A DNA stretch of 64,000 bases, taken from NCBI GenBank assembly GCA_021292105.1, contig CM037868.1, positions 2,347,721 through 2,411,720 of the forward strand, in the 5' to 3' direction. The stretch is from Anadara kagoshimensis (Eukaryota > Mollusca > Bivalvia > Arcoida > Arcidae). Positions within the stretch are counted from its first letter, which is position 1; every line of letters starts with the position of its first letter. Both the position numbers and the translations under genes were made by a program. The notes below the pieces were generated by a model. That model was given only the letters and a program-made list of their open reading frames with translations. It was not told where the DNA came from and ran no database searches. Of this stretch, positions 1 through 64,000 are shown piece after piece.

Positions 1-365
1 CTAAGAAAATCTCATAATTCAACGAAACCTAGATCTCGTCATATTTACCAGACCAACTATCTCCCCTACAACTAAGGGCACTGATATGTGAAAAAAATAT
101 GTCACAATACCATAAATTAAGAAAATACAAAGAATCGAAGAAGACAAATGCTTTGCTTTTGAAAAAGTTATATTAAATTTATCTGATTTCATCTTTTTTC
201 CCTTATAGATAAGGATCGAAATTCATGGAAAATGCATCATTTTTGTTTATTTTCAAAATTTCCTGGTGGAGCATGCCCCCATACCCCCTAGAAAAACGCG
301 CTTTTGGTGAATTTTCAAGTTTACAGTGTGTACTTTACCAACATGCTAAGCTAAGCCCCTGTCTT

Positions 366-632
366 ACAAATAATTTATTTGGCACTGGGCCAAGTGTGAA
401 TAAAATTCCACTAGTCGCTAGGCTGTCTCAACTTGATCAGGATGAGTGCCCCCACCCCCACCCCCCAAGATTATAAAAAAAATTACATAATGATGCACAA
501 AAAAGACGAAAACAGGCTTCCCCATGCCAAAATAATTAATACATGAAAAACAAATTCAAGATGGCATTGACAAATAATCTAATTGGCACTGGGCCAAGGT
601 CACTGGGCTGTTTCAACTTGATCAGGATGCAG
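366..632. repeat. Two diverged copies of a short repeat
   Basis: Positions 366-446 and 570-632 share 'acaaataat', 'ttggcactgggccaag' and 'caacttgatcaggatg', with insertions between them. I do not recognise the family. Confidence 0.6.
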
Positions 633-651
633 GATGAGAAGTGTTCCAGTA

Positions 652-745
652 TGGTGGTAAAAAGCCGATGCTGCTATTATAACTCCTACAGGACCGGGAT
701 GGAACTCAGGGCTTCCCACATCTTCCAACTGAGCTACCTAGATCT
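652..745 (-). repeat. tRNA-derived SINE head
   Basis: On the minus strand this reads TAGGTAGCTCAGTTGGAAG (A-box like) followed by GAGTTCCATCCCGGTCC (B-box like). No complete cloverleaf or 3' tRNA end is present, so it is a SINE relic rather than a tRNA gene. Confidence 0.6.
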
Positions 746-784
746 CATCATTCTATATTCCTGATTTTTTTTTATTTTTTTATT

Positions 785-985
785 TTTCCCCCACAATCCC
801 ACACAAAGTCCCTCTGATGGACTTTATATGGCCCACAATTGCCAGTCCATCAATTCAAAGGAACACACTGGCACCAAACTGTAACAGGAAGGAGAAAAAT
901 ATAGGGTCGTACAGAGGATTGAACCCCCAACCTCTCGCACTATAGACGAGTACTCTACCAACTGAGCTACCCAGACAGAACAGCT
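785..985 (-). repeat. tRNA-derived SINE, same family as 36516-36660
   Basis: The minus strand reads GTCTGGGTAGCTCAGTTGG, then AGAGTACTCGTCTATAGTGC, then GGGGGTTCAATCCTC: internal A and B promoter boxes. The body contains the 'ttcctgttaca' segment shared with the plus-strand copy at 36.5 kb, which identifies one dispersed family. Confidence 0.7.
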
Positions 986-1205
986 AAAGTATCACGCCTA
1001 GTAATCGCATTTTTGAACGTCAATAAAACTGACAGAGTATTCACAGTTTGCATACTTTCTCCCAATGTAAAAATATTTGGAAAATGCAATACTAAATGGG
1101 TTAAATTTCTACCTTTCTGTTACAAAAAAAATCATTTAAAAAACTTTTGACATTCATTTTATTCAAATATTTTACCTCCGTAAAACCGTAAATAATACAC
1201 GTTTT

Positions 1206-1228
1206 ATATATATATATATATATATATG
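1206..1228. repeat. (TA)n microsatellite
   Basis: About eleven TA dinucleotides in a row. Similar tracts lie at 33600-33611 and 37290-37311. Confidence 0.9.
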
Positions 1229-1691
1229 TTTATTATATAATTAATAAATTCCATCTTTATGATTGGCTAAAACGGTAACACGTGACCATTGGATCTCACA
1301 TCATATACCACGGATTTTCCAGTGAATATCAAATTCGGTGTACGTCATCGATTTTTGTTGACGTTCTCGGTAAAATGATTAGAACGTCATCAATTAAGTG
1401 TACGCAAGTGATTGTGTCTTGTTATTTTTTTCATAGAACGTTGACGTTATGGCATTATCAATTTACAATGTAGTGTGTAATTGATTGTGTCTCATCCGGA
1501 ATGTCATTTATTTTTTCATAGAATCAGACTTAAAAAGTCAGATTGAGCTAACTAATGCGGGATGATTTTAGTGTGATCAACCAGGGTGGACGGAAATCTA
1601 ACATCGGTAAAATAGTTAGATTGCCTGGTCAAGGTTTGATAAAACATTGTCAACCGAAGTGCCACAGTGGCTAAATTATATAATAAAACAG

Positions 1692-1825
1692 TTATGGACT
1701 TTTTAGTGGTTGTATATGGTGTGATATTCACCGGAAAAATAAATATTGACCTCGGCTGTCGCCTCGATCAATATTTATTTTTCCGGTGAATATCACACCA
1801 TATACAACCACTAAAAAGTCCATAA
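1692..1825. mobile_element. Hairpin MITE with 58-bp perfect arms
   Basis: Positions 1692-1749 and 1768-1825 are exact reverse complements with an 18-nt spacer (cctcggctgtcgcctcga). No coding capacity. It is best read as a foldback or MITE relic. Confidence 0.85.
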
Positions 1826-3687
1826 TTGTATAATATGTAAAAAAAAAAGTGATAATAATAATCATAACAATGCCACTATTACCAAAAAGTGGGTTATAGC
1901 TAAATATAATGTACGCAGTTTCAAAAGTGATAATTTATAAAAGTAATAAATTTACCCGAATTTGGGAGCTTCCGTTTTTTAATTTATTTGCGCAATTGAA
2001 AAGTGCCCAAACTCTTTATTTAAAAACGTTAGTTGTCTATTATTTACTCAATATTTAGAAAATAAAATAATCTTTGATTTTAGATTTACTAATAATATCA
2101 AGCAATGCAAATAGTTACCCACAAAATTATCACGCTTGAAAACTGCGACGAGAAACCCACGTGATGACATGAGCTACTTCTGATCTTTTTTTTTTCTTTT
2201 TTTTTTTAAAAAAATGGCTTCAAGCATATTTTTACATGAATTATTTTGTAAAAAATCAAAAGAAGCACATGACAGCAGTATAATAAACAAATGTACTTAC
2301 CTTACACAGAGATGTCTTGTAAGTTGTAGATTTATCAAATCTGCATAACACCACGCGGTATCCGTTATGTTGATTGCACTGCTAAATCCAGTATCAAACA
2401 CTGTCATGAATTAACTGAATCACCAATAAACTGCTATATAAATCCAATATGAAACACATGAATTTGACGAATCATTAATAAACAGCTAAATCCAAATGCA
2501 CTACGTGAATACTACAAGTCACAACTTTATCCGACTTCGTACCCAGCCCGCACCTGGTTGAATGACGCTGCAGGTTACATCCCTGAATACACAATCACGT
2601 GATGCAGCTTCTCCTAATTGGCTGATGTTTTTAGGGGTACTGAAAGGGAAATTCAAAGATCTATTAACTGTCTTTAGATTTTGAACTTATCAGTAAATTA
2701 TACAAAAAAATAATAATTTCATTAAATTAAATTGAAATAAAATTGAAATTTAAAAAATGTAATTATAAAGAAAACAACTCTGAATTCACTTTTGATAATA
2801 TTTGAAATTATAAATTTTATTTGGCACTGTTAGGGCCTCCGCCAAGATGATTGAAGAAATTTCAGGGGCGTAGCTGGGTCCCAGATATCATGTGTCTGTG
2901 CATGAGGCGGAAGGCGCCTATGGGGGGTGCAAAAGGAGCATTTAGTTCTAAATAAAAGTCACGGATCCATTGTATGAGACCTTTGAAAAAAGATGCACAT
3001 GTCACAGTAGGGCGTGACACACTAAAACACTCAATACACATTGTTCTACACGCACTGCAAAGGTTAAACTGTCTCTACAACAATAGCTAGTGACGTCTCA
3101 ATATAAGTGAAATTGCCTTGACTGGGACGTAAACTCATTCAATCGATCAATCCTTGAATATGTATACTAAGCATGTCATTGTTTTAAGTTTGAAAACAGA
3201 AAATATCCCGACTACTTCAATTTTATTGTTATAATTTACTTGTTCATGGTAAAATGTGGTGCCCCGAAAGCTATAACCCTATTAGTCATTGCAAATCAAA
3301 TCAATGGAAAGACTACGGACGTCTGAAATCACTCGTCGTGATCTGATCACCTCCAATCAAACCGGAGATGGTAAATATTTGGTCTAATTTTTATGCCCTG
3401 TTCAGCTAAGCCTTAGGCTTAATAACTAGTGGTTTAAAAACCCATGCAGTAGAAACATTGGAAAAACTTGTATTAATTGAATTTATTAAAATAATTCTTA
3501 ATACAAGTACATCAATATTTTTGTCAAATAATGTGTAGGCACGTGCCTTTTGGTCTAAAGGTAGTTACCCCACTAAGAATTAAAAAAAAATGAGCGAGAG
3601 ATGATTCTAATACCAAGGATTTTTGTATAATAATTTTAAAAAATCTGACATTGTATGACTGAGTTTATACCATTTATTTCACTTTCA

Positions 3688-3838
3688 GTGGCGTAGCTAG
3701 AGGAAAATGACATTTGAGATGACGAAGTGCTAGGGGGTCCGGGGGCATTCTCCCTCGGACATTTTTCTAGCCGCGAATAGCTGCAATAATGCTGATGCGG
3801 CTTTAAACAATAACTCACTCACTCACTCACTCCCTCGA
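3688..3838 (+). repeat. SINE 3' portion with CTCACTCA tail
   Basis: Begins near 'gtggcgtagctag' and ends with 'cgcgaatagctgcaataa', 'tgctgatgcggctttaaa' and (ctca)n. The same 3' segment ends the SINE at 4931-5307 and appears reversed at 12918-13070, which is the shared-tail pattern of SINEs that borrow one LINE's machinery. Confidence 0.65.
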
Positions 3839-3913
3839 AAAAATGTTTCCAACAAGCTACGAGACGCATTCTCCTGCCCCATGGAAGGTAAAGTTGTCCA
3901 CTGTATATACATG

Positions 3914-4101
3914 TACAGTAAAACCTCGATTCATCGCCACTATTTGTTCAGTCAAATTTTGGCGTTATAAAGGGGTTTGGCGATAAATCGAGGGAGGTGA
4001 ATAAAGAAAAACATAAACAAAATGGATTTTGGGACTTCAAAATAGTGTGGCGATAAGCGAGGTGGCAAAGTTTTCGAGGGGCATTATAACGAGGTTTTGT
4101 A
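3914..4101. mobile_element. pogo/Tigger-like MITE, ~188 bp
   Basis: Terminal inverted repeats start TACAGTAAAACCTCGAT and end ATAACGAGGTTTTGTA, flanked by TA. The body carries 'gggacttcaaaatagtgtgg' and 'aaaggggtttggcgataa'. Related copies lie at 27144-27553 and 28067-28257, with eroded ones at 17632-17800 and 46570-46795. The TIR style and TA target fit pogo-like elements; there is no transposase. Confidence 0.75.
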
Positions 4102-4449
4102 CCTAAAAATGTAACATTTTTTCATAATTATGTTGAAATAAATCGTGTATTGTTAGTCCAAATTATGATAGTCATGTAACACTTTTTGTAGGCCTATGTT
4201 ACTATTTTAGATATATTTAAAAAATAAAGGATATCAATTTTATCCTGAAACGACCGTCTAGTCCTGCAAAACAGCTTTAGTAACAATAGAAAATTGTAGC
4301 TAAATAGTAAAAGGAAATAGCATAGTATTAGCCACCAAGAACGCACAACAACTAAGTTCACATGGTCAAAAAAAAAAAAAAAAAAAAAAAAAAAACCAAA
4401 CCTGATGTCGTAAACACAAACCAATGCCTGATTATAAAACTCCCAACTT

Positions 4450-4674
4450 TAGACGGGCACTGGAGAAATGAAAGTCACGGTTCTTTCGGATGGGAACTTA
4501 AAATAAACGAGGCCCCATGTCTAGGTAGGCTTAGCACGCTAATGAAACCTGCTGTATAATGCCATCAGCGCAATGCACAGGCAAAATTTCTGCACCTTCG
4601 CCTATAGCTGGCGATGTCTCGATATAAGTGAAATATTCTTGACTGGAACGTTAAACACCATTACTCACTCACTC
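4450..4674 (+). repeat. SINE family A, 5'-truncated copy
   Basis: Shares 'cggttctttcggatggga', 'cttcgcctatagctggcgat' and the tail 'ccattactcactcactc' with the longer copy at 43983-44287. It is preceded by an oligo(A) tract at 4367-4395. Confidence 0.7.
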
Positions 4675-4930
4675 TTAACATAAGTAGGATTATAAGGATA
4701 TCTTTAAATTAAAAGTACATCAACCACATCACTGGATCTCATGCCAGAATGTCCGACCGTCTTAAGCCGCGGGAGTTGGATATCCAGCGGTTAAGTATAT
4801 GTATGGCTTGTGTTTGTTCAATCATTCTTCTATATTATTTGTGTTTTGTGTTGGTTTTTTACGATATGCCTATTCATTGCCATGTTCATATAAGTATATT
4901 TTACTCAGTATATCATCTACTATCTGCAGA

Positions 4931-5307
4931 GGCCGCGGTGGCCTAATGGATAAGACGTCAGTCTTCAAATCCAGGTTCTCTCACCGCTGTGAGTTCGAGT
5001 CCCACTCGGACCACATGTGGGGAAAGTGAATTTTCCTTGGCCTTTACTGATTCACATGGTATCAGTATAATGGACTGGGGGAGTGGTACGCTTGTCTGTG
5101 TCGTACTGACTCTGTGAGCTAGCACGTTAAAGTCGCCATGAGTGCGCGCTAGTACAAGGCAGACCATACAACACACTCGCACTTCACATGCATACACAAA
5201 ATTGTTCATAGATTAATCCATAGAGATTAATAAAATAGTTCTCGTCGCGAATAGCTGAAAAATTGCTGATGCGACGTTAAGCAACATTCAACCAACCAAC
5301 CAACCAA
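4931..5307 (+). repeat. tRNA-Arg-like SINE, near full length (~375 bp)
   Basis: The head GGCCGCGGTGGCCTAATGG looks like tRNA-Arg, with a B box GTGAGTTCGAGTCCCACTC. The body ends with 'gcgaatagctgaaaaattgc', 'tgatgcgacgttaagcaa' and an (aacc)n tail. The anticodon arm is degenerate and there is extra sequence after the T arm, so it is a SINE and not a tRNA gene. Confidence 0.8.
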
Positions 5308-5347
5308 TCATCTACTATCTGCGCTATATATCATACAACTATTTACT

Positions 5348-5480
5348 ATGTATGAGGTCAATATGATGAAATGAGAACCCGAGCCTTGACCTTCAAGGTG
5401 GTCTTAGCCGACTGGGGCCGTAGGTCGAAGTCTGGTCAGACCACCGAGAGAACTCATTTCACCATATTGACCTCATACAT
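5348..5480. mobile_element. Hairpin MITE (~133 bp)
   Basis: The ends 'atgtatgaggtcaatatg' and 'catattgacctcatacat' are reverse complements and extend with a few mismatches to about 28 bp (gatgaaatgag / ctcatttcacc). The middle is also GC-richer and partly self-complementary. Confidence 0.75.
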
Positions 5481-7670
5481 CGTCAATAACTCTTTTATTA
5501 TACTGAATCCTTTCGAACTGTTAACTTAGTGTTATAAGAGTAAAATTATAAGAATATAAAGAAGAAAAAATCAGCTGTTTTGTGTCAGCAAATGACCTCG
5601 ATAGTTGCCCATCTGTCAAACATCGTGTTACGTTTAACAAATGGCTAAAACAAGTCTTGTCCCATCAAGGTAGCTGACATTTTGATATGACACATCCAAT
5701 CGCTTCATTCAAAACTATGTTCTGATTGGCTAATACGTATTCACGTGTTACGGGGTTTATACGCATTTTTTTCTCATTTCCTTACCAATATACGTCACAT
5801 AATATCCCATTGAACAAATATCCAAAACATTTTGAGTTTTTAGATTTTTGACCAAAAATCTAATCAGTAAAATATCCAACATAGTTTCAAGTGTTTAAGT
5901 TTTTGAATTTTTAAATTATTGACCAACGCTGATTTGTTTGTAACTCGGGGGCTCAGTTAGAAAAGTGTCACCTGCAATTCACTGCTTGCACTAGTTTTTT
6001 ACATTATTTATTCAAATGAAGGTCATGGGTTCAAACGTCAAGGTCACAGATATATTAAGAATACTGAAATGACCTTATTGGGGTTTTTTTTTTACCTTTC
6101 GTACCTTTCCTTTTTACTATTTCATCTGTTTATAAATATACTGCAGCTAGACCTTAGATATTTCAGATGTAGCATTCTTAGGACAAATTATAATTAATTT
6201 TCAAATACCCATGCAGATTGGCCCTATCTGCTGAAAATTTGGATGTTCTCTTTAATTAATGTAGTTGACCATTGTACCTCTGCACGAGATGTGAGACTAT
6301 CTTCCCACTATCGTAGCATATGCTCTACCGCTTAACAACTTAGACAGTCTGAAGAAATTGAGAAAATAGTGTTTCTTCTGATATAAATTTTAGATCACCT
6401 GGACGAAAGACTATTTTAATAATATTAACCAATTGATTTCAATAAAAGTGATATACATAATGTGAATCATATCATTTAGTGCCTCGACTTTGTTAGAGGA
6501 AGTTCTGTTGGTTTTCATGTTCACTTTACTTTTGAACATATATACGGTTTTGGATAAAAGTATTACACATGAGAAAATGAGGACGATTTCGAAAGTTAAC
6601 ATATAAACCTAATAATGTGGTGTCTCCTGTGTGGGAACGGTAAAACTGGTTGAATCATTCTTTTAAAACCAGGTTTTGGAGTTTTAGTACTGATTTCAAA
6701 CTTTCAGTTCTTTGATTTTTACAGTAGTTATTGCCCTTTGATCATAACATTCGTGATATTTGAAATCGTATGCAATTTTCCTCAAAAATAGGTTACATTT
6801 TTATCGTGTTTAGTTTCTATAAGTCATAACATTAAAACATTCTTTTTAGGACAATAACTTAAGAAATATGTGACAAATTTTAATTATATTTAGTATGTAG
6901 CTTTATTGTATGAAAATGAATGTTGGGTTCGATTTCCATAATATCATTTTATTTTTATAGGAGTTATTGCCCTTAGATCATAAAATTTAAAAAGCAAAGC
7001 TCATGGCATAGGCATTTGGTATCTGTGGTGTCATAAGCATGCAGTTTCTTAATTTCATGAATTTTCAATGAAAAATAGGTCAAACATTTTTCGTGCTTAG
7101 TTTCTGAGCCGTAAAATTAAGAAATAACGATAAGTTCCTTTGATACAATTTTTCATTTTTATTTTATCTTCTGTATTATTTTTTTTATCAGCACATTATA
7201 ATATTTCAAACAAAGTCGTTGTCTTAAAACACAGTGCACAGTGGCTTGTATTTATGGAATTTGTTTGTCACAAAAACGAGATGGCTGGTCTGCTGATGGT
7301 GGGTCTGCGGGTGGTATTAGTCTCCTCTAGAGACAGCTCTAGTCATCATTGTACCAGCAATTGTTATTTTTGCAACGGACATTTAATAAAATATGCATCT
7401 TATTTAAGTGATAAATCAAGTAATTTCTTGTTTCTTCACACATGGCAGGTATAGCTACAATACAGACCTGTCAAAAGTTTAACACCAAGCTTACCAACTG
7501 GCAGCTTATCTCTAACCCTCTTTAGCTATATCTCAACAGTTTTTCAGCATCTTTTATCTATCTCTCGAAAACTTTTCAAGTCACTATCTATCTCAGTCAC
7601 TCTGCAGCCGAACTTTGACTTCTTTTTCTTATCCAAGTGTTAAACTTTCGACAGACCTGTACTCTAGCTT

Positions 7671-8160
7671 GACAGAAGGTGCTAACACATCTTGAACACC
7701 CAGTCTCACTTCCCTGGAGGAAACTCATGTGTTTAATTTTTTTCCAGTGCAAGTCTTTATATGGAGTGGTTTGTTTGTTAATAGTTTAGACAGAAGGTGC
7801 TTACCCGTCTGGAACACCCAGTCTCACTTCCCTGGAGGAAACTCATGTGTTTAACTTTTTTCCAGTGCAAGTTTTTATATGGAGTGGTTTGTTTGTTAAT
7901 AGTTTAGACAGAATGTGCTTACCCATCTGGAACACCCAGCCTCACTTCCCTGGTGGAAATTCATGTGTTTAATTTTTTTTTCAGTGCAAGTCTTTATCTT
8001 GGGATTGTTAGTTAGACATGGAGTGGTTTGTTTGTTAACAGTTTTTTTATATTAAATATTCTTTATAGTCCATCCTTATGTACAATGTACTTACCCTTCC
8101 GGAACACCCAGCCTCACTTCCCTGGAGGAAATTCATGTGTTTATCCTTGGATTTTTGTTT
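7671..8160. repeat. 118-bp tandem repeat, about four units
   Basis: Units starting gacagaaggtgct at 7671, 7789 and 7907 are exactly 118 bp apart. A diverged fourth begins near 8074. Each contains 'acacccag.ctcacttccct' and 'gtttgtttgttaatag'. A single dispersed relative lies at 38795-38945. Confidence 0.85.
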
Positions 8161-8219
8161 GTGCATGAAGTTGTAATAAGTGTATAATAATTATATACAG
8201 TGTATTTCAATGGATTTGT

Positions 8220-8560
8220 AATGGACAGGTTTATATCCAGTCAAGAATATTTCACTTGTATTGAGACATCACCAGCTATAGGTGAAGTGGCAGAATCTTT
8301 TACCTTTGCAGTGTGCTTAGGGCAAAGTGCAGGGAGGGTTTTTTGACTTGTCATGCCTGCCATGACAGGGGTGGGGGTTATCAGTTTTTAAGGTCATTTT
8401 TGAAGGACACCAAATGACTTTTATTTCTAAATGATGCATGCTTAGCTAAAGAACATTCATTACCTATTCTCAAGCTTTTGTCAGACCTGGCAGGGGTTGG
8501 AACCCATGACCTCCTACAAACCAAGCGATCACTCTACCTAATGAGCTACTGTTGTGGACT
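8220..8560 (-). repeat. SINE family A, long copy
   Basis: Reverse orientation of the 43983-44287 element: the tail side 'tatccagtcaagaatatttc' and 'caccagctataggtgaagtg' comes first, the eroded tRNA-like head 'aatgagctactg' last. Confidence 0.7.
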
Positions 8561-8970
8561 GGAAATGTGGAAACTATTGACTGATTCTTGCAGCCTCATG
8601 TCCAATTCTTACAGCCTTATGTTCAATTCTTGCAGGTGAAAAAATAAACACACAAATACATCAAGTTCCTGCTTGATTGCTAGATGCAGGTCACTTCCGA
8701 AGGACCAAATGACTGTTATTTCTATATGGTGAATGCTTAACTAAAGAAGTATTTTCAAGCTTTGGGCAGACACAGCAGGGTTTGGAACCCATGACTTCCC
8801 ACAAATGAAGCGAGCACTCAAATGAGGTACTGTATTGGTCTAGAAATTTGAAATTATTGACCAATCCTTACAGCCTCATGTGCAATTCTTGCAGGCGATG
8901 AAATAAAAACACAACTACACACTATTTTCTGTTTGATTGCTAGAAGCAGTTTTATTTTTGTCACAATAAC
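8395..8970. repeat. Local duplication of the SINE head and its flank
   Basis: The segment from 'aggtcatttttgaagg' to 'caattcttgcaggtgaaaaaataaa' (8390-8650) recurs, diverged, at 8688-8935. Both include the SINE head and the unrelated flank 'cagcctcatgt.caattctt', so host DNA was duplicated after the insertion. Confidence 0.6.
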
Positions 8971-10270
8971 CTCAGCTTGCAGATTATATAACTTGATGAT
9001 ATCATACAAGAGAAGCTTCTCCTTGAGACAGACTGTAAAGCAAACATTTACATGACTATGATTAACTAATCTAGCTGATGCTATGGCAACCACTTATTTT
9101 AATTTCAACAATGATGATGATGATGACAATGATATGAATCTATGATTAATTAAAAAAATATCAGAAAATTAGAAAAAAAAATAATTCTAAGAAAAATTGT
9201 AAAAAAGTAACAAAATTAATGTTTTAAATTTCTTCAAATTAAAACTATTCCATCATCATCATCAAAAATCTATAATTAAAAAACATCTAACTAAAATTAG
9301 GCCAATTAAGACTACCGGTAAGTGTTAGTGAGTTATAACCCTGTCAAAGTGCCCTAATTAATGAATCAAACAAAAAATAAACAAAATACCAAATTACCAT
9401 TTGTTTTTTGTTTTTTTAACAAAATGGAGGCATAAGTTGACCAAATGAAATACTAATATGAATGTACAAAACAAAACACATTTTGAAATGAACTCAATTA
9501 TAATGCCAAACTAAACAATATGGACAGTCCGGGAAAGATTTTGACTATATAGGTCAAACTTGTGGAAGCAGTTGTGCGTTATGAACACATTGTATTTAAC
9601 AATGACCATGGCCTCAACAAGTCTACAAGTTTCTTCCTTCCTTTTACATCAATCACTAAATTTCATTTCCAGAACCTTTGACAAGCAAACAGAGAAGTTA
9701 TCTCATACTAGGATCTATTACAAGTAGTATTGAAACCAGGGCGGTAAGAGGTGCTGTGTTCCGTCATCACATGCATTATACAACTTGGCCATCATAGACC
9801 ATTATATGAATAAGATGAGATAATTTTCAATCATAAAACTTGTATTATGTCTGTCTGTTCCCTTTTTGTCTCATGAAAAAAATCACACTCAAATAAACCA
9901 AAAGAGAGAAAACAAACTTCAAACTGGCGCCTTTTATAAAATGGAATTCTGATTGCCATCTTTCATTGGAATGTTGATATTTATAATGTTTATTTTCAAC
10001 GATAATTTTACAACTGTTTATTATATAATTCTAAATTACTGTTATGTTATTCAGGCAAACTGTTTATGCAATTTAATGACATTTTTCGTATTTTCAAAGA
10101 TGAAATAAAATCAAATACTTAAGATAACTGATTATGATTTTTCAAGGAGTACAAAAAAAAAAAAAAAAAACAAATATAAATAAACAACTCATGAATTCAG
10201 AAAACTGCTTATTGAAATCAATTGTAGCCGATTACAAGATTGTGACGATGAATATACAAGTCGTGTTTTG

Positions 10271-10499
10271 ATGGGGTTCACCGCTGTACCACATGATACC
10301 CCCTAACGTTTGTGGGAAACACTTATTTCCAATGGATATGGAATCGCATAAAATGACGTCTTTCTGTAAAAAGACATTACTCCGGAAATTTTTCCAAGGA
10401 AACCATGTTATTCCAGGAAATTGTGACGTTAACATTTTTCAAAATTGTTCCACACAAACATTAAGAGGTATTGATCAATGGTACAGCGGCGAACCCCAT
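10271..10499. mobile_element. MITE (~230 bp)
   Basis: The ends 'atggggttcaccgctgtacc' and 'ggtacagcggcgaaccccat' are nearly perfect inverted repeats. Short frames inside on both strands are by-products of the symmetry. A diverged relative occupies 62457-62600. Confidence 0.75.
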
Positions 10500-11459
10500 T
10501 TAATAAGCATCAGATTATTCTTTAAGACTAGTTAATTGCTTGATCCATAAATTATATAAATAATACTGAAACTCATCTAGCAATTATGTTGTGTCTGAAA
10601 TCTGTTCAACCGTAAAATTATCAGAAATGCATTAAGATTAAAAAGATGAAAACATAGCCAAATTGGTTATTCTTCAAAAAAGCAAAACTGGTGAATTCAT
10701 GAAAACTTTAAACCATAAATTCTGATGACATGTATGAAATATCTAGTTAATGAAGATGTCTCTAATGTAGCCATTGAATGGGGAAAAATATGCTTGCAAA
10801 ACCAATTCTTGTATTATATTTGGTGTATACAAACTATAATGTGTGAGGTATCAAGCAAAAACCATACTTATTTTCTTGTGACATTTTGAGAAAAAAGGTA
10901 CAAAATTTGTGGACATTCTTTCCATGTTTACCATACCCATTTGTTTTATGAACGTTTTGAGAAAATGACATTTGAAATTTGTAGACATTGTCTCCACTTT
11001 TAAAACCCCCTGTAGTTATGATGTGATGTAGCATAAAGCACACAAGACGTCAAAATTTGTTTCAATCTTTATGAACGGTAATTTTAAATCTTGAACTTAA
11101 TTTTACAGTTTGGTTTGGATCTAGATTTACCATGTAGTATAAATTGCTCACAATGTCAAAATTTGTTTCGATCTTTATGAACAAACAGAAATTTTGAATC
11201 TTGGATTTTGCAAGTGTCGGCTTGTTAAGTTGCATTGCATTTTGAAATATTAAAAAATTTAGCAGAAAAGTTGCAACATATCTATGGAAATATATGGTAG
11301 TTTTATAGTTCCATATACATCCATAAATCCCGATATAGTTTTAGTTGAAACAAAATCTACAAATAGGTTGAATGATCCCTGGTTTTGCCTGACGAGTCAC
11401 ACATATAAACTAAGTGCTTCTATTTGCTATCTTCATGTATGTACACTAATATATTCAAT

Positions 11460-11722
11460 AGATATATAGGCAAACAACTTTGACCTGTCCGTTTGACCTT
11501 TCATTTAAATATTTATCACGGACCAAGTACATCTGTGTATAGGAAACACAGGTGTTTATTTTCAATACATCATGAGATATACTCATTTCGTAGAGTACAC
11601 CTGTGCACTGTTTGTGTATTAACTTGGATCTTAACAATACCTATTTATTGTGTGGACCCTCCTATATGAATATTCCTGATGAAAGGTCAAACGGACAGGT
11701 CAATGTTGTTTAGCTATCTATA
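11460..11722. mobile_element. MITE (~260 bp) with TGACCTGTCCG termini
   Basis: 'aacaactttgacctgtccg' at the left matches, inverted, 'cggacaggtcaatgttgtt' at the right; 'tttgacctttcat' and 'atgaaaggtcaaa' extend the symmetry. A diverged copy is at 43120-43352. Confidence 0.75.
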
Positions 11723-12917
11723 CACGTATATTATTGACATAATTATTTACAAATAAATAAATATTACATATGTACCAAACTTTATTACAAGTCTTCCTAC
11801 ATCAATTCAATCGACAAATTTATTTATATAACAAATTTATATACTAAAAAAACAACAAAAATGTAGGAAATATCACATTTTAATCTGGTAAATCTAAGTC
11901 AACCAAATGCTTTAACAATATATGATACAGCCATATTTTTACAAGAGTTTTTAACATCTAGATTTAACAAGAAAACCAACAAGATATCCAATTTTTAAAA
12001 AATTCTACAAATCTACAAAAAAATTAGGTGGGTAGTCTCGGTTTGTAATTTATTATCTAACAACAGAAAAAAATTATTCCTTCGTTGATAAATGGGTGGG
12101 TTTGAAAATCAAGTCACACAAAAGTTTAAGTGAATAAGACAAGGACAATGATTCACATAAGTTATACAAACTATATCACAAAGATGTTGTACAATTTGAA
12201 GTGAGAGAAATGAAGAGGAGTTACCTCAAGAAAAACAAATGTCTGAATTTTGTCTTAAACTTTCTGAATTTATATGATGTTTGTCTGAAAATTTCTGAAT
12301 TTTGACTGAAAAATTCCAAATTTTGTGAAAAGTTCTGAATTGTCTGAAAATTTATGAATTTTACTAAATTTTGTTTGACTGAAAACTATACATTTAACCT
12401 TTTTACATTTTTCAAAAGATTTCGAAAGTTTCAGACAAAATTCAAATAATATGGTTGTAGGAAAATTTCAGATTGAATTTTTTCAGAAATATTGAGACAA
12501 AATTTCGAAATTTTGTTTCATGAGGGGACATCTACAAGACAAGAACAAGGAAAACTACATAAATTTCAATTCACAACCATTGTAACATTGATATTTGCTT
12601 TTATAAACACATACATTTGTATTTTCTTACCGGTATATTGAGTCAACCATTATCCATGATCGAATATACATTACTGCTGAATTAACTACAACTTTGTGAG
12701 TGACAAAACATGAATTAAAAACTTGAAAAAAAAAGTATTTTTGAGAGCAATATTTTATTAAAACAATAAATCAATAAATCAATAAATACACTGTTATGCC
12801 TATTACTTTTATAACCGACTATATCCGAGAATATTTTGATACTGCATTCAGTTGATTGGCAGTAGGAGAGTGATTATCTCCCTTGGCACCAGGGATTATG
12901 TTATTGTTGTTGTTGTA

Positions 12918-13070
12918 ATGTTAAATGTCACATCTACAATTTTTCAGCTATTCGCGATGAGAGCAAATTTTATCAATCTATAAGGACCAATCTAAGAACA
13001 AGTTCATATATGTGTAAGTGTGATTTATGGTCTGTCTTGTACTAGCAAAACACTTAAGGTGACTTTAAGG
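12918..13070 (-). repeat. SINE 3' tail, reverse copy
   Basis: Contains the reverse complement of the 'gcgaatagctgaaaaattg' segment and the upstream 'agtacaagacagaccat' body of the 4931-5307 SINE. The head is missing. Confidence 0.65.
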
Positions 13071-13687
13071 CGCTAAAATTTAATTAAAAACGATCGCCCT
13101 AAATCTATGATGAAATATTAAATATCTCAGCTAAATAACCTTTACTTTGCTCTGAAAAAATCCTACTTAGCTGTTTGATATAAAAAGTTTTTGGCCATTT
13201 CTAGTGAGTATTTTATATTTTTTTAATCTTTTTCTACAAATTTAAATGAGTTTTTTTAATTTAAAACTTTTATGTTTATTTTTATATAAAATCTACCAGA
13301 ATCAGCTAAATTGATAATTCTAAAATTGAATAAAAAACAAATTTAGACACAGGGTGCTAAATAAAATCTAAATTGTCTTAGTTTATTACTATGACAACCC
13401 TAACTGTTTACAGAATCTGAAATGTTTCAGGTCTTTATAATGTTTGTATAGAAGTGTTAACTTACATGCTATAGAAAATATTTTGTAGAACATGATTCAT
13501 CCCAAAATCATGTGACACCTGCTAATATTTGTGCAGTCACTGATTCCATTGGTTTCTGAAAAAGTTTCAGCACAATTATGGTTTTTTTTCATACCAAATG
13601 GAAATAAGAGTTTGGCTCACATATAAACATGTAATACGGAGGTTGAAACAGATCAAGCTGACATTACCCACACAAAAATAAATACTG

Positions 13688-14190
13688 TACAGGTCCGTCC
13701 AGAAAGTTTGGAGCACCCCTCATATAACCTTTGTAACACAGCAGTTTTGACGGTCATAGTACTTAATGTTTTGTTAACTTATATTTGTTGAAGGACTTAT
13801 TAAGAAATCGAGTGAAATTGGATTTTTGGCGAGTGTGTTTAACTATTAATTATTTTTCGTATAACTTCCATTTCCTACTGCAAAAAGATGTTTTATAGTA
13901 TCATTTGACGCAAAAAAAAAATCACTTATGTTTTGGAAAAAATGCTTCGTTATCAGTTTTGCCAGAAGACAGCAGATTTTGTGTCCAAAATGTACAATGG
14001 GAGACAACTGCATCTTTTGCAATTTTATTGCATCAAATGTACATCTGTTAGATCAAGTGGTAGGTCACATGTAAGTAACTATTAAACAAATCATTGATAA
14101 AATGTGTCAAAATTTTTTATAGCAAACAAACTCGTGCCTAGCTATAAACCACTTGTATGGGGTGCTCCAAAATTTCTAGACGGACCTGTA
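13688..14190. mobile_element. Tc1/mariner-like MITE (~503 bp)
   Basis: The ends TACAGGTCCGTCCAGAAAGT and TTCTAGACGGACCTGTA are inverted, and the match continues through 'ttggagcacccc' and 'ggggtgctccaa', giving TIRs of about 34 bp. TA lies at both ends. No transposase frame is present. Confidence 0.8.
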
Positions 14191-15965
14191 CATCTAAACC
14201 AGATAATTTTCATGTTAGTATTTTTGCGAAAAAGGCAACAGTTTACTTTTATTTTCACATTGTTAAGTGACAGTTAGTGCAAAAACAATTACAACATGTT
14301 TAATTTGTTTTCTTTTTATTTTAAAGTTTTCACACTCTCACTATATCAATGATACTTTTATTTTAACATGCTGTCCTCACAAATTTATTATAAATGTACG
14401 AGAGTTTCTTAATCAAAAAGTAGTCTTTAGATGTGGTTAAAAAATCATGAATATTGGCTTAATACAATGTATATCACACAGGCAAAACAACAACCAAATC
14501 ATATAGAAAAAAATTATAAGTAAAAAATTATAAAACATTCCATCCATAAATAAATATCTATTACCCAGTAATAATAGGTGAAAAACGCTTACAAAAATAA
14601 GATAAAGCAACAAAAATGCTGGTCTGAAATTCTGACGACAAAAAATATAACAGTGACCATCTGAAAATATAGAACCTAATTCATTTAATTTAAAAGGACA
14701 ACTGCAACTGCTGGTTAACAGAAACAAAACATCAGATAGATAAAGTGACAAAATGGTGATCTGAAATTCTGATGCAATATAAAATGATACATAGACCACC
14801 TGTCTGTATAATAAGACCAGCTCAATATAAAGGGCACCTGCTGTTCAACAGAATCAAAACATCTGTAGAAATTTGACCTTTGTCCTTTTGACCTTAAATG
14901 GTATCAATATAAATGCTCCAAAATGTGTCCAGAAATAATTTCTTTATTTCCAGACATCTGTACTTGTCTAACAATGTATACCTTTGAAAAATTTTGTGAC
15001 ATTTTATGTGTACAAAAAAACATGAACTTGTGATAAATTACATTGATTTTCTAAAATATTTAAAAATTGAAGAACATACATCCATTCTAATCTTAATGTC
15101 TCCAAAAAGTTGAAAAACTGATCTGTTGACAAAAGCAATTAATTGATTGAAATTACCTTAGCTTTTTTAAATAATATAGTGTACAAACACCATACTCCTA
15201 ATAAAATCATAATTTTACATCTGGTTTAGTTTTTCAAACTTAAGATGGTCGACATTAATTAAATAAACCAAGATTTGATCTTGTATAAGGAAAAGAAAAT
15301 TCTATTAATGACCTCTATTTTTTGCTACCATGCAATTAAAATATTAACTAGAAAATTACAAAAATTAATCAAAAGTATTAAATCCATTGTTTGGAATGTA
15401 TTTAAGATAAATAAATAAACCATGATTTTCAATAATTTGAGTTAAATGAGAAGTACCATTAATTGGATTAATGAGCATACCATGTAAACTTAATGTGCAT
15501 ACCACACAATACCTCATAACATTTGAACAGACCTACTCTGTCTTTGGATAAGAAACATAAACTAAAAGTTTCCCATAAAAAACATCATTACAAAGTCAAA
15601 CTTTTTCCATAACTTGTTTTATAAAGATTATGGGGTAAAGACCACATAAGGAATGATATTTGATATTTTCTTATACAAATGGCATTATTTCTGAAAAGTT
15701 TTAAGTCAAAATTTTCTATTCTGTTCTGTGCGTTCAAACATTATGGGGTATGGATTGTGCAGTACACTGGCTAATCTTCATTGTATATCTTATATTTAAG
15801 CTTAATTATTTTACTAACAGAATGAAAGTGATGAAAATCATGTTTCTGAAGTTAACTGAGTTACCATGGAAACTTACAAACTTGTGACAAAATGTATTAG
15901 TAAATTCAAGCACCTTGATAATACTCTCATACTGAATAATCCAGTTATCTATTTAAATATTTCAA

Positions 15966-16485
15966 GAATATCTCTGAAATAAATCTTCCAAAAGGATTCT
16001 TGATTTTTCCAAAATGTTTTGTTAAAATAATCTGAAACTTAAAGCCTTTAAAAGGATTCTTGATTTTCCTGAATTTTGTACACAGGTTATCTCCCAATTT
16101 AATCTTTCAAAAGATTTCATGATTACCCCAAATGTTGTGTTCTGATTTTCTCAAAATTTAATAATTCAAAAAGATTCCAACTAATTTGGAACATTGTGTT
16201 TGCATAAGTAGTATTTCAAAGTTTAATCCTTCAAGAGGACTTCAAAATTTTGCAAATGCTGTGTTCGAATTATCTCAGAATTTTCTCCTTCAAAAGGATT
16301 CTAGATTTTTCAGAAGGCAGTGTTTCAAATTATGTCAAAATTAAATCCTTCAAAAGGATTCCAAATTATTAAGAATATTGTGTTCAGATTATCTCAAATC
16401 TTCAAAAGCGTTCTAGTTGCCCAGAATTTTGTGCTCAGATAATCTTCTGATTAAACCTTTCAAAAGGATACAGGATTATTCAGAA
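15966..16485. repeat. Degenerate ~58-bp minisatellite, about eight units
   Basis: Recurrent 'cttcaaaaggattc' followed by 'gttcagattatctcaaa'-like sequence at roughly 58-bp spacing, with strong divergence between units, which suggests an old array. Confidence 0.7.
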
Positions 16486-17501
16486 TTTTATATTGTTAAA
16501 AAAATAAACAAAATTAAATGATAACAACAAAATTTAATATATATATAGTATATAATTTTCATTCAGCCATGCATGCAAATTAAATACAAGCATATCTTTT
16601 TTTTTTTCATTCACTTGACGACACTTTGTACCACAATACAGAAAATTTAACACTTATTCAACAAAAACACCATACAAAATTGAAATGAGAGAGCAACTAG
16701 CTTAATACAAACAGGGTTTTTCACCAAAATGTCATCAACATCATTTCTGGTTGGCATGGCAACCATAAAATTAGCCAAAGTTGTCTGTGTGTGTTTGATC
16801 AACAAACATCTGAGCTTGAAAAAGTCTGTAGTTCCTGGACCCCAAGAATACACGTAGATGTATGTGTACCAGATTTTTTTTCTTTAGAACTTTAAAATTT
16901 TCCATGTGTCTGGTCAAGGAGACCCTGTAAAAATCTTGTCGATTTCACTTCCAAGAAACAGAAAGGCAGAATAGAAAGTACAGAATGCTGTGTTTTTGTT
17001 TCGCACCTGGCCAGTAGACTTCAAGCATTATGGATACAGGAGCTGCATGTCAAATTTTCCCCATAGTTCTCATATATGGATAATGTTGCCCCTTGAGCCT
17101 GGACAATGACGAGGAAAGTAAGGGTGTGACAATAGCTCCTTTGTAATTTAAGCAGATCAGCTAAATCTTCAGTTAAACTTTATATAACCATTAAGACATC
17201 AACATTTCTTTTTGAAATTTATCAAAAATAGTTATGTGACATCTTGGTGAAAACCCCTGTATGTAGACCCCTTAAATTTGTGTTACTATTAATGGTCATG
17301 TGATATAAATATCCATGGAAACAAAACAAATATAGGTATCAACATTGACCTCAGTCTAAGCCAGAATAAATTGTTCACCTTTGATAAATAACATCTACAC
17401 AAATATTAAGGTTCGCACAGAAACAGATTAAAATTTTTGATTTTGTTGTCATTGCATTCTTGACCATCACTTTATAGGTGAATTTATTTGGAAATTATAT
17501 A

Positions 17502-17507
17502 AAGGTT
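17502..17507 (-). terminator. MYO5: Possible MYO5 polyadenylation signal (AATAAA)
   Basis: The first clear minus-strand AATAAA after the stop codon, about 590 nt downstream. No obvious GU-rich downstream element is visible, and AATAAA is common by chance in such AT-rich DNA, so this is only a candidate 3' end. Confidence 0.2.
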
Positions 17508-17631
17508 AATAAGCTTAATATTATCACAGATTTTCATAGAAACAAAAAAATCAAAATTAAACAAGCACACAGACATATGAAACTCAGCCATTGTAATCTG
17601 TAATATTGTAATACATATTTAACATGTATAA

Positions 17632-17800
17632 TGTCCCTCAATAACTTTGCCACATGGCTTATTGCCACAGTAATGTGAAGTCCCAAAACCCATTTTGTTG
17701 TTTTACTTTTCCATTTCCCCTATATTAATTAACTAACCCTGTTATAAAGTAAAAATTTGACAGAATAAATGGTGGCAATGAATTGAGAATTTACTGTGCA
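17632..17800. mobile_element. Eroded pogo-like MITE in the MYO5 3' flank
   Basis: Shares 'aataactttgccac', 'gaagtcccaaaacccatttt' and 'gagaatttactgtgca' with the intact copy at 28067-28257, but its TIRs are decayed. Confidence 0.6.
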
Positions 17801-18093
17801 TTTGAAAATGCCAATTTTTTTCATGTAGGATTGAAGTCTGTTCTATTGTGCTTAGTTCCCTCCTTGATTGGAGCACCACTGATTGGGAGTTTTACAATAC
17901 ATTTATGAATAACAGATTAAACAATTAAGATTCATAATTCTTTCTTCAAATATGATTTTGTGATCACAGAATGCAGTTTCTTATTGGTTATACATAATAC
18001 ACGACGTGTAAATCTACAAATGTTGCATCATGGGAAGGAAGTCTTTGGTAATTTGAAGGAAGAATTTTATCTACAATTAACTACAATATTACA

Positions 18094-18330
18094 CTACACT
18101 CTTGTTGCAAATCCTAAATGTAACTGTTGTGGAATATCTATTGTTTCCATGGCAACACTCGATGGATTAAACGGGAATGTTACAGGGAATGAATATTTTG
18201 TGTCCATTAGTAACGTGTTATCTGATTCCTCTCTAGACTTTAGTTTGGCCTGTATACTCCGTATAAATGATATTGGAACACGCTCTTCAAACTCATCTAC
18301 CGGTGTGTAAAGATTTAAAATTTTCACAAT
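18094..18330 (-). CDS. MYO5: MYO5 terminal exon, globular tail C-terminus (residues 512-589 and stop)
   Basis: The last coding exon, acceptor TTTGTTTCAG. It encodes [20 protein letters not shown] through [20 protein letters not shown] and ends GFATRV with a stop codon at 18094-18096. The order and the C-terminus match vertebrate myosin V, so the gene is complete at this end. Confidence 0.98.
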
Positions 18331-21300
18331 CTGAAACAAAAAAAAAAAGAGAATACATGTGCCACTTTCTACATACTCCATTGAAGCGCATTGAATTTAG
18401 CGATGTCATCATTTTAGTAATTATCAAGATTACACAATACTGCTAATTTAAACCCCTTGCCAAATTAAATATGAACATAGTGCACAAATGTAAATCAAAA
18501 ATTCTTTAGCAAGCATGGGAAAAAATCTTCTTCATGAATGGTTTTAGTTCAGAAGCATATATGTACATAAAAACAAAATAGATTTTCTGTGAGAGAGATG
18601 GTTGGAATAATAGAGTTTGGAAAACTGCTATTTTAAAGGAATTTTTAAAAAAACTAATTCCTGCTCATATCACCAAATAGATATTGAATTACAACTTTGG
18701 TTTAACTTGACTATAAATAGTATTTCCAGGCGAAAATGTGTGAATCATTGTATGTGCGAGTTAATTTACCTGTGGTGTGGTTAACTTAGAACACATTTCA
18801 CATATACTGTCTACATCTGCGTCTGTTTTCCGAGCTTGTAAAAGCTGCGACGCTTGTATAATAGGATCTAATGTATTCTGCGCTCCCGATTCATTCAGCT
18901 TGTTATCTCTTAACCATTGTTCTAAATGGCTCATGTTGTATCTGAAACAAATAAAATGAAAATTAACAAGTGGGATGCCATTTCAAAACTGCTCCAATTG
19001 AACCACAACTGAAAAATCCCCAACCATGTGCATCATCAAAATATGGACAGCCAATGGCACATCCACTTCACCGAACAAATGTTGATGCGAGGTTCGTAAA
19101 TCATCTGATAAATGACTTTTGAGATAAGTGTCGAACAAAATGCCGGTGGGGACAGAATGAACCAAACACCATGAGTGTGAGAAGAAGAGAGGTGCAAACA
19201 TTCAGCAGGACAAAAATATCATCTGTTAATATTTCTAATTAATCTCGAGAGTGGAGTGTTGGGGCTGTATACCCAAGTAAAGATTCTTTTAACTTGAAAA
19301 ACAATAAATTCAGGTATGGTGGAGGAAACGAAAAAACAACCAAACTTCTTCCACATGACGTCAACAAAAAAGGGTTAAAGAATGGGGAATTAGTCATGGG
19401 GTGAAAAGAAAGGTGGCTGAGGAAGGAGAAATCGTCACAGTGGTTGAAGGGAGGGGGTCTCATATGAACTTGTTATGATACAAACCTTATCTGCATTCCT
19501 TTAGACCAGTTACACATATCCTTTCTCAGTAACAGGTTATTTAGAGCACCTGCCCCACAGAAGTAGTATAACTGTCTAAATATTTGTTTTATAAGTTCAG
19601 GATCTACAGCATGCTGAGCTAGAACTTGACTGTACTTGTTCATCTGAAATACAACAAAACAATATTGATTAAATGGGGTTATACATCCAAGTCAAAATGT
19701 TTCATTTATATTGAGATATATTGAGGTGTTCGGCATGCTGAGCCAGAACTTCGACTGTACTTGTTCATCTGAAACACAACAAAACACTCATTAACTTAAA
19801 AGCTACACTACTTTGTAAAAAGGTCTGAAAATGTTTGACGAAACAGAACAATAGGTGGATATTGTAAGTTGAAATAACAAATTGATTGATTGATTGAATG
19901 GGGTTTTATATTCGAAACAAGAATATTTCACTTATATTGAGATATCACCAGCTATACATGAAGTGTCAGAATGAAGTTCACAGTGGTACCACACAATTTC
20001 CTATAGCAATGCTGCAAAACTATTGTTTCCCATGGATATAGAATTGCACAAGCAAATTCAGTGAATTAGAATACCCTGCCAGCAGGTTCTTTTTTGTGAT
20101 TAGCACTTATGTTCAAAGGGCCATAACTTCCAGGAAAATGAGCAAACCAATCAGGTTACCAATATGTACATCTCCTATCTATATTGATACTTTGCACCAA
20201 GTTTCGTGAAATAATATTTCATAGTTTGGAATTTGGCCCAGACAAGAATATAGGACAGAAGGAAGGACGAACAGAAAATCGAATTTAATATCCCAGTCTC
20301 TCTTTGAAAGGCGGGGATAATAATGAGACCTTTGCCTATCAACAATGATGTGGTACAAGGATTTGCAACATAAATGTTTTCTACTCAATAACATTTATTC
20401 AAAGCTATCACTCATTAAAAAGACCCTGAGAATCTCATTTCTAAATTATGAGTGCTGTGCAAAAGAAAAGTACAAACAATTTCCGATCACAGCAAGTTGT
20501 GGAATAAGCACTTTACTAAATAAGCTATGTAATGAAAAATGCCACAGTGTGATCAGATACTGTATTTCACGCTTCAGACACTTAGAACTTATTCACGGGA
20601 ATAACATATTGCGGTGCAGTGGCCAGTGTTAACAATTTTTGCATACGGATCATCTACATGTATGTCTGAAATATTCACTTTGTATTTAATTTCGCGCTGT
20701 CAAACCGTGAATATAGCGAAATTAAATCCCCAGTGAATAAAAACAACTATATAGTATGTTTGAGCAGTAACTTACACATTTCATTAATGAATCTAAGGAC
20801 AGTTCTCTTGTGTCGTCTATTTCTCTGGAGGTACTGGTTGATCTTCCTCTCATTCCTGACGGCTTACTGGCACTAAGTCCAGCAATGGCTTCATGTTCTA
20901 ACACAGCAGGAACTGAAATAAAGACGAGACTATGATATAAAACACTGAAACGCACATTTTGACATTGTACACTAAGGATAGATATATGAGAGAGTCGAAA
21001 GTCAGACAACTCCACTCAATTTCTTATCACCAGAATAAAGTAAAACATGCTTTATGTACATGGTACATGGGATAGGACTGGAGTAATGATGTTTTATGTC
21101 CCAGTCAAGATTCCTGCACTTATACGGAAGTGGTCAGTTTATGAGATGGTGGAGGAAACTAGAGTGCCTGGAGAAAACCACCAACTTTCAGTAATGGTGT
21201 TTTATGCCAAAGTACAGATTCTTCCAATAGGGGAGTTTAACAATTTTATCTCCCTTGATTACTCTTTATGGTAAGAAAGTGTACCGTCTGCAAGCCAGGG

Positions 21301-24300
21301 GGCATTCTCCTATTACCAGTGATTACCTACAAGTATGAAACTTAGTATATGTAATACTTATGTATGTATCTACATTATATTTTATTTTCTTAAACAATAT
21401 ACTTTTAAGTGTTTCGTCTGAAAATAAATAAATAAATAAATAAGACTGAAAAGTAATCTTGACCCAATGTAATTGAAAAATGATTGATGCAAGGTTGAAT
21501 TATAGTATTTAAATAAATAAATAAATAAATAATAAATTTTGAAACATGACCTTGAATGCCGTATTAATTTACACTTTAAATATTTTAAATCTTTATTTTA
21601 TTTTTTATTTATTTATTTATTTATATATATATTTATTTATTTATTTACTTTTATTTTTCTTTTTTTTTTCATTGACACAAAGTGAAAAAACTTCATGTTA
21701 TGTCTATCGATTAAATTTATTTATTTATTTATTTTAAAGTTTATTTTGGAAAGCAACTTTATAAGGGAATGGTTGGTTTATTTGAAATAAATAGAGATTT
21801 TTTTCTAAAAAGTAATGAATCGTTTACCATTTCATATGCCATTTTTTTTATGAAATCATAAAATACAGATGTATTTTATAAATAAATAAAAAAATATGAC
21901 AACAACAAAAAAAAACGGATAAAATTATTGAAACCATAAAGATATTAAATGTTAAAGTTTGTTTTATTATTTTTTTATTCACATTCTAAATACTTTTACA
22001 ATATTCTCTAACATTCATACATTTCATTTATTAGTTTATAAGTTTAATATTATCTCGTATATTGAATAAGTTTGATGAAGTTTGTGTAATTGATAAAAAC
22101 GATACTTGTAAATTCTTAATGTTATCGATGGATGGTGACCATAAAGGGGTTCAAAGTTTCCTTCAGACGCATCGAGTCGACATTGTCGTTTGTCGGTACG
22201 TGTCATGTATTGAGTCATCCGGTAATGTTGACAGGTGTGCGGAGGTATGTGAATTACGGATACTAATTAAAAGATTAAGACTTCAACACCATAATCTTGG
22301 TAATACATTACGGGATAAACAATTCATCAATTAGAAACTGTTTAATAAACAGCAATGTAACATTTAGATATGAGGAGCATCATACTTCTTGGAGCAAATA
22401 TTGAGTAAAAGAAAGAATAAACTGTAATTGTAATCACCACAAGTACATCATAATTTTGGGTTCGTTTAATTAATTAAAATTGGTTAAATGTAATTCTGTC
22501 AAAGGCAATTACATACATGTATACAGAATATATCGATTCAATTTTCTCCCACATCGGTGTAAACTTTATAAGTTTTGATACTATTTCAAGAAAAGAACAA
22601 CTGGTAAAGTTCTTCCACAAACTTGTAAGTAATCAAGACCGTTTTTCTTGCTATAGGCTGCATAATTTTAGTATCATATCTTTGTCCTGATAGCAAACAT
22701 AACTATTTTATTTTATTTTTAAAGTTTAAAATGCTAAACAAAATATATTAATTATACTTCTTTAATTTTGTTTATTCATTTTTATCATCTTTTAATTTTA
22801 ACTGTTTTTTTATTCTTGGTAGTTTTAATTTCTAAAATATTAAATAATTAAGATATTTGACTAAAAGAAAATATAAATTTATTAGTAAGAAAAAGTTTTG
22901 TCACATAAAATATATATTTATTCATGAATGAATGTAAATATATCCCATTTACGGCAATGTTTAACCATTTAAAAGTGTTACCAGCCTTAGACCATTATTA
23001 AGACTGCCCCCTCGATTGCAAATCACATTCAATCGGGTCCAATCTCGTAAGGTCACGGGCCTTGCGCATGCGTATTAAACAATGTTAAACTCCTCTATTA
23101 TTTTGTGGTGGTCAGTTTGTGGAGAAAATCTGGTAAGTCCTGGATAAACAATGACCTACAGCAAGTAAACTAACAAACTTTTTCACATATAAAGTTGTCC
23201 TGAGAGAAATTCAAAACAATTTGGTACTAGGTACTGTGCATACTTTGGACTAGCTGGTTATGAACCTCCCCCACCCCCAACCCCACCCCCTGGAATAGAA
23301 TGATTAAGCTATCTTTGTTCTTACCTATCATTGGTTGTATAGCTTCCTGCATTAGTTTAATCAACGTCTGATAAATCCACACAGCTAGATCACTGAACAC
23401 TTGTCTATACTCTGATAAATCAAAGTTACGCAGACAATGTTCATTCTGACGGGATGTGTTTTCTGACTGGAATGACTACAAAAAACAAATATATACATTT
23501 TAAATTTAATGTAAGCTGGATTTTTAAAAAGATAACTTTTCATTCCAATTTTTTATTCAAATTTCATTTTATTTAAGGTCAGAAAATACATGTTTTCTTT
23601 CAAAAGATTGATCGATTGAATGGGGTTTTAGGTCCCAGTCAAGAACATCCGACTAATATTGAGAAGCTATATTCTATAGGTGAAGTGACAGAAATTCTTT
23701 TCTCCGTTGTTACACCCTCAATGCTATGTGCAGTGATGGTTCATCAGGGTGCCATGTTTACCATGACACAGGGCATACATTTTCTGTGCCTCTTCTGAAG
23801 GACCCCTAAAGGTCAAATGCTTGGCGAAATAATAGTCACTACCAATCTTCAAGTCATGGACAGACCTAACAAGGTTTTAGAACCCGACCTCCCACATATA
23901 AGACAAGCACATCTATCAACAGATTTGTCTCAATACAGTTATTTTTTTTTTAATTTTTAATTCTAATAACCTTTGCTGTTTTAGTATAGATGTAGCAGAA
24001 ATATTACAGAAAATTCACAATGATGGACATCTCTATGTATGGAAGGAGATATTCATGTTTGAATATTTTACCTTTTCACCACTATATTGTTTTAGTGTAT
24101 GTAATAATCTACAAGTGTTGGCTAACCACAGCGTCACTCTATCTAAGTCTTCATGGTGTTTCTAAAAAAGAAAGAAAAAACAATTACCGTACAGCAAATT
24201 ACCAAACATGTTGCCATTACGTTGCATCCATGCATAGTTAGATGGATGGTGTTTTTGAAAAAGAAAAAAAAATGTACCAAACTTCCCAGACTACTTTTTA

Positions 24301-27300
24301 TTGTATTTACGAGATCTGTTCGCCAGATTGCACAAATTTTTGTATCCCGTCGCAATATATTACTAGATTCCGAAATATATTCCGGAAATTTATTTAAAAT
24401 GTGCATATGTAACAATCAGAATACATATCTCACGATAAAACAGATATATTTCCTTTACGTTCATTTACCAGGTGCACTATTTCCATGCGTACTTATCTCA
24501 TAGAAAAGAAGCCCGATCTTGGCAGAAGTGATAGCAAAGTATGTGTTCACTATCGTGAAACGCCGTACAAAAACTACGTAAATTCTCAATTCGCCTGCTA
24601 ATGATCAGTGGTGATCTCTATGTACAATATCCCAGAAATGACAACATAGATACAGTCCAACCTACCTTAAAGGTCACCTCTATATAAGGGTCACCTGCTT
24701 ATAAAGACCAGTAGAATTGTATCCCAATGGTTATTTGTTTATATTATTTGAACCTGTATATATAAGGGCCACCTGCCTATAAAGTCCACTTTTACTGGTT
24801 CCCTTGAGTGGCCTTTATAGACAGGTTTGACTGTACTGTACATATAAATGTTGTTGTTTTTTCTGACCATACTTCATTTGAATAATCTTATTACTTGATA
24901 AAAGAATCTACTATCAGTGAATTATGCTTTATATCCATAGAAAATCAAATGAATTTGAAGAATGTCTGATATTGTTCACTTCTTACTCTTCACTGAATTT
25001 CGTTATGTGCATCCCAAATTGCCGTATAATATTTCTTTGGTAGGGAAAATGTTGTCGCTATAGGGATTTTACATGTAGAATATGGTATGTTTACACAGTG
25101 AGTGATATCCTTGGTGACATATAACCTCACATGATCAAAAGGATCTGCCACGAGACTAGTTTTGCAACATGTAAAATCCCTGTAGTGGTAACATTTTACT
25201 CTGTGTAGAGATATACTATGGTAGCCTTATCATTCCAATATGCAAGTATATGTAAATCAAATCATGTGATACTTTATACATTTATTGCCTTTGTTTGAGG
25301 GAGATATGAACATTTGTTTACCCGCAACAAGTCATATTTCAAGAGGACGAAGCCCGAGGGAAATGTGACTTGTTAAGGGTGCACAAATGTTCATATCTCC
25401 CTCAAACAAAGGCAATAAATTGTTTTTTATACCGAAAGATAACCATTGTAATAAGAAAGACAGAAAGAAAGAAAATTATTTTTAAAAAAAGACAGCCTGA
25501 AAACATCATTCCTTCTCCGATTCATTGTTTTTTCTCCTATCGGAACTTATCGGAGGCAAACGCTAGAACGTCGTGATTGATTCTCCATCGATGACGTCAT
25601 ATCATTGTGATGTCATAGTGTGTTCCGAAGGGGTGGGATGTGATGTTTTCAGAGGGATACACGATGTTTTCTCCATCCTGATCACATGATCCAACGATCC
25701 AATCAAATTACAGATAGTATCGTATTTTTCTAATGAGGTATAATAATATATATATCTTACCTTGACACACTTTTTAATTCCGTTAATTGTACTGGTGAGT
25801 AAGGATCGGACTTTCTCATCATCATTTATATAGTCTGTATGACGTACACACATAAATAATACATAGGCGGGTAACCCTGGCAACAAACCAATGGCAATCT
25901 TCGGTTTTAAATCTGTAAAAGAGAAAATAATTCATAAGTAACACTGGTAAAAGACTGATGACAAACTTTGGTTTAGAGGAGCAATTCATAAGTAACCCTG
26001 GCAACAGGTTGATGGCAACCTTTGGTTTTAAATCTGTAACAGTGAAATTTCATGTACATGTATAAGCTAAATTAATGTAAAATTCACTTGGAATTTTTCA
26101 TGTAAAATTCATGTTAATTTTACATGAAATTCACTTGAGCAAATTTTGGCTGTGTGCATGTACATTAATATTTACTAAACTTTCCACAGAAACATAAATT
26201 TAAACATATTACCCATTATAAGGTTTTTGATGAGGACACTTTCATCTTCTTTTTTGTATTCTAGCATGCCCATATAATTTCGTTCTCGGTGTTTGATTGT
26301 AGCAACATTACTGACACTAGCTTGTGTTTCATCTTTCTCTAGTTCTGCAGCAATCTCCGCAGCTAAAAAAACAAAACAAAATACATACATCAAAGTCATT
26401 AATAATGGAAATGTAACGATCACAGTGATCACTCCAGTAAAATGTTTACCTGGCTGTGGTGATGACTTTAATTTTTATGTGCAATCTATAATAGCCATGT
26501 CAAAATCATTGACATATTATGACACCTGTATAGCAGAACTGGTCTTAATTAAACACCTTATAGGTAAATATCTTTGGAGTTACAATATTGTTCAGTGTAG
26601 ACAGATTTAGGGTTTCAACCAGAGTTCAGTTTTCAGTTATCACAATCTTACTGTGGCAGGGTTGGTTTTTAGTTTATTTGAGAGTTCTGTGCTTATTGAA
26701 GTCAAAGACGACATTCTCTCAATAGGGGAGAATATAGAGTTCAGTGTTCACAATCTAACAATCAACATTTGTTGTATGTCCAATCATGTAGATAAGTTTA
26801 ATTAGATTTATGGACGTAACAGACATGTCACTGGACTTAATTATCAGGTGTCAACTGCTATATAAGTTGGTGTGATGTGCTAATATTGTATACAGCATAT
26901 ATGTGCCAATTTCATGCTGTATGGTAATTATGGTCTGGTAATGTGAAAAGGTAATGAGGAAAAGACACACTAAATGAAAATATAATTCAGCAAAAATCAC
27001 TAAAATAAAGCCACAACTAAATAAAGTATCTTTACAATGTAATGATGGAACACTTTCTTTATCTGAAAACAACTAACAAAATATAGTTTCTATATTCCCT
27101 ATAAGACAATAATTTTCTTCAAAACATTTATTTCTAAAAATGGTACAGTAAAACCTCGATTCACCGCCACCATTTGTTCAGTCAAATTTTGGCGTTATAA
27201 AGGGGTTTGGCAATAAATCGAGGGAGACCAATAAAGAAAAACTTAAACAAAATAGATTTTGGGACTTTAAAATAGTGTGGCGATAAGCGAGGTGGCAAAG

Positions 27301-30300
27301 TTATCGAGGGGCATTATAACGAGGTTTTACTGTGGTGATAAGCGAGGTGACAAAGTTATCGAGGGGCATTATAACGAGGTTTTACTGTGGTGATAAGCGA
27401 GGTGGCAAAGTTATCGAGGGGCATTATAACGAGGTTTTACTGTGGTGATAAGCGAGGTGACAAAGTTATCGAGGGGCATTATAACGAGGTTTTACTGTGG
27501 TGATAAGCGAGGTGGCAAAGTTATCGAGGGGCATTATAACGAGGTTTTACTGTATATCATTATAAAACAAAAACAATTAAGAGTTTTTTAACAATTAGTA
27601 GATAAACATACATGTATGTATGAGACAAAAAATATTTTTTTTGATTCTACAAAAACTTTGACAACAGAAACTGAGAAAACAAAACTATGTATTGGTAATA
27701 AATAAAATGTATTGGGTTAAACAAATAATTGTAACACTGTTTTGAAAAATATAGTACACAAAAATACTCTTCTACTGATTACAGGTAAAAAATACAGGTA
27801 AAAATAATACAATGAACATGTATATCAAATACTAAATATTATATAAAATAAATCATAATTTACATTAAAATCAAACTAAAATTGTCTTGACTAACTAAAA
27901 TCAATCTTTGGACAATGTCAAGGAAACGACCTTGACACTAAGATGAAAAAGATAGAGGTTTTCTAAATCAATTGGTATTAAAAGTAAAATTCATACATGT
28001 AGAATCTATTTTCTCAAAATGGCATTCAGAACCAACAAAAACTCCATGACAACACATATAAATGATTACAGTAAAACCTCGATATAATGCCCCTCGATAA
28101 CTTTGCCACCTCGCTTATCGCCACACTATTTTGAAGTCCCAAAATCCATTTTGTTTATGTTTTCCTTTATGAGCCTCCCTCAATTTATCGCCAAACCCCT
28201 TTATAATGCCAAAATATGACTGAACAAAAGGTGGCGATGAATCGAGGTTTTACTGTACATGAAAACAAGATGAAAATGCTATGATTCTGTGCAAACCTTG
28301 TAACCTTGACCTATGACCTTTGATTTAGAGAAACTTCATAAGAGTTAACAAATCAGAAAATGAGTTTATTATCAAAATGAAAATGAAATATTTTTTTCGA
28401 CTTCTTGATCTTGCATTCACACGCCAAGTCCCTGAATTTATGATCAATGAGAGCAACAGTGGAAACCTGTATGGAATTTCTACAACACAAACTGCAGAAA
28501 AATGACTTTTTAGACTCCAAGAGATGTCAGAAAAACACTAGATATACAAATGGCAAGAGAATGATTTCTCATATAAATATGACCTGTGATGCTGTAACTA
28601 GAAAGACCAAAGTTGCAAAAGTTTTTTGTTGGGCAAGGATGGGAAGTTGCAAAAGCTGAATTTTTTTTTTTGTATTGGTGAGTCGAAAACCAAAATGGAC
28701 CAATCAAAGAAACAGAATAAATGAACAATACAAACATCCATTCAAGCATGCGTAAATATTATGATCTAGACTAGGGTGACCTTACCAGTGGTGGGACTTA
28801 AAGAGGAAGAAGAAGACAGGATGTAAGCTCTTCTTGGGAATCCTGGGATAGCTTATCAAGACAAAGATGATAGTGAATGATACAACAGACTTAACATGTT
28901 ACGATTAAAAAAAAATGAAAATGAAATTAATGAAAATAGAAAATGTGATCTTCAAAAATCATATATCCATGAATTTGTCTTCTATATGGATACTTTTTAG
29001 ACCAAGTATTGGTACAAAAAAGTCAGAGTTCTAGAACATAAGCCCTGCATATATATAATAGCTGCTTATTATTTTTTAGAAAAAGTAATTTAAAGAATAC
29101 AAAATAAAGTGTGATCAGAGACATTTATAACAAATATATTCGTCTCTGGTGTGATTAATTTTTAAAAGATTTTTACAAATTTGAACATTACACAGATAGT
29201 TTGTTACTTGTAGGGATATTTAAATCTGTGTGGCGATTATGTTTCACAACTGACAAGATATAATAAACTTATATACATGTATTTAATAGCCTACCTTCTC
29301 CTTCTTTCAACCGTTTTGCGTAAACTTTCAACATTTTCTTTAATTTGCGTATCTGGTCTGTTTGTTTATCAACTATCTCTCTCAAATCCTGTAAAAAGAA
29401 AACATTATAGTAATCCTGGTGTTTTACATCACATCAGCTTCTATTTAGTACTTTGTATGAATACTATCATGAAAGAAGCACCTATGGACAACCAACTCTC
29501 TTTTTAAAGTAAAGTCAAACCTGTCTTAAAGGCCATCTCCACATAAGGACCACCTGCTCTTTTAGGTCAGTAAAATTTTATCCCAACTGCTCTTTATTCA
29601 TGTTATTTGAACATGTATATAAAGGCTACCTGCTCATAAAGACCACTTTCATTGATCCCCTTACGTGGCCTTTATAGACAGGCTTGACTGTATACATATG
29701 TTTTAGTGTTATGTTGATGAAGAAAAATCAATCACCCTTATACATTTCACAGTCATAATATAGGAGTGAAATGGAATATTGGTGTTTTACACCCCAGTCA
29801 AGATTCCTTTACTCATATTGAGGCAGTCAGTTTTGGGATTGGTTGAGGAAACTGGAGTACCCAGAGAAAATCACAGAGATTCTGCAAGCAAACTGACAAA
29901 CTTTGTCACATTAGGATCTGCCGGAGCAGGATTCTAACCTAAATGGGCGTTGAGAAGTGCTGTAGATCCTGGCCACTAAAAATGAAAAGAAACAGTTAAA
30001 CAAAGCCTGAAAAGGCATATACATATTGTGATCACTGATCATTTTAAAGTATTAATCACAATCTTGTGATAAACAAGCAAATTCAGTGAATTAGGATCTC
30101 CACCAACAGGTTCTTTTTTGTGATTAGCAAATTATATTCAAAGGGCCATAACTCCTACAAAAATGAGCAAACCAACTCAAGTTAACTCTGGTTAACCATG
30201 TGCCCATCTCATATCAATGTTGATGCTTTGTCCCAAGTTTCGTAAAATAGTGCTTCATAGTTTTGGAGAATTTGTGCAGACAAGATTTTGGACCGACAGA

Positions 30301-33300
30301 AGGCAGGACAGAGGAAACTAAAATTATAATATCCCCCTCTTTCAAATGACCCATTTTTATCATACCAGATTTTCTGATGTCAGCCGTGTGATCTCATGTT
30401 GCATGGTGGCTTCAATCTTGGCATCTGGAGGGAGGGTAAGATTCTGTAAATAAATAAAAATATCTTCATTAATCACAAGAAAATTTTATTGTTGTAACTT
30501 ATTTTTTCATAAAATTGCAAGAACTTTTTCCCATTTCAAAGCAAGGCATGTAATTATTTATGTTAAAAAACATAGATTTCAAATAAAATTTAAAAATAAA
30601 CAGAAATAACGGTGTGGTCTTAAGAACTTTTTGATTATTACCTTTTATCCATTAGTTTTAGTATTGTACAGATAAACAACAAAGATACCAATCCATGTTC
30701 AAATTACAATCATAAAGCAAAGTAAAACGTGAACTTCCATCACAGAAATGAGGCTTGGTGTTCCAGAAGGGTAACCACTTCCTGTTTAGCTAGCTACACC
30801 CGTAATATGATTTATAATGCAACATTTATTTTAAGACTTTCAATAATTCATTCAAATCCAAAGTGATACAAAATAACATCTTTTGCATGTAGAGAACAAT
30901 AGTGTTAAAGCAAGTTGAGTTTTTAAGACATACAAACATCAGTTGCAAGGAAGCAAAGAGCTTTAACAGCCATTCCTGAAAATCATCAGATGAAGCAAAG
31001 TTTTCTTTATTTGAAGCAAAATATGCAGTTAATAGTACATAAATTTAGAATTATCTAGAAATATGGGAAAGAGAGTTGCAGTTAATTCAATATTTCAAAC
31101 AAGAAATCAAACAGACATTTTAGGGGTCAGGTTTGCAGCAAACTCACAGATGCATAATTAAAACTGTAAGAAATACATTCACAATTAGTTGAACAATTAA
31201 AACAAACATTTAAAACTTAATTAATTTAACATGCTTAAAATTCTTAAAAATAGAATATGTAAATTAATTATGGCTAAATTTAGCTCTCATGTCTTGAGAA
31301 TTTACTTTACACCTGTTTGTGTCGAGATGTATTTGATTGACAGGTCTGTTAAAGAATAAATGTGTGTATGTAATATATCTGTGGTATGTGTGATGAACTC
31401 CAAACATCTTAATTTTAACTGCTATAAATGCCTGCATCTTTACTGAAAATTTCTTAACAAGAGGAGCTTTCATTTGACCTTTGACCTTCTGAAAACAAGC
31501 AAAGGGGCTCAATCTGATCATTAACATTCAAAGAACAAGGGCATCCATTTGACCTTTGACATTCAGAGAACAAACAATGGCTTCAATTTTACCTTTGACC
31601 TTCAGAAAATAAACAAGGGACTCTGTTTGACCCTTGACCTTCAGGAGACAAACAGACTTCAAAGTCAAACCATATATTGGTAAGCTTATTTATAGCTACA
31701 GTCAGAAGTCAAATTGATTTTTTTTTTTGAAAGGTAAAAAATAGTCAAGGCAGGATTCCAAATAAGACATGTAGCTTGTCTTTTTGCCATACCGGTATAA
31801 TATTTTGTAAATTCTGTGATATTTTCATAGAATCCATTAAAAGTTTTGTCATTCTGGCCACCCAAATTTTGATCTTTTGGGTCAAGGTGAAATGGAAGCT
31901 TTGTACTAGCAAATAAAACAGAAATATATCAACATGTATATGAGAGTGAAATAGACAGTAAACAATTTTAAACACGAAACATTGTACAAATAGTTACTAA
32001 GCAACAAGACATAATACATGTTTTGTAGAACATTTTTAAAAACACACATCATTCCCTAACAGAATTTTCATCATCCTATCAATACTGTAAACATATTAAA
32101 TTTAGCGACATATTTATTTTCGCGATTTTTGCAATGATACAGTAGCACTTATTTAAATCAACTGCCAAGTTAAATATGATCATAGCGCAAAAGCTGATCC
32201 ACGAGATTACAGCCAAATGAATGAAGTCCATATGAATTTATCCAATTTATAATTTGTGCTAAAATTTGTACGTGCTTACAGTAAGTCATGAAATACTGAA
32301 ATGGGGAAATTCCAATTTCGTTTTTTGATAATTTCTGTAACTCAAAAAAGTGCAAATTTAGTTCATACATGTGAAATCTATTCCACACATTTAAGTGGTA
32401 ACTGAAAATTTAAAACAAAAAATCCCAAAAAAAGAAGTTTTGTATAATTTTATCATTATGCCTTCTGTCTGGCAATCTCTTAATTTTTGTTTCCTTTGCA
32501 ATAATTCCATGATTCAAATAAAAAAATTTCAAGGACTCAAACAAAAAAATATAATTGTAAAATTGTGCAAATTTATTTCATATATGTGAATTCTATCACA
32601 CAGTGAAACTAAAAACTAAACAATTTTAAAACAACTACACACAAAATTAAGAGGATAATACTTTTGTAGTTTAAGGTAATTGAGTTATCATGTGTTTTAT
32701 TGAAATAGGAACAAGATATGTTTAAAACATTACACCACAAGACATGGAAAAGTGTCTTTATGCACAAAAGGACAAATGAGCGCAAGTTCAAATTTAATAA
32801 CCCTCTCTCTCTCTTTGACAATTTGGTGATAAAAAGATTGTTGAATAACTGAAAATTTACTGAAATGTTGTTTAATCAGGTACCTGAATGGATATTTTTA
32901 AATTTGCACCAAAATCTTTAAACCAATGCTTGGGACCATTTGGCCAGTGAAAATTGTGGCTTGATATAAAAAACAAAAAGTATGTTATAAAATAAAGAAA
33001 ATTTAAAATAAATAAAAGAAATGTTATAAACTGAAAAAAATGAAAATACCACTTCCAATGCAATTACTTTAGGTTAAATTTAACCTTTGAACTTTTGAAC
33101 TTTTTTAATAAAAGGTTAATTATAAATGTAACATATTATTATCCATGTACCAACATTTAGTAATAATAAACTTCCTTACTGGTCTGATTCGAAATCAATT
33201 CTGTTGTAGCTTACTCAGAATTCAAAATAAGTTTACACATGGGTTATCTCCCTTAATTGGATGTTTCAATCATGGATTACAGCTTGAACAATATTATAAA

Positions 33301-36300
33301 TTCTGATTTTGGTGGATTTATAAATGGCGTAAAACAAAACATACTGCCTTCTAGGCTAAACATATAATTACAATGGAAATATTTGCTGTGTATTAGTGTT
33401 TGCTATTTTCTCGGTCGAAGATCTAAATTATGAAAGAAAAGGAAACTGTCAAACCCTTAATGGCATTGGTTTTGGGACTTTTGGAACACTGTATCACAGT
33501 AAACTTATTTTGAATTTCTGAGTTTACAAAAATAACATATAACATAGAATGAAAAAAGACAGAAAGGAAAAAAGAAAAAGTTGTTTCAGTGAAGATGCTA
33601 TATATATATATATTTATATGATATATATAGTAGTAGAAACATCTAAAACAATGCAAGTATTAGTATAATAAACAAAAAGTCTAATGACATCTGAATATAT
33701 ACAGGCTTGTAACATAGATACGTACTCGTGTAATACTGTTGTACTGAAGAAAAAATACATACAAGTGTCACATAATAATACTGGTGTGTGTCTGTATGTG
33801 TGTGCACCTGCATGCATTTGTGTTTATAACCAAGATAAGTTTCCGTTTTTAACAAGGTTCAAGAGTACCCATAGATCATTCAGTTCATCACTGTATAACA
33901 TGATACACAATAATGTTTTTGAAAAGAAACTATCCCATTTTTTGTTTTAGCCAGGTTATAATTTAATCATCTAGTCATTGCAAAATTTTACAATTTGCAT
34001 GATAAATGCTAATCTTCCCCCCCCCCTTTTTTTATAAATCATCATATGTATATAAAAATTATGTTCTTTTCAATAAAACAAGATATATAATATTATACTG
34101 CATATTGCCTAGTGGATAAATAATACACACATATATATCCCAGGCAGTGTCTGTCTCTTCCTCCCATTAGGCATGCCCCCTCCCCCCTCCATGTCTATCA
34201 TGCTCAATATTTATGTTTTTCAGTAAGTGATAAATGTGGATTAAAGTGCATTTTCTGAGTAAAATAAATTCTGAATAAATTTATACAAAATGAAAAACGA
34301 ATACAGCAAAGAGTGTCAACATTAAACAAACACATAGACAAGACATATACAGAAACGAAACAGACAAAAAACAAAACAAATAGATTTAATAACAAGTAGA
34401 CAGACAGATGGACAGACAGACAGACAACAGGTGGAAAGAAAGACATAACATGATGTGACTTAACATGATGGACGAATACAGAATTCAGGATAGACAAACA
34501 TTATATAGAGACAAAAAAGACAAAAAACAAAAACAAACAGATATGATAAGAAATAGACAGATAGACAGATAGACAGATAGACAAACGGACAGACAACAGG
34601 TAGTAAGAAAGACATAACACGATGTGACTTAACATGATGGACGAATACAAAATTCAGGATAGACAAACATTATACAGAGACAAAAAAGAACATTTATAAG
34701 ATTTGAAACAAAAGGGGATAATTCATGGTTCCTAAAATTTGTTGTAAAAGTTTCTGGTCCCATTTGCACAAAACATTTACAACTGAGTGTAATTCAATTC
34801 CATCTAAAATACTAGAGAATATTCTAATCAGCGTTTTGCTCAAATCCGGCTTTCAAAAAATGCTTAATTTAATCTCGCACTAATTTTGGACATATATACA
34901 GTACATATACAGATACACTACCTCTCCAATAACCTTCTGTTGTTTTTTGTTCTCTGATTTGAGTTCCTTGATTTCTTTCTTATATTCATCATGTTTCTTT
35001 TTAGCTTCTTTCTCTGTCTTTTGTAGTTGGTTTTCCAATAATCTAAAATAAATAACAAATACAGGTAAAAAAAAGTTTGTAAGTCTGCTGTCGCTAGTAA
35101 ACAAAAAGTCCTCTTTCTTCCTGGACACCTAGTCTCAATGGTAACTATGCTCATAAGCACTAATTTTTTTTTTTTTTTTGCAAACTATTTTTTTTGTAAT
35201 AACATACAAATAAACAAGCAATGTAAGTGTGTCAATTTTAGCACAGAAATCTCTGAACAAAATTATCTGTCATTGTACTCTTATGGTGATTGCTAAAAAA
35301 CAAGAATGCAGTATTGTGTGCTAATATCAATCATGTATATGTTTTAAAATGCTTTTATTGTATTTTGGGAAATTTTCACCTCAATTGATATTTATGATAA
35401 TTGACATTTCAAGATATAAACATAATTTTATTTTCATATCAGATAATAATCATCATCATCTGAAACGATTGGTCAACAGGCCACATGTAGAAGTTAAACT
35501 CAGACAAACTCATGTCATAGGAATTAGAATGCCTTACTTATAGACTTTGGGCAGATATTGACCAAGATTTACCAAATGAACAATTCTATGTAGTTTTACA
35601 ATTACCGGTAAACAATTGAACAGTTTTTGGAACTTGATAAATATGCACGAGAGTCACAATTGACAGAATCTATGCCAAATATCAAACAACAGCCAATACA
35701 AAAATAATTTCATTAATTTTTTTTGTTTCAAAGGACAAATGACAAAAAATTTAAAACCTCATCCAAAATGTATCAAATTTCCACAAAAGTGCAATCATTT
35801 AATAGTTATATTTTGTTTCAAATGAACACACAACCAAAAATTGAAATGTTTATCCAATACAAATCAAATTTCCACAAAAAATATAATCATTTATTAATTA
35901 TACTTTGTATAGCTATATTCACTATTGCACAGTCGATACTGCTTGAAAAATGAACGCTATTTTACCAGTACATATACAACTACATCTAATACACATATAA
36001 TCACTCATTAATTATATCGTATATTGCTGTATTCAGTTCAGATCAGTTTACTGAAAAGAGAAATATTTCATCCATTGTGTCAGCTAACAAAACACTGAAA
36101 AAATATATTAATATGAAATTGAACTAAATGAATTTTAAAGAGATTTTACTTGATTGTATGGTGATTATAACGTAACATGAGCAATCAGGTTGTGTACATA
36201 GACAGTTCTAAATCTGCATGTCATTCTTTGTTGATTGAATATAAATATTTTTTAAAAATTTTTCATTAAAATTGTATCAGTATTATCTACCTGTAAATAG

Positions 36301-38202
36301 TATGACTGTTACACAAAGATGCACGTAACTGATAATAGAAGACTTAGTGAATATATAGTGAAAATACTTATCAAAGCTTTCAAAAAGTTATATGGCCATC
36401 ATCATATTCATAATATTGTTGATAAGTATCATGTCTCTGTATTCAAAATTACCCTGGATATATTTGATGTTCCATAATCAGTAATGCACAAAATGAAAAT
36501 TTTTTGAGTACAGTTGTAGTTGTCTGGGTAGCTCAGTGGTAGAGAACTTGCCTATAGTGTGGGAGGTCCCAGGTTTGATCCCCAGTCTGAGCCTGCTTTC
36601 CTCTTTCCTGTTACATTTGGGGGCTCGTCCGGAATGGGAAGAGGCAGACCAACGTCCAAGCATGGAACCTGGTTGTTTGATTCAAGGGAGATTAATCGAA
36701 TAAAAGGAAGGGAGTAAAGTAGTGGTAGAACACCTGTCTACAGTGGGAGGTCCAGGGTTCCTATCCCTTTATAACACCAAAATTTGACTTAACCATTTTT
36801 GGCAATTTTTTTGTATTGATTTGCAAGGATGCTAGATAATTCATTTTTAAAACAATGTTTAAGTCTACAAAAGACTTTTTATCTTGTAGGCTTATGTAGC
36901 AGTTGGAGAAAAATGCAGGGTAGAACCAGAGTTTGAACCAAAGACCTTCCACATTATAGATCTACCAACTGAGCTACCGACACTACATTACTCCCCGTTT
37001 TCCACACTATGGTGCTGGTAACAGTCAGGTCAAACTAAGTCTCAATAACCTCTCCACCCCTTCCATCCCCAACCCCCAAAAGTTGTCCAATAATGACATA
37101 ATTTCAAGGTTGAAAATAAATTGTGAGATAAGAACATTTTTATATATAATTAATGAATGGTGAATACTACACAAAAAGTTGACAACAAGACCAAAGTTTG
37201 GAAAAACAATCTTTAAAATAGAATTTAAAAGATGAAAAAGAATGATTAAGCATGTAATGTAATCTCTTTTCTCTTCTTTTTGTTTATTTTATATATATAT
37301 ATATATATATACTGGTGCATATATTTAAATTTCCATTTAAAACTTATAAAACTTTTAAATAGTTTTCACACTTTAAAATACATGTATTTATTCTTTAGTA
37401 TTATTTTTACTTTGTCATGCTATAATAAAGTATGTGTATTTGGTTTATGTCCCCTCTCTCTTTTTCTCTCCTGATTTTTCTCTTTCATGAGTAATATCTT
37501 TCTCTCTCTTGTGATTTCTCTCAAGTGTGATTTCTCACTCTGTCTCTCTCTTTCCCGATTTCTCTCTTTCATGAGTAATATCTCTATCTCTCTCCTGATT
37601 TTTCTTTCATGTGTAATATCTCTCTCTCTCTCATGTGTGATTTCTCACTTCTAAAACATCTAGCTTGATTATAAGATATTTCTACTCTGTCATGCTATGG
37701 TTCAGATCATCAGATAATAATCACTTATTTTTTGACAATAAAAAAGTTTCCATTCAACTGAGGTAAACCTAATGTACCGTTGCTCAGCCTATTTTTTCTC
37801 TACTTTGTTATTTTTTTTTCTCTCTCTCTCATGTGAAATCTCTCTCTCTCTCTCAAACACATGTGCAATCTCTCTCTCTTTCTCATATGCAATCTCTCTT
37901 ACACATACTCAATGTGCAATCTCTCTCTCCCTCTCTCTCATGTGTGTAATCTCTCTCTCATGTGCAATCTCTCTTTCTCTCTCATGTGTGTAATCTCTCT
38001 CATGTGCAATCTCTCTCTCATGTGTGTAATCTCTCATGTGCAATCTCTCTCTCTCTCACACATGTGCAATCTCTCTTTCTCTCTCATGTGTGTAATCTCT
38101 CGTGCAATCTCTCTCTCTCTCATGTGTGTAATCTCTCATGTGCAATCTCTCTCTCTCTCTTACATGTGCAATCTCTCTCTCTCCTGACTCTCATGTGTGT
38201 AA

Positions 38203-38248
<46 letters not shown>

Positions 38249-41200
38249 ACATACACATTTGATTTCTCACTTTTAAAACATCTATAGCTACTCTGTCATG
38301 TTACCGTCCAGATCATGTGATAACAATCAATTATTTTGACAATAAAAAAGTCTCCATGAATCCGAGCTAAACCTAATGTACCTTTACTGAACACATTTAA
38401 CAATTTGTTTTAGAGAAAAGTAATTGCTAGTTGTTTACTAAAAAGATTGATTTTTTTATATTTATTAATACATCACCCCATTTTTTTTCATTTTTTTTTT
38501 TTTTCATTTTTTTTCTTTGTTTTCTTTTACCTGACTTTGTTCTCAACAACATTGACAAATCACCTATACTATACACTGTCATCCATTATTTAAGTTGCTT
38601 TACATGGATAACATTATATAAAACTAAACAAAATTAAATTGATTAAGCTGAATGCATTTTCACTCAAAATAGTTTTTGATACCATGAGAAATTTATATAT
38701 TAATTCCCCCAATTTTATATTTTACCCCAAAATTTCAAGAAAATTATTTTTCAAGAAAAAAACCAGTGTTGTTGTATGTCATAATCATTCACTAAGCTAA
38801 TTTACACACAAGGTGCTTACCCTTCCACAGCACCCAGTCTCATTTCCCTGGTTGAAGTTCATGTGTTTCACCTAATTTGACAGTTTCAAAGTTTTTACTT
38901 TGCTTTGGGATTGTGCTTTGAATATGGATTGGTATGTTTGTTTTTGATTTATAGAATCAATCCCTTACTTGTGGTGCCAGATAGGGAAATCTCAATCTGA
39001 GATCTAATATATATTGGTCCAGAATGAGGCTTATCCAGGAATTAATTAAGTGTATTAAACACAGGTAAAACTTTTAAAATATTTTAACATTTTTTGGCAA
39101 CCTTGTTAATCATTTTGGTTTCTTTATCATTCTATAACCATGGCAACAGCCAATCTTACCCTTCACAAATCTCGCACATTAACACATAAGGTGGCTCTTC
39201 AGGACACATCGTACATTTATCCTCAGTTTGAATACGCTCGATTCGTAAATGTCTCAGACAATCGTCACACGTACACATGTAGTTACTTTCCCATCCTATT
39301 GACGACGTATCTTGTACATACAGATTTTGATTCTCAAAACTATTGGTCACATACAAATCACAATCATGGAATTCGCTATCCGAGACTTCAAAATTATCGG
39401 TCACCATGTCATGATCGACAAATCCAGATTCTAACGTTGATAAAGGCACTTCACAATTTTCCTGACCTTCTGTCAAAATGCACTCACTTTGATTATAATG
39501 ATCGTAAAAACCAGATTCCTGAGTAATAGTTGATAATCGAACACTATTTCTTTCAAAATGTTGGAATTCGCCATTATAAGAATTTCTTCTCTCACCAAGT
39601 CCGGACTCCTTATCATTGAAAACTTCTGAAGATTCAGATTGGGATACAAAATAATGACCAATACTTTTATCTTCAATCCCATCATCCTTTGATGAGGATT
39701 CTGGGATATCGGTTTCATGATTTTGAAAATATCCATCTGGATTTTCATTCAACAAAGTCTCAGAGTGAAATACAGATGCCTGTATATGATTTGTATTATA
39801 ACAATTTCCTTTTATAATATCATTGTTTTCAGCACCAAAATCATTTGATCTGTTACCATGGTTACATAAACAATCCTGTTCACTACAACCATCAATCACC
39901 GTGGCGTCATGTGAATGTTCACTAATTTGCTCAGCAGTAAAATTGTCTTCATTTAACTTTTCCTCGTTTAGAAGAGTATTCTTGTATGGAGAGAAGTTAA
40001 CAATATCTGGTATATTACCATTTTTCCTACTACCCTGTAAAACGAGATCCAAGTTTGAGACAGCTAAATTCAAATATTCTTGTTGATGACAAGGTAACTG
40101 AGTTTCAAACTTTTCATTTTTATCACCAACAGTAGTTCTTTCCGACAACATATTGTTGTCACCATTATACACTAATGTCTTCATTACAGGCTTCTCGTCA
40201 ATCTTCTCAGACTCGACTATCCCTCTTGTTTGAGAAGCACCCATAGTTTCAATCAATGTCTGACGCATACCCTCGGATCTTAACGATTTAAAAATTCCTA
40301 CCTGCATTAAATAAACGACTAGTGTCTTCCAAAAACACTCCTACTACAAAAACATTGCAGAAGTTTATATTTTGTCATAAGAACTTTTATTAACGATTAC
40401 ATAATGATCACCCTTATAAAATAGCGATTTTTTTCTTTCAGGTAACTGTGCAATAATCAAAATACCACTACTCGTTTTACACAAGGTTTTATTAATCTGC
40501 AGTAGGTTGTTTATATTCTGTCATAAGGACTTTTATCACGATTACATAATGATCACCCTTAATACAGCTATTTTTTCTTTCAGGTAACTGTGCAATAACG
40601 AAAATATTCCTTATACACAAGGTTTATCAACCCTAAACACAACACCTCCACTTTTAAAATAATAAATTCCTATATCTGATTTTTTCTTACAGGCTACTGT
40701 AAAATAATGACAATATTCCTTATAAACCCTGTCCATTAATACAAAACTCGACACCTCCACTTTCGAAATAAAAACTTCCCATAACACTTCCTGTACAGAT
40801 CACACTTTGATAATCTTTTTATCGTTTTTCTTTTGAAGGACAGATATAAAATTTAAATTCTGTTGTAAATCACATTATAAACACATGTAACATTCCATCG
40901 AGAAATAAAAAAAACTTTAAATCCTTGTTAAGTGAATTTGTATAAAGTCGGTGACAGATCCTCACACGCAAGAAGACAGCATGGTCCTGATATATTGTTA
41001 TGTTCCGGTAGTACACATTTTTAAAATCACTGGTAAAATTAACATTCTTTTCAATATCTTAACACTGGTATCTTAAAACATTTGTATGACCAAGCAAACA
41101 TGAAAGTGTGAACTTAAAATTAATCCAGTTTTTACCACTGATAATGAGGCTGTTTTGTGAATCTGTATACTGACTCCATCATTATTACTACCGTTACTAA

Positions 41201-44200
41201 CAGGTGCTTGTCCAGAGTTAATTAAATATTAAACACATAATAAGTGCACCTTGCACAACACCTTGTTATAGAATACCGGTAAAAAACACAACACTCCTAC
41301 GAATCTCAGGTTAATATATATGTGTATGGTACTTGTATATCTTCCTGTATTTTCCCAGGTAATAAGTATCTATCAGACCTTTAAAAGCCACAGGTATGAA
41401 CGCAGGTATATATACAGTATCCTATCACTGGGAGAATATACCTGGTCTAATTTTATCAACAGTGAAGTCTGTAACAGCCTAACGTCAGATATACCTACAT
41501 ACACAGTGTACTTTCAAATTAATTTATTTCTGCTCTGTGCAGTAAAATACAATCCTATCTACCTGTAGTTATCAGAGATCTGATTGGCTGTAATTTATTG
41601 ACCAAGATAAGATAGGGTAATTTAATAATAATACCTTTAATTAAAATCCACTGAATCCAGGTAAATTAATTAACAGGTAAAAAATATCCAGTGTTGATTT
41701 TTCTGACACATTTTTTCTCACCTAAAAATAAACTTATTAATAATTCAAAGGCCCAAAGGGTTACTTTAACCTAGCTTTTTTCATAATTCTTTCTTTTTTA
41801 ATTATCAGCAAAGAAATGGACCTTGAACTGTTAGTTGTCCATTCTATCTTAAGTAAACACAGAATTTTTAAACTGTCAAAAAAGTAGCAAATTCTTTTTA
41901 AAACTTTACATTTAAATCCAACTGTGAATTTATTTATCAAACAGTGAGGTCAAACTATACAGCATTTTATTTAGCCACTTTATTGTGTTCTAACTTTCTT
42001 AGACTTCATTTGTGACACCTGTATCCAGAATTGATTATCTTCTTGTTTTGTTTATGACAATTCCTTTTTTCTCTCTTTTTCCTCTTTTTATTTTCCTAAC
42101 TTTATATAAATGTCCTCTTACATGTTTCTGTCAGTAAGTTACTACTCCATCATGCCTTTTCTATTATTTTCCATATCTTCTTTCTGATATCTATTGTATG
42201 TTGTCCATTTTCATATTTTTGTTAGTTGTTTATTAATTCACTCACTGTCCATATCCTTCTTCTGATAACTTTAGTTTAATTTTTTGTACATGAAGTTTTT
42301 GATGTTGTCCCTGAACGTTATAAATTTATTATATTTTTAGGAGTAAAATTCCAATTTTCTGCATCATGTCTTAATTCTGATATTTTCAGAGCTCTCTTAA
42401 GTTTAATTACAATATGTTCACATTTTCTTGAATTGATTCCTCAACCTATTTGTCTACTGCTAACTGCTGATATATTGCATACAATGTTTTTTTTTCAAAA
42501 TGTCACTTATAATGTCTACACATATACTTGTAGCCGGTAGCCCCTGGATCCTTCTGAAGCAATGGAAATGTCAGCATAGGAAGAAACCACGTCTACACAT
42601 CAAGTATTTAGAATCCTTCCTGTGCATAAAATGGAAATTCAGATGTCCCTAGACCTTTCCGATTGAGATTGACAGCATGGGAAGAATTCGCAAATCCAAC
42701 ATTTACTGGTAGAATAGTTCCAAGTACCTCACATGACAAATCAGACCACTATGACTTTAGTATCCCATAATACAATAATAGGTTCACAGTCGCTAACTTT
42801 TCATTTTTAATAAACAGCAAAAGCAAAATCCACAACAAAAGAATCCAGAATTTAAAGTCACCTTTTATTAAAACGCCCTCCCAGTTAATATTTCTCCAAG
42901 TTAATATTTGAAATATAATATCCACATCTTTAAAATATAAAATCTACTCAAGCGAAAAATATAAAGTCCTTTTAAAACATCCTTATATTATTGTGAAAAT
43001 CGATCTTTTAGGTAGAACAACTCTCTGCTTTATCCCACACATTCTTAACATGAGAGTGAGACCAGATCTGTGTGTAATCCCTCCACTCATTCATTCATCA
43101 CCAAAAATCAAGGTATTGTGAAAAACATTGACCTGTCAGCTTGACCTTTAATTTGAAAATGTTATTGTGGCCTCATATTCTTAAGTATAGGGATACACAT
43201 GCTTATTTAATCTTCATCATGGCAAACATGTATTGTATATGTATGTGTTAACTGCAAATCCTAACACTACTCATTTTTAAAGTGCATTTTCATATATAAA
43301 TATTCCTAATGAAAGGTCAAAACAGACAGGTTAAAGTTGTTGGCCTATAACTTAAATATATACAACAATGTGATAAAAAAATTCCTTTCAGGTAGGGAAA
43401 CAAAAGTTGTGTAAAACAAAGATTTGAGGTCAATGGAGGTTTAAGGTTAACAAAGACAATGTGATCAGTTTTTTATCCTTAGGCTATGACATAATCATAT
43501 TATGTTTTATATAAGAGCTAACGATGTAACACTTGTCATCCTTTAGAGTACATAATGTAGTCTGATCACCTTAATTACAGGTAAGTATTACCTGTCAGGT
43601 ATTCATCAAACAGAAAAAATGTTATAGTATGGGTAGCAATCCCTTGTCCAACCCCACATTTTAACAAATTTTCAAATATCTTATGATCTGGTTTGAGCAG
43701 TATATATCTCAACTGGGTGGTGAAAATAAGGCACAAATCGCAATTTGTGTGAGTATATATTCTGCTTGAACCACTCTCTTTACCCACTGAGATGCCAGAT
43801 GATGATTAACTGAGTTTAATGTCTGTACATGGTCTGTTGAAAGTTTTTAGACATCGGGCATTGAATACTGTCTGGGTTTTTTTTTACTAATTCTATGCTG
43901 TTTCAAGACCAGACATCTTTATAATTTCAATTCCTTAAATTTATACACTAAAACAAAACTTTCCTCTTTATTAGCAATGAACGAACTGCAATAGCTCAGT
44001 TGGTAAAGTGCTCGCTTCATAAGTGGTTTGACCCAAGACTGGAAAGTGGGTAGTGACTTTTCTTTTGCCAAGCACTCTGCATTACAAAATGAAAATCACC
44101 GTTCTTTCAGATGGGAACTTAAAATAAACAATCTCCCATTTCATGGAAAGTGTGGCATGATAAAGGACCCATGATATAATGCCATGAGTACAACACATAG

Positions 44201-47200
44201 GCAAAATTTCTGCATCTTCGCCTAAAGCTGGCAATATTTCAATATAAGTGAAATACTTGACTGGGACATTAAATACCATTACTCAACTTTCCTCTGCATT
44301 ATCAATTTTGTTTTCACTTTTATCACCCACCCTAGCTGACATGAATATTTACAAAGGAGTTCTCTCTGAATTAAACTACTCTAGCATGTCATTTCTAACA
44401 TAACTTTTTACTGATAAAACTGTTAAAAATCCTACAACAAAATTCCACAGTAGCATACTATAAATGTACCTATTGTTGAAAATACAAAACATTAATTTTC
44501 TTTATTTAGTGGTTCAGTTTTCTTTAATAATTGTAGATGTCACATATTACTTATCATAACATAACATCAAGTACTACAGACTGTATATACCACACAAATT
44601 ATTTTATGCATGCAAGAATGTCCATTTCTTTCATTTTTTTTCCATAACAAAGAGCAATTTTTCCCATATCCCTTTTTATTTCTTTTACAGATTTTTTAAA
44701 TCAACAAATCAATGAAATAAACAATAATATAGCCATAGAAAGTAGGAGTAGGAATTCAAATGTTTCAGTGCCTCTGTCATAATAAATAATATGATGTCAC
44801 TGAGAGCCGATCCATTCATTGAAAAATAACAGAAAGGAGTATATGATTACCGGTAATCAAAATGCAACAAAAGAAAATTGAAATACCCCCAGTATTATAC
44901 TGTACTTGCAGTATGAAGTAAGGACATTTTTGTTTTATGAGTAAAATTAACAGGCATTCCTTATCATTTTGATTTGCACCTTAATATGCAAAATTTAGTT
45001 TATTCTTGAGACTTTAGTAATGATTGTATGTGCTTTTTGATCATAGCTTTGTCACCTCCTATGTTAGCATCCCACTCGGGACACTTCCCAGTGTGTGAAG
45101 GTTTGTAAGTTCACATGACAAAGGTTGACAGTTTTCTCTGGGTACTCCAGTTACCTCCACTATCCAAAAACTAACTGCCTCGATATAAGTTAAAGAATTC
45201 TGACTGGGGTGTAAAACTTCAATACTCCACAGTCCTTTATCTCATTCCAGATAAAAAATATCAAGTTTATAATACTGTTATAGCCAGGTTAGAATTTGTA
45301 ATATTCTACTATATTTACAACTTAACATTATTAAAATTTCATTAACCTTTATTTTAAAATGAGATTTAATTTATATACTGGGGTAATAACCTTTCAATTT
45401 AATATGCTAATTTTTAAATGCACATGCATATCTCAATGAATTTTAAAATTACAGCATATTTGGTTTTAAATCATGTAGTTAATTTTAAAATCAAATTTAT
45501 TTAATTCAAATTACTCATATTGTAATACATACTTCTATCAGTTGAATTAATAATAATAAAAGCTTTGAATATCAACACAATTCCTTTTAACCCACTAAAT
45601 TACCATATATGTAACAAAGAAAGAAGAAAAAGAAAACATTTTTCACAGAAATGTTCATAAAAAATAATTTCATTCAATCATTTTTAAACTTTTTCAGTTA
45701 AAATTACATTTTTATTGGAGAGTACAAATGAAAATTCTTTCTAATTTTGTATTGATATAATGAAACAACTTATAAGTAAAATTTTGAGTGAGTAAGTATT
45801 GTCTAAATGAATTTCTAAAAAATTTACAAAAAATTTATGAAATATATTTTTAAATATTTATATTTTACTACCTGTAAACCTTCTTAACTTTCAGTAGGAA
45901 GAACCGTACCAGCAGTGTTATATTACGTAAATAACATAATTCTATCAGCAAAATCAGCATCTGTCTGGTGTGCTTATACATAATCAAATAATTTATTAAA
46001 ATAAAATTGGCAGTAAAAGCTCACCTTGCCTGACACCTTGTTTTTATCACCTTATTGCTTAGATTTAATTGTGGTACATTTATATAACACCTAACCTTGA
46101 TTAATTAGTACAAGAACTGGATTAAGGCTTTGATTGTAGAATATGTTTTTAATCAGATCACACATATTGTGCGAATATGTGATTAATGAATGAATAACTT
46201 TTTTGTATGAAGCTGTTAATAAATGACAGCTTATGGTATGATCAACTCTGAATTGTTCCTAATGTCTTTTAGAATCTAGGGAAAACCTAATAATAAAGCC
46301 CTCTCTATAAATTTACCACCAGGCCCCGGTTTCACTATCATTCCTTAACTAAGATTTTCCTTTGCTTTAAATTAAGCAAATTTTGACAATCTTTTTTGAA
46401 GCTTCATGGAAACATTTGTGATAAAACATTTTGCTAATATTGTAAGCTTGAAGTGATCTTCAAAATAACACCTTAAAATCCTTAATATATCTTTAAAAGA
46501 TATAAATAACAGAATCATTTTGAAAAGGTTTCAGTTTTTTGCCAGGCCACAATTATCAAAAAAATGCAGGAAAACCTCCTTAAAATGACCCTAACAACTT
46601 TTGCTCCCTGGCTTATCAGTAAAACTTTGTTACAAAGCCTCTCAATAACTCTGTCAACCTTATTTATAGCCACTATATTTTGAAGTCCCAAAATCCATTT
46701 TTCTATGTTCTTGTTTATTAGCCCCTTTTGATTTATCAATAAACCCTTTTGTAACACCATAATTTGACTTACCAAATAGTAGAAGTGTATCAAGGACTTG
46801 ATGTTGTTTTTCTGTGCCCCATGAAACCAAACACAGTCTGGGGAAGGGGGTAATTTTTTAAAGAGTCCCAGATCATAAAATTGCAAGAGATATATAGAGG
46901 TCCTGCCCCTAGAAATCTCTGTTGCCCAAACTTGTTACTCCAGTTTCTGACATTATCCCAGAACTGTCTCAACATGCAATGTTTATATTCATGATGGCCA
47001 AAATCACCACTGACAACTTTTTCAGAGAAATACTTTGAAAATGTAACCTATTTTAACAACTTGGTACAAAATGTTTCAAAAAGGACTATATTTTCAAAAT
47101 TTTTATCATGACTTGAGTGTAAGCAACCACCACACCCACCCACCTATATTTGTGTACATGCTTTACTGCAGTATTAACAGTAATCATAAAGTGATGAAAA

Positions 47201-50200
47201 TGATCACAATATCTAAGGTTGTTTTCCTTAACAGACTCTGGGTTTTTATTTTAATCGATGATAACAATTTTATGGTGTTTACAGGCAAAATATAGCTGCT
47301 AATATTAACTTCTGATATTAACTCCTAGTATTAACTTCCAATAAAGATAAAAATCAGAAAAACAATTTAACCCATGAATAATAACACATCCCCAAGAAAA
47401 TATGACCCAATTAAAGTTTTTTTCAAGTACTGTTAATCTTTCATCATTTACTAGTGGCTTCAATGACCTAAATTTCAACTACCGGTACTTATGGATGACA
47501 GTTTCTCAGATTCTCTGATTGCCTTGGTTTGAATTACTCAAGCTTAACTATCACTTGAAAGAGTCTTGACTAAAGCATAAAACACCATTATAGATAGTCA
47601 GGATAGACATCTGATGTTATGGATAAAATATCAATTTTGTGCGAGCTAAAAGCAACTGTTTGTTAATTACAGATATGGCTACTGAAGCATAAAATATAGA
47701 GCAGGTACTTGTTTATGTATTTAAATGTATAATGGGGTAAGAAGAAAGTTTTGTCCTTATGTCACAATATATATGATTCACTTGTTCAAAACCTACCGTT
47801 CAAAATTCCATCAGGAATAGAAACAGTTAATCACCCAAACAAAAATGACTGGAACACAACAAGGCAAGCTCTTCATGAAAAAGAACTTTGTCTGAAACAT
47901 ATTCAGCAACATGCAGGATTATCAATCACTGGAATAGAGTCACTGTAAATGTTGGTTATGTAAACACTTTCAAAAACATATACTTAACCAAAATACCAAA
48001 GACCATCCAACTAAGTTTGAGCAAATGTGTGCAACCAGGCCAACTCAACAAGTCGGCATGGATTTACAATGGTATCTAGGATTTGAGTGATTGAATGGGG
48101 TTTACATCTTAGTGAAAAAATTTCACTTATATCGAGATGTCACCAGATATAGATGAAGTAGCAGAAATTCTGACGTTTGCAGTGTGCTCAGGGAACTGTG
48201 CAGGAAGGTTCTTTGTGTCATGTCTGCCACGACATGGTCAATCAGTTTTTAAAGGTCTCTTCCAAAGGACCCAATGAGATTCATTTGTAAATGCAGTGCT
48301 TGGCAAAGAACAGTCACTACCTATTTTCAAGCCTAGATCAGACTTGGGGTTGAAACCCAAAAAACGTCCAGAATATGAAATGAGCATTGTAACAACTGCG
48401 CTACCATAGTGGTTGGTGTCTAGGAAGTAAGAAATGAATTGGTACACATGTATTGAAAAATCAATTTCTGTATTATATAGCTAAATCCTAAAGAAACATT
48501 TTAACAGTTTAATTGTTACTACTTTTTGTAGTTATATCCAAATATTGACCACCAAAGACCATTTATCAGTAAATATTTTCGTTAACGAGATTTTAAATAG
48601 TTCAATTTGAATCAAACATAAAATATTTGATTTATTTAAATTAAATAAAAATTACATTGTTGTTCTTCTTTGTAAGACTAGGTCAAAATAAACCCAGGTG
48701 TTTGAGCAGATAAATACATAAACAAAAGATTATTTTGTTTGTCAGGTAGGTGTAAGTAATCAACACCTTTGATGTTTACCTGTAATTGACATTACTCTCA
48801 GGTGTAAAACTCAGAATTTACCTGCCTATCACCTGTATTACAACTGTATTACAGGTATTGTCATGTACCTATTTGAAGTATAATTGTTTCTCACAGACAC
48901 CATGTCTTGAGTCTGACACGCCCCCCTCAGGGCATGGAATTCCAATCAATGACAATTAATAGGTATTACATAATTAAATCATCGCCTGATTTAATTGAGC
49001 AGCTTTAAAGATGTTTTGCAATGATTTAAGAAACACAATGCTAATACCTCAGATAAACATGTGTTACCATACCAGAAGTGACCACCTTGATACAAGTGAA
49101 AGAATCTTGATTGGAGTATATAAAACACCATTACTCTACTTCACTCTGCTCTGAAGTCAACTGACCCAAAATTATCAAATTTTGTTCTAATCATATTTTC
49201 GATTGATATATTTATCCCAAAGCCCTATCAGGCAACTTCCACCATCCCAGAACTAACCTTGATATAAGTGAAAGAATCTTGACCGAAACATAAAACACCT
49301 TAACTCTACTCTTCTCCACTCTAAGAAATCAACTGGCCAAATATAGTCAATTTTTCAATATACCTGAAATATTTTCACAGTGTTCAATCTAAGAATTTTC
49401 AGAAGGAGCCATTTTCAAAAACTTTCTTTTCAAACACCATAAAATCAATATTTTTTTATTTATGCCTGGGTTCAAAATTCAAAATAACATGGATCTGAGG
49501 TCCGGGACCTATTGATTTTACATTGGGACCCTCAATATTAAAACTACAAAGGTCTGATGGACCCAGTTTTTTTACCAGGATAATCCTATTTTTTCTATAT
49601 GACACCGGTAACATGATTGCAATGGATCTTACAATTTTGAAATTGTACCTTTTAAACTTTATGCAGGACCAACCAAAATTTATGACCAAAAGGCCTGGGC
49701 CTTCCATAATAAACATAATTTTGAACCCCTGTCATGTAATGTTAAATGTCGTCCTACTGAGGCCTTAACAATGGGGTCAACCGGCAAAATAAGGGATCAA
49801 AAGCCCCATGGTTTGAACATAGTGAAAACTGTTTTCAAATAAATTTATCAAAACTCCTTCGATATAAGTAAAGTGGAACATTATCTTGTAAAATCCTGAT
49901 AAATCTGTGAATTACATTTTAAGCAGATACAATCAAGTGCCTTAATCTGGTCTCAATTACTTTAAACTTTATATTATCAAATCCTTTTATTTTTATTATT
50001 ATGTGAAAAATTCCACACATTATTAAAGAATTCTAGTATCACCTGGTTAAAATGAACATCAGTTATACTGTGAGTTTGTAAAATCTACCACCGATTTTAA
50101 TCTCCTGAAATCTCAGAGGTTGGGATTTTCTAAAGTCAGCAAAATTATAAAAACAAAGCAAAGTAAATCCTCCCAGTCTGTTATAGCCATTTAAATCTAA

Positions 50201-53200
50201 GCGAGACATAAAAATATTTCATTTCACTTTTGTATACCTGAATTAACTGGTTGGTGGGGTAAAGAGCATTTTTCAAAAGTCTTTCACATTTTGGACTGAC
50301 TGGAGTGAAGTGGATAAACATTTTTATTTCACTTATTTTCAAATCTCTCTAACTTTTTGCAATAGTAGTGGACATTTTACGTTTGACTCAGGATTGTTTT
50401 ACCGATAGATATTAGTGAGTGGTTACTTCATGAATGGTGGAGGAAATAAAAGTGCTGAGTTTACAACCACCACCTTTGGCAAATGAACTGACAAGCTTTA
50501 TCATAAAAAGTTCTGCTAGAATGGGATTCAAACCTAAGTGGTGAAAGACAATGATTTTTGGGACAGAAAACAGGTTCTTGGTAACTAAGTAAATATGCAA
50601 TATTTTGCTGGATATTGAGAAAATTGAAAAGCAAATAAAATTGACTGCACTGATATAAGTGTAGGCTAAAATCTTAGATGTTGGAAGCAACAACTAGGGT
50701 AAGCCAAATGAGTTTTTGTTAATTGGATAATTATTATCAATTCATTTCTAAAATGTTCCCATGCATGAACAATCATAAGAGAGAAAGTAATACAAAAAGT
50801 TTACGTCCGGGTCAGTTTAAAACAACCCTAAATGATAACCCTGGTCATAAGACCACACAGTGAACCACAATACAGAAACCTTAGGTTTTACTCCCAAAAA
50901 GTTTACGTCCGGGTCAGTTTAAAACAACCCTAAATGATAACCCTGGTCATAAGACCACACAGTGAACCACAATACAGAAACCTTAGGTTTTACTCCCAAA
51001 AGTTTACGTCCGGGTCAGTTTAAAACAACCCTAAATGATAACCCTGGTCATAAGACCACACAGTGAACCACAATACAGAAACCTTAGGTTTTACTCCCAA
51101 AAAGTTTACGTCCGGGTCAGTTTAAAACAACCCTAAATGATAACCCTGGTCATAAGTCCACACAGTGAACCACAATACAGAAACCTTAGGTTTTACTCCC
51201 AAAAAGTTTACGTCCGGGTCAGTTTAAAACAACCCTAAATGATAACCCTGGTCATAAGTCCACACAGTGAACCACAATACAGAAACCTTAGGTTTTACTC
51301 CCAAAAAGTTTACGTCCGGGTCAGTTTAAAACAACCCTAAATGATAACCCTGGTCATAAGTCCACACAGGGAACCACAATACAGAAACCTTAGGTTTTAC
51401 TCCCAAAAAGTTTACGTCCGGGTCAGTTTAAAACAACCCTAAATGATAACCCTGGTCATAAGACCACACTACAACATCATTAGGTCTTGGTCCCAAAAAG
51501 TTAAGGTACTGGTCAGATCAATATGGCCCTAAATGATAATCCTGGCCTGGCAACACAATGAACCACATACAAAAACCTTAGGTCTTGGTCTCAAAAAGCT
51601 TAGGTCCTGATCAGATTCAAATGGGCCTAAACGATAACCCTGGTTAAAGGCCACACAATGAACCACAATACAGAAACCTTAGGTTTTACTCCCAAAAAGT
51701 TTACGTCCGGGTCAGTTTAAAACAACCCTAAATGATAACCCTGGTCATAAGTCCACACAGTGAACCACAATACAGAAACCTTAGGTTTTACTCCCAAAAA
51801 GTTTACGTCCGGGTCAGTTTAAAACAACCCTAAATGATAACCCTGGTCATAAGTCCACACAGTGAACCACAATACAGAAACCTTAGGTTTTACTCCCAAA
51901 AAGTTTACGTCCGGGTCAGTTCAAAACAACCCTAAATGATAACCCTGGTCATAAGTCCACACAGTGAACCACAATACAGAAACCTTAGGTTTTACTCCCA
52001 AAAAGTTTACGTCCGGGTCAGTTTAAAACAACCCTAAATGATAACCCTGGTCATAAGACCACACAGTGAACCACAATACAGAAACCTTAGATTTTACTCC
52101 CAAAAAGTTTACGTCCGGGTCAGTTTAAAACAACCCTAAATGATAACCCTGGTCATAAGACCACACTACAACATCATTAGGTCTTGGTCCCAAAAAGTTA
52201 AGGTACTGGTCAGATCAATATGGCCCTAAATGATAATCCTGGCCTGGCAACACAATGAACCACAATACAAAAACCTTAGGTCTTGGTCTCAAAAAGCTTA
52301 GGTCCTGATCAGATTCAAATGGGCCTAAACGATAACCCTGGTTAAAGGCCACACAATGAACCACAATACAAAAACCTTAGGTCTTGGTCACAAAAAGTTT
52401 AGGTTCAGGTCAGATTCAAATGGCCCTAAACGATAACCCTGGTTATAAGGCCACACAATGAACCACACTACAAAAACATTAGGTCTTGGTCTCAAAAAGT
52501 TTAGGTCCTGATCAGATTCAAATGGCCCTAAATGATAAACCCTGGTCATAAGGCCACACAATGAATCAATCTGAGATAAATAGTGTCAAAACAATGATAT
52601 AAATAAAGAATAACAGTATCACTATGATCAATATAAACCCAGGAGGACTGATAATAAAGCCAGAATGACTGATACAAAGCTAGGATAAAAGAAAGCTTCT
52701 TATTTACTTATCACATAGTTAAATAGATATTTCCGGATTTACTGTTGTGTGTGGTGGGTGTCCAGCTTGACCTGGCTAACATAACCTTTAACCTTTGAAC
52801 TTCAACGTAAACTTTAGGATTTTTCAGGCATATTTGAAATATGCAACCAACTGAGACCTCAAAGCATTTTTTAAATTTTCTCTTCCATTAATAATCAGGG
52901 TTCGTACAGACATTTGGACTCAAAATTTAAGGACTTCTTAGGGTCTTTTTAAGGCCTCATTAGCAAATTTAAGGCCTAATCAGAGGGACAATTTTATAAC
53001 AAAAACATTGGTACAAATACAATTAAATCAATAAAACAATTACTTACATGTCCATAGTAATGACACTTGAAGTCGGGGTTGATTTTGGGTGGAGGACCAG
53101 GTACCTTTAAATCGCTCATTTCAATGTGATTTATTTATTTTGATCAGTCTATTTACAATCATTTCATATCAATACCTAATTGGCAAAATTAAAGGGCTTT

Positions 53201-56200
53201 TTAGAGCCTTCAGGATAAATTCAAGGGCTTTTTAGGGTCAGACTTGTTTTTAGGGCAAACCTTAAGATTTAAGGACTTTTCCGTGCCTGTACGAACCCTG
53301 ATAATCAAATACTGGATAATCTTGGTCATGTAAAACTTTAACATTTTCTATTTAAAGATTCTAAGTTGAACGACATAGTATAACCTGTAACTTTTTAAAA
53401 CTATTTATAAACCTCCACTTGTTGATTTCTTTCATATATTTTTTTTTTTTATAATGTTTTTATTTTGTGACATAAATACATACAAATACAATTACAATCA
53501 TCAAAATTTATCTAGTAACTAATACATGTACTTTAATTAAGGCGCCCAAACAAAGTTGGGCGACTTATTGTTTTTGCACCGTTTCTTATTATGATTCCCC
53601 ACCACCAAAGGTGGGGAATCATATTGTTTTCGTTCTGTTTCTTCTTATTATTATTATTTTTATTACTCTTATTATTCTTCTTCTCTCAAGACCATATGCT
53701 GACGCATATCTCGGGAACGGCTTGATGGATTTAAATGAAATTTGCTACCAATAATCTGTTGGCTGTGTAGATAATCAAGACGCGTTCATTTTCGTTATCA
53801 TGACGGTGGGTGGGTGGGTGTAAATAAATACGTAGTTAAATACCCGGGGAAACCAATTCTGAATGGACGTAAGCTGGTTACGACACCTTAATTATACCAA
53901 GTCAATGGTTTCACCTATGAGTTAATCCGATTAGTGACCGTTAAAAACTTGGCGATTTTTAAAACCACAGCTTGTCACGTCACACGCCTGTACTTAAAAC
54001 CTTACACAATGAGATGAATGGTGTATACAATTTGCCTTGATAGATCAAATGGCTTGGGGGTTTTCTGTTAATCACTGACTGTGGAAGTAGAAGACTGCCC
54101 ACTTTTTTAAGTTTATACCAATGAAATGTCTCCTTTTACTGACTGACACTTTCCTAATGACCGGTATGTCGAGTACAAAAATTTGTAGTTTTAGTCGGAA
54201 ATGAATCTTCCGAGTAAGCCGCCACTCTGTTACTATTAACACTTTTCAAATAAGAGATGGACAATTATTTCAGGTATTGTTCAAGTTTAAGATAAAATAT
54301 TTTTATGTCTTTTTTATTCGATTTAAACATTGGAATTATCGTAATTTTGGACTGAAAGTTCACTTCGATTTAAACATGGGAATTTTTGTAATATTTCGTA
54401 ATTTGGACTGAAAATTCGCTTCAAATTCAGCATATCGAATTAACTAACAAATTTACATAGAAATACATAGCGATCTGACGGGACCATTTGTATCATTTCG
54501 ATTTAAGCGAAATTTCGATTCAACCGATTTCGAATTAACGAGAGTCGACTTTATTTCTTTTGCATCAAAAACACCTAAATAATCTATAGAGCAATGAAGA
54601 TCTGAGTCTTTTAGATGCTGGAAATAACAATATGAGATTTATTCCGTATAATACACCTAAACTAATATGTACCTCAACGTGTTGAAAAGTACGTTTTTTT
54701 CAATAGAGGGGGTCTTTTAAATTGGACTATATATACAGCGTCGATCTATTTCAACACACTATACACAGAGTTAACATACATGCTTCATATAAAAATGTCC
54801 GTCTTTTACTATTTTGACTGAGTAGATGTATCGTAATGATCATGAACCTCAAACAAATAGGAATAACCGATATAAGTCGCGTAATTAAAATACAAACAGA
54901 TGGCCTCCTGTGATGTGTATTGCGCATTGAATCACGATTATTAATTAATAAACTTTTTAGAAAAATTTTAAATAAACATCACTAAGAGTAACTTTTATTA
55001 TATTTTATTTTGGATTTTACAATAATTCCGAGTCCATCGGTGTTTATACTGTCTGACGACATCGGGAGGGCACCTGTGTATATCCTCAGGCAGTGTCGAC
55101 ACGCTCCAATATTACTTGGATCTACCTGCCCATCATTAGAAGGTCTTACATTCGCACCTAAGACAACGATCTTAATCAACTCAGTCGTTAATTACTGTGT
55201 TTATTCAGTGACACTCGCCAATCCGTCACTGGCTTCAATGTGTTATCACCTGTTAATTACTGGTGACCAAGATACCGGTGAACTTTGAAAACTTGTGGCC
55301 AGAAAAATCGCAAAGCGCTGTGTTTTGTCGCAAGTTAAAGAAAAAAAAATCGCAGTTAACGATGCCCAGCGCAAACCCTCCCATACGTGTTCATTCATTG
55401 TAACACGCGGCGACGCCAAATCAGAAGCCTGAGAGGGGTTCTACGAGTTTTCTTATTCAATAAAATTCATTGAAAACGTCACTTCCTATGCCGAGAAGAC
55501 CTTCCAATGTACGATTTTTCTCAACCGAAAACTTTAATTCAAATCTACTTTAACTTTCAAAGAAATTTTAAAAAGCAATCAAGGTATGATTTTTTTAGTT
55601 TACCAGGTCGGCGCGGTACAAATGTACTTTATATACAACTGCCTTTAAAATTTAATTGTTCATCAAGGCAATATATACACATTAAAAATGCATGTGACGT
55701 GAAAATCACAAGATTTACCCTTTTTGGCGACACAGTAATGAAATTGGCAACAAAATTTTACAACTGACGATTTCCTTGACGACAGACTTTTACAACCCAG
55801 CGCTAACTCTGCTAGGGTTTTTTCACCAGATATATGCCATAAATTATTTATGGATGGTGGGGAATCATACGTAACTGGTATCCCAGTTACAATCTCTAGT
55901 TATTATTATTATTATTTTTATTATTATTTTATTATTCTTCCTCTTCTTCTTCTTCCGGCCATGAACTTGTCCAACCAATTTCTCGAAGACCGTTGGTCCA
56001 ATCTTAACCAAACTTCACATGAAGGTTGATCCCCATCTCCTTCTTCGGAGGCCGAGGTAAAATGCCCATAGGGTCATTAGGGAGGGGCAGGAGGGCGGGG
56101 TCTTAAAAACAATAATGCTCAATTTTGCTATTTATACTATACTTTGTACTATAAAACCATATATATTCATGATCAGTGTCTCAAGATGTACAAGTCTGTA

Positions 56201-59200
56201 TTGCAAGATTTTCCCGGGGTATCAGGGAGGGTGGGGGGGCGGGGCAGTGTGCTAACTTTTAAACGGTTAAGATCCCTACCCATAAACTATATATTTTCTG
56301 GTTCTACATGAAAAGTTGAATAGAGTGATACTAAAAAAAACCCCATGGGGTCATTCCTGATGGAGGGTGGGGATGGGCGGGGCTTGGTACTAACTTTTAA
56401 ATGGTTGATATCCCCATCCTGAAATTATATATTTTCCGGTTCGGCTTTTAAATTTAAAAGAATGATACTGCAGAAATACAAATGACGTTATTCCAGAGGA
56501 TGGGTGGGGACAAGCGGGGCTGGGTACTAACTTTTGATCAGTTGAGATCCTCACCCCTAACATATATATTTTCTTATTCTTTATGAAAAGTTGAATAGAT
56601 TGATACTAAAGTAAACCCATATGGTCATTCAATAGGAGGGTGGGGACAGGTAGGTCTAGGTACTAACTTTGAGATCCCCACCCTCAAACTATAGTTTTCT
56701 TCATGGGATGGCTGCCATAATTTTGTTTAAGAATTAAAACCATGAATTTTCATTGTAAAGGATACTTAAGTAATCACTGATCCATGTCCAAAAGCTCTTA
56801 AGCTAAATCTTTTATTATAAGCAACACTAATGGTCATTTATCCCTGGGGCATGATTCATTACTCAATTCGATAGAGTAGCTGTATTTAGTTATCAATATG
56901 ACATTACATTGGTAAATGCTTGGATTAATTTAAAATCAACACATCATTAGCTCATCAAAACAACAGGTTGTGATATTGGGTATAGGTGATGTCAGTCAAC
57001 TTTGTCTATTGTTTGAATTTCAACCAATTGGATTTATGTACTACTTCTACTTTCATTTGACACCAAGACAATAATTTTTTAGAATAAAATTTCAGAGAGA
57101 GAGAAAGACCATACATAGACATGCTTGCTCCAAGTATATATTCTAAATGACCAAAAAGGTTACATCTCTTGAATCTTTATTTCATTTAAACCTTGAAGTA
57201 AAAAAATACCTGTTAATTTCTAATAATATGAGTTCTGAATACAAGGTTTGACTTTTATTTGTTTGGGCGCCTTATTTGTAATGATGCATCCATCATTACA
57301 TTAATACTCGTTACATAATTACAATTACTTAAATACTACATGAAAAGTTGCGTATATACTAATTAAAACATTACTAAGTATAAGACAGGGAGTTAAAGAT
57401 TATGAAGAAAATTTATCTGTAAATTGCAGCCAGTATTTCCTAAAAAGTTCATGTTTTTGACTTTTTAACATTATGTCTTTTTCTAAAAGCAAATTGTATC
57501 TTATATAAGCTTTAAGACTACAAAAATTGAGTGTCTTGTTATTCAATTTTGCCTGATAAATGTAAAATCTAGTTATTAATATTATGAAATTTAAAGGTTT
57601 GTATTTTTGAATAATCTTTGGAATTTCAAATAAAGCAACTTTAGGGTCCATTTCAAAAGGTTCACTTATATTGATATTGACGAAATCTTCAAGACAATTC
57701 CATAGATCCACTACTAATCCACACTCACAAATCTTTCATATTATTTATTATTATTTATTTAGAATTTAAGACTCTACTAAATCCAACTGGATTCAACAAC
57801 AGACTCTATCAGCACAATCAGTATGTTGGTTCATTTTATCACCAGTAAACTATTCATAACTGTGTTATCTATCTCTTCTCTACAACAGCATCCTAATAAT
57901 ATTTGTTGCTTTTATTTCTACTCCTTGTAGTTCATTTTTATCTCTATTTTCAGGGATCCAGAAATGGAAGAAAGCAGAAATAGCCTTTTGATGGATACTG
58001 TAAATGTACTTATTTTCGTGCAAATGCTGTGTTGTTACTAATTCACGCAATCTTAAATTAGTGCGCTCAGCTCACAGGAAGTGCCGAAATCAATTTCTAA
58101 ATCGGAAAACGGACAATGAATTCAGTCCAGTATAAATTAATTTCCAAAATGGAAAACGGGCAATACTTACGGTATTGATTTATGATACTGTCTTAATCTT
58201 GTAGTAAGCACAGAACAGTGCTCACATTTAATAAAGGTCTTAATACTATATTGAATACATATCAGAGTTTTATTCAATTGGTCTCCAAAATGTTAAGCAA
58301 GTGGTTGCTAAAATCAGCAGAGAGGAATATTAAACGGACAAATCAGTTTTCGGTCCGACAAAAGTAAACTACCGCTAGTCTGTCTGTCGGTCTTTTAAAC
58401 TCTACCTGACTTCACTAAGTGAATTGTCCTTACCATGTGTTTACCTGCCAACAACAGTAAGCTCTAATAATCAGGTGATTGTTTATTAATCAGTAAATAC
58501 CTGTAGACTTCAGTAGTCGCGTGCCGCGTGTCTTACTGTCTATTTCTTTTGTTTCACAGTCCGAATCATAATAACTTTCTTTAAACGTGTGTTTGTTTAA
58601 TAATAAGTGCATGGTTGTAACTGTGTTGATTACGGAAGCCATAACGAGTGTCGGTCAAGGCTGACGGTTTGTTATCAACGAGGTTCCACGCGTGGTTTTG
58701 AAAAATGCCTACTACACGCTTCGTAACTGTTTCTTTATTAATAAATACAGAAACGCGATAACATTTTATTTTAATAAAAGTTTAGACATTAATATCTTTC
58801 ATTCACATAAATATATTGGAACCTCGTCAAGCCGTTCCCGTTATATCATATTTCGTGATACCTGAGTTCCTATTTAGAACCTCTCGCCAAAATATGAATT
58901 ACAATTCGTGTATCTTCGGAATACAAAAGTTCACGATTGTTAGTAAACAATATGGCAAACGTGCAGTATCAAGCATCGTGGACAGTAACGCATATTGATA
59001 ATAACAGCATATCGCGGAAGCACATGGATTAAAATTGGCAATCGCGGGAGCTCAAAAAAATTATTTCGTTAGTTTGACAATAAACCACAACATGCATGCA
59101 TAGACAGCCCTGTGCCGATGACCTTTTTTTTTTGCTTGTACAAAAAATGTCCGACGGGCCGGACCGAAGTTTCCGAGGCCCTGAGGTAAGCCTATATTTA

Positions 59201-60527
59201 TAAACACATTTATTCGCGGTAATCATAAATTAGTGCAATTTGTCTAGCGCCAAAACCGCTAAAATAAGACTACCGCTAAATAAAGAACATTTACAGTAAT
59301 TTCTTTGTGCCAGTAGGGAGAAATAACCACTGGGTTTTTAAAATTCATTTTAGCATTTTATGCCTTAAAAGGGTTGTTTTTGGCGTCCTGTATTATACAT
59401 TGTGTAAATATCAATTTTGTGTTTGAATAATATAATTTCATTATTTAATGAACAAAAAGATATCCTGTCTATCAAACTCATGAATCTGCAAGTGTCCTTT
59501 CCTGGTTTGTGTTGACAGATATGTCTGAAATTATAGTAGATTTACCTGAATTCGGGAAGTCAGGATTATTTTATCATCAAACTAAAACCAATACCCATAT
59601 CACCACCAGTAGCCATACAGTGGTCTTTATAAACAAGTTAACCAGTTTATCCTCAACAGGTGCTGTAATACAGGTGGTCTTAATTGACAGGCTAACCTGG
59701 TGAAACCAAAACAAAGATAATCTAAGTATGACAAACCTGTTAAGTTCTTTCTGTGTGCGGTAAGCCATGGCCAATTCATTGTCTTCGTTAACGATGTCAT
59801 CAATACCGCCGTACGATTCTTTAGCGATAGCATGTGTGGTGATACTCGATTCCGCTAACATCGCTCGTAGCTGTAGACATTCTTCTCTCCGCCTCTCCAG
59901 CTCATCTGTCATAGCCTCAAACTGATCTATTAAAGGGAGATAATTGTAAAAAGTTACGAGACCATGATTTTGTCAGTTAGAAGATATGAGCTGGCACTAT
60001 AATAGTACATCTAGTCCATCAAAAAAGGTTTAAAAGAAATTGAATACTGATTTCTAACGCTCAAAGCTGATGATAATAATGCTCATGATTAAATTCATTT
60101 ATAAATTTAAATTGCGAAACCATACGTAATGTTCATGATTATAAATTGTGAAAGCTGACATAATTTTTTAAAATGAAAATGTGAGAAAAAGTTAAAATAA
60201 AAACATATTTTTCTTATTTTCATAGGATGCCATAGCCAAGTAGTATATTCAATGGTTTTGAAATTGTTTATAGGTTTAAAATCACTCAGGATTTTCATCT
60301 CCTGTCCATACAGAATTTTCCATTTGTCCTAAATTTGTTCACAATCACCATTTAAAAAAATATTTACGAAAAGAATCTCTCCTTTTATAACCCCTTAATA
60401 CATCCCCCCAAAAGAGTTATCTCCCCTTTCTTATCCAGTCCCATTCCAGGGGAAATAACTCTTAATTCAGTCTACTTCATCTTACCCTGCAGTGCTTTAA
60501 TGTTTCTGTGTTCACTCTCAGACTCAG
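18094..60527 (-). CDS. MYO5: Class V myosin, C-terminal 589 residues (13 exons, 5' part outside window)
   Basis: Actin-based cargo motor of the class V myosin family; the window encodes the distal stalk and the globular tail that binds vesicle adaptors and Rab proteins. Joined minus-strand exons (60486-60527, 59737-59926, 34922-35042, 30366-30443, 29295-29388, 26213-26362, 25761-25912, 24072-24161, 23325-23475, 20776-20912, 19486-19643, 18770-18941, 18094-18330) give one uninterrupted frame. Visible residues 1 to about 175 are heptad-like coiled coil and about 200-589 are the dilute/globular tail, recognised from [67 protein letters not shown] and FPFNPSS. The tail is about as long as in vertebrate myosin V and the C-terminal GFATRV resembles the vertebrate end. 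I see no obvious dynein light-chain (TQT/TMTD-like) motif in the stalk part. Intron sizes range from 300 nt to 24.7 kb. The motor and IQ exons are not in the window. Confidence 0.96.
18331..18769. other. MYO5 intron with nothing notable
   Basis: A 439-nt AT-rich intron. I see no repeat, RNA gene or conserved frame in it. Confidence 0.8.
18770..18941 (-). CDS. MYO5: MYO5 exon, globular tail (residues 454-511)
   Basis: A 172-nt exon, acceptor GTTTCAG and donor CACAG|GTAAAT. It encodes [20 protein letters not shown] through [20 protein letters not shown] and [13 protein letters not shown], matching the SQLEEWLRDKNL and IQAAQLLQxKK blocks of the family. Confidence 0.97.
18942..19485. other. MYO5 intron with nothing notable
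   Basis: A 544-nt intron. No repeat or frame I can recognise. A purine-rich stretch occupies 19320-19450. Confidence 0.8.
19486..19643 (-). CDS. MYO5: MYO5 exon, globular tail (residues 402-454)
   Basis: A 158-nt exon, acceptor TTTCAG and donor ATAAG|GTTTG. It encodes [20 protein letters not shown] through [19 protein letters not shown], with the invariant [19 protein letters not shown] block. Its first ~37 nt and acceptor have a degenerate duplicate 125 bp upstream in the gene (19732-19786). Confidence 0.97.
19668..19990 (-). repeat. SINE family A tail fragments
   Basis: Two partial copies of the family A 3' end: 19668-19728 ('attaaatggggttataca') and 19885-19990 ('gaatggggttttatattc', 'caccagctatacatgaagtg'). 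They flank the duplicated exon fragment at 19732-19786. Confidence 0.65.
19732..19786 (-). pseudogene. Duplicated 5' fragment of the MYO5 exon 19486-19643 with its acceptor
   Basis: 19732-19786 matches 19607-19661 at almost every base: the TTTCAG acceptor, the first ~37 exon bases (ATGAACAAGTACAGT) and intron sequence. One inserted base inside the copied codons shifts the frame. It lies 125 bp upstream in the direction of transcription, so it is a decoy acceptor if used. Confidence 0.85.
20045..20325. repeat. Dispersed 'gggccataact' repeat, copy 1
   Basis: Shares with 30063-30352 the blocks 'aagcaaattcagtgaatta', 'gggccataact.c', 'ccaagtttcgtgaaata', 'gacagaaggaagg' and a 'taatatcccc'-type end. 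Non-coding. I know this kind of repeat from mollusc genomes. Confidence 0.7.
20776..20912 (-). CDS. MYO5: MYO5 exon, globular tail (residues 356-401)
   Basis: A 137-nt exon, acceptor TTTCAG and donor AAATGT|GTAAG. It encodes [40 protein letters not shown] and DSLMKC. The LEHExIxGxSxxKPxGxRxR block and the following Ser/Thr-rich basic loop are typical of the tail; the loop is a plausible phosphorylation site by analogy. Confidence 0.96.
20913..23324. other. MYO5 intron: low complexity, SINE piece, one unexplained frame
   Basis: A 2.4-kb intron. It holds a SINE family B piece (21070-21190), AAAT/ATTT tetranucleotide tracts (21424-21740), an unassigned 90-codon plus-strand frame (22062-22334), and a further family B-like piece (23110-23240). 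The rest is AT-rich. Confidence 0.7.
21424..21740. repeat. (AAAT)n and (ATTT)n tracts in inverted arrangement
   Basis: aaat repeats at 21424-21443 and 21511-21535 are followed by attt repeats at 21600-21655 and 21716-21735, so the region could fold back on itself. Confidence 0.85.
23325..23475 (-). CDS. MYO5: MYO5 exon, globular tail (residues 306-356)
   Basis: A 151-nt exon, acceptor TTTTTTGTAG and donor ATAG|GTAAG. It encodes [20 protein letters not shown] then [20 protein letters not shown] and [10 protein letters not shown]. It matches the family block NEHCLxNFDLxEYRQVxSDL, with QPMI closing the exon, and leaves in phase 1. Confidence 0.97.
23600..23935 (-). repeat. SINE family A, diverged copy
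   Basis: 'gaatggggttttaggtccca', 'ctataggtgaagtgacagaa', 'gaaggacccctaaaggtcaa' and 'acccgacctcccacatataa' follow the same order as the reverse copies at 8220-8560 and 48088-48415. Confidence 0.65.
24072..24161 (-). CDS. MYO5: MYO5 exon, globular tail (residues 276-305)
   Basis: A 90-nt exon (30 codons, phase 0 at both ends) encoding [20 protein letters not shown] then [10 protein letters not shown], the equivalent of the vertebrate [20 protein letters not shown] block. The acceptor is TTTTTTAG and the donor AAG|GTAAAA. Its reading frame is short in genomic DNA and is found by homology and phase rather than by length. Confidence 0.96.
24651..24835. mobile_element. MITE (~185 bp), AGTCAAACCTGTCT-type ends
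   Basis: Ends 'tacagtccaacctaccttaa' and 'tagacaggtttgactgta' with TA flanks. The internal 'aggtcacctctatataaggg' and 'gtggcctttatag' are shared with the copy at 29511-29693. Confidence 0.75.
25046..25197. mobile_element. Inverted-repeat element (~152 bp)
   Basis: 25046-25076 (aaaatgttgtcgctataggg...) and 25167-25197 (...ccctgtagtggtaacatttt) are ~31-bp inverted repeats with three mismatches around a ~90-bp centre. Confidence 0.75.
25281..25419. mobile_element. Inverted-repeat element with 37-bp perfect arms
   Basis: 25281-25317 and 25383-25419 are exact reverse complements (outer end tttattgcctttgtttgagg). The GC-richer centre contains 'gaggacgaagcccgaggg'. Exact arms suggest a recent insertion or gene conversion. 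Confidence 0.8.
25761..25912 (-). CDS. MYO5: MYO5 exon, globular tail (residues 225-275)
   Basis: A 152-nt exon, acceptor TTTTACAG and donor GTCAAG|GTAAG. It encodes [20 protein letters not shown] through [20 protein letters not shown] and INGIKKCVK, nearly identical to the vertebrate tail block. The 300-nt intron before it is the shortest of the gene. Confidence 0.98.
26213..26362 (-). CDS. MYO5: MYO5 exon, stalk-tail junction and start of globular tail (residues 175-225)
   Basis: A 150-nt exon, acceptor TTTTTTTAG and donor ATGG|GTAAT. It encodes [20 protein letters not shown], a linker, then [20 protein letters not shown] and KNLIM. The MLEYKKEDE motif marks the beginning of the globular tail in animal myosin V. 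Confidence 0.97.
27144..27553. mobile_element. pogo-like MITE with a tandemly amplified right end
   Basis: 27144-27333 is a complete ~190-bp copy (TACAGTAAAACCTCG ... GAGGTTTTACTGT). It is followed by four more exact-length 55-bp copies of its right end (27334-27553), each finishing CGAGGTTTTACTGT. Units alternate between 'gaggtggcaaag' and 'gaggtgacaaag', i.e. a 110-bp dimer. Confidence 0.9.
28067..28257. mobile_element. pogo-like MITE, intact (~191 bp)
   Basis: Starts TACAGTAAAACCTCGATA and ends ATCGAGGTTTTACTGTA with TA at both ends. It is in the opposite orientation to the 27144 copy and is the cleanest copy for defining the family. Confidence 0.85.
29295..29388 (-). CDS. MYO5: MYO5 exon, last coiled-coil segment (residues 144-174)
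   Basis: A 94-nt exon, acceptor TTTTTACAG and donor GAGAAG|GTAGG. It encodes [20 protein letters not shown] then [11 protein letters not shown], matching the family's KLKKQLKVFAKK motif that precedes the globular tail. It leaves one base of an Ala codon completed by the next exon. Confidence 0.95.
29511..29693. mobile_element. MITE (~183 bp), second copy of the 24651 family
   Basis: Begins 'agtcaaacctgtcttaaagg' and ends 'tagacaggcttgactgta', with the same internal blocks as 24651-24835. Confidence 0.75.
29775..29980 (-). repeat. SINE family B copy
   Basis: 'gtgttttacaccccagtcaa', 'gaggaaactggagtacccag', 'caaactgacaaactttgtca' and 'ggagcaggattctaacct' recur in related order at 21070-21190 and 50365-50535, and inverted at 45060-45235. 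Confidence 0.65.
30063..30352. repeat. Dispersed 'gggccataact' repeat, copy 2
   Basis: Second copy of the 20045-20325 repeat, same orientation, about 10 kb away inside the same gene. It ends just before the donor of exon 30366-30443. Confidence 0.7.
30366..30443 (-). CDS. MYO5: MYO5 exon, distal coiled coil (residues 118-143)
   Basis: A 78-nt symmetric exon (26 codons) between TTTACAG and CTG|GTATG. It encodes [20 protein letters not shown] then LTSENL, close to the vertebrate QLPPEARIEASLQHEITRL segment. Being phase 0 at both ends it could be skipped without breaking the frame. Confidence 0.95.
31455..31670. repeat. ~52-bp degenerate tandem repeat
   Basis: 'catttgacctttgaccttc' and 'gaacaaacaatgg'-like blocks recur about four times at roughly 52-bp spacing. 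Confidence 0.7.
34290..34690. repeat. ~169-bp tandem repeat with GACA-rich core
   Basis: 'cttaacatgatggacgaata' begins at 34459 and 34628 (169 bp apart), and a diverged unit precedes them. Each unit contains (acagatag)n or (acagacag)n tracts and 'gaaagacataac'. Confidence 0.8.
34922..35042 (-). CDS. MYO5: MYO5 exon, distal coiled coil (residues 77-117)
   Basis: A 121-nt exon, acceptor TTTTAG and donor GGAGAG|GTAGTG. It encodes [20 protein letters not shown] through KQQKVIGE, matching the LLESQLQ segment of vertebrate myosin V. It starts with one base completing an Arg codon after 59737-59926, or a Gly codon after the 39160-40307 exon. It is therefore phase-compatible with both upstream exons. 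Confidence 0.94.
36516..36660 (+). repeat. tRNA-derived SINE
   Basis: Reads GTCTGGGTAGCTCAGTGG, AGAGAACTTGCCTATAGTG and CAGGTTTGATCCCCAGTC (A and B boxes), then 'ctttcctgttaca'. Same family as 785-985. A second tRNA-like relic follows at 36717-36770. Confidence 0.75.
36880..36985 (-). repeat. tRNA-like SINE head, reverse strand
   Basis: The minus strand reads GGTAGCTCAGTTGGTAGATC, then GGTCTTTGGTTCAAACTCTG. The remaining SINE body is not recognisable. Confidence 0.6.
37440..38262. repeat. CT-rich block: (CT)n interrupted by 'catgtgyaat', ending in (CA)n
   Basis: About 800 bp of ctctct runs regularly interrupted by 'catgtgcaat' or 'catgtgtgtaat', with (ca)n at 38216-38242. On the transcribed strand it is purine-rich (GAGA). 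The repetitive open frames it creates are not genes. Confidence 0.9.
38795..38945. repeat. Single dispersed copy of the 118-bp repeat family
   Basis: 'aaggtgcttacccttcc', 'cacccagtctcatttccctg' and 'gttcatgtgtttcacc' match the array at 7671-8160, 31 kb away. Confidence 0.7.
39160..40307 (-). CDS. Candidate alternative first exon of MYO5: acidic region plus Cys-rich module
   Basis: An open frame of 382 codons with ATG at 40307 (weak -3 T) and an in-frame TAG at 40341-40343. It ends at the strong donor GAAGG|GTAAG, in phase 2. MYO5 exon 34922-35042 begins with the one base needed, so splicing would give CEICEG then LLENQLQ in frame and predict an 895-residue protein without motor or IQ motifs. 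Residues 1-340 are rich in Asp, Glu, Asn and Ser with no predicted fold. ESGFYDH (264-270) and ESGFVDH (293-299) form a short internal repeat. Cysteines at 345, 347, 350, 365, 368, 378 and 381 (His 353 nearby) suggest zinc binding. I do not recognise a family. Alternatives are a cassette exon using an acceptor at 40279-40280, or a nested gene with other downstream exons. A stable 1.15 kb frame in AT-rich intron DNA argues for real coding sequence; transcription is not shown. Confidence 0.68.
40365..40790. repeat. Three ~140-bp modules upstream of the alternative exon
   Basis: 'ttatattttgtcataagaac' at 40365 recurs at 40511 (146 bp). Both modules share 'gattacataatgatcaccct' and 'tttctttcaggtaactgtgc'. 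A third, diverged module (about 40655-40790) keeps 'tttttcttacaggctactgt' and 'aatattccttata'. They lie where a promoter for the 39160-40307 exon would be expected. Confidence 0.75.
43120..43352. mobile_element. MITE, diverged copy of the 11460 family
   Basis: Left 'acattgacctgtcagcttga', right 'gaaaggtcaaaacagacagg', with the same internal 'aaatattcct.atgaaagg' block as 11460-11722. Confidence 0.7.
43983..44287 (+). repeat. SINE family A, best full-length copy (~305 bp)
   Basis: tRNA-like head GCAATAGCTCAGTTGGTAAA and a decayed B box 'gtggtttgaccc'. A body follows with 'accgttctttcagatgggaa' and 'cttcgcctaaagctggcaat', and the tail 'gacattaaataccattactca'. It defines the order seen in the other copies at 4450, 8220, 23600 and 48088. 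Confidence 0.75.
45060..45235 (+). repeat. SINE family B copy, opposite orientation
   Basis: 'agcatcccactcgggacac', 'ttctctgggtactccagtta' and 'gactggggtgtaaaac' are the reverse complement order of the copy at 29775-29980. Confidence 0.6.
46570..46795. mobile_element. Eroded pogo-like MITE
   Basis: 'ttgaagtcccaaaatccatt' and 'ataaacccttttgtaacacc' follow the intact copy at 28067-28257, but both termini are mutated. Confidence 0.65.
48088..48415 (-). repeat. SINE family A, near full length
   Basis: 'gaatggggtttacatcttag', 'gagatgtcaccagatataga' and 'tttgcagtgtgctcaggg' lead into 'aactgcgctaccatagtgg', which is the eroded tRNA-like head on the reverse strand. Confidence 0.7.
50365..50535. repeat. 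SINE family B fragment
   Basis: Shares 'ggtggaggaaataaaagtgc', 'caaatgaactgacaagcttt' and 'tagaatgggattcaaaccta' with the 29775-29980 copy. Confidence 0.55.
50794..52565. repeat. 102-bp satellite, about 17 units, with higher-order structure
   Basis: Near-identical 102-bp units start 'aaaaagtttacgtccgggtc' at 50794, 50896 and onwards. Two diverged units (51464-51660, 'ccacactacaacatcattag') recur almost unchanged at 52161-52360, about 697 bp later, each after a run of homogeneous units. The last units (52360-52565) are of the diverged type. No frame runs through the array. Confidence 0.95.
52900..53305. mobile_element. MITE (~400 bp) with CAGGGTTCGTACAG termini
   Basis: 'aatcagggttcgtacag' at the left and 'ctgtacgaaccctgat' at the right are inverted. 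Subterminal 'tttaaggacttcttagggtc' and 'gatttaaggacttttcc' also pair. No coding capacity. Confidence 0.8.
53591..55868. mobile_element. Inner 2.3-kb nested element with hairpin left end
   Basis: ATGATTCCCCACC at 53591 pairs with GGTGGGGAATCAT at 53610-53622 (13-bp stem, 6-nt loop), and the same GGTGGGGAATCAT closes the element at 55856-55868. After each hairpin comes 'attgttttcg'-like sequence and a TTATTA tract, as in the outer element. Non-coding, with small frames only. Confidence 0.65.
56080..56700. repeat. ~138-bp tandem array with G-rich cores
   Basis: 'ggtactaacttttaaa' and 'gagatcc.cacc' recur near 56251, 56390, 56528 and 56663. Each unit has a G-rich core such as gggagggtgggggggcgggg (around 56223), which could fold as a G-quadruplex. 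Confidence 0.8.
59737..59926 (-). CDS. MYO5: MYO5 exon, stalk coiled coil (residues 15-77)
   Basis: A 190-nt exon, acceptor AATAG at 59927-59928 and donor AACAG|GTTTG. It encodes [20 protein letters not shown] through [11 protein letters not shown] and corresponds to the vertebrate stalk from the LRSQL segment to KETNR. It leaves in phase 2, and its partner exon lies 24.7 kb downstream. The Ser/Thr/Ala-rich middle ([15 protein letters not shown]) interrupts the coiled coil, as the alternatively spliced region does in vertebrate paralogues. Confidence 0.93.
59927..60485. other. MYO5 intron with nothing notable
   Basis: A 559-nt intron. AT-rich, no repeat recognised. Confidence 0.8.
60486..60527 (-). 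CDS. MYO5: MYO5 exon, stalk coiled coil (visible residues 1-14)
   Basis: A 42-nt exon reading [13 protein letters not shown], with an acceptor ATTTAG and donor CAGG|GTAAG. It enters with two bases of a split codon and leaves in phase 1, so the next exon completes an Asp and continues [13 protein letters not shown]. The content aligns with the stalk just before the ELDxRKEE segment of vertebrate myosin V. The acceptor has a weak pyrimidine tract and the frame stays open upstream for some codons, so the exon's 5' boundary is the least certain of the set. Confidence 0.75.
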
Positions 60528-60740
60528 CTAAATATCCCACACAAATGTCAAAGAAATATGCAAATGATATGCAGATTAGAAAGCAGCAGAACAATCACCA
60601 CAGAAACATAAAAGAATCACATCAATCACCATAGCAACATGCAAATTAGAAAAAAAAGAGAAAAGCAAAGAGCTGTTAAAAGTTACTAAACTGATTATAT
60701 GATTACAAACAACACAACAAACTACATACACTGTAAAGAA

Positions 60741-62423
60741 TAGAGATGTTATCATATATCGGGATCGCGATAGAGATGTTATCATATCTCAGGATCGCGA
60801 TAGAGATGTTATCATATATCGGGATCGCGATAGAGATGTTATCATATATCGGGATCGCGATAGAGATGTTATCATATATCAGGATCGCGATAGAGATGTT
60901 ATCATATATCGGGATAGCGTTAGAGATGTTATCCTATATCGGGATCGCGATAGAGATGTTATCATATATCGGGATAGCGAGAGCGATGTTATCATATATC
61001 GGGATAGCGTTAGAGATGTTATCATATCTCAGGATCGCGATAGAGATGTTATCCTATATCGGGATCGCGATAGAGATGTTATCCTATATCGGGATAGCGA
61101 TAGAGATGTTATCATATCTCAGGATCGCGATAGAGATGTTATCCTATATCGGGATCGCGATAGAGATGTTATCCTATATCGGGATCGCGATAGAGATGTT
61201 ATCCTATATCGGGATCGCGATAGAGATGTTATCCTATATCGGGATCGCGATAGAGATGTTATCCTATATCGGGATCGCGATAGAGATGTTATCCTATATC
61301 GGGATCGCGATAGAGATGTTATCATATATCGGGATCGCGATAGAGATGTTATCCTATATCGGGATCGCGATAGAGATGTTATCATATATCGGGATCGCGA
61401 TAGAGATGTTATCATATATCGGGATGGCGATAGAGATGTTATCATATATCGGGATGGCGATAGAGATGTTATCATATATCGGGATCGCGATAGAGATGTT
61501 ATCATATATCGGGATCGCGATAGAGATGTTATCATATATCGGGATCGCGATAGAGATGTTATCATATATCGGGATCGCGATAGAGATGTTATCATATATC
61601 GGGATCGCGATAGAGATGTTATCATATATCGGGATGGCGATAGAGATGTTATCATATATCGGGATCGCGATAGAGATGTTATCATATATCGGGATCGCGA
61701 TAGAGATGTTATCATATATCGGGATCGCGATAGAGATGTTATCATATATCGGGATCGCGATAGAGATGTTATCATATATCGGGATCGCGATAGAGATGTT
61801 ATCATATATCTGGATCGCGATAGAGATGTTATCATATATCGGGATCGCAATAGAGATGTTATCATATATCGGGATCGCAATAGAGATGTTATCATATATC
61901 GGGATCGCGATAGAGATGTTATCATATATCGGGATCGCGATAGAGATGTTATCATATATCGGGATCGCGATAGAGATGTTATCATATATCGGGATCGCGA
62001 TAGAGATGTTATCATATATCAGCACAACGATAATCGTCGCCAAGGATTTGTCGATGGCAATATCGTGAAACTGTTTACATCAAGATATTGTGGAACCCTA
62101 TTACTTACAATAACATTCTTTGAAATCATTGCATAACATGTGTACTGATCATGGTGAAGACAGATTAAACATGTGGTTTTTCCGTGAACCACAAGTAAAT
62201 CACTGCTCACAAATTTAATTCAGTTAATCTTCAAATAACTTTAATAAAATTTGTAATTTCATATCTTATTATTCTTTAATTATATTTGAATTTATTGCAG
62301 TCCAGTGAAAACCCAGCCCATCTTTTAAGCATATTCATCTGAAAATAATGCAATAAAATCGCGACATGTCGTAAATTTTTGGCAATATTGTGATACCAGT
62401 TTTTGTCCACAATAACATCTCTA
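60741..62423. mobile_element. hAT-like non-autonomous element with 42 tandem 30-bp copies of its left terminus
   Basis: Ends TAGAGATGTTAT and ATAACATCTCTA are perfect 12-bp inverted repeats, and the start TAGAG fits the hAT terminal pattern. Flanks gtaaagaa (60733-60740) and gtaatgaa (62424-62431) look like an 8-bp target duplication with one mismatch. Units of exactly 30 bp (tagagatgttatcatatatc + gggatcgcga) run from 60741 to 62000 without an indel, then a partial 43rd begins at 62001. Only substitutions vary: cctatatc units cluster at 60925-61380, plus a few caggatc and gggatggc units. The right part (62021-62423) is unique and non-coding. Confidence 0.88.
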
Positions 62424-62456
62424 GTAATGAACACTAATCAACAAACATGTTTTTTG

Positions 62457-62600
62457 AATTGGGTTCGCCACTGTTCCATGTGATACTTCCAAACCTTTGT
62501 GTGTAACAATTCGATATGGAGTCATAAAAACTTAAGATATTTTGTGAATTTACATTTCTTGCAAAATGTCACACACCAACATTAAGAGATTTTGATCATT
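62457..62600. mobile_element. Diverged relative of the 10271 MITE
   Basis: 'gggttcgccactgttccatg', 'caacattaagagattttgat' and 'ggtacaatgggg' follow the order of 10271-10499. The right end is decayed. Confidence 0.6.
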
Positions 62601-62829
62601 TGGTACAATGGGGAATATAATCATAACAATTACATGTAATTACATCATGGGGTTTCACATGATATGCTGGTAAACCCATTTTTAAGTTATCCAATATAAA
62701 TTTAGTATGTCATTAGTTCTCCCCTGAATAAACAACTGTATAATGCTTATATTTCACTGTGGTTTTATTTTCGCTATATTCTCAGCCATGTGTTCTCCAG
62801 CGAAATTAAAACCAGCTTAATTACATGGA

Positions 62830-63370
62830 TATTAACAACTCAGTAATTGTCACAGGAAGAAGTAGACGAGCAGCAGTCCAGAAGATGGCCCAAGCAGCAG
62901 AAAGATCATCATGCTGGGTGTGGATGAAGAGGGACATTAGTAGCTGGATACCCACCACCAACGCGCAGTGACTGATCACCACTGTGGACCCCCCATCCTG
63001 AGAGTGTACCGAGCTAGGGGTCGAAACACACAATGAGGGATGGCCTCGGCTGAGGACGTTGGCGGTGCAGCAGCAGTACCAACACAGCTGTATGTAAGTT
63101 ATTTTCAACTGGAGTACCAGTGACGGCTAGGAAAGACTGGCTGACAACCAAGAATAGATTGGTGACGTCTGGAAAGACAGGTGGCATCCAGGGAAGACTG
63201 GAATATGGGTGTGAAGGGTTGGCAGCCCAACACACAGTTCCTGTGAGGGAACGCCAAAGCAAGCTACAACACAGACAAAAGAGCAACACCCCCAGGGTCT
63301 TCCGAGAGGGGGGGAGGATGAAAGACCCAGTATTACGGATTCAACGGTAACAACTCGGCTCGTTCAACGG
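62830..63370 (+). mobile_element. LINE-like element, 5' untranslated or leader part
   Basis: Base composition becomes clearly richer in G+C than the surrounding intron at about 62830 and stays so to the window end, which marks the probable left border. Short frames here (for example 63120-63350) precede the finger-containing frame but cannot be assigned to a domain. Confidence 0.6.
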
Positions 63371-63787
63371 ACATTGGCAGGATTACCGGCAGAAACAAGA
63401 TGTCATTGTGGGAAAGTGTGCAAGAATCTGAGGGGTTTGAAGATACACCAAGCAAAGGCTAAATGTCGTTCTGAGAAGCAACAGGAGGAACGCACAGGTA
63501 ATACTGATCAGTCGGAGAAGGACCACAGACAGGATGAACACCACAGCACTGAGGACCTTTTACTAACTGATGCTACTCAGACCAACAAAGAGCCAGAACC
63601 AATCGATTCTAACCGAGAACAGGCTAACACAGAACCATCAAGAGAGAACAGAAAACCAGCAGTGGACTGGCCACCAACAGATGATAAGAGATGGGAAGCA
63701 TTTGACAATGACCTAGATAACGTCTGTAGGAGATGTACAGAGGAAATTGACAGCATTGACAACAATAGTATACTCAGTAGGTGCTGA
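63371..63787 (+). pseudogene. LINE-like ORF, N-terminal part with Cys/His finger
   Basis: The frame runs through GLPAETRCHCGKVCKNLRGL and KIHQAKAKC: C-x-C-x3-C followed by H and C, a finger that I know from N-termini of invertebrate non-LTR retrotransposon ORFs. It is followed by a polar Glu/Gln-rich region. It stops at 63787 because of a one-base frameshift near 63762. The frame is open upstream of 63371, and no ATG is evident near its beginning. Reverse transcriptase, if present, lies beyond the window. Confidence 0.7.
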
Positions 63788-64000
63788 ACGCTTTGGGACG
63801 ACAGATAGAAAGCGAAGCGAGAAACCAACAGGGAAACCGAACAGGCGTCAGCAAGAAATACAAAAGCTAAGAGCAGAGATCAACAAAATAACAAAACAGT
63901 ACAGAACAGCAGGTGAAGATCAAAAGATAGGTCTCAGTGCATTAAGATCAATCCTGAGAGAGAAGAGAAACAATCTTCAGAGGGCAGATAGGATTCGGAA
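63764..64000 (+). pseudogene. LINE-like ORF continued in the shifted frame, cut by the window edge
   Basis: In the frame one base over, the sequence continues VYSVGAERFGTTDRK, then a basic coiled-coil-like stretch (RRQQEIQKLRAEINKITKQY, LRSILREKRNNLQRADRIR). This is typical of the region between the finger and the reverse transcriptase in such elements. It reads to the last base with no stop. Confidence 0.65.

Follow-up and report, generated by a model that had tools for sequence, protein, structure and literature searches.

Does a long open frame lying inside an intron of a class V myosin gene encode the start of a second, motorless product of that gene? Class V myosins reduced to their tails serve in the laboratory to block cargo transport. 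The question arises for the MYO5 gene of the ark shell Anadara kagoshimensis, whose 3' part is carried by the minus strand of the window, i.e. the 64,000-nucleotide stretch of contig CM037868.1 (assembly GCA_021292105.1) analysed here. The frame very probably represents an alternative 5' coding exon of bivalve MYO5, whose transcription would start within the intron and which would give rise to a motorless MYO5.

The intronic open frame and its host gene

The MYO5 intron that holds the exon spans positions 59736-35043 (24,694 nt). The minus strand contains a frame of 394 open codons (40340-39156, with stop), directly preceded by an in-frame TAG at 40343-40341. The ATG at 40307 delimits an exon of 1148 nt, which leaves two nucleotides after the last full codon and hence ends in phase 2. 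An earlier note on this DNA had claimed a 382-codon open exon on the strand of MYO5 in a 24.7-kb intron of that gene, with an in-frame stop ahead of the ATG, and all of these elements were verified. The length of the frame is far beyond simulated chance. In 200 introns simulated with a second-order Markov model and read stop-to-stop in six frames, the longest open frame has a mean of 125 codons and a maximum of 225, and the longest one in the real intron, the 394-codon frame set aside, has 139 codons.

The GC contents at the three codon positions of the exon (0.449, 0.332 and 0.288) and of the MYO5 tail (0.466, 0.322 and 0.341) resemble each other. Codon log-odds, for which the tail of this same gene was the only training set, weakly favour the frame (mean of 0.036 for frame 0 versus -0.176 and -0.456). 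The encoded peptide is acidic, with a pI of 4.42 and a net charge of -44. Searches with the exon returned 0 Pfam families and 0 PDB chains at E <= 10, and the open frame matches the 1.115-Gb genome once at E <= 0.001. With this single genomic match and no Pfam family, an origin from a transposon or a repeat is unsupported. When the conserved module at the end of the exon (see below) was compared with the genome, one further match was obtained, at chance level (E = 4.26, 33% over 37 residues).

We mapped a motor-bearing MYO5 of Tegillarca granosa (P0014) by tblastn against the window and seven upstream stretches. It maps in order on the minus strand, from extended coordinate 122820 to 18825, and this co-linearity indicates that the motor exons lie upstream within the same MYO5 gene. 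The locus has the make-up of a class V myosin gene: the exons for motor, neck and DIL tail follow one another co-linearly on a single strand. Its shared tail is identical to that of T. granosa, also of the Arcidae, at 391 of 403 positions.

Joining the intronic exon to the next 11 MYO5 exons (Table 1) yields a product of 895 residues that runs to the MYO5 stop, the same count as in the earlier note, and all 11 junctions between the 12 exons are GT/AG with matching phases. DIL (PF01843) is above cut-off in two exons of this product, which thus possesses a globular tail. The myosin motor (PF00063) is absent, and the product begins beyond the mapped motor exons, on their downstream side. Judged from DNA and gene models, the predicted product is a headless isoform, since it has its downstream exons in common with a motor gene and is devoid of the motor. 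Near 19768, we observed a partial and diverged tandem copy of the start of the MYO5 exon 19643-19486, including its acceptor.

Table 1. Coordinates in the window of the putative alternative exon, its signals and the MYO5 exons
Feature	Position	Strand	Remarks
Putative alternative 5' coding exon of MYO5	39160..40307	-	382 codons + 2 nt; acidic, mostly disordered, ends in conserved module
Candidate splice acceptor	40282..40321	-	first exon base 40301, phase 0
Conserved six-cysteine module, CxCxxC ... C ... CxxC	39161..39305 (approximate)	-	residues ~335-382, reaches donor
Splice donor AAGG/GTAAGA of alternative exon	39154..39163	-	phase 2
MYO5 exon upstream (motor-bearing transcript, outside motorless product)	59737..59930	-	ends QKELN + 2 nt, phase 2
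First shared MYO5 tail exon	34922..35042	-	joined frame; requires phase 2
Shared MYO5 tail exon	30366..30443	-	joined frame
Shared MYO5 tail exon, distal coiled coil	29295..29388	-	joined frame
Shared MYO5 tail exon	26213..26362	-	joined frame
Shared MYO5 globular-tail exon	25761..25912	-	joined frame
Shared MYO5 globular-tail exon	24072..24161	-	joined frame
Shared MYO5 globular-tail exon	23325..23475	-	joined frame
Shared MYO5 globular-tail exon	20776..20912	-	joined frame
Shared MYO5 globular-tail exon, DIL start	19486..19643	-	joined frame, DIL search
Shared MYO5 globular-tail exon, DIL	18770..18941	-	joined frame, DIL search
Last MYO5 exon, contains stop codon	18094..18330	-	joined frame

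Genome searches found what appears to be a single MYO5 gene. The tail-only protein of Pecten maximus described below gives at least 12 genomic matches at E <= 0.001, all 12 of them in this MYO5 locus. A DIL search gives at least 7, two of them in the MYO5 locus and the other five on C9 and C5; these five are absent among the genome matches of the Pecten protein. Only the best candidates were scored, and the counts are therefore lower bounds.

Several other features were observed around the locus. A 30-bp minisatellite of 42.7 copies (96% matches) occupies positions 60740-62020; because its period keeps several frames open on both strands, the long open frames found there (60703-62136 and others) are repeat artefacts. 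The same MYO5 intron harbours a 102-bp tandem array of ~17.7 copies (50793-52565). Upstream of the window (extended coordinates 92208-92929, 102432-103315 and 104018-104400 of G000:C12), the ends of MYO5 motor exons are repeated many times in the adjacent introns, with a spacing of 82 or mostly 64 bp and 67-95% identity to Tegillarca MYO5, and these minisatellites seem to have arisen from exon ends. Finally, a 190-aa open frame on the plus strand (63215-63787) contains a zinc-finger-like stretch, CHCGKVCKNLRGLKIHQAKAKC. Pfam gives no match above cut-off for it, and our guess is that it is perhaps a piece of a mobile element.

Splice sites and the possible start of a transcript

The exon had been claimed to end in a GTAAG donor in the phase needed by the next MYO5 exon, which proved right for both the site and the phase. 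Scored with a matrix built from ten donors of this MYO5 gene, the donor reaches 11.5, compared with 6.2-11.8 for the ten donors themselves, and it is alone in reaching that score among the 1423 GT sites between 36000 and 59000.

At the 5' side, the best acceptor near the edge of the exon has 40301 as its first exon base. Its score of 8.7 is at the 99.6th percentile of the AGs of the intron (99th percentile, 5.9), and the gene's own acceptors score 10.6-21.6; these scores are rough because the matrix comes from just 11 acceptors, all in this one MYO5 gene. As this acceptor lies 6 nt inside the ATG, the true start may sit in another exon upstream, and if the acceptor is used, the alternative exon may start at 40301 rather than at the ATG at 40307.

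One could envisage that the exon, or part of it, is an optional cassette of full-length MYO5, either as an in-frame insertion of the module or as a poison exon cutting the motor protein short. The exon is on the MYO5 strand with a compatible donor phase, and the motor-transcript exon upstream, spliced to the high-ranking acceptor at 40301, reads R and then a stop after this one codon, as a poison exon would. Of the 76 AG sites from 40343 to 39165, 18 preserve the open motor frame, including 39339 shortly upstream of the module. However, all 18 score -3.4 or less, and 39339, the best of them at -3.4, is only at the 80th percentile of intron AGs and far from the range of the MYO5 acceptors. An in-frame cassette could thus arise solely through weak sites and is disfavoured. 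A poison exon would leave the conserved reading frame of the module unexplained, and the module is found in none of 13 P-loop proteins and the P-loop in none of the five module proteins, in searches covering sizes up to 2863 aa. We therefore regard a cassette as improbable.

The stop that follows splicing to 40301, together with the weakness of the in-frame acceptors, favours a start of transcription inside the intron, for which the splice phases provide indirect support. Transcription would begin shortly before the ATG, or else at an additional small first exon that is spliced to 40301, and the exon would be transcribed in the host from an intronic promoter. Our inspection of this region identified no promoter; TATAAA occurs at 40369 and 40515 and is frequent by chance in AT-rich DNA. 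Directly upstream of the exon, a 109-bp unit is present twice (40570-40783, 77% matches), and a stretch resembling it recurs closer to the ATG. This may be a regulatory region or a mere repeat.

Predicted motorless relatives and the six-cysteine module

We searched 5.8 billion proteins with the joined product, using words from residues 1-400. Among 1864 candidates, the sole hit at E <= 10 is isoform X3 of Pecten maximus LOC117315603, a protein of 1133 aa with a DIL domain. With the module region of this protein as query, 5 of 89 candidates match, query included (1133-1636 aa), from P. maximus, Mytilus coruscus, M. galloprovincialis, M. edulis and M. trossulus. The module and coiled coil of the M. 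galloprovincialis protein matched 18 of 70 candidates, namely the same five module proteins and 13 motor-bearing MYO5s (P0006-P0018) from a mussel, oysters, scallops, Tegillarca, Potamilus, Ruditapes, Dreissena and Mya and from one ENA record. By the length rule applied, these searches spanned ~623-1982 aa for the Pecten query and 900-2863 aa for that of M. galloprovincialis.

The five module clusters share the last ~45 residues of the exon and the same junction to the MYO5 tail, and the window product has 454/557 identities with the Pecten protein from the module through the C-terminus. Pfam detects DIL and no myosin head (PF00063) in all five module proteins. Over the 18 proteins, the P-loop GESGAGKT is absent from 5/5 module proteins, and the module from 13/13 P-loop proteins. 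Ahead of the LLENQLQ sequence of the tail, the module proteins all read CEICEG or CEICEE, whereas the motor-bearing MYO5s in which this sequence was located (11/13) read QKELNR in nine cases and QRDLNR or QRDIIR in one case each. The two alternatives share a single junction, which matches the prediction for a gene with alternative first exons. The tail-only product claimed in the earlier note thus has counterparts in the Pecten and four Mytilus gene models, which join the conserved end of the exon to the MYO5 tail without a motor. Given these matching models in mussels and a scallop, the second MYO5 product looks real and long conserved rather than accidental.

These homologues are database gene models, and a nested gene or an unrelated frame might have been misjoined to the MYO5 tail, by prediction programs in mussels and scallop and by the earlier note in the ark shell. 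The names in the public records of scallop and mussel tail-only proteins (P0001, P0003 and P0005) are empty or misleading, namely 'uncharacterized protein' and 'fibrinogen-binding protein-like', showing that the proteins went unrecognised. We nevertheless hold such an annotation artefact to be very improbable: junction and module recur in differently named models from three bivalve orders (Arcoida, Pectinida and Mytilida), the donor is the best of its 1423 GT sites, and conservation reaches up to it.

Even less probable in our view is that the mussel and scallop proteins come from a separate, partial MYO5 duplicate rather than being isoforms. There is a plant precedent for this in HDK (excerpts of PMC3935558), and M. 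galloprovincialis has two protein models under different names. However, the tails of its tail-only (P0003) and full-length (P0006) proteins are identical at 517/517 positions, and the host genome has one MYO5 tail. Both P0003 and P0006 are listed with a longest contig of 86,550,376.

The motorless proteins differ in their N-terminal parts. The residues preceding the tail number from 383 in the window product up to 1119 in P0003. P0002, P0003 and P0005 have three differing short starts ahead of a common GGTEV, so that there may be more alternative first exons. All taxa with the module belong to the Pteriomorphia. Within the size ranges covered, the searches yielded the motor-bearing MYO5 of oysters, Ruditapes, Dreissena, Mya and Potamilus but no module protein from any of them. 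As oysters are also Pteriomorphia, loss or fast divergence of the exon is likely in them, if the exon is ancestral.

The module has 33/44 identities between the window and Pecten, and 32, 30 and 29 of 48 between the window and P0002, P0003 and P0005, respectively. Five distinct module sequences agree throughout at 24 of 50 columns, including the six cysteines, and conservation extends right to the splice donor. A profile of the module searched against the PDB gave LysW as its sole match (E = 1.5 over 13 residues). The module was matched to no known zinc-binding family, whether in Pfam or among solved structures. Being invariant, its six cysteines probably bind metal, and the conserved module would be newly evolved.

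Upstream of the module, no alignment of the exon rises above those of shuffled sequences: the real scores are equalled or exceeded by 66, 51, 126 and 171 of 200 shuffles and, for the last 100 residues preceding the module, by 442, 68, 143 and 144 of 1000. The constraint is therefore seen in ~45 residues only. ESGF-like motifs upstream of the module were rejected as signs of homology, as they do not exceed shuffles. Predicted structures are of low confidence, both for the exon (6 sequences; mean pLDDT of 33, with ~50-66 in the module) and for the Pecten protein (17 sequences; mean pLDDT of 40, below 50 for residues 1-614). The Pecten model shows a helix that begins at residue 610 (with pLDDT < 50 as far as 614) and continues along the coiled coil; the last part of the module may thus already form the beginning of the coiled coil.

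The lack of protein-level conservation in the bulk of the exon would also suit a real transcript that yields hardly any protein, or none, and works at the RNA level or through transcriptional interference. For the short transcript of maize O1, excerpts of PMC3935558 report that the headless transcript was found and the protein was undetectable, which indicates that a transcript need not mean a protein. The 24 invariant protein columns of the module and the maintenance of a 394-codon open frame make this highly unlikely for the bivalve exon.

Headless myosins and the putative role of the predicted motorless product

The predicted motorless MYO5 is best filed with the headless-myosin variants, and it is new for animal class V in the literature searched; none of the papers listed by our open-access searches describes a naturally motorless class V myosin from an animal. 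In mouse, headless Myo10 is transcribed from starts in intron 19 and spliced to the common downstream exons, and a role as natural dominant negative or scaffold has been hypothesised for it (excerpts of PMC5725431). Like the proposed bivalve protein, it lacks the motor, comes from an unconventional myosin gene of an animal and has intronic starts. It is of class X, however, and its specific exon is described in that text as entirely 5' UTR, with one predicted form adding a single M, so that it contributes no new sequence, whereas the MYO5 exon would contribute 382 residues, the conserved cysteine module among them.

Plant class XI myosins are called analogous to animal and fungal class V myosins in PMC3935558, from which we draw on excerpts for the plant proteins. 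The maize O1 headless product has kept the coiled coil and DIL and lost the motor and IQ, as is predicted for the bivalve protein. The O1 headless protein was undetectable, and HDK of Arabidopsis and Brachypodium differs in being described as a partial gene duplicate. The excerpts make no mention of a cysteine-rich extension in plant headless class XI proteins.

The Myo5a globular tail domain (GTD) inhibits the motor, and tail constructs made of the GTD and the preceding middle-tail exons compete for melanophilin and act as dominant negatives (excerpts of PMC11189624). These constructs are motor-free tails like the bivalve product, but they are artificial, whereas in the bivalve a natural exon would encode such a protein. 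The motor-bearing bivalve myosin-Va proteins (P0006-P0018) share the same tail from LLENQLQ onward; they differ by their P-loop and by lacking the module, in 13/13 cases.

The motorless MYO5 would consist of an acidic, disordered N-terminal arm and the six-cysteine module, followed by the distal coiled coil and the globular tail that binds cargo. It would dimerise through the distal coiled coil, perhaps with a metal staple at the cysteines, and bind the partners of MYO5 through its globular tail without moving them. It might compete with the motor for cargo, brake the motor heads through its globular tail or tether cargo. As a headless isoform, it may act as a negative regulator or a scaffold. 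On balance, we lean towards the view that pteriomorph bivalves, the ark shell, scallop and mussel at least, have an ancient and dedicated motorless class V tail protein as second product of MYO5, in which the intronic exon encodes a disordered, fast-evolving arm and a new clasp of six cysteines that probably binds metal and is joined directly to the start of the distal coiled coil. This protein would oppose the motor as a natural competitor for adaptors or as a stationary tether.

If such a protein is natural and conserved, MYO5 would come with a separately controlled antagonist or scaffold of its own. Animal class V myosins would then gain a counterpart to headless Myo10 together with a newly evolved, conserved module, and database proteins so far named 'uncharacterized' or 'fibrinogen-binding protein-like' would gain an identity.
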